A stretch of 64,000 bases of DNA from Bryoerythrophyllum caledonicum (Eukaryota > Streptophyta > Bryopsida > Pottiales > Pottiaceae), in NCBI GenBank assembly GCA_963971425.1, contig OZ020515.1, positions 5,076,678 through 5,140,677 of the forward strand, in the 5' to 3' direction. The notes below the pieces were generated by a model, which worked only from the letters and a program-made list of their open reading frames with translations, was not told where the DNA came from and did not search any database. Numbering within the stretch: the stretch's first letter is position 1; each line of letters opens with the position of its first letter. Shown piece after piece: positions 1-64,000 of the stretch. The position numbers and the translations under genes were made by a program.

Positions 1-2
1 AG

Positions 3-1766
3 CTATCCGGTCTCGCTTTTGAGGTGTGGTATTAGGAAGAAACCCCCCATGTTGTAGACGATACCAAATCCTTTCATCTCGCCACACATCAGTGGTGATT
101 CTGGATCCCTTTTCATCTGATTGTTCATCCACAACATTTTCCAAGCTTCTTCAATAGTTTGGCCAGATTTCCCTTCCATCCATGCCAAATAAGTTGAAGC
201 ATGCCAACCTGGAACTCCCTCTTGGTCAAAAGTACCCTGCCACCTAGCATCGGTCAAGTCCTCATAGAATGGGCTTGGATTACGGCTTAAGCCATTTGCA
301 TCCAAATTTTGCAACCCTGCCTTATGGACTACTTCAAAATCATATTCTTGCAATAATAATGCCCACCTGGCTAACTTCCTTGTAAGCTTGTCTGATTCCA
401 TCAGCCACTTAAGAGGTTGATGGTCAGTCACAAGTGTAAAGCTTTGCCCATAAAGGTATGGACGGAAATGCGCCACAGCCCATACTATCGCAAGACATTC
501 TCCTTCATAGGATGAATTCTTGGCCTCTGCATCATTGTTACTTCGAGAAGCATATGCAATGACATACTCCTTTCCATCATCATCTTTTTGAGTTAAAACA
601 ACACCAATTACCAACATACTCCAATCTGTATGGAGTTGGAATGGCCGTCTTGCATCTGGTCTCCTCAACACTGGTGCAGAACCTAGTACTCCTTTCAAGG
701 CCTCAAATGCTTCTTCTTGAGCAAGGCCCCACATCCATTCTTGATCAGAGCGTGTCAATAGAGTCAAAGGTTTAGTCAAAAGACTAAAACCACGAACAAA
801 CCGACGGTAATAGTTTGCTAAATCCATGAAAGCTCTCAACCTTGACACATCTCCAAGAATTGTAATTCTATTTAAGGCTTCCACCTTCGCTTGTTGTACA
901 CCTAAACCTCCTGGCGTAATCATATGGCCTAAATAAAGTAATTGATCATGAAAGAACCTGCACTTTCCATGATGCAAGCGAAGACCCCATTGTTGCAGCC
1001 TTTCAAATACTTGCTGCAAATGTTTTACATGCTCTTGTGGTGTATCACTAAAGATAATAACATCATCTATGTAACACCAAGCAAATGGCAAACCCTTTAA
1101 GACTTTATCCATCACACGTTGAAATTCCGCTGGAGCATTCTTCAATCCAAAAGGTAAAAACTTCCAATGAAAGAGCATATCTCTTTGATCATCATCTACT
1201 CCCCAAAATGCTGTCTTCACCCGATCTTCTTTTCTCAATGGCAATTGGTGGTACCCTGACCTCAAGTCCAAAGTACTAAAGACTCTTGTTTTTCCAACTG
1301 CATCAAATAACTCCTCAGGTGTAGGCATAGGGTAGCGATCCGATTTGGTCTTCTTGTTAACTGGCCGGTAGTCTCCACACATACGCTTCTCCGTCCAATT
1401 TCCAAGAATGTCCTTCTTTGCTGGCATGACCGTTGCACATGCATATTCACCATCTGAAAGCTCCACCAAACCTGCATCAAACAACTCCTTGCATCGCAGT
1501 TTGACCCCATCTCTTTCAGAAATACTCAACTTGTATGGACGTCTAAATATTGGATAATCGTCTTTCAATTGTATTTTTACTGGCTTGCCCTTATAGCCCT
1601 CTAAATCAGTGAGCTTGAAAGCAAAGCAGGCCTTGTACAAGCGACTGAAAGCTCGCACCTTCCGTTCCTTTGCACCTGTGAGTCCCATCCCTATGTCCAT
1701 CTCCCAATCCTTCTGAACTGGCAAGATTACATTCTTTCCTAAGGACTCCAATGTAGGTGCTGGCAC
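3..1766 (-). CDS. Ty3 reverse transcriptase and RNase H
   Basis: Encodes the replication enzymes of the element (587 residues). RT covers roughly residues 60-330. The first catalytic Asp is in LDLRSGYHQ and the YxDD box is YIDDVIIFS near residue 232; FLPFGLKNAP is also present. RNase H follows at about 375-495 with HTDWSM, YEGECLAIVW and VTDHQPLKWL. The usual last acidic residue, normally in a NADGLSR-like motif, reads DANGLSR, so Asp appears replaced by Asn. The frame ends at a TAG two bases inside the window, and integrase is not visible. It is in frame with the methyltransferase ORF across one TAG (1779-1781), followed by CAA CTA. RT identity is certain; activity is doubtful because of the RNase H change and the stops. 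Confidence 0.93.
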   Translation of the reverse strand: MPAPTLESLGKNVILPVQKDWEMDIGMGLTGAKERKVRAFSRLYKACFAFKLTDLEGYKGKPVKIQLKDDYPIFRRPYKLSISERDGVKLRCKELFDAGLVELSDGEYACATVMPAKKDILGNWTEKRMCGDYRPVNKKTKSDRYPMPTPEELFDAVGKTRVFSTLDLRSGYHQLPLRKEDRVKTAFWGVDDDQRDMLFHWKFLPFGLKNAPAEFQRVMDKVLKGLPFAWCYIDDVIIFSDTPQEHVKHLQQVFERLQQWGLRLHHGKCRFFHDQLLYLGHMITPGGLGVQQAKVEALNRITILGDVSRLRAFMDLANYYRRFVRGFSLLTKPLTLLTRSDQEWMWGLAQEEAFEALKGVLGSAPVLRRPDARRPFQLHTDWSMLVIGVVLTQKDDDGKEYVIAYASRSNNDAEAKNSSYEGECLAIVWAVAHFRPYLYGQSFTLVTDHQPLKWLMESDKLTRKLARWALLLQEYDFEVVHKAGLQNLDANGLSRNPSPFYEDLTDARWQGTFDQEGVPGWHASTYLAWMEGKSGQTIEEAWKMLWMNNQMKRDPESPLMCGEMKGFGIVYNMGGFFLIPHLKSETG

Positions 1767-1778
1767 TTCTTCTAGTTG

Positions 1779-3158
1779 CTAGTTGGATGAAGATGCACCA
1801 TTGCCCTTTTCCAAGACAATAGATGCTATCTTTTTATCATGAACATGAGCCAAAGGAGGTGCTTTCTTTACAAAAAATATCTTGTTAAAAACTTCCTTGG
1901 CATTCTCCTTACCCAATTCTTGGGCCAATGCCGCCAAGACCCTTTGACCTCTTAGTTCATCTTCTACAACCCATTCAAAGGCACCTCCATCCCGCGTCTT
2001 CATTCTTCTAAAGGTTGTATCCCAGGCTTGCTTACTCTCCAACCACACCTCTGCATCTGGATGAACCTCTTTTGAAATATCATTAGGTGTCATTCCACCA
2101 TGTGTCCCATGGCTTGAAGACTCTGCCCCCAGATGTCCATCCAAGCCACCATTTTGATGCGCTTGAGCTGCTAGACAAATCCCTAGAAACCAAGTCATGG
2201 AGTTTAAATCCATGGCTTGTCCAAGGATGTGGCGGCGTTGAGACTCTGTAATTCCAGGGCCAATTGTTGTACCTGTAAGAAAGCCCATGGCTCTCTCCCG
2301 TTCATCAGCACAAGGCTCATGAAGACTTTGTGTGCTAGTATCAAATACTAAGCCTGGTCCTCCTTCACGAAATGCGAATGATTGAGGATAACTCATGAAT
2401 GTAGGCAAAGCCAAACAAGGCTCCCCTACATTATTTATCAAGGCAAATGGGGCTGAATCTACCTGCACTACTTGTTGAGCAAAGCGGCCAACATCTAAAA
2501 TGTGGTCAACATGCCTTCCTTGTAGACGTTTAAGTTGCCTCAGTGTTGCCGAAATACCTGGTACGGAAGCCAAGTTTGTCCATTTCCACCGCAACCAAAG
2601 TGCATAAGAACCAAGAATTGCTGCATCCACTAGTACTGGTTCTCCAAGATGTAAGCACACCTCTGCTGCAGCATTTCGCAATTGTGCATTGACCACCCCT
2701 AATGGTGGGACATTCTCAAAGATATAAGCCACAGGAGTGGCTTGAAGGCGTTGCCACCACTTCAACAACCGCAATAGCTCCCAAAATAGAGCAGATCGGG
2801 GGTCTTGGAGGCCTTGACCTGGCCCAGCTCGGGAATGCCCTTGGCAAGGCCATCCAGCCATCACAAGGTCCACTCTTCCTAACCTTTGAAGATCCTCTTG
2901 GCCAATTAAAGCAAAGTCCGATGGTAAACGTGACATACAACCTTGTATAGCACTTGCGAGTAATTGCGTTGGATATCGCATCTGCAAGTGTTGAAGATGA
3001 TGGTTTGCTGCTGTGTTGACAATGGCATTATTATCCACATACGTGTAACTTTGAATAGATAATCCAGCTTCTAAAGCAGCAGCCAATTCTATACCAAGTC
3101 CAGCGAATAGTTCTACGAGAACTATGCCCCCAACTTCTTTGTAAAGCTCCACAAGCTT
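1779..3158 (-). CDS. DNA cytosine-5 methyltransferase inside the retrotransposon
   Basis: About 459 residues with the canonical order of C5-methyltransferase motifs. Motif I is VELFAGLGIE (about 12-22). Motif IV is GWPCQGHS with the catalytic Cys (about 98-106), followed by QDPRSALFWE. Motif VI is FENVPP (about 142). A motif IX/X block contains RAMGFLTG, ESQRRHILGQAMD and FLG (about 285-325). The usual GN of motif X reads GQ. A hydrophilic tail of some 130 residues follows. It would transfer methyl groups from SAM to cytosine in DNA. It lies in the same frame as Gag-protease upstream (TAG 3159-3161) and RT downstream (TAG 1779-1781), so it is part of the polyprotein and not a neighbouring host gene. 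Ty3 elements with captured methyltransferases have been reported from Klebsormidium and dinoflagellates, as I recall. I cannot tell whether this is the same lineage. Confidence 0.9.
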   Translation of the reverse strand, partial: KLVELYKEVGGIVLVELFAGLGIELAAALEAGLSIQSYTYVDNNAIVNTAANHHLQHLQMRYPTQLLASAIQGCMSRLPSDFALIGQEDLQRLGRVDLVMAGWPCQGHSRAGPGQGLQDPRSALFWELLRLLKWWQRLQATPVAYIFENVPPLGVVNAQLRNAAAEVCLHLGEPVLVDAAILGSYALWLRWKWTNLASVPGISATLRQLKRLQGRHVDHILDVGRFAQQVVQVDSAPFALINNVGEPCLALPTFMSYPQSFAFREGGPGLVFDTSTQSLHEPCADERERAMGFLTGTTIGPGITESQRRHILGQAMDLNSMTWFLGICLAAQAHQNGGLDGHLGAESSSHGTHGGMTPNDISKEVHPDAEVWLESKQAWDTTFRRMKTRDGGAFEWVVEDELRGQRVLAALAQELGKENAKEVFNKIFFVKKAPPLAHVHDKKIASIVLEKGNGASSSN

Positions 3159-5672
3159 CTACAAAGGAGGCCCTGTATATTTTGACTCCCAAAGGTGTTG
3201 ATCAACCTTTTTCACCAATTCTTGGCATTGATCCATCAAGCCTTTTGATGAACTCCAAGGTGGCGTTGGATCCTTTGGATGCCTAACAAACTTGTCCAAT
3301 TGAGTTGGCACTTGTATGTCTGATTGTGGAAGTGAATCCAATGAAGACATATTTCCCTCAAGTAGCAAATCACCAGATGAAAACCACTCGGCAACGCATC
3401 CATACATCGCTACTTGTCCATGTGTTATTTCTGCACTGGCACCAAAGGTATCAGGGAGTATTTCCTTCCTTCCATCTCCTTGAGACCAACCCGGTCTAAA
3501 CCATGCCTCCTCAATCCAGCAATCGTGCCCAAAACCAATGGGGTACAATGCCTGTTGCCCTAAAAGTATATCATAAGTGGTGGCACCCGTGATCACACAT
3601 CTTACAGATATGTGAGTATATGCATCGTTGCCCACTTTGAATTGTAGCCTTAAGGGTTCTTTTGTAAGCCCTGTTGGATGTTCTGTGCCCCCAAGAGATG
3701 TTGCAATTGTAAAAGGGCATGGATCAAGGTCCTCTGCTTTAATACCTAGGCTCTCTATTAGGTTCTTTCCTAACATAATTGGTTGAGCCCCTGTATCAAG
3801 CAAAACCTTTTGTGGATACACCTTAGAACCATTACCTTTAGCCATAGAAAATACATGGCCTGAATTGGCTAATTTAACCACCCCTGGCTTCATCTGCAAG
3901 CGCTCACGAGTTGCCCTAGCTGGAATATTAGCCAAGTAGCTTGTAGCAACCTTCATATCATCTTCCAAATCAAGATGGTTCTCATTCAAATATAGGCCAC
4001 TATCAAACTCTACTGCCAAAGGAGGTTCCTTCTTCCAAGCCTTCCAGCGCCTGAGTGCATCAGTTGCCTCTGAAGCAGCTTGTTTCCTTTCACCTTTTAT
4101 ATCTTCAGTCACAACAGCCTCTTCTGTTTCCTTCATGGCCACATTGGCAGGTAATTGCAGTTTCCCTTGCATTATCTTTCCAGCCATATAATAGACCATA
4201 GCTGCATCAAAGTTCAAACTCTGCACTTGCATGCCTGAAAACAATGGGATCTCTAATACCTTAAGTGCCAATTTCTTGACCATATCCTCCTCCAAAGATG
4301 TCTTATCCTCATTGGGACTTTGATTGTGAAGTGGTTTGGTTGCCACATCTGCAAGACCAAATGTCAAGGGCAATCGTGATTGTCCAATATTGTCCGCAGG
4401 TCCTTTGTGGCGTGCCTCAAGCTCATTATCAATCAACACGGGATCTCGAAGTATATCTGATGCATGTGATGGTGTCTTCAACCGTGACCTTGTTGTTGCA
4501 GCTGCCATCAACTCTCCTTGGGCTCCATACTCAAATCTATCATACCCTAGTTGTGGATAGGTACTATGTACCGGTCTTGATTCGGAGGTTGCAGGTGCTT
4601 GCTTAGTTGTTGCTACAAGCAACAACGCCAAGCTATTTTGCAATTCATCCATACGTGCTTCCAAACTGTTAGTTCTAGAGGTTGATCCACTCTCTTGTGG
4701 TTGAAAAGATTGAGGCCTCAACTGTGGATTTTTAATCCAACATTGAGCCTCAGTATGCCCTATCCGTCCACAAGCAGGATGAGAGCATTTAGGAGGAGAG
4801 TTGGCAGGCTTGCTTTGACTTTGTGTCTTCGTTTGTTGACCCTTGTCAGCTGCTTTATCTTTACTTCCACTTGCACCACCTAAAATATCAGAAGGCTTTG
4901 GGCAATCCTTCTTGCTATGGCCCAATTCTCCACATCCCCAACACCTTATATGAGAATTTATAGGTGTTGTCTCTTCTGCAGCCATTGCAACTTGCTTAGG
5001 TGGCTTTGAATTTGCATGGCCCTTGCTTGGACCTCCAGTAGTAGCCTTAACTTGACTTGTCGTTGTTGTCATAATGGATGATAACCTTCCAGCTTCTTCC
5101 ACGCACAATCCTCGGTCAAATTGCTCTACTATTGCAAATGCTTGAGCTAAGGTAGCTCGACCTCCATACATCAATAGCATATGAGGATGTGCCATCTCTC
5201 GGATCTTCTTGTCTTGTTTTCCCATATAAAGCTCCACCAATTGCCGCTCTGTAAATGCATCTCCACTTTCACGAGCAAACCTTGCAAGGCGTGCATACAT
5301 AATCCTTGGAGTATCTCGAGCTTCCTTCTTGAAATCCTGAATGTGGCGCATACGATTACGTCTTATGCCACCAAACTCAACTTCCAGGTGTTCAAAGAAT
5401 ACTACCAACGGATCAAAGTTAGGCGGAGGTCCAATAGTGGCTATAGCCTCTGTGGATGCTCTGGACAATCTAGATATGAATGTGACTGCTGTCCCTGAGG
5501 CGGCACTCTCTCTAGCCCTACGAGCCCTGGCTGGAGCAGCTTGAAGCCTTGCTATCCGCACTGCATCTCCACTTGTTGAGACTTCCTCATCATCATCATC
5601 ATCATCCAATGCTCTAGCTGCAGGAATAGCAGCACCCTCCTTCAATGCTGTAACCAACTCCACGCGTTGTGT
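3159..5672 (-). CDS. Gag-protease polyprotein
   Basis: Structural Gag followed by an aspartic protease. A retrotransposon gag domain covers roughly residues 80-185 (from FDPLVVFFEHLE through FAIVEQFDRG). A CX2CX4HX4C zinc knuckle (CWGCGELGHSKKDC) lies near 240 and a second knuckle with wider first spacing (CSHPACGRIGHTEAQC) near 290. The protease active site is LLDTGAQPIML near 620, with YDILLGQQALYPIG about 80 residues later. The stretch from 5813 to 5676 (starting MKQRNPVFNDWW) is in the same frame and is probably the true N-terminal part. A TAG at 5673-5675 separates it. The end (TAG 3159-3161) is followed in frame by the methyltransferase. Confidence 0.88.
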   Translation of the reverse strand, partial: TQRVELVTALKEGAAIPAARALDDDDDDEEVSTSGDAVRIARLQAAPARARRARESAASGTAVTFISRLSRASTEAIATIGPPPNFDPLVVFFEHLEVEFGGIRRNRMRHIQDFKKEARDTPRIMYARLARFARESGDAFTERQLVELYMGKQDKKIREMAHPHMLLMYGGRATLAQAFAIVEQFDRGLCVEEAGRLSSIMTTTTSQVKATTGGPSKGHANSKPPKQVAMAAEETTPINSHIRCWGCGELGHSKKDCPKPSDILGGASGSKDKAADKGQQTKTQSQSKPANSPPKCSHPACGRIGHTEAQCWIKNPQLRPQSFQPQESGSTSRTNSLEARMDELQNSLALLLVATTKQAPATSESRPVHSTYPQLGYDRFEYGAQGELMAAATTRSRLKTPSHASDILRDPVLIDNELEARHKGPADNIGQSRLPLTFGLADVATKPLHNQSPNEDKTSLEEDMVKKLALKVLEIPLFSGMQVQSLNFDAAMVYYMAGKIMQGKLQLPANVAMKETEEAVVTEDIKGERKQAASEATDALRRWKAWKKEPPLAVEFDSGLYLNENHLDLEDDMKVATSYLANIPARATRERLQMKPGVVKLANSGHVFSMAKGNGSKVYPQKVLLDTGAQPIMLGKNLIESLGIKAEDLDPCPFTIATSLGGTEHPTGLTKEPLRLQFKVGNDAYTHISVRCVITGATTYDILLGQQALYPIGFGHDCWIEEAWFRPGWSQGDGRKEILPDTFGASAEITHGQVAMYGCVAEWFSSGDLLLEGNMSSLDSLPQSDIQVPTQLDKFVRHPKDPTPPWSSSKGLMDQCQELVKKVDQHLWESKYTGPPL

Positions 5673-5675
5673 CTA

Positions 5676-6203
5676 GTAGTCCTCAACAACATCAAGATCT
5701 TCTCTGTGGTCTTCAAACCACGCATCATATGCTTGCAATGCCTCAAACTCCAAAGGGTTTGGTAATTGCTCAAAGGCCCACCAATCATTAAACACTGGAT
5801 TACGTTGCTTCATTGTTCTTTGCCATGATCAAAATCTGGTCTTCAAGTCGTTGAAGGCTATGCCTTCACCTCTCCCTGAGTATCGATCTTGAACCATGGA
5901 TCCACCACCGTGGTCATCCATGTCCTCAGAGGCACTAAACCCCCAAGGTTTAGGTGGATCAACCGCAAAGAGGGGCGTATGTGCACCCTCTTTAAGTTCT
6001 TTGTCGTCGATGTCCTCGAAATATACCTTATCGGATACCAATGAATACTTTGGTGACCCGTAGTTTTCTTACGTGTTTGTACCTTCAACTAATAAAATAT
6101 CATAGCTTGATGTGCATGCAACAAACCATTCTTGAAACGAAGCAATGGGTAGAAAGTTATTCAATTCTAAGTCTTGAACATCACCAAGGCTAGTAGAAGC
6201 CGG
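5676..6203 (-). pseudogene. Upstream extension of the Gag frame, broken by stops
   Basis: The Gag frame stays open upstream of the TAG at 5673. It reads a coding-like stretch (including LPIASFQEWFVACTSS and DKVYFEDIDDKELKEG) back to a TAA at 6204-6206, interrupted by TGA at 5829-5831 and TAA at 6069-6071. Each stop could arise by one C-to-T change from CGA or CAA. I do not recognise a domain. It may be a Gag N-terminal extension or transduced host sequence. Confidence 0.5.
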
Positions 6204-6216
6204 TTAGAGGTTGTCG

Positions 6217-6290
6217 AGAACCTTGAGGTTAAGCAGGATGGGGGAGGAATAGGACTTGGATGGGTGACCAAGGGAACAAGGTCGAAATTT
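6217..6290 (+). repeat. 5S rRNA-like fragment
   Basis: The stretch AGAACCTTGAGGTTAAGC, followed by GAGGAATAGGACTTGGATGG and GTGACC, matches the inner and 3' part of plant 5S rRNA: the A-box region GTTAAGC, then the box C region GGATGGGTGACC at the right distance. The 5' third of 5S rRNA and a T-run terminator are absent, so it is not a functional 5S gene. Short retroelements of the Cassandra type are known to carry 5S-derived promoters in their LTRs. This copy points the opposite way to the adjacent Gag frame. Confidence 0.6.
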
Positions 6291-7229
6291 CCTAGATTCT
6301 CTTGGCTTCGCCTCGCGTAGCCCGCGGAACTCGGTAGCTCGGTAGCTCGGAAGCTCGGAAGCTCGGAATGCCTTCCGCCTTCGAGCCCTACTTTTTCTAG
6401 CCCCCGGTTACTTTGTTATTTTTTTACTAATTACTATTACCCGACAATAATTACCCAGTTACTATCGCCCGTCACTTATCCGGTCTAGTCACCCTTATCT
6501 CCAAAGTCAACTTCCGGTCTAGTCACCCTTACCTCCAAAGTCAACTTTGTCTCTCCCAAATTTTCTTCTATCAACGTTGCAACTCCGACAACAACTCCAA
6601 AATACCTCCAAAAACAACCGCTCCCAAATACAAGCGCTCCAAAAACCTCCAACGCTCCACTGTTTTTGCTGTCGCTCCAACTGCTGCTGCTGCCGCTCCA
6701 ACTACTGCTGCTGCCATTGTCCCCACGCCTCCGCAGCACCTCCGTAGCATCTCTACAGCGTCTACAGTCCTTCGTACATCCGCAACGTCGTCTTTCGCAC
6801 TAAATTCCAACAACTCAAACAAACTAGATTCTTGTCAAGTAATGAAGATCACAACCCTTCTTCTTACTCTATTCCTATAGAATTAGTCCAGAAAAGTGTA
6901 GAAAGAGAAGAAACCGCACCTAAGCTTTGTATTACATGGCAAACTGCCAACTTCAACAAGCCTCCAAGCCACACATCCTTCCAACTCTCTCTTCTACACT
7001 CAAATCTGAACTTGACAAGAATGAAGGTGACATGGGCAGCTTGGGGTTACAACCACCCCAAACTAGTCCTGAAATAACCCCTTTCACACTTCTAAACTCG
7101 CCTAGTGTTAATTCAGCCCTGTTAAGTGACTTTAAGTCCTTACTAGGCCCCCCTTAGGCTATACTAACAATAAAACTATACTACCAATCCCTAAAGAGAC
7201 ACTTAATCTTCACCGTTGTCATATGCCAT
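6291..7229. other. Noncoding stretch between two Ty3 elements
   Basis: No convincing gene. It contains short iterations of GAAGCTCGGAA type (6330-6370) and a 36-bp tandem duplication (TCCGGTCTAGTCACCCTTA... at 6479-6514 and 6515-6550). A CT/GA-biased part at 6650-6730 encodes low-complexity Cys/Ser runs in several frames. Position suggests LTR or leader DNA of the first element, but no LTR ends were found. Confidence 0.4.
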
Positions 7230-8065
7230 GACATCTTCCTCTTGCTATTCATCCTCTCTTTGTGATCGTGCTCTTCGTCTTGTTGTTCGTCCTCTCTTCG
7301 TGATCATGCTCTTCCTCTTGCTGTTTGTCTGTGCATGATGGTGCTCTTTCTCTTGTTGTTTGCCCTCTCTTCGTGATCGTGCTCTTCCTCTTGCCATTCG
7401 TCCTCTCTTCGTAATCGTGCTCTTCCTCTTGTTGTTCGTCCTCTCTTCGTGATTGTGCTTTTCGTCTTGTTGTTCACCCTCTCTTCGTGATCGTGCTCTT
7501 CCTCTTGCTGTTCGTCTCTGCGTGATCGTGCCCTTCCTCTTGCTGTTCGTCCTCTCTTTGTGATCATGGTCTTCCTCTTGCTATTCGTCCTCTCTTTGTG
7601 ATCGTGCACTTCCTCTTGTTGTTCGTCCTCTCTTCGTGATCGTGCTCTTCCTCTTGCTGTTCGTCTCTGCGTGATCGTGCCCTTCCTCTTGCTGTTCGTC
7701 CTCTCTTTGTGATCATGGTCTTCCTCTTGCTATTTGTCCTCTCTTTGTGATCGTGCACTTCCTCTTGTTGTTCGTCCTCTCTTCGTGATCGTGCTCTTCC
7801 TCTTGTTGTTTGTCTGTGCGTGATGGTGCTCTTTCTCTTGTTGTTCGCCCTCTCTTTGTGATCGTGCTCTTCCTCTTGCCGTTCGTCCTCTCTTCGTGAT
7901 CGTGCTCTTCCTCTTGCTGTTCGTCCTCTCTTCGTGATCGTGCTCTTCGTCTTGTTGTTCGTCCTCTCTTTGTGATCGTGCTCTTCCTCTTGTTGTTCGT
8001 CTCTGCGTGATCGTGCCTTTCCTCTTGCTGTTTGTCCTCTCTTTGTGATCGTGCTCTTCTTCTTA
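7230..8065. repeat. 38-bp minisatellite in an LTR
   Basis: Tandem copies of a 38-bp unit built around CGTGATCGTGCTCTTCCTC and TTGTTCGTCCTCTC, with some 35-36-bp variants (CGTCTCTGCGTGATCG). Because 38 is not divisible by three, the minus strand gives a 38-residue charged repeat (for example EDEQQEEEHDHEER) that stays open and produces spurious ORFs. A block of about 149 bp is duplicated (compare around 7609 and 7758). The array occupies the same place within the LTR as the arrays at 11670-12575 and 20757-21237. Confidence 0.85.
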
Positions 8066-8959
8066 GAAATTCAGTCCTACAGATAGGGCTTCCGGCTCAT
8101 CTCTAGTCCACACTCCTACATTCCCTCACTCTCCTATCTCACTCTCCTTCAGTCACACACACGAATAATGGGAGTCTCTCAGGGGGTAACCTCCAAGATC
8201 CTTTGCTCCCCTTGCGTTCCCGAGTGTGTTCCCCGCCGCCTTTGCCTTCTTCCATTAATGACCTCTTTAATAAAAACCTATTAACCTATGACTACTTATC
8301 TCCGTGCCACCCTTGCATTAATAAAAGTGGGTGTCCCACTAACCAAGGAATATCTAAATCTCTTACTTTAACTTATGCCACATGGTGTGTGTTTGATCAC
8401 CAATAAGTGAGCTATTAAGCTAATTTCAAGGATGCTAAATCTAACTATTCTACCTAAATTGAATTCTCCTTGCTTGGGGTTAGGACTAATTTACCAAGTG
8501 ATGGTGAGGGTTTTTTCCCACTTCTTTCGGACCCTTTATACTTATTTTTTTATGGCTTTTTAGGCCTCATTTATTTTTCTTTTTCCTCCCATCATTCTTC
8601 TTCTTCTCCTAATTTTTCCCCGTGATTTCCTCACCGTGGCCAATTGCGGTCCCGGACTCGGTAGGAGGTAAATTCTTCTCCACCACTTCTAATTTTAATT
8701 CTTTTCTATTGTTTTTTGTCTTTTCTACCTTTTCTTTATTTTTTTCTTTTCTATTTATTATTTTGGTTAACTTTATAAAATTCTTGGTTGCCACAATGTG
8801 GCTCCTATTTTAAGAATTAGCGCATGGAAAGGCTATTTTGCCATCTTGATCAAAAACCATGGACTAATTCAATGGAAGAACCTATTTCTACTACTTGTTA
8901 ACTTTTATGGACACGATGCGTGGTCCATTCGTCACCATGAGCCGTTTTTGCGGCTTACA
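8066..8959 (-). mobile_element. LTR of the second Ty3 element, truncated (probable 3' LTR)
   Basis: Clearly homologous to 21241-22066 and to 12590-13543. Shared landmarks are CTTCCGGCTC, the GGGGTAACC block, AATGACCTCTTTAATAAAAA, GATTTCCTCACCGTGGCC and the terminal GAGCCGTTTTTGCGGCTTACA. The right end (8952-8959, GGCTTACA) is one mismatch from the family end GGCTCACA. The other end (TGTGAGCC) is missing because the 38-bp array takes over at 8065. The following ATGGCGGCCATCTGGGAC is not a purine tract, so the orientation rests on the coding strand of the internal region. Confidence 0.7.
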
Positions 8960-9124
8960 CATGGCGGCCATCTGGGACAACTCGAAGAGGCAGAGAACCC
9001 AACTCTTGCTCATGGGCACACGGTCTAGTCCTATCTCTTCGTGTTCGAATGACCCATGGTTGTAACAAAATTGGGAGGTCCAATTGTGGAGGTTGTGAGC
9101 AAATCACACCTTGTACTCTGTACA
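8960..9124. other. Short untranslated tail of the second element
   Basis: Lies between the RT/integrase remnant and the LTR. No gene and no polypurine tract next to the LTR was seen. Confidence 0.4.
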
Positions 9125-9541
9125 TCAGTTGCCCGATGTTCGCGTGGGGAATTCCTCGCCGTTAAGGGTTTGGAGTTGAACGGAGTTGTTGGGAAAAACC
9201 TCCTTCACAAGATATGGTCCCAACCACAAGGCATCGAATTTGCCTGGAAAATCCAATCTCCTCGCATCGGTGTTGATAAATGGCAAGGGAAAGTGGTCTT
9301 TTTGGGTGTGGTGGTTGAATTTCCTATAGTCAATGCACACCCGTAGCTTCCCATTTTTCATTTTAACCAACACCATGGGGGAGACCCAATCGGATATCTC
9401 CACGGGTTTAATGAACCCCGCTTGGAGTAGCTTCTCCAATTTCGCCTTGACAATGAGCTTTAGGTTAGGATTCATAGGCCGCTCCTTTTGCCTAATAGGA
9501 GTAGTGCCCGGGAGAAGGGGAATGTGATGTTGTGTTACCAC
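9125..9541 (-). pseudogene. RT N-terminus fused to integrase tail by internal deletion
   Basis: The first part (PGTTPIRQKERPMNPNLKL, AGFIKPVEISDWVSPMVLV, LRVCIDYRKFN, KDHFPLPFINT) is the N-terminal fingers region of a Ty3 RT. Right after FPLPFINT the frame continues with FPGKFDALWLGPYLVKEVF and QLQTLNGEEF, which is the C-terminal tail typical of plant Ty3 integrases. The YxDD core, RNase H and the DDE region are therefore gone in one in-frame deletion. The element cannot replicate by itself. Confidence 0.8.
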
Positions 9542-9571
9542 CAGGGGAATGCCCTTGAGGTCTTTGTATGA

Positions 9572-10819
9572 CTATGCAAAAATGTCCCAAAACTCAACCA
9601 CTAGTGACTTGTATTTCACCATCTCCTCCTTGGTCAATCCAACACCCTCTTTTATGCTACGGACCTCTTCCTCATCATGAGAGACCATCATCAACTTCCA
9701 ATCATCGTGATGCACGTGTGGTTGTTGAGTGGATCCCTTGTACCAATCATTCGGAACTTGGAGGTATGTTGCTCCCGAACCACTAGGCACTAGCTAGAAT
9801 ATCGGTGGATGTTCATCCGAAGTGGAGAGACGGGTTGAGAGGGCCTTCGTCTACCAAAACCTCCAATTCATCCCCTTGTGTGCCATCGACATCCATTCCA
9901 AACACCACCGCGGGTTCTAAATCGTCGAGAAGGGAGATAAGGCTAGGTTCCAACTCGGTTTCCACCTCAATGAGTTCACTCTCCATGAAATGCACGGACA
10001 TAGCTACATCCGCGCTTGAGGTGCGATGCTCCCTCAACCATTCTACAAACTCCCCAGTGGGAACCCACTCATAAAGGCCCCGTCCCATGCTCTTGAATGG
10101 CATTACGTGGGCCTTTGAGGGTTGGGCTCGATCCACCACCTTGTGGGGCGCAAACCTCACTTTTTTAGGAGGCTCCTTTGTTAGAACCTCTTGTGATTCA
10201 TCCTTCGACGAGCCCATACAACCGTGGCATAATCCTAGCCTACTTGGTTGGATGTGGACGAGAGTAGGGTTCTCTGGTGGACCATAGATGATGTTTGGGT
10301 TCGGTCCTCCCCATTTTACCGTGGCATTGGCAATTCACAACCAAGCCCTACCTAGTAGCAAGGGGTATGCCTCCTTGTTGGAGTGCATTCAAATGACTTG
10401 GAAGGTGAGGGAGTACTCTATCCCCCCCGTGGTAACCTTACAACCACTAATCTAACCTAACGGGGCCTCCGAGCTTTGATTAGCCATGTTAATGATGTAC
10501 GGTGAGGGTTCCGTGATGTCTAGGTCCAACTTCTCCATGGTTGAAAGGGGCATAATGTTCAAACCACTACCACCATCGACTAGTACGTTGGGTACCACCT
10601 TGTCTACGATTGAGACCTCAATTTGAACCGCCTTGACTTCGATATTGGGGTGTGCGGATTTAACACAAGCCGCCAACCTAACCTTTGCCTTAGGCCTCCC
10701 CTTCACTAGGGTGCCCGACCTAAGGGCTTTCCTCATGGGTGGTGACACCTCCAATAGTTGAGCGATGGTGATGTCCGCCTTAAGGCGACTCAAATCCGTC
10801 CATAAGTCATAAGGTCCTT
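9572..10819 (-). pseudogene. Protease and linker region of the second element
   Basis: Contains the retroviral-type protease signature VLVDGGSGLNIMPL near 10560, with DGG in place of DTG as in some plant Ty3 lineages. A highly charged linker (10217-9813) with PPKKVRFAPHKVVDR follows. A region including YPLLLGRAWL, followed by a stop where Arg is expected, is also present. Stops include TAG after EAPLG (about 10455) and two TGA codons. Each would be a sense CAG or CGA codon after one C-to-T reversal. At 10819 the frame runs straight into a solo LTR and resumes at 13544. Confidence 0.75.
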
Positions 10820-13543
10820 TGTGAGCCAAATAAACCGCCCCCTAATGGGGTGGCTTATCTTGAACACAAGATCCTACATATGGGATGCAGCCCCTTGTGC
10901 AAACATACTTTAACCATTCATACAAGCATGATGACCCAAGGCGTGGTCACTTGAGAGGGTTCGTTAATAATTAGTGATGTGATGGCTGAATTGAGCCTTA
11001 GGTTGAATCCAACCTTTAGGCAAGCGTAAATTCCGCCTCAAAGCTTTGTTTCCAATGTTTTAAAGCTCCATTAGGTTCAATTTTGCCTTGTAAACTTGAT
11101 TAGCACCTTAACCACCAATTCCAGGCCCAAGTGCGACCCTAACAGCAGCAACCAGCAGACAGGCTCCTCTTTTTATGTTAAAAGTTTAATTCTTCATTAT
11201 CTTCGTGATTATGACTCCGTTTTTTACGTTTGTTTTTTGAATTCTTATTAGTTTTTCTTGCTTAACACGATGGCAGCCTTCAATTGATCATTTGACTCGA
11301 CCCTGGACCTCCCAGCCAACGACCAGCAGTGCACCTTCAACATATGACTTTATTCAAGATCATGCACCACATTCCTATGCATGTATCACATTCATTCACA
11401 CAAGAATCCACCCCAGTCTTACTAAGAGTGAGCCTCCAGCTGTGTTCACTTACTAATGGCGCTCTAATCGGTTATTTAGTTGAATATATAGCAAACTCTA
11501 ATTCTACCGAAAAATTGGCAGCGCTTCCGCGTGGTTTTTGTATTTAGAAAATTAGGGTTCAAGTCATACACATGGAATTGAAGAGGTTCGAGGGAGAAAA
11601 GAAAAGGGGCTCCCTGAGTTAATTTGGTTCACCCTCCATCCTTAGCCTTCGACTTGCTTGGTCAGCTCGTGATCTTGCTCCTCTTGTTCAGCTCGTGATC
11701 TTGCTCCTCTTGTTCAGCTCGTGATCTTGCTCCTCTTGTTGGTGCTCTTCACTCCGCAGCCCGTATCTTCGTCGTCACAGCTTCGATCTGCGCGTTCTTG
11801 AGCTTGTTGGAAAGCCAACGTTCTAATCTATCTACTCCTAAAATCTTAGCCTGATTGGACAAGAACTCCGCTACTCACGAGGGAAAACCTGAGGCCGTAT
11901 GAGATCCGCCACCGATCCTCCAACTGGTTGTCCTCACTCTGCCGCCCGTATCTTCGTCGTCACAGCTTCGATCCGCACGTGTTTGAGCTTGTTGGAAAGC
12001 CAACGTTCTAATCTATCTACTCCTAAAATCTTAGCCTGATTGGACAAGAACTCCGCTACTCACGAGGGAAAACCTGAGGCCGTATGAGATCCGCCACCGA
12101 TCCTCCAGCTGGTTGTCCTCACTCCGCCGCCCGTATCTTCGTCGTCACAGCTCCGATCCGCGTGTTCTTGAGCTTGTTGAAAAGCCAACTTTCTAATCTA
12201 TCTACTCCTAAAATCTTAGCCCGACTGGACAAGAACTCCGCTACTGACAAGGGAAAACCTGAGGCCGTATGAGATCCGCCACCGATCCTCCAGCTGGTTG
12301 TCCTCACTCCGCCGCCCGTATCTTCGTCGTCACAGCTCCGATCCGCATGTTCTTGAGCTTGTTGAAAAGCCAACTTTCTAATCTATCTACTCCTAAAATC
12401 TTAGCCCGATTGGACAAGAACTCCGCTACTGACGAGGGAAAACTTGAGGCCGTATGAGATCCGCCACCGATCCTCCAGCTGGTCGTCCTTACTCCGCCGC
12501 CCGTATCTTCGTCGTCACAGCTCCGATCCGCGTGTTCTTGAGCTTGTTGGAAAGCCAACTTTCTAATCTATCTACTCTCCTATTTTCGCAACGATTGAAT
12601 CACATTCTAGCCCACAGGAGGGGGAAATCTGAACCCTACCTCTCTCTCTCCTTCCACACACCTCTCTCGGTTTCCTAGCTCCTACCACACACCTCTCTCA
12701 CTCCTACCTCCCACCCTTCGAATGAGCGCCCTCCAAGGGGGTAACCCCAAGACCCTTGCTCCCTTCTTTGTTCCCAAGGTCGTTCCCTTCGTTGTTCACA
12801 GCCGCCAATTTGGGTGGGCACATTAATGGTCACACTAAACAACTAGTAACTAAAAAGCAATAATTCACTAGCCACCCTTGCATTTAACACAAGTGGGTGT
12901 CCCACTAACCAAGGAATATCTAAATCTAAACTTTGACTCCATGCCACATGTGTGTGCATGATCTCAATAAGTGAGCTATTAGCTAATTTTCAAAGGTGCA
13001 AAAATCTAATTTAACCTACCTAAATTGAATTCCCCTTGCTTGGGGTAATTCCTAATTTACTTAGTGATTGATGAGGATTCTTTTCCACTTCTTTTGGACC
13101 CTTTTGACTATTTTTTTAAGGGCTTTTAACGCCCCATTCTTTTTTCTTTTCTCCTCACCATCCTCCTTCTTCTTCTCCCATTTTTTTGGTTTCGTGATTT
13201 CTTCATCGTGACCGAATATGGTCTACAACTCGATAGGAGGTAAATTCTTCTCCACCACTACTCATTTTAATTCTTTTCTAATTTTCTTTTGTCTTTTTTC
13301 CCTTCTCTCTTTGCTTTTCTTCTCTGGTTTATTCCCTTTTTTTTTCTTCCTTTTTGGCTAACTACATAAATTCCGCGATTGCCCATAAATGGCTCCTCTT
13401 TTAGTGAGGGGAAAGGCCACTTGGCCATTTTAATCAAAAAACCACGAGCTAGTCCATGGGATAACCCATTTTCACCACTCATTAGCCTTAATGGACCCGA
13501 CGTGAGGTCCATTCATCACCGTGAGCCGTTTTTGCGGCTCACA
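10820..13543 (-). mobile_element. Solo LTR with perfect target duplication
   Basis: 2,724 bp starting TGTGAGCC and ending GGCTCACA, with TCCTT directly before (10815-10819) and directly after (13544-13548). It interrupts the gag-pol frame of the second Ty3 element. Removing the LTR and one TCCTT makes the host frame continuous, so this was a clean integration followed by LTR-LTR recombination. It has the same orientation as the flanking element's LTRs. Inside are a 26-bp and a 185-bp tandem block. Confidence 0.92.
11665..12575. repeat. 26-bp and 185-bp tandem repeats inside the solo LTR
   Basis: First come about three copies of a 26-bp unit (CAGCTCGTGATCTTGCTCC) at 11665-11740. About four and a half copies of a 185-bp unit follow, with landmarks CGTATCTTCGTCGTCACAGC and CGTATGAGATCCGCCACCG. 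Copies begin near 11740, 11925, 12110, 12295 and 12480. Copies differ by only a few bases. Short ORFs repeated at 185-bp spacing on both strands are by-products. Confidence 0.9.
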
Positions 13544-15553
13544 TCCTTCTCCCACTTGCTCTTCGACTCGTGGGAATGCGTTAACTTCGGGACTAGGAAT
13601 CGGTCGACCTTCCCATGGTTCTTGGGAGTTGGACAATGGTGTTCGGGACCTAGGTGTCCCGTGAGAGGCCCTCAAGTAGGCTCGTTGAGTGCCTTCCACC
13701 GCCTCCTTGGTGGTATCATTTAGGTCAGAGAAGTGAGGTGAATCTTCCTCTGAGGTCTCACCCTCTTTTGGTATTGGTGGAGGGGGACTCGAGTATCTAG
13801 GCTCCCGCCGGTTAGACCGAGTTTGGACCGCTAACGCCGGTAACTCACAAGTTCTAGCCTCCTTGGTTGTGCTCACCTCGTGGAAGACGACATTGAGCTC
13901 AGTGAGGGAAGGGGTATGCGTGGACACGATTTCATTTGATATGGTGGCATAGCGAATATCTTGTGGGCCTTGGTTTTGTTGTCCACCGTGGTTTTGCCCT
14001 TGGTTCTGCTGCCCTCTATGGGTTTGCCCTTGGTTGATAGGAATGTAACCGTCCTTGGTATTAACCCCCATTGGCGGAGTTTGATTTTGGCGGTTATTGC
14101 TGTAGTCGTATTAGAGACTAGGCGGCCTAAGGGTATTATGGGAGGTGGGGTTACGTGCACCTCTCAAGTGGTCTTGGGCTTGTTGAGGGTAATTCCTCGG
14201 TGGAAAAGGCATGGGAATCACCTTGTCCGGTCTACGACACACTTGGGTAGGGTGATTACCTCCACAGTTACCGCATACCACTCCACTTTTGATCCAACAC
14301 TGTCCCGGTGTGTGTCTCTTGCCACAAGTGTGATGGATTTCAAACCGTGGTCTTGGAGGTCCCCCATAACCTTGGGTCAGAGATGCCAAACCTTGCGGTA
14401 CATAGTTAGTTACCGCCGGTGGTTGGTTCCTATGGGGGGGCACATACGGGGGTTGAGTGGCTTGGTGTTGAGGTGCTGCCACTGGAGTAGTGCAAAAAAG
14501 GCTGGTGTGGCCTGGTTGACCACATTGAGTACACCATAGGCCCAAAGCATGTCTACCAGACTCTATGGGTGGAGGTGTGGGGTTGGGGACTTGGTTTTTC
14601 ATCAATAAGGCCATTTGGTCTTGCATGGCCTTGATTTGTTGAGCTAATTGGTCCTGGAAGCCTTGTTGGCCTTGGAGGATTTCGTTCTTCATTTCCTCCT
14701 TCCATGTGCCCCGCTCTTCATAATAGGTGAGCTCGGGAAGAGCTATTGGTGGCCTAACGTTCAAGGGTAGAGCATAATAGTTCCACATGGGAACTTGTGC
14801 ACCCAGGGCTCCTTGGTTAGGTTTTAGGGCTGGTCCTTTGCCCTTGGCATGGATTGGAGTGAAACTAGGGATGTGGTGCTCTTCCTTTCTCCACATGCGC
14901 TCTCTGTCTCGATCAACTTGCTCTATTAGCCTAGCTTGTGCCTTGGCAGCATCTAACGATGTGGGGCCGACCTTCAAAATCTCCCTAATGGTCCCCTCGT
15001 TGTTGAACCCTTGGATAAAGAATTGGGTCAAGGTGTCATTAGTGAGGAGGTTGCCCACGAATCTTGCAACCACCAGCTCGAATCTTCTAATATAGGTCGT
15101 GATTTCCTCCCCTGGACCTTGGCGTAGCGCAGCTAAGGTTGTGAGGGCGTTACTTTGACCTACTTCGGGTCTAAAGTGCTCCAAAAAGGCCCTCATGAGG
15201 CTATCCCAATCCTCGAAGGTGTGGGGGGGGTGATTCCTAAACCACTCGTAAGCGGCATCCTACAAGGTATATGTGAACCACACTAGGAAATAACCAGTGT
15301 TGGTGATGAGGCAAGTGGTGAGGAGCTCTAGAAACTGTTCCACGTGTGCGGAAGGGTCTTCATCCTAGGTTCCTCTAAAGGTGGGCAAGTTGGGTGGCAT
15401 AGGCGCCGCTTGCAAGCCCTCGGGTACTACAATCGGCAAACCCCTTGGCTGAACCAAGGGATTAATGGGGGGCCGGACCGGGGGTGGTTCTCCAGAGGCC
15501 ATGATAGGGACTGAGGTGGTGCCTCGTGGACTAGTGGTGTTGGTGGTGTTCAC
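13544..15553 (-). pseudogene. Gag of the second Ty3 element
   Basis: The Gag frame starts near 15553 (MNTTNTTSPRGTT). It includes the gag domain core (DWDSLMRAFLEHFRPEVGQ, GEEITTYIRRFELVVARFVG, FFIQGFNNEGTIREIL) and a CX2CX4HX4C knuckle (CTQCGQPGHTSLFC). Further Cys/His pieces (TCGKRHTPGQC, VCGNCGGNHPTQVC) follow. In-frame stops are TAG near 15365, TAG near 15258 and TAA near 14108. All fit C-to-T changes from CAG or CAA. The last part (14071-13544, rich in Gln/Asn and acidic residues) reads to the junction with the solo LTR. Confidence 0.85.
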
Positions 15554-16381
15554 CGGATCGAATGAAGTGGAAGGAAAAGATGGGGGAAAAGGATGGAAAG
15601 GAGCTGGGAGGGCCTCTAGCTATACCTCTAAGAATCCTTCCGCTGTGTCCTCGGTGAGTTCCCTAGACCTACTCCTTCGTTCACTCACCGGTTCCCACGG
15701 TGGTATGAGGGGAGGTCTTTGGGACCTTGTGGCACGGGGCATCTACTCTAGGGTCCAAAGGTATGGTCTTGTTGTTCGTTGATGGTAGTCATGTCCCCCC
15801 AAAAGGTTTTCCGTCCAAGGTTTTAAGGTCGTGGGTGGGTCTACATGAAACACGGCCTATCTCAAACGATGAGTGGGTGTTTTCAACACTTCTACTCCCA
15901 CTACTATCACGAGGACGGACTGACTCAAGACCAAGACCAGAGTTTTAGTTGTGGAGTTTTAGCTCGATGAAGCCACCGAAGAATCCTACTAAGGACTACC
16001 CTTCAAGGGCAAACGACAAAAGGCTAACCGAATTGAGGAATGTTTCTACGAGCATCACCCCGTTGGAAAGTTGTTCCCCAATTGGCGCCACACGGTACAA
16101 ATCCTTACTGTGGGGCTGACCTAGACCTCAACTTGATAAAAAGTGGGGTCCCTTGGTATCTTTGGTATCCCCCTTCCACCTTTTACCACTTCGAGCTAGG
16201 CATTACCCACTAGGAGGAAAACGACACAATGACGGGACAACATTCAACAATGTGTGTAGGACGATGTTATCATCGTAGAAGACATACCTCGATTCATCTC
16301 CAGCCTCCCTGTCACCGTTAGTTGAAAACGACCGTGGACCTAATCGCACTCTAACGATTCTAAGGCCAACCGATTGAGAAC
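15554..16381. other. Leader of the second Ty3 element, proximal part
   Basis: Noncoding on the minus strand between gag and the nested solo LTR. No gene seen. It ends with AGAAC (16377-16381), the left copy of the target duplication. Confidence 0.5.
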
Positions 16382-19063
16382 TGTGAGCCCCCAAAACGGC
16401 TCACGATGTCATTTGGGCATTAAGATTAACTAGTTAGCATTAGAAAGTGGTAGTTAGGGTGAGATGGTTAGACTAAACCACCCATTGTGGTTAAAGGGCT
16501 TGAAAAGGCCTTTTACTTGCCATTTCTTAATTTAGAAGAGGTCATCATCTCCAAGTGGAGATCTAATTTTGTTAAAAACCTAAAAATTGAAAGAAAGAAA
16601 AAAAAGAGGAAAAAAAAAAAACTTAGAAGACGAAAAGAATTCTTGCAAAAAGGGAGACACCTCAACCCACATGTGTTTTTAACACAATGGGTTGAAGCCT
16701 TGGGAAAAACACACTAAAAAACCAAGGAGGTAAGTAAACAAATAAGTAATTAAATAAACAAAAAACAAAAGTAAACAAAATGCGGAGTGCAACCATGATG
16801 TGGCCACTTTTGAGTTAATCTTTTAAAAAAACATGCACGAAGTAGTGGCACATGGCCTTGGAAGAAATTAGAAAAGTTAGATGGTGACGAGGGGAGAAAT
16901 TAGCACCAATTATTGGCGATCATGGGCTGCCCTTAATGGCATGCCGAAGTTACCTTTAAAAAACTTTTTTTATTTTTGTTTTCTTCCTTCCCCCGAGCTG
17001 GCGAGGGGGAATTTTGGGTTTTCCCGGGGAATATTCCCTGGAATCTGCTGAAGAAACGTTGGACTTCCAGCGTGAGTTACGTGCACGGCTGCCGTTGGAG
17101 CTGGAGGGCGCTGGGTTGACTGCGGACAGGAAGTTGTTTTCGCCCCCTCGTTTTTTTGGTCGTGGGGTCTCGCGTCTGGAGAGGGGAATGGCGGAAGAGC
17201 CGGAGGGAGAGTTTTTGAGGGAGACCAGCGAAGGGGAAGAGCCCCGACTGTGAGAGTGTGTGCGAAGTAGGGTTTTGAGAGTGCAACAAGTTCGTAAGTG
17301 TGGGCTGGAGGCGGCGTCGACGTTGGAGTGGCGGTCGAGTGAATGCAGATCGGCGGCAGTGACTGGAGGGTTCGGCGACGGACGGAGCGGCGAGCTATTT
17401 GCAGCAAGCAAGAGACGCTTGGGAAGTTCCGGTGCAGAGTGCGAAGGAGGTCGTGACTCCAAGCAGAAGAGCGGAGAGCAGGTCAGCATGAGATTTACGA
17501 GCAGCGTGTGTGCACAGGGAAGAATCGTCGGCGGGAAGTTGCTTGATCTAGGGTTCGGAGGGCTGAAGTAGGCATTCGCGAGTCGGTAGGGTGCGACGAA
17601 GAAGGAAAGGGACTGGAGTTGAGGATCCGGAGCGGTGTGTTGGTGCTGGAAGGCTGCTGCGAGGAAGAGCGCAGTTCTGGTGGTGAGAAGAAAGCTGCTG
17701 TGCCAACAGGGAGCGGAAGTGCCGCTGTTCTTGTCCATTCAAGGTGCTGGAGTGGTGCTCGGAGTCGGGAGGGCGCAAGTCTGTGGGAGAGATACGGCGA
17801 TCATGTGGGTGTTGGAGAGCTGCAGCGGAAAGTGAGGTCGGAGCTGCGACGATAGCGGCTCGATCGGGCTCCTGTGAGGTGCGACGTCTACGAGCGGTGG
17901 TGAAAGAACGAGCGCACAACGCCGAGAGGACCTGCGGAGATGCTGCGCCGTGATTCTGATCACGATTCCGACGGGCACTTTTTCCGATTTAGGGTTCTTG
18001 GTGAGGGTCCAGGGAAGCACGTATGGAGGGAATTTGGGCGTTCGTAGTTGTCCAGCGGAAGAAGAAGCTCTAGGGCGGCCAAAGACGAGGAGCGTTGGAG
18101 CAGCGAGGAGCAGGGAGTCTCTTCTTTGTTGCTGTTTTCTATCCTTTGCTCTCGGTTATCTCGATCTTCTTCCCTTCCTCCTTGTGTGCAAGCTGATTGT
18201 TCTTGGTTGTAGAGGACTCCTGGTTGTGGTTGAGTTAGTTGCCTAATTTCCCTTGTGTTAAAACTAGCGCGGAAGCGCTGCCCAATTGACGGAGATTAGG
18301 TTATTGAACTAAGGCATGAATTGCCAATCAATTGTCAATCGTCCACACTAGTAGCTGGTTCTTGCATGGTGGAATGACTTGTGGTGGAATGTGTATGGAA
18401 TTGTCATAGTTGCACAATTGTTGTGGAGATCACTGCTGGTCGCCTTGGATGGGGTCAATACACATGTCCAATTGAAGTTGTAGATTGCTCATTAAGTCGG
18501 TCGTGAAAAGTTAGTTATAATAGGCGTTTAAAAAACCGGATTTGGACGATTACACCAGAAGTTATGAAGCTTTGAAGTTACACCAATAACGTGCAATCTT
18601 AAGAAGTAAATCGAAATTACTGATCAGTATTAACGGCGGGGTAAGTGGAGTAAGGACCTGAACCAAAAGTGAAGGTGAATGTAATAAAAAATAAATAAAA
18701 GTTAAAAAATTAAAAATTAAAAATTAAATAAAAATAATAATAAAATAAATAAATAAACAAATAAACGGAAGGAAAAGAACAATAAAAGAACCGTACAAGG
18801 AAGATAAAAGAAGAGTAAACCAGAAATCAGAAGAAGGGCGTAGGAGTCAAGGACTGTAAAGTGAAGATAAGTGCATTAATTGAATTAAATACCTAACTTA
18901 GTTGAGCAAGTTTTACTAACCATATGATAGAGAATACTTCCACCACTTGCCATCTTGTGTATGTGGGAGCATGAGCTCCTTGCAATGATAACCTTGTGAG
19001 TAGGGTTTAGGGTTCGGTGTCCACAATAAACCCTTCCATTGAGGGGGGCTTATTTGGTTCACA
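16382..19063 (+). mobile_element. Solo LTR in inverted orientation with perfect target duplication
   Basis: 2,682 bp. It starts TGTGAGCCCCCAAAACGGCT (reverse of the family's right end) and ends in GGTTCACA preceded by GGGGGGCTTATT (reverse of the family's left end TGTGAACCAAATAAGCC). AGAAC flanks it at 16377-16381 and 19064-19068. Reverse matches to the other LTRs include GCGGAAGCGCTGCC (18270) and ACTGCTGGTCG (18432). Where the other LTR copies carry tandem repeats, this one has a GC-rich block (17000-18250), so it is a distinct subfamily. ORFs in that block look compositional, not genic. Confidence 0.9.
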
Positions 19064-19926
19064 AGAACCATGCAATGTTTTAGAGGGGGGAGAACTCACC
19101 TTTTAGCAACTTTTGCCACTCCACATGTTAGCACGAGTTCTTTTTATGCAAGTTGTGGTTGGCTAGCCCTAGCGTTTCTAAGGCAAATGTTCCACACGGC
19201 TCAAGTGGGGAATCAGGGTTTTCTTGTCCCTAAAATGGTCACCTCATCCAAGTAATCCTATTTTACTACTCGCGGTCCTAAGAGAGGGTGTAGGGCACAT
19301 ACCGTATGCCGCGCTCCTTCCAATCAGCACCCCTATGTCTTGGGTAAGTCCACGACTCCAACTCCCCTCCAAGGTAGCTCATTCACACATATATACCATT
19401 AACTTGCAACATTGGTTCCCCAATTCCATTCACACCAAGTTGTATTTACCTTGGTGGTTAGTCAAGCGCAGGGAGAAGGAAGGGGCGCCCTTGTCCCATA
19501 CCCGGGCTCATGCACCCTTCCCTTTCGACCTAGGGGCTCACTGGAAATCCTTGTGGATTTCCGTGGGAGGGCCTCAACCTTTCACCCCTAGGCCCCTTGC
19601 TCAACTCAAGCCACAAGACTAGAAGGGGATCCTTCCAACACAAGGTGTTTTGTGGTTGGAAGGTCGGGAAACCACACTCCCTTCTAGACCCCCACCTTTA
19701 AACACAACTTGGCATTCATGCATTCACCATACTTCAAAACATTCACAAGGCATTCACAACTTAACAATCACTTAACCATCCATGAGCAAGTTGGGCACTT
19801 ACCTCGAGCTACCCAATGCTTCTCGATACACCGTAAGGCTATTAGCGTTTGTACCTACATCCAACGGTAGAATGATTAACACCTTCCAAGCAATGAACAC
19901 GCCTCCTCCCGGCGGACGCACCAAAA
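19064..19926. other. Leader of the second Ty3 element, distal part
   Basis: Noncoding continuation of the leader between the solo LTR and the 5' LTR. A 132-codon plus-strand ORF (19224-19622) has no recognisable domain and is antisense to the element. Confidence 0.5.
19906..19923 (-). promoter_or_regulatory. Candidate primer binding site (tRNA-Asp-like)
   Basis: Directly inside the LTR the minus strand reads TTTTGGTGCGTCCGCCGGGA. This resembles the TGGCGCCGTTGCCGGGGA site used by many plant Ty3 elements. It sets the orientation of the element as minus. Confidence 0.6.
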
Positions 19927-22066
19927 TGTGAGCCAAATAAACCGCCCCCTAATGGGGTGGCTTACCTTGAACACAAGACCCTACATGTGGGATACAGCCC
20001 CTTGTGCAAACATCCTTTAACCATTCATACGAGCATGATGACCCAAGGTGTGGTCACTTAAGGAGGTTCATTAATGATTAGTGTTGTGATGGCTGAATTC
20101 AGCCTTAAATTGAATCCAACCTTTAAACAAGCATAAGTTCCATCTTAAGACTCTGTTTCCAACGTTTTAAAGCTTGGATAGGTTCAATTTAACCTTGCAA
20201 ACTTGATTAGAACCTCAGCAATCAATTTCAGACTTAAGTGCGACCCTGACGACAGCGGCCAGAAGACAGGCTTCTCGTTTTAACCCTGAACTTATATTCC
20301 TTCTATCTCATTGACTATAACTCCGTTTTTTAGGTTTGTTTTTGGTATTCTTATTAGTTTTTCTTGCTTAACACGATGGCAGCCTTCAATTGACCGTTTG
20401 ACTCAATCCTAGACTTCACAGCCGACGACCAGCAGTGCACACTTTAACATATATGTTTACTCAAAATCGTGCACCACACATTCATGTGCATACCACATGC
20501 ATTCACGCAATTGGACCTACTTAAACACTACACCATGCACGAGCCTCCAGCCGTGTTCACTTACTACTGTAGATTAAACCGATTGGTTGGTTAAGTTGAT
20601 AGCAAACCCTAATCCTAGTGAAAATTTGGCAGCGCTTCCGCATGAGTTTTGTAACTCAAAAATTAGGGTTCCCTTCATGCACAAGGAATTGATTACTAGT
20701 CTGAGGGAGAAAAGAGGCCCTTGATTCAGCTCGATTCACCCTCCGTCCTTGTGGCCTGTGCCTTCAGGTTCGTATCCAGCTCGTGATCTTCACCCTCGTC
20801 TTCATGTTCGTGTCCAGCTCGTGATCTTCACCCTCGTCTTCATGTTCGTGTCCAGCTTGTGATCTTCACCCTCGTCTTCGTATTCGTGTCCAGCTCGGGA
20901 TCTTCACCCTCGTCTTCGTGTTCGTGTCCAGCTCGTGATCTTCACCCTCGTCTTCGTGTTCGTGTCCAGCTCGTGATCTTCACCCTCGTCTTCGTGTTCG
21001 TGTCCAGCTCGTGATCTTCACCCTCGTCTTCGTGTTCGTGTCCAGCTCGTGATCTTCACCCTCGTCTTCGTGTTCGTGTCCAGCTTGTGATCTTCACCCT
21101 CGTCTTCGTGTTCGTGTCCAGCTCGTGATCTTCACCATCGTCTTCGTGTTCGTGTCCAGCTCGTGATTTTCACCCTCGTCTTTGTGTTCGTATCCAGCTA
21201 GTGATCTTTACCCTCGTCTTCGTGTTCGTGTCCAGCTCTAATCTAATTCATCTCCTTCAGTGGCCGTGACTTCCGGCTCTCCTTCTCTTCCTTAGTTTCT
21301 CCCTCTGTTCTCTCTCTCCCCACATTCCTTGCTCTCTAGTCGAATGAGCTCCTCCAGGGGTTAACCCCCCAAGCCCTTGCTCTCCTTGCGTTCCCAAGGA
21401 TGTTCCCCGCCGCCTTTGCCTTCTTCTATCAATGACCTCTTTAATAAAAAACCTATTAACCTATAACACTTAAGTCCGTGCCACCCTTGCATATACAAAA
21501 GTGGGTGTCCCACTAACCAAGGAAGTCTAAATCTCCTATTTTAACTTAAGCCACATGGTGTGTGCATGATCACCAATAAGTGAGCTCTTACACTAACTCA
21601 AGGGTGCTAACTCTAACTAGTCTACTCAAATTGCATCCCCCTTGCTTTAGGGGTTAGGACTAATTTACTAAGTGATGGTGAGGGTTTTTTCCCACGTCTT
21701 TTGGACCCTTTTACTTATTTTTTAATGGCTCTTTTAGGCCTCATTTTTTCCCCCTTTTTTCGATCATTCTTCCTTTTTCCTATTTTTTTTTCTCCCGTGA
21801 TTTCCTCACCGTGGCCTCTTGCGGTCCTTGACTCGGTAGGAGGTACATTCTTCTCCACCACTTCTACTTCTTCTTCTTTTCTATTGTTTTTGTTTTTTTC
21901 CAATCTTTTCTTTATTTTTTCCTCTCTATTAATTGTTTTTGGACAACTTCGTAAAATTCTTGGTTGCCACAATGTGGCTCCTAATGGAAGAATTAGCGCA
22001 TGGAAAGGCTATTAAGCCATTTCAATCAAAAACCATGAGCTAACCAATGGGATAACCCAATTTCAT
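19927..22066 (-). mobile_element. 5' LTR of the second Ty3 element, truncated
   Basis: Starts TGTGAGCCAAATAAACCGCC at 19927, with strong similarity to 10820 onward (for example CCTAATGGGGTGGCTTA, GCAGCGCTTCCGC). It contains the 38-bp array 20757-21237 and continues with the conserved right part to GGGATAACCCAATTTCAT. At about 22066 it stops abruptly and a 38-bp array of the other variant takes over, so the terminal GGCTCACA is missing. Confidence 0.85.
20757..21237. repeat. 38-bp tandem repeat (variant with CACCCTCGTC)
   Basis: About a dozen copies of a 38-bp unit CAGCTCGTGATCTTCACCCT plus CGTCTTCGTGTTCGTGTC. It shares length and the landmarks GTTCGT and CGTGATC, at the same offsets, with the 38-bp unit at 7230-8065 and 22067-30200. 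The two units are probably diverged relatives. Confidence 0.92.
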
Positions 22067-23074
22067 CTTGTTGTTTGTCTCTGCGTGACGTGCCCTTCCT
22101 TTAGCTGCTCGTCCTCTCTTCGTGATTATGCTCTTCCTCTTGCAGTTCGTCTTCTCTTCGTGATCGTGCTCTTCCTCTTGCTGTTCAACTCTTCGTCATA
22201 GTGCCCTTTCTCTTGCTGTTTGTTCTTTCATCGTGATCGTGCTTTTCCTCTTGCTGTTTGTCTCTTCGTGATCGTGCCCTTCCTCTTGATGTTCGTCCTC
22301 TCTTCGAGATCGTGCTCTTCCTCTTCCTATTCGTTTTTGCATCATTGAGCTCTTCCTGTAGCTGTTCGTCTCTGCGTGATCGTGCTCTTTCTCTTATCGT
22401 TTGTCCTCTCTTTGTGATCGTGCTCTTCCTCTTGCTGTTCGTCCTCTCTTCCTGATCGTGCTCTTCCTCTTGTTGTTCGTTTCATCGTGATCGTGCTCTT
22501 TGTCTTAATGTTCATCCACTCTTCGTGATCGTGCTCTTCGTCTTGCTGTTTGTCCTCTCTTCGTGATAGTGCTCTTTTTCTTGCTGTTCGTCGTGTCTTC
22601 GTGATCGTGCTCTTCCTCTTGTTGTTTGTCTCTGATTGCTCTACCCATCCTCTTGCTTTTTGTCCTCTCTTCGTGATCGTGCTCTTCCTTTTACTGTTTG
22701 TCTCTGCGTGATCGTGCTCTTCCTTTTACTGTTCGTCTTTGCGCGATCATGCTCTTCCTCTTGTTGTTCGTCTTCTCTTCGTGATCGTGCTCTTCCTCTT
22801 GTTGTTCGTCTTCTCTTCGTGATCGTGCTCTTCCTCTTGCTATTCGTCTCTTCGTGATCGTGCCCTTTCTTTTGCTGTTCGTCCTCTCTTCGTGATGCTG
22901 CTCTTCCTCTTGTTGTTCGTCTTTGCGTCATCCAGCTCATCCTCTTGCTGCTCGTCTCTGTGTAATCGAGCCCTTCTTCTTGCTGTTCGTCCTTTCTTTG
23001 TGATTGTGCTCTTCCTCTTGCTGTTCGTCCTCTCTTTGTGATCGTGCTCTTCCTCTAGCTGTTCGTCTCTGCGT
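22067..23074. repeat. 38-bp minisatellite, left part
   Basis: Same unit as 7230-8065, many variants. It starts at the broken LTR edge and is interrupted at 23075 by a solo LTR, continuing at 25748. Variant combinations such as GATGCTGCTCTTCC followed by GCGTCATCCAGCTCATC recur here (near 22900) and at 26640 and 26785, so both sides are one array. Confidence 0.9.
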
Positions 23075-25747
23075 TGTCGTGTTGTAAATTAATATATCGT
23101 GTGAAAATATTAAAGATGTTGCCTTAGACATCGGATAGAATATGAAGAGAAAGATACAAAAGGTTGGGGTCGTAGAGAAATCCACGGTTTGGTTCAATGG
23201 GGGATAACCGGAGCTTGTTAGTATAACTTGGAAGCCTGCATCTTGTCACTGTAGCTGAGGGAAGCGTAGGTGGCCGGTTGGCTGCTTATTTCCTGCTTTC
23301 ACTAGCAAGTACCAAGTTGCAACTATCCAGGCCGTTCAACGAGTTTGATAAAGCTCGAACCCGGAACCGGCAGGCAACAATCAACGGACCTTGACAGCCA
23401 ACCAAGTCCGCAACTTGGCGACCATTAGTGGACTCAAGGCGGCTTTATACAACTGTTGAGGGACTGTACAATGTCGCGACCTTGTCCTTTAGCCAGATCT
23501 TTTTATGCGGGCTACTTTTAGTTTAAATAGAATTATTTATGGCTATTAGAGTAATTCAGTGAAGGCAAGCTTTTTAAAAAAGTTACTGAGAGATATAAAA
23601 ATGAAGATAGTTTCTTTGCCTCACATGATTTGCTTCAAGCCAATAGCTTGGATAGCTTAGAGTTGATAGTATGGATTCTCAATACCTAGATGAGTGGGAG
23701 TTGTCGTTATCGCAATTACCGGAGGATCCATTTCAATCTACTCAGCCATCAACTTCCAGACGGCGAGTGCGAGATGAAGCGGGGCCTTCCGAGCGTCGTG
23801 TTCAACCACGTCCAGATCCAAGTCTACGGCAATTTGCATTTGTGAATCTATAACCGGACGCGAGAGTTCTAGTAATTGTATTGGAGGCTGAAGCTTCATT
23901 GACGGGTGGCCATCAGATGGTGTTTGAAGGGTGTTTTGAAAATACCAATGAAGGCTAAATGGTGAGTCGCTTTTCTAATGAGATGGGTCACTATCTTTGG
24001 CTTCGAGGGCCGCTGACCTATTTAAGCGATGAACGGAGAGCGAGTTATGTTTCTGCAATGCTCCGTCAAATTCTAGAGTTATTATTCGGTTAGATAAAGG
24101 TAGAATCCATTTAGTTGTTAATATAGGAGTTTGTTATGTGTTTATGTTTATGTTAGATCAAGATCCAAGAAAGAAAAAGAAAAGAAGCTAAGAAAAGGTT
24201 GGACCGTCTTAGAATTCTTTTGGAACTTCACCTTTTGAAGCCCAATGGTTGGGGTTTATTTCCTATCTTATCTTGGTAGACTTTAGAGTGCTTTTGGAAG
24301 TTAACCAATAGGCTTTAGATGCCCATGTGGCTTAGACATGGGCTGATGTGGAAGGATAAGGGGGGGCGACTCTCTTTTCTTCTTGGGGTGTGTTTTTGGT
24401 GTGTGGGGAGTGCTATGAGAAAATTCCCGAGAGGGAGATCGAGCAGTGTGTATTCGTTTTTCATGAGAATGTTATGAAAATTTGTAGAATTGTTTCTTGT
24501 AAAGTTGCGCTTCTTCAAGCGGTGTTTTTGTTCAATTTGGAGTTCATACGCAAAAGTTATGAGAGATTGAGTGAGGAGTAGTTGGCCGCTACCCAATTAG
24601 AAGAGCAGTAACTTCGGGCCTTCACCACGGCTTTGATACTTTGTGTTCGGACTTGAAATTTGGGAGAAGTATATCTCATTGTACTAGCTTTCTAAGAAGC
24701 TATCATTCGATTCATTTAAATGGGCTATGAAAAAGTTATAGGCATCTAAGTAGAGGAGAGTTCTGCCGTCTTGGAAGTGGGGAGGCGTGAGTTTTGAGCT
24801 TACATAACTTTTAGTGAATAGATTAGTTTAAAATGAAATTTTAAGGAATTGTAGCTTGTTAAATTATATTTTTATAAAGCTATTATACAACTCATGTAGA
24901 ATCGTAGTATAGAAGTTATAGCCGCCGAAGTTGGAGAGGATTTGCTGCCATCAACATAAGAAGGCACAAACTTTGAACCTCCATAACTTTTAGAAGATAG
25001 TTTAGAATAACCTGAGATTTTGGAGGGTGTTAGCTTATTGCACCAGCTTTCCAAAAAGTTATAGCACTTGGCATTTGGCGGCTCGAACCATCTGTGGCAT
25101 CAATCTGAAGCTCGCAGCTAGTGTGGTAAAGAACTTTGGGAGGTCTTTTGTGTTTTTGAACACTTCAAGACTTGAAGATAAGAAGATTTGAAGACTTGAA
25201 GAATGAAGACATGAAGACTTGAAGATAAGAAGACAAGAAGACTCGCGTGTTGTGGCTTGTGGCTTTGTTATTCCTAGCCGGCTTTGGAGGCTCGTTGTCT
25301 TTATTTGTTATTCCCAGCCGGTTTTGGAGGCTAGTTGTTTTTCAATTCTGTTTCGTAAACTTTGTTGCGGCAAAGCGGGGTTAATGGCCTACACGGTCGT
25401 GTTTATGTTGTTCCCACCGGTGAGGCGCGATTGCTGGTCACCGTGGATTTGAAGTTTAGGAGCCAATCTTTCGGACGGTCAGCTCGTGGTTTGGCCGTCT
25501 CGTTTTACCTGTCCGAGGCCATGGTTTCTTATCACCTACCCTTACCCTTAACCCTTTAGAGCCACCACAGGATAGGCCAACGGGGAGGAGTTTGAAGATT
25601 GAAGAATGAAGATTAAAGATTTGAAGACAAGAGGATTTGGTGGTCAAGACTAGAGATTTATTTGGAGACAATCTTTGTTCTCAAACCATTTCTAGCAGCA
25701 GCTAGGATCTCCACGATTTTCCAAAGAAAAACTCTCGCTACTCGACA
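23075..25747. mobile_element. Solo LTR of a second family, 4-bp target duplication
   Basis: Starts TGTCGTGTTGTAAATT and ends ACTCGACA (inverted ends TGTCG/CGACA). It is flanked by GCGT at 23071-23074 and 25748-25751 and inserted into the minisatellite. It is clearly related to 52751-54471; shared blocks include CCACGGTTTG, GCTTTCTAAGAAGCTAT-like text, GAGGCTAGTTGT, CGGTCGTGTTTATG and CTTTAGAGCCACCACAGGATA. It is about 950 bp longer than that copy. The extra part (about 23550-24600) holds a 60-codon ORF (23671-23853) followed in frame by more open sequence after stops. The origin of that insert is unknown. Confidence 0.85.
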
Positions 25748-28700
25748 GCGTGATCGTGCTCTTCCTCTTGTTGTTCGTCCTCTCTTTGTGATCGTGCTCT
25801 TCCTTTTGCTATTCGTCTCTGCGTGATCATGCTCTTCCTCTTGTTGTTCGTCCTCACTTCGTGATCGTACTCTTTTTCTTGTTGTTTGTCTCTACGTGAT
25901 CGTGTTTTTCCTCTTGCTGTTTGTCATGTCTTTGTGATCGTGCTCTTCCTCTTGTTGTTGGTCTCTTTGCGATCGTGCCCTTCCTCTTGCTGTTCGTCCT
26001 CTCTTCGTGATTGTGCTCTTCCTCTTGCTGTTCGTCTCTGCGTAATCGTGCCCTTCCTCTTGTTGTTTGTCCTCTGTTCGTGATTGTGCTCTTCCTCCTA
26101 CTGTTCGTCCTCTCTGCGTGATCATACTGTTCTTCTTGCTTTTTGTCCACTATTCGTGATCGTGCTCTTCCTCTTGCTGTTCGTCTCATCGTGATCGCGG
26201 TCTTCGTTTTGCTGTTGGTCCTCTCTTTGTGATAGTGCTCTTCCTCTTACTGTTCGTCCTCTCTGCGTGATTGTGCTCTTCCTCGTGCTGTTTGTCCTCT
26301 CTTTGTGAACGAGGTCTTCCTCTTGCTGTTTGTCCTCCCTTCGTGATCGTCCTCTTCCTCTTGTTGCTCGACGTCTCTTCGTGATCGTGCTCTTCCTCTT
26401 GCGATTCGTCTCTGCTTGATCTACCCTTCCTCTTGTTGTTCGTCCTCTATTCGTGATCCTGCTCTTCCTCTTGCTGATCGTCCTCTCTTCGTGATCGTGC
26501 TCTTCCTTTTGATGTTTGTCTCTGCGTGATCGAGCTCTTCTTCTTGTTGTTCGTCTTCTCTTCATGATCGTGCTCCTCCTCTTGCTATTCGTCTCTTTGT
26601 GATCGTGCCCTTCCTCTTGCTGTTCGTCCTCTCTTCGTGATGCTGCTCTTCCTCTTGTTGTTCGTCTTTGCGTCATCCAGCTCATCTTCTTGCTGCTCAT
26701 CTCTGTGTAATCGAGCCCTTCCTCTTGCTGTTCGTCCTTTCTTCGTGATTGTGCTCTTCCTCTTGCTGTTCGTCCTCTCTTCGTGATGCTGCTCTTCCTC
26801 TTGTTGTTCGTCTTTGCGTCATCCAGTTCATCTTCTTGCTGCTCGTCTCTGTGTAATCGAGCCCTTCCTCTTGCTGTTTGTCCTTTCTTTGTAATTGTGC
26901 TCTTCCTCTTGCTGTTCGTCCTCTCTTCGTGATCGTGCTCTTTCTCTAGTTGTTCGTCTCTACGTGATCGTGCTCTTTCTCTTGTTGTTTGTCCTCTCTT
27001 TGTGATCGTGCTCTTCCTCTTGATGTTCGTCCTCTCCTCCTGATTGTGCTCTTCCTCTTGCTGTTGGTCTTCTCTTCGTAATCGTGCACTTCCTCTTGTT
27101 GCTTCTCCTCTCTTCGTGATCGTGCTCTTCTTCTTGTTGTTCGTCTTTTCGTGATAGTGCCGTTCCTCTTGTTGTTCGTCCTCTCTTCGTGATCGTGTTG
27201 TTCCTCTTGCTGTTCGTCTTTGCGTCATCGAGCTCTTACTCTTCCTTTTCGTCTCTGCGTAATCGTGCCCTTCTTTTTGCTATTCGTCCTGTCTTCGTGA
27301 TAATGCTCTTCCTCTTGCTGTTCGTCTCTTCGTGATCGTGCTCTTCCTCTTGCTGTTGATCTCTGCGTGATCGTGCCCTTCTTCTAGCTGCTCGTCCTAT
27401 CTTCGTGATCGTGCTCTTCCTCTTGCTGTTCGTCTTTGCGTCATCGAGCTCTTCCTCTTGCTTTTCGTCTGTGCATAATCGTGCCCTTCCTTTTGTTGTT
27501 CGTCCTCTCTTTGTGATCGTGCTCTTCCTCTTGCTGCTCGTCTCTTCGTGATCGTGCCCTTCCTCTTGCTGTTCATCCTCTCTTTGTGATTGTGTTTTTT
27601 CTCTTGTTGTTCGTCCTCTCTTCGTGATCGTGCTCTTCCTCTTGCTGTTCGTCTCCGCGTAATCCTGCCCTTTCTCTTGTTGTTCGTCCTCTTTTGGTGA
27701 TTGTACTCTACCTCGTGCTGTTCGTCCACTCTTCGTGATCGTGCTCTTCCTCTTCTTGTTCGTCTTCTCTTTGTGATCGTGCTCTTTCTCTTGTTGTTCG
27801 TCTCTGCATGATCGTGCCCTTCCTGTAGCTGCTCGTCCTCTCTTTGTGATCGTGCTCTTTTTCTTGTTGTTCGTCTTTTCTTCGTGATCGTGCACTTCCT
27901 CTTGCTGTTCGTCCTCTCTTCGTGATCGTGCTCTTCCTCTTGCTGTTCGTCTCTTCGTGATAGTGCCCTTCCTCTTGCTGTTCGTCCTCTCTTCGTGATC
28001 GTGCTCTTTCTCTTGGTGTTCGTCTTTGCGTCATCGAGCTTTTCTTCTTGCTTTTCATCTCTGCGTAATCGTGCCCTTCTTCTTGTTGTTCGTCCTTTCT
28101 TCGTGATCGTATTCTTCCTCTTACTGTTCGTCTCTTCGTGATAGTGCCCTTCCTCTTGATGTTCGTCCACTCTTCGTCAACGTGCTCTTCCTTTTGCTGT
28201 TCGTCTTTGCGTCATCGAGCTCTTCCTCTTGCTTTTCGTCTCTGCGTAATCGTGCCCTTCCTCTTGTTGTTTGTCCTCTCTTTGTGATCGTGCTCTTCCT
28301 CTTGTTGTTCGTCCTCTCTTCGTGATCGTGCTCTTCCTTTTGCTCTTCGTCCTCTCTTCGTGATCGTGCACTTCGTCTTGCTGTTCGTCCTCTCTTTGTG
28401 ATCGTGCTCTTCGTCTTGCTGTTTGTCGTCTCTTTGTGATCGTGCTCTTCCTCTAGTTGTTCGTCTCTCTGTGATCGTGCTCTTCCTCTTGTTGTTTGTC
28501 CTCTCTTTGTGATCGTGCTCTTCCTCTTGTTGTTCGTCCTCTCTTCGTGATCGTGCACTTCCTCTTGCAGTTTGTCTCTGCGTGATCGTGCCCTTCCTCT
28601 AGCGGCTCCTCCTCTCTTTGTGATCGTGCTCTTCGTCTAGCTGTTCGTCCTCTGTTCGTGATCGTGCTCTTCCTCTTGCAGTTTGTCTCTGCGTGATGGT

Positions 28701-30204
28701 GCTCTTTTTCGTGTTGTTCACCCTCACTTCGTGATTGTGCTTTTCCTCTTGCTGTTCATCATCTCTTCGTGATCGTGCACTTTGTCTTGCTGTTCGTCCT
28801 CTCTTTGTGATCGTGCTCTTCGTCTTGCTGTTTGTCGTCTCTTCGTGATCGTGCTCTTCCTCTAGCTGTTCGTCTCTCTGTGATCGTGCTCTTCCTCTTG
28901 TTGTTTGTCCTCTCTTTGTGATCGTGCTCTTCCTCTTGTTGTTCGTCCTCTCTTCGTGATCGTGCACTTCCTCTTGCAGTTTGTCTCTGCGTGATCGTGC
29001 CCTTCCTCTAGCGGCTCCTCCTCTCTTTGTGATCGTGCTCTTCGTCTAGCTGTTCGTCCTCTGTTCGTGATCGTGCTCTTCCTCTTGCAGTTTGTCTCTG
29101 CGTGATGGTGCTCTTTTTCGTGTTGTTCACCCTCACTTCGTGATTGTGCTTTTCCTCTTGCTATTCATCATCTCTTCGTGAACGTGCTCTTTGTCTTGCT
29201 GTTCGTCTCTGCGTGATCATGCCCTTCCTCATGTTGTTCGTCCTCTCTTCGTGATCGTGTTGTTCATCTTGTTGTTCATCTCCGTGTAATCGTGCCCTTC
29301 CTCTTGCTATTCGTCCTTTCTTCGTGATCGTGCTCTTCCTCTTGCTGTTCGTCCTCTCTTCGTGATCGTGCTCTTCCACTTGCTGTTCGTCCTCTCTTCG
29401 TGATCGTGCTCTTCCTCTTGTTGTTTGTCTGTGCCTGATAACACTCTTTTTCTTGCTGTTCACATTCTCTTTGTGATCCTGCTCTTTCTCTTCTTGCTCA
29501 CCTTTTCTTCGTGATCGTGCTCTTCCTCTTGTTGTTCGTCTTTGCGTCATTGAGCTTTTCCTCTTGCTTTTCGTCTCTGCGTAATCGTGCCCTTCCTCTT
29601 GCTCTTTGTCCTCTCTTCGTGATCGTGCTCTTCCACTTGTTGTTCGTCTCCGCGTAATCCTGCCCTTCCTTTTGCTGTTCATCCTCTCTTGGTGATTGTC
29701 CTCTTCCTCTTGTTGTTCCTCCTCTCTTCGTGATCGTGTTCTTTCTCTTGTAGCTCGTCCACTCTTCGTGATCGTGCTCTTCCTCTTCATGTTCGTCCTC
29801 TCTTCTTGATCGTGCTCTTCCTCATGTTGTTCCTCTCTGCATGATCGTGAACTTGTTCTTGCTGTTCGTCCTCTCTTCGTGATCGTGTTGATCCTCTTGT
29901 TGTTCCTCTCCGCGTAATCCAGCCCTTTCTCATGTTGTCCGTCCTCTCTTCGTGATCGTGCTCTTTCTAATGCTGTTCGTCCTCTCTTCATGATCGAGCT
30001 CCTCCTCTTGTTGTTCGTCCTCTCTTCGTGATCGTGCTCTTCCTCTTGCTTTTCGACTCTGCGTGATCGTGCCCTTGTTCTTGCTGGTCGTCCTCTCTTT
30101 GTGATCGTGCTATTCCTATTGCTGTTCGTCTCCGCATAATCCTACCCTTCCTCATGTTGTCCATCCACTCTTCGTGATCGTGCTCTTCCTCCTCCTGTTC
30201 GACC
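25748..30204. repeat. 38-bp minisatellite, main array
   Basis: Over 4.4 kb of the 38-bp unit (on the order of 115 copies by length). A higher-order repeat of about 409 bp is visible (for example around 28558 and 28967). The minus strand yields long Lys/Arg/Glu-rich frames, up to 368 codons, simply because the unit lacks stops in all three phases. I do not call them genes. Confidence 0.92.
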
Positions 30205-30692
<488 letters not shown>

Positions 30693-30704
30693 ACTATACG
30701 ATGG

Positions 30705-30960
30705 TTATTGGATCCAAGCAACTTCTTCGAAAGAGAAGTCTTCACCTCTGATTGACAGACCCACTGCGCAAGTAAGGTATACCATATCATCAGGTCGAAG
30801 AGTGATTGCTTGGATTTTGCCAAAACTCTTCCGCAACGCCGATGTATGCTTCTCCAGCTCAAAGGAATATTCCGTCACCCATATGAAGGCGCTCGACTCA
30901 TCCACTTCTGCGATCCACTAACCGTGGCTCTCCCAGATTGTATCAATATTTGGTGGTGCC
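30705..30960 (-). pseudogene. Unrecognised exon-like remnant
   Basis: The minus strand reads a plausible protein stretch (IDTIWESHG, a TAG, then IAEVDESSAFIWVTEYSFEL, TCAVGLSIRGEDFSFEEV) ending in TAA at the microsatellite. Composition is protein-like and unlike the flanking repeats. I do not recognise the family. It may be another captured fragment. Confidence 0.35.
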
Positions 30961-32120
30961 ATAACGCAATACTCAAAAAACCTGTATATCATTACAAAAC
31001 AAAAGTCACTATTAGTATGGAATAAGAATTTTTGAACCACCACTCATTGCACAATATTTTTGAACATGCAATACCCCTTGTCTACCTCTAAAAACTTTTG
31101 CACTACACAAGATCTAAATCCAATACCATCGTGTTAAGCATGCTGTTAGTTCTTTGGTGAAATACCATATTAATCCAAGTCAATTATTTTCACACATTGT
31201 CACACATTTTCGGGGAGAGTACCAGAAAACTTCTACCTTTCCACATAAAACTTTGAGAACTTCGTACGATTCACTTTTGATTTTGCGTACAGCATTATGC
31301 GATGTAAAACTTCTTACTGACCATTTGGATTCTCATTTAAAACAATATCGAGTTCACAAAAAAACATAACGTGAATTGAGAAATTTTGGACCTCCACTTA
31401 TTGCACATTTTTAAAAAATATGCTACACCCCTTGTGTACCTCTAAAAACTTTTGCACTACGCGAGATCTAAATCGAATACCATCGTGTTAAGCATGTTGT
31501 TAGTTCATTGGTGAAAAAGCATATTAATCCAAGTCAATTATTTTCACACATTGTCACACATTTTCGAGGAGAGTACCAAAAAACTTCTACCTTTCCACAT
31601 AAAACTTTGAGATCTTCGTATGATTCACTTTTGATTTTTTCTACGGCATTATGTGATGTATACCTTCGTATTGACCATTTGGATTCTCATTTCAAACGAT
31701 ATCAAGTTCACAAAAAAACATAACGTGAATTGTGAATTTTTGAACCCCCATTGCACAATTAATTTGAATATGCTACACCCCTTTTCTAACTCTAAAAATT
31801 GGTATATAGCAAATTAACATCATGCTTAACATTATGGTAATTAATTGAGACCTTTTATAGTGCAAAAATGTGACACCAATTGAAATCAAAGACTGCTGAT
31901 CCAGAAAACGCAGGGAAGAAAATGAGCATTTTCACTACTTCAAACATTACAATCTTTCAATCCGTGCGGTGAAACTTTATGAAATTTATGTAAGCATATT
32001 ACTTAATAAGTCATCATTTAGATCCTACGGTTAAAACTAAAAAAAAAACATTAATTGTAGAGGCTTTCTAATTGCACAAAAACAAGCAATTTTAACGATA
32101 TTTGGGTTAGATATTCTCTA
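30961..32120. repeat. Dispersed noncoding repeat, tandem copies about 354 bp apart
   Basis: Two copies 354 bp apart (compare 31154 and 31508) share TTTTCACACATTGTCACACA, CTTCTACCTTTCCACATAAA and CATTTGGATTCTCATTT. A third partial copy follows. Parts recur at 33500-35060 and, more distantly, 40160-41400 (the CTTCAAACNNTNNAATCTT and TCCGTGCGGTG landmarks). No gene. It behaves like subterminal sequence of a transposon family. Confidence 0.7.
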
Positions 32121-32426
32121 CATTATTTATGGACCAACGTACTTGGGGTATCAATATCTAGGGTATCACGACCAGGGTATGAGTTCCTTGGTACCACAAC
32201 CGGTTATCAACCGGTGCATCAAATTAGGGTTTGGATTAGGGTTTGGATTTCCAAGTATCAATAAGGATATCAATCCTTTGCTCAAGTGGGTAGTCCTAGG
32301 AGGGGTGTGCGTGCGCACACCCCTGGTAGAAGTTGTGATGAGGCTGTGAGTGAGAGGGTAGGGTTAGGAGGAGAGAGACAATGTGTGGGAGGTGTGAGGA
32401 GATGTGTGGGAGATGTGTGGGAGAGA

Positions 32427-32626
32427 NNNNNNNNNNNNNNNNNNNNNNNNNNNNNNNNNNNNNNNNNNNNNNNNNNNNNNNNNNNNNNNNNNNNNNNNNN
32501 NNNNNNNNNNNNNNNNNNNNNNNNNNNNNNNNNNNNNNNNNNNNNNNNNNNNNNNNNNNNNNNNNNNNNNNNNNNNNNNNNNNNNNNNNNNNNNNNNNNN
32601 NNNNNNNNNNNNNNNNNNNNNNNNNN
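32427..32626. other. Assembly gap (200 N)
   Basis: Two hundred unknown bases. The left flank is GTGTGGGAGATGTGTGGGAG repeats; both sides carry TAGGGTTTGG-type text. Confidence 1.
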
Positions 32627-35088
32627 TGGAACTAGGGTTTGGGTTCTTGTGTGTAGAGGCTAGGGTTTCAAGTAGTGCGCTGATGTGCCATATTGAGGAT
32701 TTTGTGCAATACTACGAGCTGCTCTTTTGACTCACTTTATGAGGTTTTCGTGTCATTTTTTCAGTATAACAATGCTTGCACTCTCTAGTTGTTGACTGCT
32801 ATCATGTTTTCTTGTTGAAATTGCAATTTTGTACATACTCCAGTTGGTGTTCTCATTTGTGTAATCAAATATTGGTACTCACCTAACACTAACGTAATTC
32901 TGTCTGAACTTCAATCATCATGAACATATCCCTGGAATTCCTCATATTCAGAATTGAAACAAAGTTAGAAGCTTACCAAGTTCGCAAAAATCTCCTCGAT
33001 GTGCGAATTTCCTCCAATCTACACAGAATACAAATTTGACAGAAATTAGTGAATGAAGTAAAAATGCACATAGCCTTGAGGTTTTGATTGCAAGAGTGCC
33101 CACCTTAGAAACTGCAAAGAGAAATGACCTCTAGGTTTGCATAGAAACCTTTTATCCATGTTGGAACCTTGTGCCTCAAATTTACTAGTAAAAATTTGAC
33201 TTTAAGAACTTTGGACCTTTTGCTTTGTTTCTCCATATGTTAATTTTTTCAATATATTATATTAAAATTTCGGGCTTTATGTAATACGAAGATACATATA
33301 GGATTTTTTATCACATAGTTTACTATATAAACTTTATGCATATGTTGCAGGTAAAGGGGGAAGGATTGAGAAACATGTCCAACAACAAGGACGGAATGGT
33401 GATATAATGTTGAACGCCATCAAGCATCAATGCGTGTACCGCTAACACCTGCAACGTATCTTGAGGTAAACATTTATTTTTATACAAGTTTAACCCCTAA
33501 GGTACCAAGTGTGCAAAAAGGGCTTTTTGAAAGTTCGGTCAGGTTCCTATGGTGTTAATTTCCAACATTCTTCTTTGAAATTTTTACAATAAAAAGACAT
33601 TACCAAGACCTTAGTGGGAAAACAATTTTTACCTAAATTGGACATTTGATGAAAAAGTTATAGGGTTTTGAATTTTAAATGGGGAGGGCGGGCACCTCGG
33701 GCACCTCCAAAAACTTTTGATAGGACACTCTATTGAAAGTAAGATTTTCAATACTTGCAAGTAATATTATTTCCCTTCATATTGTCAAAAAAAAGTTCTT
33801 GTCTTTAGTGAAAAATAGCATACCAACCGAAGTCAAACATTTTCACACATCGGGCAAGGTACCAAAAAAACTTCTTGTTTTCCAAATAGAACCTAGATAT
33901 CTTCATATTTTTCACTTTTTATTTTTTCCACATCAATATGTAATGTAAACCTTCATATTAACCATTCGGATTATCAATCAAAAACATATTAAGTTAAAAA
34001 AAAATGAAATTGTGAATTAACAAATTTCAAGCCTCCGCTCCTTGCACACTTGTTTTAAATATGCTACACCCGGTCTCTACCTCTAAAAAATGGTGTGTAA
34101 TGATCTTACATCATGCTTAACAAGATGGTAATATATTTAGACCTTTTGTAGTGAAATTTTTTGACACCAACTGAAGTCAAGGTATGTTGATCCACTAAAC
34201 GCAGGGAAGAAAATGAACCATTTGGTTGACTTCAAACACTGTAATCTTTTAATCCTTGGGGACAAAGTTTATGAAATTTTGTACATGTATTACTTAATAA
34301 GCCTTTATTGAGATCCTACGGTCAGAACTAAAAATCAAAGTTTTTGTTTCCTTCTTTATTCGTTGCACTAGAATCCATTTAGTTTGAAGTGTTTTTGGTG
34401 TAAAACTGTCACGATACCTTAGGGGTTAAGATTGATTCTTGATTGATCTTTTGTACTATGTTGTTTGTAGAATAACCTTTATGTGGATGAACAAATCCAT
34501 TATTTAATTAGCGATTGTAACAAGTTCCAATGGTGTCAATAATAGCAAGTAGACAACATGGTTCATTTTCTTCCCTAGCTTCAGTGAATTCCCTTCGTTT
34601 CAGTTCACTTGGATTCGAAAGATTGCATCACATATGATCTAGGTTCATTATCATCATGTGAAGAATGATTAGTTCCATTATTCACCAATGTTTAGGAATG
34701 CAAAAGAGGTGTAGCATATTTAACCCCTAATGGATCAAGTGTCAAAAATTGGCTTGTTGAATGTTCGGTCAGGTTTCTATGGTGTCAATTTCCAACATTC
34801 CTCTTTGAAAATTTTACTATAGAAAGGCATTACCAAAACCTTAGTGGGAAAACAATTTTGACCAACATTGGACATTTGATCAAAAAGTTATAGGGTTTTT
34901 AATTTAAAATGGAGAGAGCAAGCAAGTTGGGCACCTCCAAAAACTTTTGCTAGGACACTCTGTTGATTGTGAGATTTTTTGTACTCAAAAATAAAATTAT
35001 TTCCCTTGATGTTGTCAAAATAAGCTCTTGTCTTTATTGAAAAATAGCATACCAACCCAAATCAAACATTTTCACACATTGTCAGTCA
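32627..35088. repeat. Noncoding repeats before the DUF7869-like ORF
   Basis: No gene. The part 33480-34420 and the part 34700-35080 are diverged copies of one sequence (for example CTATGGTGT..AATTTCCAACATTC at 33547 and 34779, and CATTACCAA.ACCTTAGTGGG at 33598 and 34829). These also resemble 31000-32100. The last copy runs directly into the ORF at 35089 through TTGTCAG, a possible splice acceptor. Confidence 0.65.
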
Positions 35089-35808
35089 GTGATGGACAAT
35101 GTACCAAAAGAACTTCAAGCCGACAACTGCACGCACGAGAACAAAAACATTTACATGTTTGCTCTATGTGCTACATTGGTGGGATTGGGGTTTTTTCAAG
35201 AGGTGGAACTATCTTTTCTTGTAGTGGGCCATACACACGAAGATATTGATCAACGTTTTAGTTGTATATCAAATACGTTGAAGAGGTCGGACGTGGACTC
35301 GTTGAAGGAAATGATTAGTCTTATAGAACGAGGAACATTTCCTACGGAGGCATTTGTTAGCGCCCGGGTGCTAGAGAATGTCTGGGATTGGAAATTGTTC
35401 ATAACTCCTCACTTCCTGACATGTCAGGATTCATTGGTGGGCATAACATTTCCGCACCACATGCGATTCTATATAGACAATCGAAAAGGGACTCGTGAGG
35501 TTCGAGTACAACACAAGCATTATTGCAAGGATCCATGGGGACCGGAGGCCGGAACGAAAACTTTGAGGTCGTTGCCAAATAGGGATGAACGACCATCATT
35601 TGCGAAAGTATTTGCAGCGGACGAACGGGAGTTGAAGGCATTGGATGACTTCATTGCATATAAACAAAGGTGCATTCAAAGGATGCAGCATGAGGACAAG
35701 AATCGTGAGGCAAAAGTAGAGGCTGAAAGATTGAAACTCTATTTAGCTCAATTTCCACACAAAGATCGTAGCAATGAGCATTGTACCTCACCGTTTTGGC
35801 CTTCATAG
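35089..35808 (+). CDS. DUF7869-like transposon-associated protein, partial
   Basis: 239 codons. The first half holds ADNCTHENKNIYMFALCATL and FLVVGHTHEDIDQRFSCISN. These are the conserved blocks of a eukaryotic family usually annotated DUF7869 and common in transposon-like multi-exon genes; the spaced DN and HTHEDID acidic residues suggest an RNase H-like fold, but that is inference. The last third is charged and helical (DERELKALDDFIAYKQR to KVEAERLKLYLAQF). The N-terminal part of the family is missing. A splice acceptor before 35089 may mark an exon start, but I found no upstream exon. It ends in TAG and is the only ORF with transposon-protein features in 31-42 kb. Confidence 0.6.
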   Translation: MMDNVPKELQADNCTHENKNIYMFALCATLVGLGFFQEVELSFLVVGHTHEDIDQRFSCISNTLKRSDVDSLKEMISLIERGTFPTEAFVSARVLENVWDWKLFITPHFLTCQDSLVGITFPHHMRFYIDNRKGTREVRVQHKHYCKDPWGPEAGTKTLRSLPNRDERPSFAKVFAADERELKALDDFIAYKQRCIQRMQHEDKNREAKVEAERLKLYLAQFPHKDRSNEHCTSPFWPS

Positions 35809-35972
35809 TTCTCCAACACCGGACCTACAGGGAGCGCATCTTTGGATGTAATGGATGGTGGAAGTGAAGAAAATCGCGAGGTAAATGTCGTAGAGCAGGT
35901 AGTGGCGATGCTTCCAATCAGATGGCTCTTAAATCACTAATGAAAGCATAACTCTTGTGGAAAGAAGCTCAC

Positions 35973-36460
35973 CTTATCTTTAAGAGTTTTAAGGTCCACT
36001 TCGCTAAATGGAATACATCCAGCCATCAACACGAAAAGAATCACGCCACATGACCAACTGTCTGCCACTGCACCATCATAACCCTTGTTGTGAAGTATCT
36101 GCGATCACCACAGAAAAGCATTGTGACACCGAGATCTTCACATCGACACCATGAATTGCCTCAACAATAGATAAAGAAGAAGATAGATTAAGCAATGATC
36201 AATCGAACATACTTCCGACGCAACGTAGTTGGGAGTCCCACACGTCGTATGCAGAAGGCCATCGCCCTGTCACACGAAAACCATAACAACTTTTTACTTC
36301 ACAACCTTTGAAGCAGAAAATTCAATAATATGTTACATTACATCAAATCAATCGCTTATCCTAACTTGATGAGGCAGCGCACTCAGTCCAAAATCTGAGA
36401 CTTTCAAGTTTCCATTTGCATCTAACAGCAGATTCTCCGGCCGCAAAAACAAAATCGCTG
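35973..36460 (-). pseudogene. CBL-interacting protein kinase fragment
   Basis: Three exons with short introns on the minus strand. Exon one (about 36459-36369) reads [20 protein letters not shown] and SALPHQ. Exon two (36266-36213) reads GDGLLHTTCGTPNYVASE. Exon three (36098-35973) reads ILHNKGYDGAVADSWSCGVI and LFVLMAGCIPFSEVDLKTL. This is the activation segment to subdomain IX of a plant SnRK3/CIPK kinase. The HRD catalytic loop expected before RPEN reads ILFL, and VAPE reads VASE. The N-lobe and the NAF regulatory domain are absent. It is a truncated gene piece, cut where the ATPase piece begins. Confidence 0.85.
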
Positions 36461-36480
36461 TAAAAGAAGCATCAGAGACC

Positions 36481-36816
36481 CTAACTGCGCACAAAAAAAC
36501 TCCTCACCCTACCATCGGGATCTGGCACGCGCTCCGCTTCTCCAAGGTACACCGGGCGCGCCCGTAGCAGCTTCTCCCACACCCTGCCCTTGTGCGCGCG
36601 GATGTTGCTGACATCCACCAAAATGTGAGAGAATTCTGCGGCGAGCGCGTGTGCTTGCGCACGAACTCCAACACCTCCTGCTCCACCTGCGCCTCCGTCA
36701 CGGAGCTCGCGAGCACGCCCTCCGTCAGCCCGCTCGCGGCGTGGTGCTCTTGGCACCACTCGCCCATGCCCTCGAGCACCTCCTCCGCCTACGAAATCAC
36801 AGGAATTCCTACACAA
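36481..36816 (-). pseudogene. Possible further Ca2+-ATPase fragment
   Basis: GC-rich exon-like stretch. Across two frames it gives LEFVRKHTR, then ILVDVSNIRAHKGR and a Gly-Ala-Pro run before VPDPDGR. These fit, with frameshifts, the nucleotide-binding part of an ECA/SERCA-type pump (LEFSRDRKMMSVL...KGAPE region). The match is weak and could be wrong. Confidence 0.4.
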
Positions 36817-36943
36817 AAGTCGTGCTGCTCATCTCGACTTTTGCTCTGCATCGGTCAGTCTGAATTCTTTGTACAAAACTTCTCCGACTCCTCTCCGGCT
36901 TTTTCTCTGCAGTAGGACATTGTTTACGAAAAAATTGGCACCA

Positions 36944-38334
<1,391 letters not shown>

Positions 38335-39000
38335 TAACTGTGTGTCACTAATGCACTTGACAGGTGTTCTCACCAGACGGTCCACAAAGCGCTAGGCTTG
38401 AGGGCTCAGTGGGACCTTCTACTTAGCAAAAGCCTTCACCACCTGGTAAACGTCTTCACGCATACTGCACAAACACATACACATAAACCTCAAAAACACA
38501 CATTATATCACAACTCAAATACATGAAAATGTTCTGAAACAAACATAGTATACCTTGAAAGTATTGACAAAACTCATGTCTGAACATGCAATACCTGCAC
38601 TTTACATTGTAGGCATCGATTCTTTTCTCGGCCTCGAAGCTGGCATCTCGGACTTCCTTGGAAGTGGACACCGGGGCAGGGAACACACAGCTCTGAACCA
38701 ACGCAAACTCCTCCGCCTCCAGGTTTGTCAATGGCACAATCACATTCTCGTAGTTGATCTGCGAGAACATCATAGTCAGGCAACTGGAAAGCAGACACAA
38801 TTTTACAGTAAAAAGGGGGATACTATTACTATCATACCTGATCAAGCGGAAAAGCAGCAACTACATCGTGGACGGTCGTTGATGTGGCGATGATGCTGTC
38901 TGCCACTTTGAGAATATCCGCCGGTGAAACTGAGAATATCCGCCGCGGTGAGCTTCAGACGCACCTTAATCCCGTCGGAAACATCTATCAACACACAACA
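38335..39000 (-). pseudogene. Thimet oligopeptidase fragment
   Basis: Minus-strand exon pieces in order. KVRLKLTAADIL (about 38960) is followed by DILKVADSIIATSTTVHDVV then FPLDQ (about 38920-38840). INYENVIVPLTNLEAEEFAL, VQSCVFPAPVSTSKEVRD and AEKRIDAYNVKC come next (38768-38594), then REDVYQVVKAFAK, stop, RFVDRLVR (about 38460-38340). These match the N-terminal helical part of M3-family thimet oligopeptidase, far from the HEXXH zinc site, which is absent. Two in-frame TAGs break the last piece and a short duplication of the DIL segment is visible. Truncated and dead. Confidence 0.8.
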
Positions 39001-39574
39001 TAGTGAGACAAACACTGGATCAGCCTTCTTCACACAAACCGCCCTACTTGCTTTCATCAAAAACCTAGTCCCCAGAAATGAAAAAAACGCACCGAACCTT
39101 TCTTCGCACAATCACCCTAAAACCTTGGTTTTTACGCACACAAAAACCTTTTTTTCATGAAACTGAACCGTTCTCGCCCTACACCCTGGGTTTTATCCCC
39201 ACCCAATTTTTCCTTTTTCATCAACGCGGTGTTGTATCTGGACTAATCCCTAAAACCCTGGTTCTCCCCCACATGATCTTTCACCGAGACCTGTTTCCCA
39301 GAGATTCATATGATAACCCCTCGATCTCATAGCACATAGACTACTGAACACTCGAAGTATGACAATTCTAGTGCGTGATTCCTAATGTGAAGCTAGCAGA
39401 TTATATTCCCATATGTAAAGACATCCAGAAACGCACACGCTTGTGCTTAGTGCTACGTTCAAGGCTTGACACCAAACAAAAAACCGCTCTCTGTTGCTCT
39501 GCTAGATGACCCAATCCACTAACGAATCCTCCACCGCCCCAACTAAAACCCAGATCCAAGCACCACCACCACCG

Positions 39575-39715
39575 CTCACCCACCGGAATGGCTCCTCCGG
39601 AGCAAGCCCATGACGACGCGCGCCATGACCGCGAGGCCCGCGACGGCCACGCCGACCACCGCGACCTCCTTGCGCCTTACCCTGGCAACAGATCTCCTGC
39701 TCCGCAGCGCCAGAG
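39575..39715 (-). pseudogene. Membrane-anchor exon, possibly oligopeptidase N-terminus
   Basis: Reads RRKEVAVVGVAVAGLAVMAR then VVMGLLRRSHSGG and a stop: a basic residue patch plus one hydrophobic segment. It lies upstream of the oligopeptidase pieces on the same strand and could be its N-terminal anchor, or an independent captured piece. Very GC-rich. Confidence 0.35.
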
Positions 39716-39721
39716 GCGACC

Positions 39722-39937
39722 AGGGTCGTAGTGCAGCAACTGCTTGCTCTGAGGGTCGATAGCAAGCAGGAGCTCCTCATTTCCCAAGCGCGTCTGGTAG
39801 GTCGAAGGGGAGGGCTTGGCTCGCTTCACCACCATGGTCATCACCGCCAGTTTATCCTTCTTCCTACGCTCCTGGTGCTCCTTCACCACCTCCGTCAGCG
39901 ACATGTTGCTCACCGTGTCGCCACTCACCAAGACAGG
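39722..39937 (-). pseudogene. eIF2B-epsilon fragment
   Basis: Reads GDTVSNMSLTEVVKEHQERR, KKDKLAVMTMVVKRAKPSPS, TYQTRLGNEELLLAIDPQSK and QLLHYD. This is the nucleotidyltransferase-like domain segment of translation initiation factor eIF2B subunit epsilon (GDTVSN, EHxxRRKKD, LAVMTMV). No disabling change is seen inside this one exon, but everything before and after it is missing. The codons are GC-rich at third positions. Confidence 0.85.
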
Positions 39938-39993
39938 GGGCCACCACAAATTAGTTGAAAATGCCAAAAAATTGCTTCCAATATGAATAACCA

Positions 39994-42680
39994 TGATTGT
40001 ACGTAATATTGTTGCAGAAGCTCTATTTTTTTTCCTTTGGAAAACATTTTTTTTCTTTATTTTTTTTTTTTTTCAATTTTGCCACTTTTGTTCGCAATGG
40101 CCGCCGTTGTATCCAAGTGCACTTTTAAATGGCCAAATGCATAATTGCTTAATTGTGTGTTTTATGTAGTAATTGTCAACATTTTGTACCCCCTTTCACT
40201 AAAGTGTATATTTCTACATCTATTATCCCTCGAATGGACCTCAAATTTTGCACACAAATAGCTAACAACATATAAGTCATACTGGTAAAAGATTTTATCA
40301 CATTTCAATGTAAAAACTAGAAGATACACCTAGTCAAAGTAGGCTGACCTTGCCAGGCAAGGGGGGAAAAATAGTTTTCTTTGCACTTCAAACGCTATAA
40401 TCTTCACATCCGTGCGGTGGATTGCAACCAAATTTGTATTGTACGTTCATATACGTGTCTATTTTACGATTTTATGGTTGAAAGTCTAAAATTAGACTTT
40501 AATGTTAGATTTCGTTGCCACTTGTTGATGATGGCAGTTTTGGAGTGTTTCATGAGGGAAAATGCCTAGGCTTTTAGGGGTTAAGGAATCTCTTTCTTGT
40601 CAATAAACTACTTTCAATTGTGAAGTGCTGCTTTGGCTATCCAACTAGTGCAAGATGCTTTACTCTAGAAATGATGTTTAGTGTATCCACACTAAATGAT
40701 TTATAAATGCTATAAATTCTCATTGTTGATGAATATTTTACCAATTATGTCTGAAATGATCCGCCTCTTTGAGTAGTATAGATAGTTGTGCTCCTAGAAT
40801 AAATGTTCTTAGGAGACCCTAGCTTCTAAGGGGAGTGGGTGAATAATGTGGCCCTTTATTTCATGAAGGGTTCCAATTTCAAGCTTTGCCTTCCCCCAAA
40901 ATGCTTGAAAATTCAATCAATTCATGAAAATTAAAATTTTAGGTATTTTTAGAATTTTATCTTTTCAAAATTAGTGGAAATAGAAATGTTTTACCACTAT
41001 TGAACTCATTATCATGGTTTTATACCCCCTTTGACTAAAGTATTTATTTCCACATGTTATACCCCTCAACTTGATCCCAAATTTCAAACACAATTAGCTA
41101 ACATCGTATGGGTCATATGGTAATGGTTTTGAACTCACTTTACTGTAAATGTTAAAAGATATGCTAAGTCAAAGTGGGTTGACCTTGACGGGCAAGGGGG
41201 GAAAAAACTATTTCTTGCACTTCAAACGCCATAATCTTCATAATATCCATGCGGTGGATTGCTACCAAAAACATACGGCATATTTGCATACAATTCTATT
41301 TTAAGATCTTATGCTTAAAATTCCAAAATGTCACTTGAATATTTGATTTTTGTGCCTCTATTTGACAATGGCAATTTTGGACTAGTTTTTGAGGGAAATT
41401 AGAGTTTTCCTGAAAGTACTCAAGGTTTAAACCCTAAACGTCACCCCAAAACGCTAATAGGGATTGTACACTTGAAAGTCCACTTGTTTTTGAGAAACAT
41501 GGTGGTTTGGTTAACTTTGGGGTTTATTTAATAAATTATGGTCCTTTGTCAGCCAACCAACATGCGACAAGGTTAATCATCTAGGCACAGTCACCGTCCA
41601 AACATAGATGCAAGGTGGCATTGGTGACTTCAAATTACTAATTTGGTTACATTAGCTTGTTCCATGCGCGTGGCCCATGAAATATGCAGGGTGAGAATTT
41701 TCACCCTGCAAATATTGTCGTAATTAAATCTCACCCTCCTTTGGTGAATAAAGAAAGACACAAGGCCCTTAAAAGATGCTGCACCGAGTCTTTTTGGCTG
41801 ACACAAGGTAGCCACCCTTTAAAACTCAGACTTTCAGGAAAACTCTATTGTCAAGGAACTATAGGGGTTAAAAGTAAAAAAACTATAGCACTTCCAAATC
41901 ATATCTATGTGGATACACTAAACATCATTTTCATTGTAGTGGTTTTAAATACTTCTTTATCCTTCTTAGATTTCAGGGAGGAAAAGTAGCTTGCCATCAT
42001 GTCATTGGTCAATGCAGAATCCATATAATGATTGGCTACATTACATCCCTAAATTCTAGAAAATAGATAGGAGTGAAGGATATCTGGTCGGCTTTGGTAT
42101 GTTCTACCCAAGTGCGTATGGGTTTGTTTTCAACACTCAACTTTTGACACCTATGCACTATATACAAATTTTCAACACTTATTGGGACAGTTCTCCAAAA
42201 AGTATTAAAAAAACCCCATTTGTACTACTCTAATAATGATATTTAGTGATAGCTACATTGAATAATTTAAACATACTAATACTTTGAGTCTTTGATGAAA
42301 AATTTTACCAACTATAGTCATGAAGGTACTATGCACTTATGACTATGGACGTATTGGTTGTAGGTAAAAATAAACACCTTGGATAAAAACTTCTAGCCTT
42401 CCAAAAAGTTAGTATGGACAACACTAAATATCACGATATATTAGAGTAGTGTTACTGTTGTATTGATTTTCCAGGCTACCTTTGTTGCCCACTTTCAGCC
42501 TGTGATTGCTCACTGCTACAGAATTCCTCTCCTCCAAACATAGCAATGATATGAATCATCAATCCATGGGATCTCATTTGCTACGCCAAGATAAATTCAA
42601 TACTAGACTCGATCACTAATTCCTCCTTTCACGCACAAGTTTGATCGTCTGAGAGAAAAAGCAAAAACCAAATGAGCAGT
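39994..42680. repeat. AT-rich noncoding repeats with direct and inverted copies
   Basis: Blocks 40160-40580 and 41010-41430 are direct copies (CCCCTTT.ACTAAAGT, GCTAACA, GGCAAGGGGGGAAAAA, CTTCAAACGC.ATAATCTTC, GCGGTGGATTGC). Inverted pairs: TAGAGTTTTCCTGAAAGT at about 41400 with its reverse at 41830-41847, and ATGATGTTTAGTGTATCCAC at 40670 with its reverse near 41910. A near-perfect hairpin (TGCAGGGTGA / TCACCCTGCA) sits at 41685-41710. Landmarks are shared with 31000-35080 on the other side of the gene fragments. No coding sequence. Confidence 0.65.
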
Positions 42681-42686
42681 CATATC

Positions 42687-42785
42687 ACTACAAGAAAACA
42701 GGTTTAGGGTTTAGGGTTCAGGTTCTTAAGTTTATCTTTACAGATATTGTTGCACCAGAAAACCCTAAACCCTAAACCCAAAGCG
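42687..42785. mobile_element. CACTA-like terminal repeat with telomere-like repeats
   Basis: Begins CACTACAAGAAAACAGG, the typical end of CACTA (En/Spm) elements, then TTTAGGGTTTAGGG. Some 50 bases later comes CCCTAAACCCTAAACCC in inverted orientation. A remnant or small non-autonomous element. Confidence 0.6.
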
Positions 42786-42851
42786 AATTCGAAGTACCGC
42801 TCCAACGAGGAGTTCCGAACTTGTGCCCTTCAAGCGCACCAATACTTACAC

Positions 42852-43100
42852 TACAAGAAAACAGGGCGTTTATGGGCTTGCTTTTCAAAGAAGCAACAGC
42901 TGTAGGTGATCTCTTGAAAGTAGGTGATCTCATACAGTTGCCTCAGAGAAGTCTAGGTGTATATTATGCAACAGTATAATAAGTTGATTTTTATATAATC
43001 TGTTGCACCAGAAAAGTCCAGGTTGTGGACATTAGTAAGGTTTGAAATTGATGGGGATAAGTTTTCAAAACGTTGCTAAACACCCTGTTTTCTAGTAGTA
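42852..43100. mobile_element. Small non-autonomous CACTA element
   Basis: Starts CACTACAAGAAAACAGGG and ends CCCTGTTTTCTAGTAGTA, imperfect inverted repeats of 18 bp, about 249 bp apart. There is no ORF. The two flanking 3-mers do not clearly match, so the right end may be eroded. Lies 350 bp upstream of the LORELEI-like gene. Confidence 0.75.
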
Positions 43101-43456
43101 ACTGAATGAATGCCGATGAATATTGTGTCAACACAATGCTTCATATTGTGTGTTTCCAGGAGCAGGTGGAAGCTGAACTACTGGGATGTGTGCAGGACAC
43201 CTGAAAATGCATGAATTTTGCATTATTTCTGATCGACTCAGAACTTTGGCATTAAATGATACTGTGTGGTTTGGCATCCAATTATTGGTCTAGAGCTAAC
43301 CTTTAGAAAATCATGGAGCTGGTGTCGACATGCAGTATATTATTCTTCAGCACAAAAATCAGGAGGCGCCACTAGAATCATCTATTTATCAGCTTCTATC
43401 ACTGCAGTTTAAACCTTCAACTTCGGGGTCGACTCTTTGCTAGTGCGATCGATCAG
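43101..43456. other. Upstream region of the LORELEI-like gene
   Basis: No coding feature. AT-rich, and directly downstream of the small CACTA element. No unambiguous TATA box chosen. Confidence 0.3.
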
Positions 43457-44394
43457 ATGACGAAATTCTCACCGGTTACGATGCTCGCCTTGCTTGTCAT
43501 GGTGGTGATGTGCAGCTCCTTCACTTCAGCCTTCGACCTGAACCGAGGCGTGACTCTGTTTCTCTAACTCCTCCCACGTCGTTTGATCTTGCCATACATG
43601 TTTTATGCACTAAATCAGTTTCCGCTTATGTAGTATCATCATCTCTACGTTTACCACATGCTCAACAATTTGGGTTAGATGGTTGTATTCGTTATTTTGG
43701 TAGCAGTGGCACTTTCGTGAGAAGCTTTTCTGCATGCAAATTCTAAGTGAAAGTTGAGTGTTTTGACCCCGTTTATTTAGGCTCTGTTGGGAAGATGCAA
43801 CAGAGCATGTAAGATTTTATCATATTAGTGGAGGGAAAGATTACAAATTGGTAGCCTTTTAAGGTCTCTTAATCACAACAACGTCATGTCTTCTGTGAGA
43901 GGAACGACCACAAAGAATTCGTAGTGGTGCATGACTCATACCCGGATGGTACTGAGGCGCTCATGCTCAAAGAAAACATGGGGAGGTTGCCTGTGGATCT
44001 TTGTCTGTATGGAGTATACGTAATTTGGTTTTACAACGTCCATTCTCCGACTGATATCTACGTGGTACTAGTGTGATACCCCGTGATACCCGGGTGATGC
44101 TGCTGCAGTGAAAAAACATGTTTATGAAAGGTCCTGTCTGCATGGAGTATGTATAATCTGACCTGACGTTGCACATTGTGGTGGTTGACTGCAGATTGCT
44201 CGGACATGTACCCGAAGTTGGATTACAAGGCGGTAACCAGCGTGTGCAAGCCCAAAGTGGCGGCAACGAAAGCATGCTGCGCCGCATTCAACAAGCTGGT
44301 GTGCTGGTACCAGAGCCAAGTGAACAACTTCAAGTCCATCTGTCCCAATGTCATATTTAACTATTTCTGGACTATGAGGTGCATTTTGGACTAA
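43457..44394 (+). CDS. LORELEI-like GPI-anchored-family protein (two exons)
   Basis: Exon one (43457 to about 43547) encodes MTKFSPVTMLALLVMVVMCS plus SFTSAFDLNR, a clear signal peptide. Exon two (about 44194-44394) starts after TGACTGCAG and reads DCSDMYPKLDYKAVTSVCKP, KVAATKACCAAFNKLVCWYQ, SQVNNFKSICPNVIFNYFW and a short tail, TAA. The Cys spacing (C, C, CC, C, C) and the CCAAF..LVC core match the LRE/LLG family, co-receptors that chaperone FERONIA-type kinases at the plasma membrane. Frame continuity needs a phase-1 intron; the best donor is a GC type (GAG|GCGTGA), otherwise the gene is shifted. The protein is short and I see no clear GPI-attachment tail, so it may be a truncated paralogue. 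Confidence 0.65.
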
Positions 44395-44870
44395 GGACTA
44401 AAAGAAAGATCCGGGGATGTGCCTCATAAAAGATAGTGAAGCATAAAAGTCGAGGTGTTTAGAGTACTATTCAAGCATTAAATGCATCACCAATGACACT
44501 TATGAAGGAAGAAATGGCTAGAGCGACCAAATTTGAATTTAGACAATACGTGAGTCCGCAGCATGCAGCCGGATATCTCCGGGTAATTATCAAGGTGGAA
44601 TTCAGAAGAAGAACCGAGTCCTGAGAATAGAAATTGATGGACATACTGTACATCACAAATGTGTGGTTAGGAAAAATGTGGTAGGGAAAACTGGGACAGA
44701 GCTACGGACAAAAAATACTCGCAATTGATAGAACATGCAACCGGATATCTCCGGATGAAATGAGAGTAAGAGTCCAATACTAAACTGTTTCATTCTAAAA
44801 AAGTGTCATACAATAAATGAAGGGTGGCCGTTGCTAAGAGGCGCGTGTAATCTATGGAAAATCGATTCAA
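44395..44870. other. 3' flank between the LORELEI-like gene and locus A
   Basis: Convergent genes meet here. It contains two copies of the locus A palindrome (44569-44582 and 44741-44754, both CCGGATATCTCCGG). Nothing else seen. Confidence 0.6.
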
Positions 44871-45323
44871 CTATTCTAATTTAAGTGCTTTACAGATGCC
44901 CTCAACCCGTACGGTATGGTGTCTCCCATAAGTTAGATAATGAACTATAGCCTTTCTAGGATTCTTGAATGGATCTAGATCTGCAACAACAACACATTTG
45001 GGCCACAAATAATGCCTTGTTCGAGGATTAAATGAAGCCTTCTTGAAGATGTGGAGAAACCTAATATAGCTGGGCCTTCGAGTCAATTCGCTGGCATAGC
45101 AAAAAAGAATATCTGATAAGATGTCTGGGGGCAATAACACTTGGGCCACCTCCATGAGCCTATCAGGACGCATAGGAGACAAGATCCCGACATTGAAATA
45201 CCGCAGTAGTATTCGAATAACATCTGCCGTGTCATCAAAGGAAGGCAGCTGCGTGGAGCGGGATTTGGCCGAGTCAAGGACCTCGTCCAAGCAGAGAGGA
45301 CCTCGGAGAGATATGATTATGAC
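44871..45323 (-). CDS. Locus A, second FCP1-like unit (last exon)
   Basis: Opens after acceptor TTATTTGCAG at 45324 and ends in TAG. It is a shortened FCP1/SCP-like HAD domain: VIIISLRGPLC occupies the place of the first strand and nucleophile motif (normally DLDGTL) and has no Asp. ILLRYFNVGILSPM matches the strand usually reading FEVVVWTAS. HYLWPKCVVVADLDPFKNP matches the LLVDDSP region. Tandem relative of the unit at 45678-46350 and of four units in locus B. It cannot be an acid phosphatase of the usual type; a binding role is more likely. Its paralogue at 56149-56802 is the closest in layout. Confidence 0.65.
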   Translation of the reverse strand, partial: VIIISLRGPLCLDEVLDSAKSRSTQLPSFDDTADVIRILLRYFNVGILSPMRPDRLMEVAQVLLPPDILSDILFCYASELTRRPSYIRFLHIFKKASFNPRTRHYLWPKCVVVADLDPFKNPRKAIVHYLTYGRHHTVRVEGICKALKLE

Positions 45324-45677
45324 CTGCAAATAAGAAGGCAAGACCATTGAATTAGAAATAGAACATTGGAATGAAGATAAAATATGGTAGGAGGAGTTCA
45401 AGTGACAGGAATTCGACCGGAGATCTCTAGGTGCCCCTCCCAGACCAACGTTCGATAGTCGAAATGGTCAGGAGAATACTGAAAAGTGATCACAGATATT
45501 GGACGGTGAAGTTTGGGGGCGAGACACTAACAATAACAAATAAATAGAAGGACCTCAACAAATAACGTTACTGACAACAACATTAATCTTCAAAATTGAA
45601 TGGTCGAAATCCCAAAGACATCCTTGAGTTAACATTTACAAGCATAGAATTTATAATATTCAGTATAATTCATTGTT

Positions 45678-46350
45678 CTAAGGCGCCGGAATTATGCCCT
45701 TCACCACGGACCGGGCCTCTTTGGAATTTTTGTCTACTGGATCACTGGCAAACATCAAAGGATGACGTCTAACAAAGTCGGGAACATCCTCATTTGACGC
45801 TAGCAGTCTAGAGAGCCATGGGAGAAAAATGGTGGACAACCATGATTCATTCGACAACCCAGTCCATGATGGCGGATGAACTCCGCTGAATGTATCGTTA
45901 AGGACGTTCTTTAGTGGAGTATCGTCCACAAGCAAGACATCCTTGGGAGACCTGGCCACGCCTTGGCGTTATAAATTGTCAGGTCCTTAAGGAAAATTGG
46001 CTTCGATGGATAGGATGGGAGCGTATATGATGTTTTTGTGTAATGGGCCTGCGTCAGGATTTTGACGCCTTCCGGAATGACAGCACCTTTCTTGCGCAAC
46101 TCCTTGATAATATCCACAATATTCTTTTCCAACACACTGCTCCAGAATGAGACAATAGCCTTCTCTCCCACGAAGTTCAGGAGTTCAGTGGAACCAGGCC
46201 TTACTTTGATGTCTCTCGGTTGTCCCTGTTTGAATTCCCCCCTGTACACAAGAACTCCATTTAAGTCAAACACGACATGATAAACCCGATTGGATGTTAC
46301 CTGATCCTCGGTTGGAGGCTCTCGAACGATCGTAGTAGGCTTCGTCGAAC
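45678..46350 (-). pseudogene. Locus A, first FCP1-like unit, frameshifted
   Basis: Opens after acceptor GGGTTCAG at 46351. VVFDLNGVLVYRGEF (canonical DLDGTL, second Asp replaced by Asn), VRPGSTELLNFVGE and AIVSFWSSVLEKNI are followed, after a one-base frame change near 45955-45965, by DVLLVDDTPLKNVLNDTFSG. That is the distal metal-binding loop of FCP1/SCP-type HAD phosphatases. Ends in TAG. It is the only unit in the window keeping the first catalytic Asp and the VDD. Either a true frameshift mutation or a single-base assembly error separates the halves. Confidence 0.75.
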
Positions 46351-46519
46351 CTGAACCCAAAATACGAGTACGTAGACTGAGATGAGGAAGTTGTTCAGCA
46401 AAGTGAAATTTCAATTATACATATAGAAGTGTTCTGCACTCACAATCCAGAATTGCTCGATGGAAGAATGAGCACTATATAGATGATGGCACATAAGTAT
46501 GAATGTACATATTAGGCAC

Positions 46520-47345
46520 CTGGGACAGTAGGTGGAGTATCCCTAGAAGTCTGAGCTACACCAGCGACTTGAGCAGTCTGTGCGGGGTTTCTGTCACCGA
46601 TATCCTTCGACTGTGTTGATCCTGCGGACCCTTGAATACCAGTAATGAAGTGGTAAGAATAAGATCTGCATCGAGTGAACTGTCCTTTGAACGATGAAGA
46701 AGGTTTGATGGACAAGTAACTATTCACCTTATCTTTCAGGGCCCTTATTCGAATTGTAGGTGGAGGAGGAGGAGCTTTCGCCGCAGGATTCTTCGCGATT
46801 GCTTTCTTCTTCTTTTTTTGAGCCAGGTGCACGTGGCTCCACGGAGGGCTGCGCAGAGGGCTCATAGCATGTAATTCACGCAATGTCTCTTGCGCCGACG
46901 CCTCATCCATCGTTTGATCGGTGTCACGCAACGTCAAGTCCTCGGCAATCTTGCACACAACCTCCACTTCTGGACGCGTCCTCGAAGGGTCGTCCAGCGG
47001 GAGATCTCCGGGTGCTCTTTGGGTGTTGTCGAAGTCCAGGCGATCAGACATTGCCGTGTCATCGTCCCGATCTGGCAAAGGAGAACGTGGCATGCCGGAA
47101 TGCCAACTGGTTTCCTTTTCAGGAGTACCGAGTCTAGCGACCGGAGTAGAGTTGCTTCTCGAACTAGGCGAGGCTTGCCTGATAGGAAGAGGTGGTTCAT
47201 CATCGTGTACCTGTATGGGGTCGACTAGGGTGCCTGCACAGATGATCCGCACGGCTGTGGCCAAGGACTGGAGTCCAATGTTGAGTGCCGCTGATGAACT
47301 CGGTTTACACCGCACATCAACTTCAATCATCGTGGCATCAGGCGT
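46520..47345 (-). CDS. Locus A, disordered Pro/Ser/Arg-rich exon
   Basis: Between acceptor GTGACGCAG (47346) and donor CAG|GTGCC (46519). About 275 codons open throughout. It is low complexity, with charged and proline-rich stretches (KKKKKAIAKNPAAKAPPPPP) and many potential phosphosites (SPSSRSNSTPVARLGTPEK). It matches the position of 60434-61468 in locus B. A copy of the locus palindrome (46998-47012) lies inside this coding exon. No domain recognised; probably a flexible linker between the unknown central domain and the FCP1-like domain. Confidence 0.6.
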
Positions 47346-47568
47346 CTGCGTCACATTGACGAAGTCAGTGTGAGAAACATTAGGATGAAATTCAAAAGAA
47401 AACGGTATGATACACCCGGAGATCTCCGGTTCAATGTGATCCTTGTCTACCGGGTGAACTATATCTAAGCATGGCCATGAGAAAGAAGAGCCCTAAAATA
47501 TGGAGGGCATCCTAAATGTATGAACAGGCGGAGATCTCCGGGTCATGTAGTTTTCTTAGCTGTTATAC

Positions 47569-47784
47569 CTCGCCGCTGTAGTTCATCCTCGACATTGCCC
47601 ATGTTAGAACACCAGCGCCTGGGCTTGACCCAGTGATGGCAGTCTCCTCTGCCTCCTCTACAGCGGCGTCGGGTACATCGGCTAAGATATTCAAGTGGTA
47701 CTTGAATATTTCTTCGACGCAGGATTCTGCCTTGAGTTTGGCATCTTCGCTGCTCACAATCTCGAGGACCCGCGCGTCGTGAGT
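47569..47784 (-). CDS. Locus A, short exon
   Basis: Acceptor TTATCTTGCAG, donor GAG|GTATAAC, 72 codons open (THDARVLEIVSSEDAKLKAE onward, with an acidic AAVEEAEETA). Its start aligns with RHKATVIEFVCEEAEV at 61467 in locus B. No domain recognised. Confidence 0.6.
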
Positions 47785-47885
47785 CTGCAAGATAAGACCT
47801 GCATTAGGCGTCATCCAAAACATATAACTGAACACGGACCAGAAATCTAAGACGTTGAAGTGCTTGGGAAGGATGTCCTGCTTAC

Positions 47886-49244
47886 CAATCCGAGGTATGT
47901 TAAGTGTGGTCCACCATGGACATTGACGACCACCATATCCTCTCTAATGAACCCCGTGAACAACAAATCAAGGACCAAGATCCTCAGCTGTAGGACACCG
48001 GTTTGCTTCCAGCGCTGGATGGTTTCTAGATGTTGAGTAGCTGAAAATAAGGTCTGCATTTTGTCCGCATGGACTTTGTAGAGCCTCTTGAATGACTGAG
48101 CAGGCGTCTCGCTCGAGTCGTATTCATACAGGAATACACAATACACTGCCTCCTCGACCCCGATTACTGGGGTCGGAAACCAATCACCTAGGTGGGGGAA
48201 GTAATAGACCACATGCGTCGCCCACAATTTCACCTTGCCCCTGGATTTTCTCTGCCGAAGACTGATGTACCTCTTCAATTCAACGAATCCCGCGACATCG
48301 GTGATAAGAATAGACGGTGATCTAACCCTCGTCCTCCCGTCCTTCGTGTCCACTTCCAGATGGTCGAAAATGGTTCTGAAGTCCAACGCATCCAGGACCT
48401 GTGCACGGCATATGTCGTCTTTCACGCGATAGAGGAAAAAGAAGTACAAGTGAGGCTCATTGACGTTACGCCACTCCTGAATGTCTGGCATGATAAGTAC
48501 TTCGGCGATCTCGCCCCCTCTCTCTGGCATAACCCTACAGGTGTATTTGGAGTCGAACAGGGACGTGTCATCCGTGGGTGTAGCCTCGGTAGCATCTTCA
48601 ACGATGTGTTGACTCCAAATGGACATAAGGATGTCCGGGGTGGGGTCGGTCTCCTTGTTGATCGCCTTCAGTCGACCTTCAAGCCAAGCTTTACCCTTGG
48701 CAGAGTGATTAGCGGCGTCCACCTAGGACTCGAGCCGAACCCGTCCAATATCCCACTCTGCCGCAAAGGCGTCCCACTGCTCCTTCGTGTAAGGGACGAA
48801 GTCAGCAGCCTTCGAGGGAAGGGGGTGCGACTTGTAATTTAACATGAGTTCATTCTTCATAGCCCGGATTATCTTCTCCCTATTCGCCGCGTTTTCGAGT
48901 GTCTCGGCCTGCCCTTTCATAGTACCTTGGTTTGCCGCTTTGGAGGACTTTACACAGACCTTCTTCGCGAGCACTAACTCTGCGAGGTAGTCAAGGTCTT
49001 CAGCGCGCATTTTGTAGAGTGGCTTGAAGTCGTTCTGCACCAGAGGCTTCTGCTTGAGCTTAGTTGGGTCTCCAATCTTCCCGTTCGAGTCTGGCAGAAG
49101 TCCAGCAACGAACATCCTATCGATTTGGATCCACTTCTGGACCACCGCGTCATCCATCTCGAACAGAAGAGGGACCTTCGCATCTTTTGGGTCAGTTTTA
49201 CCAAGGTGAGTGAAAACCGTCGGCACCACTTGCCGTTGGAACGT
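47886..49244 (-). pseudogene. Locus A, long central exon of unknown function
   Basis: Acceptor TATTGCAG, donor TTG|GTAAGC. 453 codons in one frame broken only by TAG at 48723-48725. The first part (TFQRQVVPTVFTHLGKTD to REKIIRAMKNELMLNYKSH) aligns with EYIIKNELMLMYRKY and its surroundings in locus B exon 61590-62881. The second part (GKAWLEGRLKAI) aligns with GKAYLKGRYSGI. The middle contains hydrophobic strands (YFFFLYRVKDD, VYCVFLYEYDSSE). No known domain. The stop is one substitution from sense. Confidence 0.65.
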
Positions 49245-49366
49245 CTGCAATAATATATAACTCAGTGTGTGAGCACCCGAAGATCTCTGGTAGATTGGAT
49301 TGGTTGCTAGAAGAATAAGCGCATTGATATAATTGAAATATATTCAGGCGGAGGACGTAAGCTTAC

Positions 49367-50693
49367 CGAGAATTCGTCAGATTGTGGACGACCATAGAGT
49401 TGGGGGGCTGGTTTTCCGAACTCAAACCACTTCACTCTGCACGTTTGCAGCTGCTCGGTAAAACTCTGCTCCTTCTACAGACCCGTCAAATCTTGGTTCA
49501 GAGCGCGGGAGAGTTGTAGCAGGGTCATGTCTTTGGGGTTTGGTTTAGTCCAAACCGGGATGATAGAGAAGTGCGAGATTTCTTCGAGCGTCCACGTTGT
49601 TGGCAGTTCGTTTGACAAGATCTTGTGCGCCTCCACAGTATGCTCACCACCAATAATGTAAAAGTGTGTCGTGTCCCTAAGGCAGTCCTCCTTCGTCGAT
49701 TTGGTCGCGAAGAACTCCACCTTAGTTCTGTCAGGTTTATTCTTTAGTGGCGAGACTCGAATGTGAATCTCAAGGGCCGTGGCCTTCGAGGACGCGCGAA
49801 CTGCATTGATGATTCCTTCGAGCCGTTCTTTCTGGATGCCCCTGTACACTAATCCTCCAGGGGGGGCCCTGTGTAGGTTATTGAAATGAACGAGCTTCAC
49901 GACATCCTTCTTCGTGACAGGGTCTTAACCTGTCAAAGGCTTATTCTTGAGTATGTATATGTTCTTGAACGCGTCATCGAGAACCTTCCCAATTGCTTCA
50001 ACTTCAGTCCTCCTCATTTTGGCGAGGTCAGCCTGTGTGAAGTTTAGGCACTTTTCAATAGTGAGGCCAGGCTCATCGGCCTTCGCTTTCTTTCCCTTCT
50101 CTGCCCGTGACGAGGAACCTGGGGTCGAAGTTTTCAAGGTGGTCTTGCGTTTTCTTCCCGGGGTTGATTCTGGTGTCAGGGACAGAATGGGTGTCGGGTC
50201 TGGGACGGGCTTTCGGGACTTCTCTTGTGCTTCTGCCATCCACTTCCACTGCTCATTAACGTACTCCGGCTTTCATGTATCACTCGTGGGAGGGCCGTGT
50301 AAGAAGTTCTCATTCTGACATGTCTCCGCCATCTCATCCAATATCTTAGATGTCTCCAGAATCAAGCCGTATATGAGAGGCTCGGTGGATGAGTCCACGT
50401 TCTCCTCGACGACAAGAAGGCAGATCTCGTCGTCAAGACCCTGCATCTCTAGAACCTCGAGTCCAATGTCGGGGTGTCCCCATTTGCCAATCCGAAGTTG
50501 GGGGACGTATGTCCAGGGTTCTTCAGGGGTTTTTAAGAGCTTCATTTCCCACTGGCTAATGCCCTCTCGGCATTTGTAGATGTAGCCAACATTGTGAATT
50601 CCTCTGTAGACAAACTCAGGGAGCCAGAACTCTACAAACGCCCCAAGCTTCCCGGGACGACTTTCAGTCGGAAGTGTGGTTGTCCACGAATCC
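49367..50693 (-). pseudogene. Locus A, N-terminal exon with ParB-like segment, three stops
   Basis: One continuous frame from acceptor TTGCAG (50694) to donor TCG|GTAAGC (49366), broken by TGA 50273-50275, TAA 49925-49927 and TAG 49475-49477. It has a first unknown domain (FVEFWLPEFVYRGIHNVGYI), a Lys-rich linker (GRKRKTTLKTSTPGSSS), then VEFFATKSTKED, HFYIIGGEHTVEAHKILSNE and SIIPVWTKPNPKDM. The GGEHTVEAHK stretch resembles the G-x-H/R-R-x-x-A motif of ParB/sulfiredoxin folds, and locus B has GGQHMYLACKAL at the same place. That assignment is inference. The stops make this copy a likely pseudogene. Confidence 0.65.
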
Positions 50694-50926
50694 CTGCAAG
50701 ATGAGTTCGAAAGAGCACAAAGGCAGTTAGAAATAACTGCAATTAACCGGTAACCTATGGGGAGTCCGTCACTCAAAACTGGCTGTATTTCTAGGGATGG
50801 ATGATAGAATATGAGCTTCCAAATCAATTATTTACTGCCCCAGCTAGGGGAGGTCTTCGCACAATTATCAGATCTACAGACACTTGAATTATCTTAAATC
50901 GCTTAAAGTATCTTGCATGCGCTCAG

Positions 50927-51390
50927 CCGGAGATCTCCGGTTCGGCAGGCAAGATCTGTAGTCGTCGTGAGGGCGTATCGAAACTTACTTGAAACGTCCC
51001 GAGATCTTCAGCTCTATGTCGGATTGTGAGCAGCAATGGCGTTCATTTTCGTATAATTCCATTGCGAAAGTATCCGGAGATCTCCGGCTGATTTGTGGTA
51101 GTCGTCTGCATTCGTCTAGGAACGATTCGGTACGGATCAGTCGGATCCATTTCTTTCATGAACCGAGGATCTCCGGATAATGACCAAAATGACGAGTTTC
51201 ACGATATTCACATCTTCTTACGCGCGAATATGCACTTCTTCGTAACGTCCGGAGATCTCCGGATATTTTTAAGATTTACTAAATCGTGGATATATATTTT
51301 AAGACTCATCAAACCTCGACATTATTCGGAGATCTCCGACTGATTATTGGAACTCCGTCTTCTGTTCGGGGTGCAACCGGAGATCTCCGG
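50927..51390. promoter_or_regulatory. Cluster of locus A palindromes upstream of the gene
   Basis: Exact CCGGAGATCTCCGG at 50927-50940, 51074-51087, 51249-51262 and 51377-51390. TCGGAGATCTCCGA is at 51326-51339 and CCGAGGATCTCCGG at 51163-51176. There is also a weak copy near 50997. Spacing shrinks from 147 to 51 bp. Lies 230-700 bp upstream of the first placed exon, where a promoter or 5' intron would be. No ORF. Confidence 0.8.
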
Positions 51391-52750
51391 CTGCAGCAAG
51401 TACGGAATAACATTGCACTAATCGCTACTGACCATCACGCGTATATTCACATTCATTCACAGAGAAGTTTGACATACTACTCTAGAAGTTTTACATACTC
51501 TAAATTCATGTTTCAAATTAGAAAACACAATGAGACGTATCAAATGCTCACACAATGCTTTCAATAACCGACCTAACACATAGGAAATTGAATCTGCAAA
51601 TGTTCTGATTGAACGCCAAATGTGAGGTTTGCACATGGATTACTCGTCATTAAATCAAACCAGACTCGAAAGACTCAGTATGGACAAGCACATTCTAACG
51701 TTCGTACAATTCCATAATCACACGCATATACATGAATTGAAACACACTTCTGTTCATAGGACATCAAAAAATGAATCGACAATAGCCTAACAGATATCTG
51801 AAAACTAGTACTCATCTTCTGAGGTTTCTTTTCATTATTCAAGTGTACTTTATTGTCATACACCCGCTCGGAATCAAATGAACAAACTTGAATCACAATC
51901 AAATAAAGAATCCACACACGGTCGCTCGGACTCAGTGGACACAGTTCAATGTTGTGGACTTATCGGTCTCCTTTCCATGAAGTCTCACTCGACGTTCCAG
52001 CTCCAGTCGCCATTTCCCAACCTCCTCGAGGAACTCCTCGGGATCGAAGCGAATTCACAGCTCTGAATAACATCAACAATCAATGTTAACTCTACAATTT
52101 TTCAGATGCCCTAGAATTTAAGGTCCACATCTGATTGACAAGATTTCCGCGAAATAAATTTCAACACTGCTCATTTACGGATAACATGCTCATTTAAACG
52201 CATAACATCCATAACATGCTCGTTTACGGACCTTCTATACTGAATGCACTGAACACCAGAACCCTATATCCTAAGCCCTACAACTCCGCTTCAACGTCTA
52301 ACAAATTCAGAATTACTCGACTCTCTTGAACCCTAATGGCGCTTACGGAACCCTACACCTGCCCCAGTGTCGATTTTAAGCAGTCCTAGGCAACTACGAT
52401 ACTTGATGACACTGAATTTTACTCTGTGAGAAAGTACATACCTCTTCACTGACCGATTCGGCGCACCTATTCGTCGTGGTCGTTCATGAAGACGCCACCC
52501 TCAACCGCAATGTCACTTCCGCTTCGCTGGTGAACCGAGACGCTTGCTAAATTTAAATGCCTATTTCAATATCTCTGTTCAAGTCCTGCTCTCCAACCTT
52601 TAGTCCAGAAACAGCCTCTCGACGATATGCTCAATGTCCCTCACTATTATCAACATTCACCTCGCACACCGACAGCCTCTCACAGCGCACACCGCCCTAA
52701 CCTAATGCGTTGACGCCTATTGCGGAAACCACGAAAAAAACCCCTCCCGC
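51391..52750. other. Upstream flank of locus A
   Basis: No gene I can support. A possible minus-strand exon near 52062-51940 (after TTATTCAG) reads FDPEEFLEEVGKWRLELERR in one frame but starts with a stop. It could be a 5' exon of locus A. The rest is AT-rich. Confidence 0.35.
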
Positions 52751-54471
52751 TGTCCTGATGGAAATTCTTCCATCATGTACATACAAGTATTAGTCTTTAT
52801 ATGTGTGGATTTTAATAAGTAAGGAGTTGGGATAAAAAGGTTTGGTCGTAGTGAGAACCACGGTTTGAGGACTTGGACAAGTGTTTGCATGTAGGTGCTG
52901 CACCGCTCTTGTCACTGCTCAGGGGGGTAGGTAGCGGGTTGACTGGTATTTTTCCTGCCTCACTAGCGAGCCAAGCCGTGGGCCGCTCAACCACTCGACG
53001 GGCTCGATCGGATTCGAACCCGGACTGGCGGCGGCCACTGACCACGACATTTCCAGCCAACCAAGTCCACGACTTGGCGATCAGGTTGTGCGAATCAACA
53101 CCTTTGTACGTCCGTTCCATCAGCTAACTTACGATAAGTTTTTATTTATTTATATTTTAGTTATTTTTTTTATTTTACTTATCTTGTTGGTTGGAAGGTC
53201 TAAATTTTTAGTCTTCCAATAAATAAAAGACTAGGGGATTTATGTGGTTGAAAGTGGAAAGGATAAGAAAGTAGCAAAGTACCTTGTGGGGTACTTTTGG
53301 ATAGGGTGACATGGGCTGGAGTGCCCACGTCCACTTGAGGTGGAAAAGTTGGGAAAGATATTCCTTAGTGTGTTTGTGTGTGTGCGGGTGAGAGAGGAAG
53401 GGTTTGGAGCAGAACTTTGACTGTGTGTAACTCGTTGAGCTTGAATGATATGGAATTGAAAATTTGTGATCTTGTTCCTTGTTTCGAGAGCTTTCTATAC
53501 TCGTTTTAAATTTTGAATTCCGAGTTGTAGAGAAAACGTTATTGAGGTTTTAATTCTGTAAAAACCCGAGGCCATCCATTGAGAGGCAGAGGTTTCGAGG
53601 AGCCACAACTTTTTCTGTAGTTCTCAATTTGATTTGAGATTTGGAGGGTGTATGCGTCTCTATCTTAGCTTTCTAGAAAGATATCACAATTGAAATTCGG
53701 AGTTGTGAGCAAGAAGTTATAGAGATCTGAATGAATAGGGGTAGGCAGAACTTTGATTGTCCATAACTTTCGGACAGTAGTTTAGATTGACTTGAAATTT
53801 GGAGGAGTGTTAGTTGTCTAAATTAGCTTTCCAGAGAGCTATTATACTTAGTATTTGAAGTTTTGAGTCATCTGTGTCACTTGTTTGAAGGTTACAGCCT
53901 TGGTGAAACTTTTCCATTGTGTTTTTGAACACTTCTTTTGAGTTTCTTAGTGTTTTTGAACACTTGAAGACTTTGGAGTTGAAGGATGGAGGAATTGAAG
54001 ACTTGAGGCTTGAAGAGAAGAGAAGATGGAGACAAGTGTGTTGTGGCTTGTGGTCCGATTTCTTTTTTTGTGATTCCAAACCAGCTTTGGAGGCTAGTTG
54101 TATTTCAATTCTGTTCTTGTAAACTCTGTTGCGGCGAAGTGGGGTTAATTGCCCACACGGTCGTGTTTATGTCGTTCCCACCGGTGAGGCACGTTTGCTG
54201 GTCACCGTGGGTTTGAATTTTAGGAGCCAATCTTTAGGACGGTTTCAGCTTGTGGTCTGGCCGTCCCGTTTTACCCGTCCAAGGCCGTGGTTTCTTATCA
54301 CCCACCTTCACCCTTAACCCTTTAGAGCCACCACAGGATAGGCCAACGGGGAGGAGTTTGAAGACTGAAGACCTGAAGATTTGAAGATACGATTGGATTC
54401 CCGAGCAAACAATCTCCAGTCGCAGCCAGATTCCCTGCGAATTCTCAAGGCGCTCCCCTCTCTACACGACA
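52751..54471. mobile_element. Solo LTR of the second family, 4-bp target duplication
   Basis: 1,721 bp. It starts TGTCCTGATGG, ends CTACACGACA, and is flanked by CCGC at 52747-52750 and 54472-54475. Related along its length to 23075-25747 (CACGGTTTG, GTCACTGCTCAGGGGGGTAG, CACGGTCGTGTTTATG, GAGCCACCACAGGATAGGCC). It lacks the roughly 950-bp insert of that copy. Separates loci A and B. Confidence 0.88.
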
Positions 54472-55442
54472 CCGCCACTTCCGCTCACTACCTACGACAT
54501 TACAAACACAACACCCATAAAAAACAAGAAAGGTTTGATGCTTGGAGTTCCCCTAACCCGATATGGACAAGCTGGACAGCTCAAGGGCTGTGACGGCTCA
54601 TGATGACAGTGGATGAACTTCAAAATCAGCTCTAATCACGTACATATACAATGTGTACATTTCACAATCATGAATTGTCAATGTCGTGAGCATGCGTGAC
54701 AAGACGTATTGATACCCGGATTCCTGGGTATTACATATGGCTACAGTAGATACTCAGGTTCACCGGGTATTAGAATAATCATTATACTTGAATTTAAAAC
54801 GTCATAAGTGAATAAGCTTAATCTCCCTCTCCGTTACTCTCCCTCCCTTCTTTCCCTCACTTGTTTTTCTTATTTATGTTTTGCTCTCCCCTCCTTCTCC
54901 ATCTCCATCTCATTTTTAATCTTGATTCTAGTAATTTTTAAGACTCCCCGTGCTTTCAATAATTACAGATTCTTAAATTAACCTACTACTCTAAAAATAA
55001 ATCCCGCACTCTTCCTCGCTTACTCTCCCTCCCTATCCCTTATTCTCCCTCACTTCCTTACTCTCCCTCTCCATCTCTTTTCTAATTTTAACTTTTTTTT
55101 TATTCTCTAAATTCCCCTAGTGGCATATTCTAAAAATATAAACTTAGACTTTTAAATAAATCCCTTCCTTACTCTCCCTCACTTGCTCTCCCTCTCTTCC
55201 TTACTCTCCCTCCCTTACTCTCCCTCCTACTTGTTTTTAATTTATTATACTCTTACTCTCCTCTCCTTCTCCATCTCCATCTCCATCTCTATTTTCCTTT
55301 TGATTTTTAATTTTTTGGATTTTCCTTCTTTCAATAAATTCACATTCTAAAATTAAATAACTACTCTCAAAAACAATCAACGGATATTTAACTAAATGTG
55401 GAAAAAAAAAATTCCAGAAATAAGAGTGGCGAGAATATTTCA
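54472..55442. repeat. CTCCCT-rich low-complexity stretch
   Basis: 54830-55290 is dominated by irregular CTCTCCCTC and CTTACTCTCC runs (GA-rich on the minus strand). The remainder has no gene. Confidence 0.7.
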
Positions 55443-56137
55443 TCGGCGGACAGCTGACTCATGAAAATGGGCTTCACCCATTCTAGAGAGGGTTTAGGCC
55501 AAATATGTTGCCAAAGCGTTGATGCAGTTCGAAAAATCTACCACTGTCGTAGATTCGAGTGGCGCCCAATGGATGAGGGTGTTCTTATCAAATTCCAGAT
55601 CATACATACCGGTTTAGAAAGTTTAAAGAATGACGACAATATTATTTGAAAAATCACAGTTGATTGTCGGCTGACAGCCGATCAAAGACAAGGACAACAT
55701 ACTGCATGAATTTGCTTAAACCTTTTCTACGGCAACAAATAAATCCAAGGAAATATATACGGAAAAAATCGCGGAAGATAAAAGATATGCAGGAGGAATT
55801 GTCAAGCATGGGTTCTGAGTATGGAGTCGAAAACATTGAACGGCAGTGGAAAGACAACGAAGATGCAGCCAGAGAACATGAACAAATAAATTAATAGGAG
55901 GATAAGTACAATGTCGGTTGCCCGCCGACTAATAAAATAGACCTGGCAGAGAAAACAACGTCTTTTACAAATCACTAATTCTACTAAAAAAAACCTCTTA
56001 GTCTACCCAGTGAGATAAGTTCTAGAACAGTCTGAATATAAAGAACATGTGATATAGAAAGCGCTAGGGATTGTCAGTATGACATCAGACGATTCGAAGG
56101 TAATACGCTCAACCAACGACAGTCGGCGGGCCGCCGA
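55443..56137. repeat. Locus B palindromes in the 3' flank
   Basis: TCGGCGGACAGCTGA at 55443-55457, TCGGCTGACAGCCGA at 55667-55681, TCGGTTGCCCGCCGA at 55914-55928 and TCGGCGGGCCGCCGA at 56123-56137, spaced 224, 247 and 209 bp. The last sits directly after the stop codon of the final FCP1-like unit. No gene here. Confidence 0.85.
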
Positions 56138-56148
56138 TGGAGAATGAT

Positions 56149-56802
56149 CTACCATTCAACTTCCGACCAACTGACGACAGCTCGCCCATACTTGCGCGCG
56201 TGCGTAACCGCCCAATGAGCCTGCCCCGGGCGTTCAACCTGCGTCATATATTCAGTGACGGATGAAAATCTATGGAGGGGGAAGATGAGCGGAATGATGT
56301 CGGTCGCCACATTCGGAATTACTCCGTCTTCGGTTGGAGAGGTCAAATGACCACGGAACGGCCAGGGGATATAGCACATCCAGTCGGGGGTACGTCGGAG
56401 CGACTTGGGTTCAACGTCCACAAATAGTACTTGGTGAGGCTTGCAGACATGCCTAGATTGCTTCTTCTTGTAGAGCGTGGACGGCGTTTTGTAGCTCCAT
56501 GGAAACCTCGAACTATCAGCTAAGTCACTTCTGCTATAAACAAACGACAAACATTGAAAGACTCCTTCCGGAAGAATATGCAACAAGAGCGGCTTTAACT
56601 TGTTTAGAGGCATCGTTGACCAGAGCCCGATGTTGAAGCGCGGAAGCAACATATCGAATAGTTTTTTTAGGCCCGGCCTCCGGACAACATTCCAATGAGG
56701 GAAATCAGAAGATATCGGCTTGTTAGGGTCCACATAGCAAAGAAGACCATTGACGCATAGTACAATACATTTTCGAATCGGTGATGGAAGAGCGTGCAGA
56801 CA
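56149..56802 (-). CDS. Locus B, fourth FCP1-like unit
   Basis: Opens after acceptor CCATTTCAG in phase 1 and ends in TAG. CIVLCVNGLLCYVDP stands at the catalytic DLDGTL position with no Asp. VVRRPGLKKLFDMLLP, RFNIGLWSTMP (FCP1 consensus FEVVVWTAS) and HQVLFVDVEPKSLRRTP (LLVDDSP region) follow. The C-terminus is SYTHARK-like text and VSWSEVEW. No stops inside. Catalytically dead by motif. It differs from the three upstream units in phase and in length of the insert. Confidence 0.7.
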   Translation of the reverse strand, partial: CLHALPSPIRKCIVLCVNGLLCYVDPNKPISSDFPHWNVVRRPGLKKLFDMLLPRFNIGLWSTMPLNKLKPLLLHILPEGVFQCLSFVYSRSDLADSSRFPWSYKTPSTLYKKKQSRHVCKPHQVLFVDVEPKSLRRTPDWMCYIPWPFRGHLTSPTEDGVIPNVATDIIPLIFPLHRFSSVTEYMTQVERPGQAHWAVTHARKYGRAVVSWSEVEW

Positions 56803-57124
56803 TCTGAAATGGAAGGATGTTCCCTGGAAAATGTAAAAGAAACATTGTCATAATGCAAACTACGGCTGGCAGTAAGAAGTAAAACACATCGGCGGGCCGC
56901 CGACAAAGAAAACTACAACAAGTAGATGGATAAGAAACAAACCACTCAAATGAAATATGCAAGGAATATAATAGAGAAAAGTAGTTCAGCAAAATTTGAG
57001 ATGAATAAATAAAAGTAATTACATGAAATTGTCTGTAACATTTATCCATGTATTACGATGGGCGAGAGTCCAGTGAATTTAAGTGAGTGCCCTTTCGAGA
57101 GGCCCTCTAAGAAAATATGGCTCT

Positions 57125-58267
57125 CTAAGGTGGGGGAGTGACTGTCAACTTGGCCATCACTTCATCTAGACAACCTGGCTTGTTGTAGCCCTCTTGGAAA
57201 GAAGAGAGGACTTCTCGGTATCTGTTGTGGACAGTTGATCCCGGGAAAATACGACGCTCACCCAAATCGGAGTTCAGCCTGCAGTAATCCTGGACGCCGA
57301 ATCTGGACTCGAGTAGTCCCTTAAGCCAAGGAATCAACATACTCTGAAGATACGTCTGTCCTCCAGGAAGAGTGTGTTCCGGGGGAGAGTATGTGAATAT
57401 TGAAGGATGCACCACATTAAAAGGATCATTTAGGATATTACGGAGGGGGTAATGATCGAACAAAAGTGTGTTCCGTTCATTCGCGTCAGGCCCAATAAGA
57501 TAGCGTCTATCTCGAAAAAGACGAGCAAGCCGCTTCAGCAGCATGTCGCACTTCATTGTTTTGGGATTCGACCAGGCAGATATATCACAATACCCGTTGG
57601 TCATCTCTTGGACGCCATTATGTAGGTCAGGGTACACCTCCCGCAAATAACCCATGTGTCTGATCATGGGTTGATATTTCTCGGTGGACCAGAATGCCAA
57701 TCCGAAGTTGGACTGGCAGAACGTCAGAAACTCAAGGAGACCCGGCCTAGGTTTTTGATGAAAATAGGGCTTCTTATCTTTTCCACGATAACCATATCTT
57801 TCAGCCATTAGAAGCCCTCTAACTTCTAGGACGAGGTAGTATCTTGAAGGACCCACCTGAATGTTCCTTGGAACAACTCTAAAGCTCACACTGGCAGCCG
57901 GGTATTGGGTAGATGCAGCTGTCGGCGGCCCGCCAACTACTCCGACCGCCCCAGGCCAAGCTCCGTCAGAGGCGAAGTCTTGGCTGTTTCCATCTCGGTT
58001 GATACCGTGGTCCGCGACGGATTCGACAGGAACTCGGTGGACACATTCGGGCACCACCTCCTCCATCGGTAATGGTGCAAAGTCTTGATCGTCAGCTTCG
58101 GTACAGAAGAGGTGGGAAGGACGAATGTCAGAGACGGAAGCTGATGACTGCGAGCCGTCGATCGGGTGACGACTCGGTCTCTCCGGTGAGCTGTCATCGA
58201 GTATTATAATGACCGGGTTTTTTGGAATCGGAACCAGCTCCTCAATCTCCTCGACAGGAGAGTCCAC
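57125..58267 (-). CDS. Locus B, third FCP1-like unit
   Basis: Opens after acceptor TTCCATTCAG; 380 codons, intact, ends in TAG. An N-terminal disordered part (VIIILDDSSPERPSRHP; acidic and Pro-rich) runs to about residue 140. YYLVLEVRGLLMAERYG then stands at the catalytic position (no DxD), followed by PRPGLLEFLTFCQSN, FGLAFWSTEKYQPMI, LKRLARLFRDR and NTLLFDHYPLRNILNDPFNV. It encodes VVGGPPTA, where the DNA is a copy of the locus palindrome (57922-57936). Likely a non-enzymatic HAD fold. Confidence 0.75.
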   Translation of the reverse strand: MDSPVEEIEELVPIPKNPVIIILDDSSPERPSRHPIDGSQSSASVSDIRPSHLFCTEADDQDFAPLPMEEVVPECVHRVPVESVADHGINRDGNSQDFASDGAWPGAVGVVGGPPTAASTQYPAASVSFRVVPRNIQVGPSRYYLVLEVRGLLMAERYGYRGKDKKPYFHQKPRPGLLEFLTFCQSNFGLAFWSTEKYQPMIRHMGYLREVYPDLHNGVQEMTNGYCDISAWSNPKTMKCDMLLKRLARLFRDRRYLIGPDANERNTLLFDHYPLRNILNDPFNVVHPSIFTYSPPEHTLPGGQTYLQSMLIPWLKGLLESRFGVQDYCRLNSDLGERRIFPGSTVHNRYREVLSSFQEGYNKPGCLDEVMAKLTVTPPP

Positions 58268-58440
58268 CTGAATGGAAAAGTCGATTCAAATGCATACAAT
58301 AAGGGATGAGCCATGTGCAAGGGAGACTGTGATTATTGTAAGGAATTTTATTTCGAAGAAAAATGGTGTCACAGACATGAATGTCAAAGCCTCGCAAAAT
58401 TGGGCAATTTCCGCGTCGGCTGCCCGCCGACGCCGAATTA

Positions 58441-59160
58441 CTATGCAACAACACAAGGGGGTCGCCTACTGCTAGGGTACGCCAAAACAAAGTCCTCCCA
58501 TTGAGGGTCACCGGGGGAAAGTCGAGGGCATCCAGAGCCTAGATTCCTCCGAATATATTCGGGTACCAGCAAGCCTGACTCTAACAACCCGGAAAGGTAC
58601 TTAACGACCCCGGGGAGAACGGCGTTCTTGTCCGACTCCGTTGACTCTAGGGTAAATGTCATTGGATGCATGACATTCAGAGGACTATTCCTGACATTCC
58701 TGATAGGACAGTCGTCAAGCTAAAGGGTGTTCTGACTATTCGCGCCACATCCTAACATTGCCTTTCGGTTCAAAAACAAAGTAGACAGTCTCATCAAGAA
58801 TACGTTCCGAGTTCCTACCAGTTTCTTGGCTACATCACAGTAGGAATTATCGTATACATGTCTGACAACTTTAAGAATCGGGCATTGGCCTCTGAGGGCT
58901 ACCAACTGGACAGCGAGCTTAGGCTGACTTTCGCTACTCCAAAGCACAACTGTGAAGTTATCCACGCAGAAGTTGATAAAGTCAGCCAACTTCGGTCTGA
59001 ATTTGGTATGCCACTTTCCGTCCCTGCCTATATTCTGTGCGATCAACAAACCGTTTACACCTAGGACAAGGAAGTAGTGATTGACCTTCACAGTTGGCAG
59101 CTCAGGATGCTTCTGAATGGATTCTCCCCCCGCTTGAGACCCAGCCACAATGTGAGGCAC
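58441..59160 (-). pseudogene. Locus B, second FCP1-like unit, one in-frame stop
   Basis: Opens after acceptor TTGCCTCCAG and ends in TAG, with a palindrome 11 bp downstream (58416-58430). NHYFLVLGVNGLLIAQ is at the catalytic position (no Asp), then FRPKLADFINFCVDNF, TVVLWSSESQPKLA and FLMRLSTLFLNRKAM. In-frame TAG at 58720-58722 stands where sister units have Leu (NTLLFD, NTLLID). The frame then continues with DDCPIRNVRNSPLNVMHPMT. Ends DPQWEDFVLAYPSSRRPP like its neighbour. Confidence 0.7.
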
Positions 59161-59353
59161 CTGGAGGCAAAAGTCGACGACATAGATATAATAAGTATTT
59201 TACATTAGCACCGAACACTGTGATTGTTATGACGACATAAATTTGGAATATGTACCTCAGAAAGTTGGAGACAGTCTTTATTTATGTAGATTTATACAGA
59301 CGTAAATTACAAAACGGGTTCTACAAGCGTCGACTGCCCGCCGACGGCAAGTT

Positions 59354-60216
59354 CTAAGTAGTACTAGGACGTGGACGCCTATTCCTTGGGTACGACCAAA
59401 TGTACTGCTCCCATTCAGGGTCACCTGGTAGGAGACGACGGATCCAAGGAACGACGGCCCTGCTAGAGGAGGTTTTCTCTTTTTCTACGAGGCGAAGGGC
59501 TGCCATTCTTGGACTTTCGAAAGGCACAGCCGATTCCTTCACCAAGGAAAGGCAATCGGCAACCGCGGTATACAAGGGTACAGGCATGCTTGACTCTTTC
59601 ATGGCTTCAAGGAACTTTGAGACCTTGAAGAGAACAGAGGACTCATTCGTAAAGGTCTTAATAGAATCCATGGTGAAGGGAACTGGATGGATGGCATTAT
59701 ATGGATTGTTCTTGACGTTCGAAAAAGGAGAAACGTCAATCAACAGGGTGTTGCCGCTATTCGCTTCAGTTCCTTTTAGCGCTGCGGGACTCAAGAATAG
59801 AGTTGACAACCTCTTCAGGTAGAGTTTCTGACCCCCAAAACCAAACCTCGCCACGTCGCAGTACGACTGATAAAAAATATAACGAAGCTTTCTAATGCTG
59901 GGACATGCATCTCTAAGGATTTTCATTTCATGGGCATGCCTATCTGGATCCTCCGAATTCCAGATCACAATACTGAAGTTCGTAACGCAGTAGTTCAGAA
60001 ACCCAACCATGCGTGGCCGGATCTTGCTATACAACGACGCGTCCTTGTCAATATCCAGGGCGAGTAACAGACCATCTACTTGGAGGACAAGGAAATAGTT
60101 ACTGAGTGGTTGTCTGCCCACCTGAATGAAGTGCTCAAGTGCCTCTGTTTCCCGATCCGCTCCATCTTCGTCGATTGCTGGAGTTGAAACGGCACCAGTA
60201 GGAACACCCGGATGAA
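59354..60216 (-). CDS. Locus B, first FCP1-like unit
   Basis: Opens after acceptor CAATCAGCAG, intact to TAG, with a palindrome 10 bp downstream (59330-59344). NYFLVLQVDGLLLALDI is at the catalytic position (canonical DLDGTL; here QVDGLL, first Asp missing). IRPRMVGFLNYCVTNF, SIVIWNSEDPDRHA, YLKRLSTLFLSPAAL and NTLLIDVSPFSNVKNNPYNA follow. The VDDSP metal-binding pair reads IDVSP. It ends DPEWEQYIWSYPRNRRPRP. By position this is the terminal exon of the main locus B gene; the next three units are tandem copies. Confidence 0.75.
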
Positions 60217-60433
60217 CTGCTGATTGATAGAAATATGGAAGCTATTAGATATATAGTCGGCGCGCAGCCGACAGAAAAATGGAACATGAAAACACATTCT
60301 GATATCAGACTGCGAACTCAGAAGAACAACCATTGAAAAAGAGCTTTGTGTTCACGTGATAAAGTACATGTATTGAAAAGGTAGTGTCCTAAACTGCAAG
60401 AAAATCTCCTAGGTGCACTATCTCGTGACTAAC

Positions 60434-61468
60434 CTCCGAATGTATTGCCTGTATCCTGCCTCACAGAAGGAGCTGTAGGCGATAGTCCCGTGTTGGGATG
60501 ATCAGCAGAGTCTAGGGACATTGCTGATTCTCTTGAGGTGGAACCAGCGCTACCCCCCCTTTTCGACTTCCGCACTCTCTTTTTCGCAGGCGGAGGCGAC
60601 CGCTTCCTTGACCGCCCCTCCTTGTTGATCTTCGAAGTGCTCTTCGGTGACGGCACTCCGGAGAAAACGCGACCCTCTTCCGATGGTGCCTTGCTCTTCA
60701 GCGATTGGCTCTGAGGTTTTTTTATCGGTGGCTCAGTTGGGGGGGAACTCTGGGGAGTCCGTCCTCCACTAATCTCGGGAGCCACAACTTGAGTAGTCCG
60801 GTTGGGAGGAATAATCCTCACATTCGGTTTCTTCTTCTTGGCCACAACTTCTGTCACCGGTGCCTGATGTTGAACATCGCCGGATTTCAGAATAGCGGAC
60901 GCGCTTTGCTGTAAAGAACTCGAAGGATTCTCACGCGGTACAGGCCCACCAGATACAGCTGGGCTTGGTGCAGGCGGCGTAGGCGGGCCGCCGACTCCTG
61001 GGTCGATTGGGGTCACAGCTCGGGGAGGGACGAAGGCACCTTGCGAGCGCAAGACAGTCTCATCCGCAGGCTGTGCGAACAGGGGGACGGTGGTGCAGGG
61101 GGACGGTCATTGTGCCACGGCGCCACCTCTGATCGCACCACAGCTGCTGCCTTTCCTCCCTTCTGAGGTCTTATCAGGTGTGCTTCATCAAGACAAACAC
61201 CTAAATCAGCTGCTGCAAGCAGACCATCGTTGTCGACATTGTCGGGGAAGAGGTTGTTGTCCATCGCATCCTCGCCCATGTCGGTCCCATGGTCTGAATC
61301 CTCTGTCAAGTTGACCACCTCATTGGGTCCCACAGCGGGCTCAGCTGGAAGCGTTAGCGCAAGCGGGTGAGCTCTGCCCGGCAGGAAGGACATTGCCTGC
61401 ACCCGCTCCATCGCGACAACAACCTCCGCCTCCTCGCAAACAAACTCGATGACTGTCGCCTTGTGTCT
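60434..61468 (-). CDS. Locus B, disordered exon, possible frameshift
   Basis: Acceptor GCCCAACAG, donor GGAG|GTTAGTC. It starts RHKATVIEFVCEEAEVVVAM, aligned with the short exon of locus A, then an acidic part (EDSDHGTDMGEDAMDNN). A long Pro/Ser/Lys-rich part in a different frame follows (from about 61052; KKRVRKSKRGGSAGSTS). The frame change lies near 61050-61090, so there is either an indel, an unseen short intron, or an assembly error. A palindrome copy (60980-60994) is in frame and encodes GVGGPPT. No domain. Confidence 0.55.
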
Positions 61469-61589
61469 CTGTTGGGCAATTAGTGTCGGTCAATAATCAA
61501 AATAAAAACTATCTCATCGGCGGGCCGCCAACGAATACGAGAAGGTGATGCAAAGAAGGAATGATTGGATCAAAGAGAGGTGACTTACC

Positions 61590-62881
61590 AAGGCCAATGC
61601 AGTCACGTTGCTTCCACCCCAAGTGTTAAAGACGGTCAGACTTGAGTCGCCCTTCACCAGTGTCGGTTGCATAATCGATGAGAGCAACCCCAAGCTTGGA
61701 TGGCATTCATCTCCAGCCCAACTCTCAGCCGAGGGCGAGGCATCGTTGTTGTAGAGTGGACTGAGAGGCTTTGTCAGTCCAGTTACCTTTTGAAACTGGC
61801 GCAGGCGGTCCCGTGGAGCTCCAGCCTGGTTGAAGAGGATGCCGACATGCACGATGGGTCTCTCGTCCATGGCGGAATGAGTGAATCTACCGCCGGAGTC
61901 TGGAAGGTAGCGGATGGTGTGGACTGCGCAATCCAGCTTCTTTGAACGACATTCAGTCTCAATCACGAAATTGGACTCGTCGCCAGTGATGAAGACTAAA
62001 GGAGCGTAGAGTTCCCGGTCATCCCCATCACCCCGAAGGACCCTCTCTGCAACAGCCTTGAGCCCGTCTTTGTTGCTGTAGATTGGATCCCGGCCCTTAT
62101 CGAAGCCAAACACGATAAACATCTCGCGCGCCGCCTTCTCCTGATTGAAGAGTCCGGGTTCATCGATCAGGCTCACGACGTCCTCAAGCTCCTGCGCAAC
62201 CCGTACTTCGTGACGGACACTATACTCATCTACAACATCGTTGCAGTTCAGGGCATACTTCCGTAACGCCGCATGGAACTCCGCTGGCACTGGGGTGGTA
62301 CTTGGAGTAATCCCGCTGTACCTCCCTTTGAGGTAGGCCTTCCCCGGATCACTCAGCTCCAGCTCGCGTCTGATGTTCATGACGGTTTCGTCGCTGATGC
62401 CCTTCTCTTCTACCAGCTTCACGTATTCTTCAACCGGCCAAGGTGAGTAGGTGTTATCGCCAGCCTTCTTTAATAGATACTTCCGATACATCAGCATGAG
62501 CTCGTTCTTGATGATGTATTCCATCTTCTTGTCCTGACACCAGGATTTCAGCGATACACCTTCTGCATCCTTGTCGTGCCCCCCGGTTACCTTCAAGTAT
62601 ACCTTCTTCGCGAGGATTTCATGAGCCAACTTCATGGATTCCTCGTCCCAGAGGGCGAGAATGTGTTGAAGGTCGTGGAGGGTTAGGTCCCGTTGAGGAA
62701 TTTTAAGGATGTTTTGGGGCTTCTTCCCATCCTCACCAATCAGGGTGCCCCGATCCCATGCGTTGAATACTTCCTGCCACTTGTTGTAAAGATTGTCTGG
62801 TGCAAAGACAAGCGGCAGCTTCAACGTGTCCGTCTTGGAGTCCTTCCCCAACAGTGTTGCAAGGTATTCCTTGTAGAACTC
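61590..62881 (-). CDS. Locus B, long central exon of unknown function
   Basis: Acceptor TTTTACAG, donor CTTG|GTAAGTC, about 430 codons without a stop. It begins EFYKEYLATLLGKDSKTD and continues through KVYLKVTGGHDKD, MEYIIKNELMLMYRKYLL, ELSDPGKAYLKGRYSGITP, FVIETECRSKKLDCAVHTIR and HVGILFNQAGAPRDRLRQF. Homologous along its length to 47886-49244, which confirms that loci A and B are paralogues. I recognise no domain. Being intact argues that locus B was functional recently. Confidence 0.75.
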
Positions 62882-63029
62882 CTGTAAAATGATGAAGATG
62901 ACATAAACATGAGCTCAATCACAATGTTGTCGGCTGCCCGCCGACGAAACATTATCTATGATTAATCCACCATGCTCAAGAGATTGCCAACAACGGAGCG
63001 CAAAATTGCTGTGTAAAGTGACACATTAC

Positions 63030-63984
63030 CTTCCACTTCTTGTAGTTCGTCCTCCTATCGAGCCGACCATGCTCGATCCACTTATCCCTCATCTTCCGGA
63101 GCTGCGACACAAAGGTCTCCTCCGCTTTCTTGTCCTTGATTTCAATGTTCAAGAGGTTGGAGATCTTCACGAGGTTTTCCGGATCCCTCGACCACAATGG
63201 GATAATATCGTGATCGAGGAAGTAATTCGCCCTGTCCAAATTCACGGGCTCCAACTCGCCGAGTGCTTTGCATGCCAGGTACATGTGTTGGCCACCAATG
63301 ATGTACCAGTGGCATGTTGGAGAATTCCACCACTTGTAGTGTACTCCATCAAGCACAACTTCGACGTCCATGGTCGCGTGAATCCTTGGCAGCACAAGCT
63401 CGATCCCATGCAGCACCCTCCTATTCTCTATTGTTCCCGGAGGACCCCGCAGAGGAACACAGTACAGAGGTGGCTTTGCCCGCCATGGTCCCAATCCTCT
63501 GTAGAATAGCACGAGTTGTTCTGTGCGCTTCGCAATGATGGATCTGTACTTCATCGAGTCGGGAGCAACATGAATTTTGTCGGAGGAGATCTTTGTTGGG
63601 AGCATGTACTGCCCGAATGGATAACAGGCGCTCAGACCATCCTCTAACGCCTTGTACATGATGTCCAGCTCCTAACCACTCGTCTTGACACAGAGGTGGT
63701 TGGCAAATGAAAGCGCATCGGCCACGGACTTCACCTTCGGCTCCTTCTTAGACGCCCTCCTCTTAACCACCTGCATACTCGACTCTCCGGTGTCGGGAGT
63801 TCCAGCAACTTCAGTCCCAGCGTCGCTAGCTGCTTTCCTGGAGTTCCTGGGCTTCCTCACCGTCTTCAACTTTGAGGCCGTCATGACCCCGGCCCTGGAA
63901 AGATCCGCGTCCCTAAGGTCCTTCGCTTCACTGAAACAAGTAAGTAAATCCGTCCTGTCTTCAGGAGTCAAGCTGAGGAACTAC
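63030..63984 (-). CDS. Locus B, N-terminal exon with ParB-like segment
   Basis: Donor AAG|GTAATG at 63029; the upstream end is uncertain (acceptor possibly at 63985) and the gene continues past the window. A basic linker (KTVRKPRNSRKAASDAG; RRASKKEPKVK) precedes LVLFYRGLGPWRAKPPLYCV, VLHGIELVLPRIHATMDVEV and CHWYIIGGQHMYLACKALGE. RANYFLDHDIIPLWSRDPEN follows. GGQHMYLACKAL matches GGEHTVEAHKIL in locus A and resembles the ParB/Srx motif. One in-frame TAG lies at 63672-63674 (after CVKTSG). Apart from that stop it is open. Confidence 0.65.
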
Positions 63985-64000
63985 ATCCCGCTCTCTTGAG

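Follow-up and report, generated by a model that had tools for sequence, protein, structure and literature searches.

The window, the whole 64,000-nucleotide stretch of Bryoerythrophyllum caledonicum DNA analysed here, contains two loci, A and B, each of which is gene 1 of a large two-gene DNA transposon (Table 1). The A and B elements are two families of one DNA-transposon lineage. Both are bounded by terminal inverted repeats (TIRs) and 4-bp target site duplications (TSDs), the constant-length duplication being a feature of class II elements, and near-identical copies are dispersed across many contigs, with at least 116 scored genome matches for the A exon and at least 150 for the B exon. The TSD was 4 bp in all four elements for which two ends were seen (TAGG, ACAA, AATC, and AAAC), the first two belonging to A copies a1 and a2, respectively. 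Element A is about 17-18 kb long, and its central region carries a tandem duplication. Element B is 15,522 bp long, has the TIR AACG(G/A)ATATTTAACTAAATGTGGA and the TSD AATC, and is nested inside an A copy. An earlier note on this DNA had described two paralogous gene loci. The gene 1 sequences are indeed relatives, but the actual units are whole transposons and the motifs described below also occur in the second gene; since the loci are transposons, the self-recognising gene proposed there is replaced by a self-recognising mobile element.

Table 1. Features of elements A and B in the window.
Feature	Position	Strand	Basis or remark
A element start	a few bases left of 44354		reads ATGTCATATTTAACT...
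A left TIR (TATTTAACTATTTCTGGACT) of window copy	44354..44373	+	exact match, 1 place in window
Two subterminal A-motif variants CCGGATATCTCCGG	44569..44754 (44569, 44741)	.	letters same in 5/5 aligned A copies
A gene 1 last exon region	44871..45401	-	ORF; 0 Pfam families
A-motif site, decayed in window copy	45417..45430	.	motif scan and copy alignment
A gene 1 NIF-like (HAD) exon region	45678..46414	-	two overlapping ORFs in window copy; 45914-46414, PF03031 E 8e-6
A gene 1 low-complexity ORF	46512..47492	-	contains A-motif 46998 (peptide APGDLP)
A-motif sites 46998, 47416, 47528	46998..47541	.	motif scan
A gene 1 exon-2 region	47847..49250	-	one in-frame stop in window copy; relative of B exon 2 (27% aa, E 1.6e-9)
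A-motif in presumed intron after IIGGQH exon	49277..49290	.	partly decayed in window copy
A gene 1 first large exon region, IIGGQH ("ParB-like") domain	49337..50827	-	stops break window copy; 85% aa to P0001
5' cluster, six A-motif sites: 50927, 51074, 51163, 51249, 51326, 51377	50927..51390	.	motif scan
B element, left 8.6 kb in window	55379..64000	.	inserted in A copy; ends at C2:5147577
B-motif sites, 3'/left end: 55443, 55667, 55914, 56123	55443..56137	.	motif scan
B gene 1 last exon region	56149..56847	-	ORF; weak NIF match (PF03031 E 6e-4, 20.0 bits, just under cut-off 21.8)
B-motif between conserved blocks	56889..56903	.	motif scan and block map
B gene 1 NIF-like exon region	57125..58285	-	B-motif 57922 inside ORF (peptide VGGPPT); PF03031 E 0.038, below cut-off; 33% aa, E 3e-19, to NIF exon 59357-60241
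B-motif	58416..58430	.	motif scan
B gene 1 NIF-like exon region	58441..59199	-	two ORFs in window copy; 58723-59199, PF03031 E 7e-5
B-motif between NIF-like blocks	59330..59344	.	motif scan and block map
B gene 1 NIF-like exon region	59354..60241	-	PF03031 E 3.8e-11; nucleophile Asp replaced
B-motif between conserved blocks	60257..60271	.	motif scan and block map
B gene 1 low-complexity ORFs	60429..61489	-	B-motif 60980 inside; 0 Pfam families for 60432-61106
B-motif near exon-2 border	61517..61531	.	motif scan
B gene 1 exon 2	61590..62890	-	without known domain; HTH_36 hit weak and under cut-off (E 0.032)
B-motif between exon 2 and IIGGQH exon	62930..62944	.	motif scan and block map
B gene 1 exon region, IIGGQH ("ParB-like") domain	62979..64000	-	runs beyond window end; one stop in window copy, at 63672

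The gene 1 product combines an IIGGQH motif with NIF-like pseudophosphatase domains, and the gene 2 product is a DUF7869 protein which is probably the transposase. Introns are presumed ones, and "gaps" below are the stretches between protein-conserved blocks. NIF was the only Pfam family above cut-off in the gene 1 exons scanned, and the NIF-like exon of copy a1 matched PF03031 with an E value of 4.1e-13. NIF/FCP1 phosphatases have a catalytic DxD motif; the A exon has DLN at this place, and in all five further repeats examined, three from B and two from C, the first Asp is missing. The main exon of A gene 2 matched only DUF7869 above cut-off (E value of 2.8e-46), the further gene 2 exons of A and B gave nothing above cut-off, and a literature search on DUF7869 found no paper. 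The label "ParB-like" used in the earlier note has only the IIGGQH motif behind it: in Pfam and NCBIfam scans of gene 1 and gene 2 exons, neither ParB nor HTH nor any other family of DNA-binding proteins reached the curated cut-off, and ParB families were absent even from the matches at E values of ≤10. A PDB sequence/profile search based on a single alignment returned no hit, and scans of IMG/VR and GTDB for a virus or prokaryote origin yielded no confirmed relative.

Motif A (CCGGAGATCTCCGG, ≤2 mismatches) was found at 13 sites in the window, all within 44569-51390, whereas shuffled sequence predicts 0.16 and never gave more than 2, in agreement with the at least ten copies reported before. 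Motif B (TCGGCGGGCCGCCGA, ≤2 mismatches) gave 17 strand-matches at 11 places, all within 55914-62944 (0.03 expected); written as TCGGC-N5-GCCGA with ≤1 mismatch, it occupied 12 places, at 55443-62944, and none elsewhere in the window, a count equal to the twelve copies claimed before. Each motif was private to its locus within the window, as had been stated, and the shuffles ruled out a chance origin of the counts. Genome-wide, exact motif A occurred at 2718 places (reversed control, 3) and motif B at 252 + 246 places (control, 0). The proposal in the earlier note could have failed here, had the motifs been common genome-wide without a link to the gene family; both are common, but B, for which positions were compared, is tied to its gene family, and the proposal survived. 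Among the first 100 B places listed, all on contig C1, 74 had at least one of the 22 scored B-type genes within 15 kb, versus a mean of 1.9 and a maximum of 8 for random placement, and 18 of the 22 genes had one of these 100 places nearby. None of the listed places was near the 13 C-type genes (a family described below) or the 23 A-type genes used, against just 1.1 and 2.0 for randomly placed sites, and 26 were away from any scored B gene.

The palindromes span the whole element, second gene included. Of the 25 sites in the complete B element, 23 lay outside protein-conserved blocks (2 inside; P = 9e-8), and all nine inter-block gaps of >10 bp, counted by eye, held one or more sites; in A copy a1, 0 of 21 sites were inside blocks (P = 5e-4). 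The description of one copy per intron was thus nearly right for complete B, but some sites lie in ORFs, including three window sites inside low-complexity ORFs (A 46998; B 57922 and 60980). The distance from sites to conserved blocks was variable. Clusters were observed close to the element termini and upstream of gene 1. The B sites had been reported to cluster in the 3' flank, where the left-end sites do lie, but a further B cluster is found upstream of gene 1, immediately past the window end; the sites near its two ends are at element positions 65 and 289 and 15223 and 15339. Among sites chosen because one or more copies fit the motif, change at non-CpG positions was 1.5% in motif cells versus 7.7% in flanks (about five times less), and at CpG positions it was 3.1% versus 8.7%.

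Relatives were located by a gene 1 homology search of the genome followed by a blind dyad scan, which returned a private motif in both additional families, C (TCGGCTG-N-CAGCCGA) and E (TCGTGAGATCTCACGA). These two paralogue families carry palindromes of their own, supporting the earlier proposal that protein and motif change together. The five C loci are 93-97% alike where aligned and the two E loci 97.4% alike; because the copies within each family are close, the new evidence amounts to two families, not seven independent cases. With ≤1 mismatch for motifs A, B, and C and ≤2 for E, the counts of motifs A/B/C/E were 63/0/0/0 in A loci, 0/41/18/0 in B loci, 0/0/30/0 in C loci, 0/0/0/17 in E loci, and 0/0/0/0 in window positions 1-43.5 kb. 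The pattern is diagonal except for C-type sites in B, the sister of C, and with this minority of C-type half-sites the B/C distinction is one of degree. The 41 exact E-motif places were all on contigs C200-C836 and absent from the chromosomes (reversed control, 0), 24 of them on the seven contigs with scored E-like genes; being confined to high-numbered contigs, E may have come from a different organism present in the sample. The motifs had been called unrelated, and their letters do differ, but YCG forms the outer ends of each of the four, and their CpGs stand at a distance of 10-12 bp. B and C have common TCGGC half-sites and proteins 50% identical in amino acids, A and E have a common GAGATCTC core and proteins 38% identical, and the A-B value is 28%. 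Judged from these sequences, motif likeness tracks protein likeness across families.

Several known systems were compared. Gal4-type Zn2Cys6 factors have inverted CGG...CCG half-sites, and the present motifs are like these, with spacing that differs between A and B/C; unlike Gal4-type factors, the gene 1 and gene 2 exons gave no zinc-cluster family in Pfam scans. A Gal4-like CGG spacing code, which fits A, B, and C, was rejected as universal, the E half-sites being TCGTG/TCGGG. The IIGGQH motif resembles that of ParB-fold proteins, and palindromic sites near their own gene recall ParB/parS, but these are transposon genes in a eukaryotic genome, with no ParB match and no partition partner seen. 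Maize Spm has a 12-bp motif in subterminal repeats, whereas here the sites run through both genes and differ in letters between families. Mutator-like elements (MULEs), to which VANDALs belong, have target duplications of about 9-10 bp, and DUF1985 is the VANC domain. A family-specific motif repeated in noncoding regions is shared with VANDAL/VANC; however, the TSDs here are 4 bp, not about 9-10 bp, the gene 2 exons scanned have a DUF7869 match only and no MULE transposase, and the gene 1 exons scanned with Pfam gave NIF only and no VANC-type domain. The elements lie outside VANDAL/VANC and ParB. In the available excerpts of two reports (PMC5735166, PMC10398659), Arabidopsis VANDAL motifs are 8-9 bp, not palindromic, and in tandem repeats. 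Compared with those excerpts, our elements are alike in having family-private short motifs in introns and upstream noncoding sequence, with motif and protein differing between relatives, and in a motif layout in noncoding parts like that of VANDAL21 (PMC5735166); they are unlike VANDALs in their 14-16 bp dyads over noncoding gaps, DUF7869 partner, and 4-bp TSD. TnpA of maize Spm is described, in the excerpt of PMC10398659, as activating its own element, which goes with methylation loss.

The different palindromes in related transposons suggest that each may encode a protein recognising only its own family. Our preferred reading, to which we give a probability of about 0.6, is that a family-encoded protein binds its own palindrome as a dimer, with VANC-like anti-silencing or auto-activation as the most likely use. 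We infer the binding by an element-encoded protein, the identity of that product, and its anti-silencing role as follows. Each family would encode a putative palindrome-binding dimer, most likely the gene 1 product; palindromes placed about once per noncoding gap, with the end and 5' clusters, would let it cover only its own relatives; and binding would keep these copies competent for transcription, or render them so, in the face of host DNA methylation. A more tentative proposal, put somewhat below even odds, is that this would be self/non-self DNA recognition by a new class of dimeric binder (IIGGQH plus pseudophosphatase repeats) and an independently invented form of anti-silencing. Specificity would then diversify with the 14-16 bp palindrome through the inner letters of the half-sites and the distance from CpG to CpG (10, 11, or 12 bp), and the protein-palindrome pairs would form a natural, readable recognition code.

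The palindromes could instead be sites at which the DUF7869 transposase acts in excision or end pairing, like CACTA subterminal repeats, having spread inwards. Sites near both ends of B and the identity of CCGGATATCTCCGG in 5/5 aligned A left ends are consistent with this, but the majority lie inside the element, between the conserved blocks of both genes and clustered upstream of gene 1, positions that end recognition would not explain, and we consider it unlikely. That the sites are enhancers bound by host transcription factors, with different factors used by different families, is more doubtful still. Binding sites for host factors can occur in plant elements, and clusters do lie 5' of gene 1; however, the host is the same while the four motifs, with their common YCG grammar, follow element protein similarity, the sequence examined outside each family is almost without its motif (B/C apart), and exact E motifs are missing from the chromosomes.

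Intronic hairpins acting in splicing or protecting transcripts would account for at least one site per inter-block gap, as palindromes can pair as RNA, but such a role is very improbable given sites near element ends and inside ORFs, the varying distance to blocks, and the loop of just 4-5 nt that the arms leave on our reading of the motif. We give equally little credence to a functionless by-product, the motif being spread through gene conversion or as part of a small mobile repeat: the tandem duplication in A would fit, but the motif changes less than its flanks, avoids conserved exons, and recurs with different letters in four families.

In the papers found, Arabidopsis VANDALs are the documented case of sequence-specific anti-silencing by transposons, and maize TnpA and MURA are comparable in kind. 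If each family's own palindrome is indeed bound, the occurrence of the strategy in an unrelated lineage of another plant-type genome, in at least four families with different motifs, would mean that it evolved more than once; the natural protein-motif pairs would reveal how specificity shifts and might provide tools to steer DNA methylation to chosen sites. With palindromic half-sites and single-base spacing changes, these predictions are directly testable in vitro. No description of the transposon lineage was found.

In the dyad scan, seven control stretches of the window scored 1-2, and control loci L010 and L015 scored 2 and 3; control L007 scored 7 because of a 40-bp minisatellite, and the score of 8 for L017 is explained by its position within an A copy. 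No clear motif was found in three of the 11 loci fetched by gene 1 homology (L033, L037, and L038). The CCGG-dyad richness of L033 (56-59% aa to B) was set aside, as it lies mostly on one side of the exon and is apparently another inverted repeat; L037 and L038 are decayed relatives, the latter with one B-like site. L034 (68-71% aa to B) contained TCCGGA 27 times versus 1.7 expected and three CCGGA-N4-TCCGG dyads, a candidate further motif, in a single copy, which was left out of the count.

When other A clusters in the assembly were fetched and aligned, locus A was found to belong to dispersed elements of about 17-18 kb, which end in TATTTAACTATTTCTGGACT... and its inverted counterpart and are flanked by 4-bp duplications (TAGG in copy a1 and ACAA in a2; one end each was observed in a3 and a4). 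Locus B belongs to an element of 15,522 bp, of which it forms the left portion; this element was inserted into an A copy with the duplication AATC, and a second B copy has the duplication AAAC. In each element gene 1 is on the left, on the minus strand, and gene 2 is on the right, on the plus strand. The right terminus of a1 (stretch L006) and a4 was also seen to contain a 30-bp perfect palindrome, TATTTCTGGACTTTGCAAAGTCCAGAAATA, consisting of the TIR plus its mirror; this palindrome was 18 bp in a2, and the left ends of A read otherwise. The window's A copy is interrupted midway by a 1.7-kb insertion that a1 does not have.

Gene 2 of A encodes a DUF7869 protein (Pfam, E value of 2.8e-46) with 119 database relatives, the organisms named being Physcomitrium patens, Ceratodon purpureus and Riccia sorocarpa, which makes a bryophyte-like plant the probable host. 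Gene 1, which also holds low-complexity ORFs, had only four database relatives for its IIGGQH domain and three for its second large exon. One NIF-like HAD domain was found in A gene 1 (E value of 4.1e-13, copy a1), and, of the four in B gene 1, two passed the Pfam cut-off and two fell short of it (E values of 0.038 and 6e-4). DxD is the catalytic rule for NIF-type aspartates, and these aspartates are lost or altered here. No DNA-binding domain above cut-off was detected in any exon scanned. In the window, stops interrupt gene 1 of A; since many other A copies keep the exon open, with about 97% protein identity, this family was apparently active in the recent past. In all three copies compared, exon 2 has a stop at the same place (L005, the window and a second A copy on the same contig), which may reflect an intron that went unrecognised, or else a second reading unit.

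As claimed in the earlier note, each motif was restricted to its own locus in the window: motif A has 13 sites (0.16 expected) and motif B 11 places at up to two mismatches, or 12 for B as TCGGC-N5-GCCGA at up to one mismatch, with none in the rest of the window at these thresholds. In the 437-Mb assembly (894 contigs; the window is C2:5076678-5140677), 2718 places match motif A exactly, against 3 for the reversed control, and motif B has 252 + 246 (control, 0). A B-type gene was within 15 kb of 74 of the 100 first-listed B places (random, 1.9), which ties the B motif to its gene family as that note proposed, although both motifs proved common genome-wide. No C- or A-type gene was near these 100 places, a weak absence taken alone given random values of only 1.1 and 2.0. 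All these gene lists were confined to the best-scored matches and hence incomplete.

The expectation that further paralogues have distinct motifs was examined with 11 loci (L030-L040) fetched by gene-1 homology alone and then searched for repeated inverted pairs. A clear private motif was present in 7/11, namely one of GTCGGCTGGCAGCCGAC type in 5/5 loci of family C, whose IIGGQH exon is 50% identical in amino acids to that of B, and TCGTGAGATCTCACGA in 2/2 loci of family E, found blind in L039 and matched in L040. Copies are 93-97% alike within C and within E, so these count as two families. L034 gave a candidate motif (1/11), and L033, L037 and L038 gave none or an ambiguous one (3/11). In a shuffle test of 11 loci, including stretches of A, B, C and E, thirty shuffles of each never produced more than three copies of a dyad (never more than two in all but L033), versus 4 to 11 copies in the nine stretches from families A, B, C and E, four in L034 and two in L033. 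Cross counts of motif by family were diagonal except for 18 C-type matches in B loci, explained by B half-sites that comprise TCGGC-GG (58/90) and TCGGC-TG (21/90); C half-sites have TG in 38/50 and GG in 0/50. The L034 candidate for a further private motif is TCCGGA: against an expected 1.7 copies, 27 were counted over 7.5 kb surrounding a relative of gene 1 whose identity to B is 68-71%.

All 41 exact places of the E motif are on contigs C200-C836 and none is on a chromosome; 24 are on the seven contigs with scored E-like genes, two E contigs being 23 kb and 101 kb. E-like genes are likewise confined to high-numbered contigs (C200, C245, C259, C281, C317 ... C836). These contigs could form a compartment of their own or derive from some other organism present in the sample.

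Every half-site in families A (CCGGAGA), B (TCGGCGG), C (TCGGCTG) and E (TCGTGAGA or TCGGGGGA) starts with YCG, and the outer CpG-to-CpG distance is 10 bp in A, 11 in B and C and 12 in E, about one helical turn. B and C, with 50% identical proteins, have half-site start and spacing in common; A and E (38%) have a central GAGATCTC in common; A and B proteins are 28% identical. This pattern is a correlation, of the kind expected if a dimeric protein and its site changed together gradually.

The B element has 25 sites (up to one mismatch) between positions 65 and 15339. Protein-conserved blocks make up 60% of B but hold only 2/25 sites (P = 9e-8), and 31% of a1 with 0/21 sites (P = 5e-4), the coding part being somewhat overstated by some antisense matches. 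With exon borders inferred from sequence, the claim of one copy per intron held insofar as all nine B gaps between blocks of more than 10 bp, within either gene or between genes, contain at least one site; three window sites fall inside ORFs of low-complexity proteins, as if the peptide there were dictated by the DNA motif. The 3'-flank cluster claimed for B is real, and sites also cluster 5' of gene 1 and near the other end of the element.

Coordinates of features (in the window unless another stretch is named)
Feature	Position	Strand
Retroelement	1-5663	-
Methylase-like ORF of retroelement	1779-3152	
Skewed segment	26001-30000	
DUF7869 relic	35089-35808	+
A-motif inside ORF of low-complexity protein	46998	
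Exon-2 stop of A gene 1	48720	-
Exon-2 stop of A gene 1, L005	6004	-
Insertion in A copy	52750-54472	
B element	55379 to C2:5147577	
B-motif inside ORF of low-complexity protein	57922	
B-motif inside ORF of low-complexity protein	60980	
TCCGGA repeats, L034	1087-5767	

Among aligned A copies (five left halves, four right halves), with sites picked for a motif match in one or more copies and gapped columns removed, identity in motif columns was 95.5% (left) and 97.1% (right), versus 83.8% and 91.1% in the 60-bp flanks. Changes affected 15/1009 non-CpG cells in motifs and 678/8858 in flanks, and 12/382 and 83/952 CpG cells, respectively. One motif-like site (right half, column 4425) was conserved no better than its own flank. 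C-to-T or G-to-A made up 20/27 motif changes (10 at CpG) versus 167/761 flank changes, an excess which hints that dead copies are methylated.

We infer that the binding protein would be the gene-1 product. The DUF7869 relic (E value of 1e-35; 37.5% identical to A gene 2) weakly supports this source, as no gene-1 match was found in the first 48 kb of the window and no repeated dyad around the relic. The catalytically altered NIF-like repeats may recruit a partner, and the proposed activity is anti-silencing or auto-activation of the element's own family, which would fit sites spanning noncoding DNA and 5' regions, a CpG in every half-site and the C-to-T decay. In Arabidopsis VANDAL21, VANC21 sites are likewise in introns and upstream regions (PMC5735166), VANC6 uses different motifs from VANC21 (PMC5735166, PMC10398659), and a 2026 meeting report mentions unpublished VANC-DNA co-evolution, again in Arabidopsis (PMC12859917). 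The strategy is similar to this known kind; the tests applied to the proteins, the transposase and the style of motif placed these outside it. No description of this transposon lineage or of DUF7869 was found in the literature accessible to the search, which covers a minority of subscription papers.

Elsewhere in the window, a 4-kb segment has extreme AT skews of -0.78 and -0.76 and a GC skew of -0.23, with long minus-strand ORFs, two of which were scanned and had no Pfam match. In a retroelement, a zinc-knuckle/protease ORF and one for reverse transcriptase flank a middle ORF with a match to C-5 cytosine DNA methylase (PF00145, E value of 4.3e-11); a methyltransferase-like gene appears to be part of this retrotransposon.
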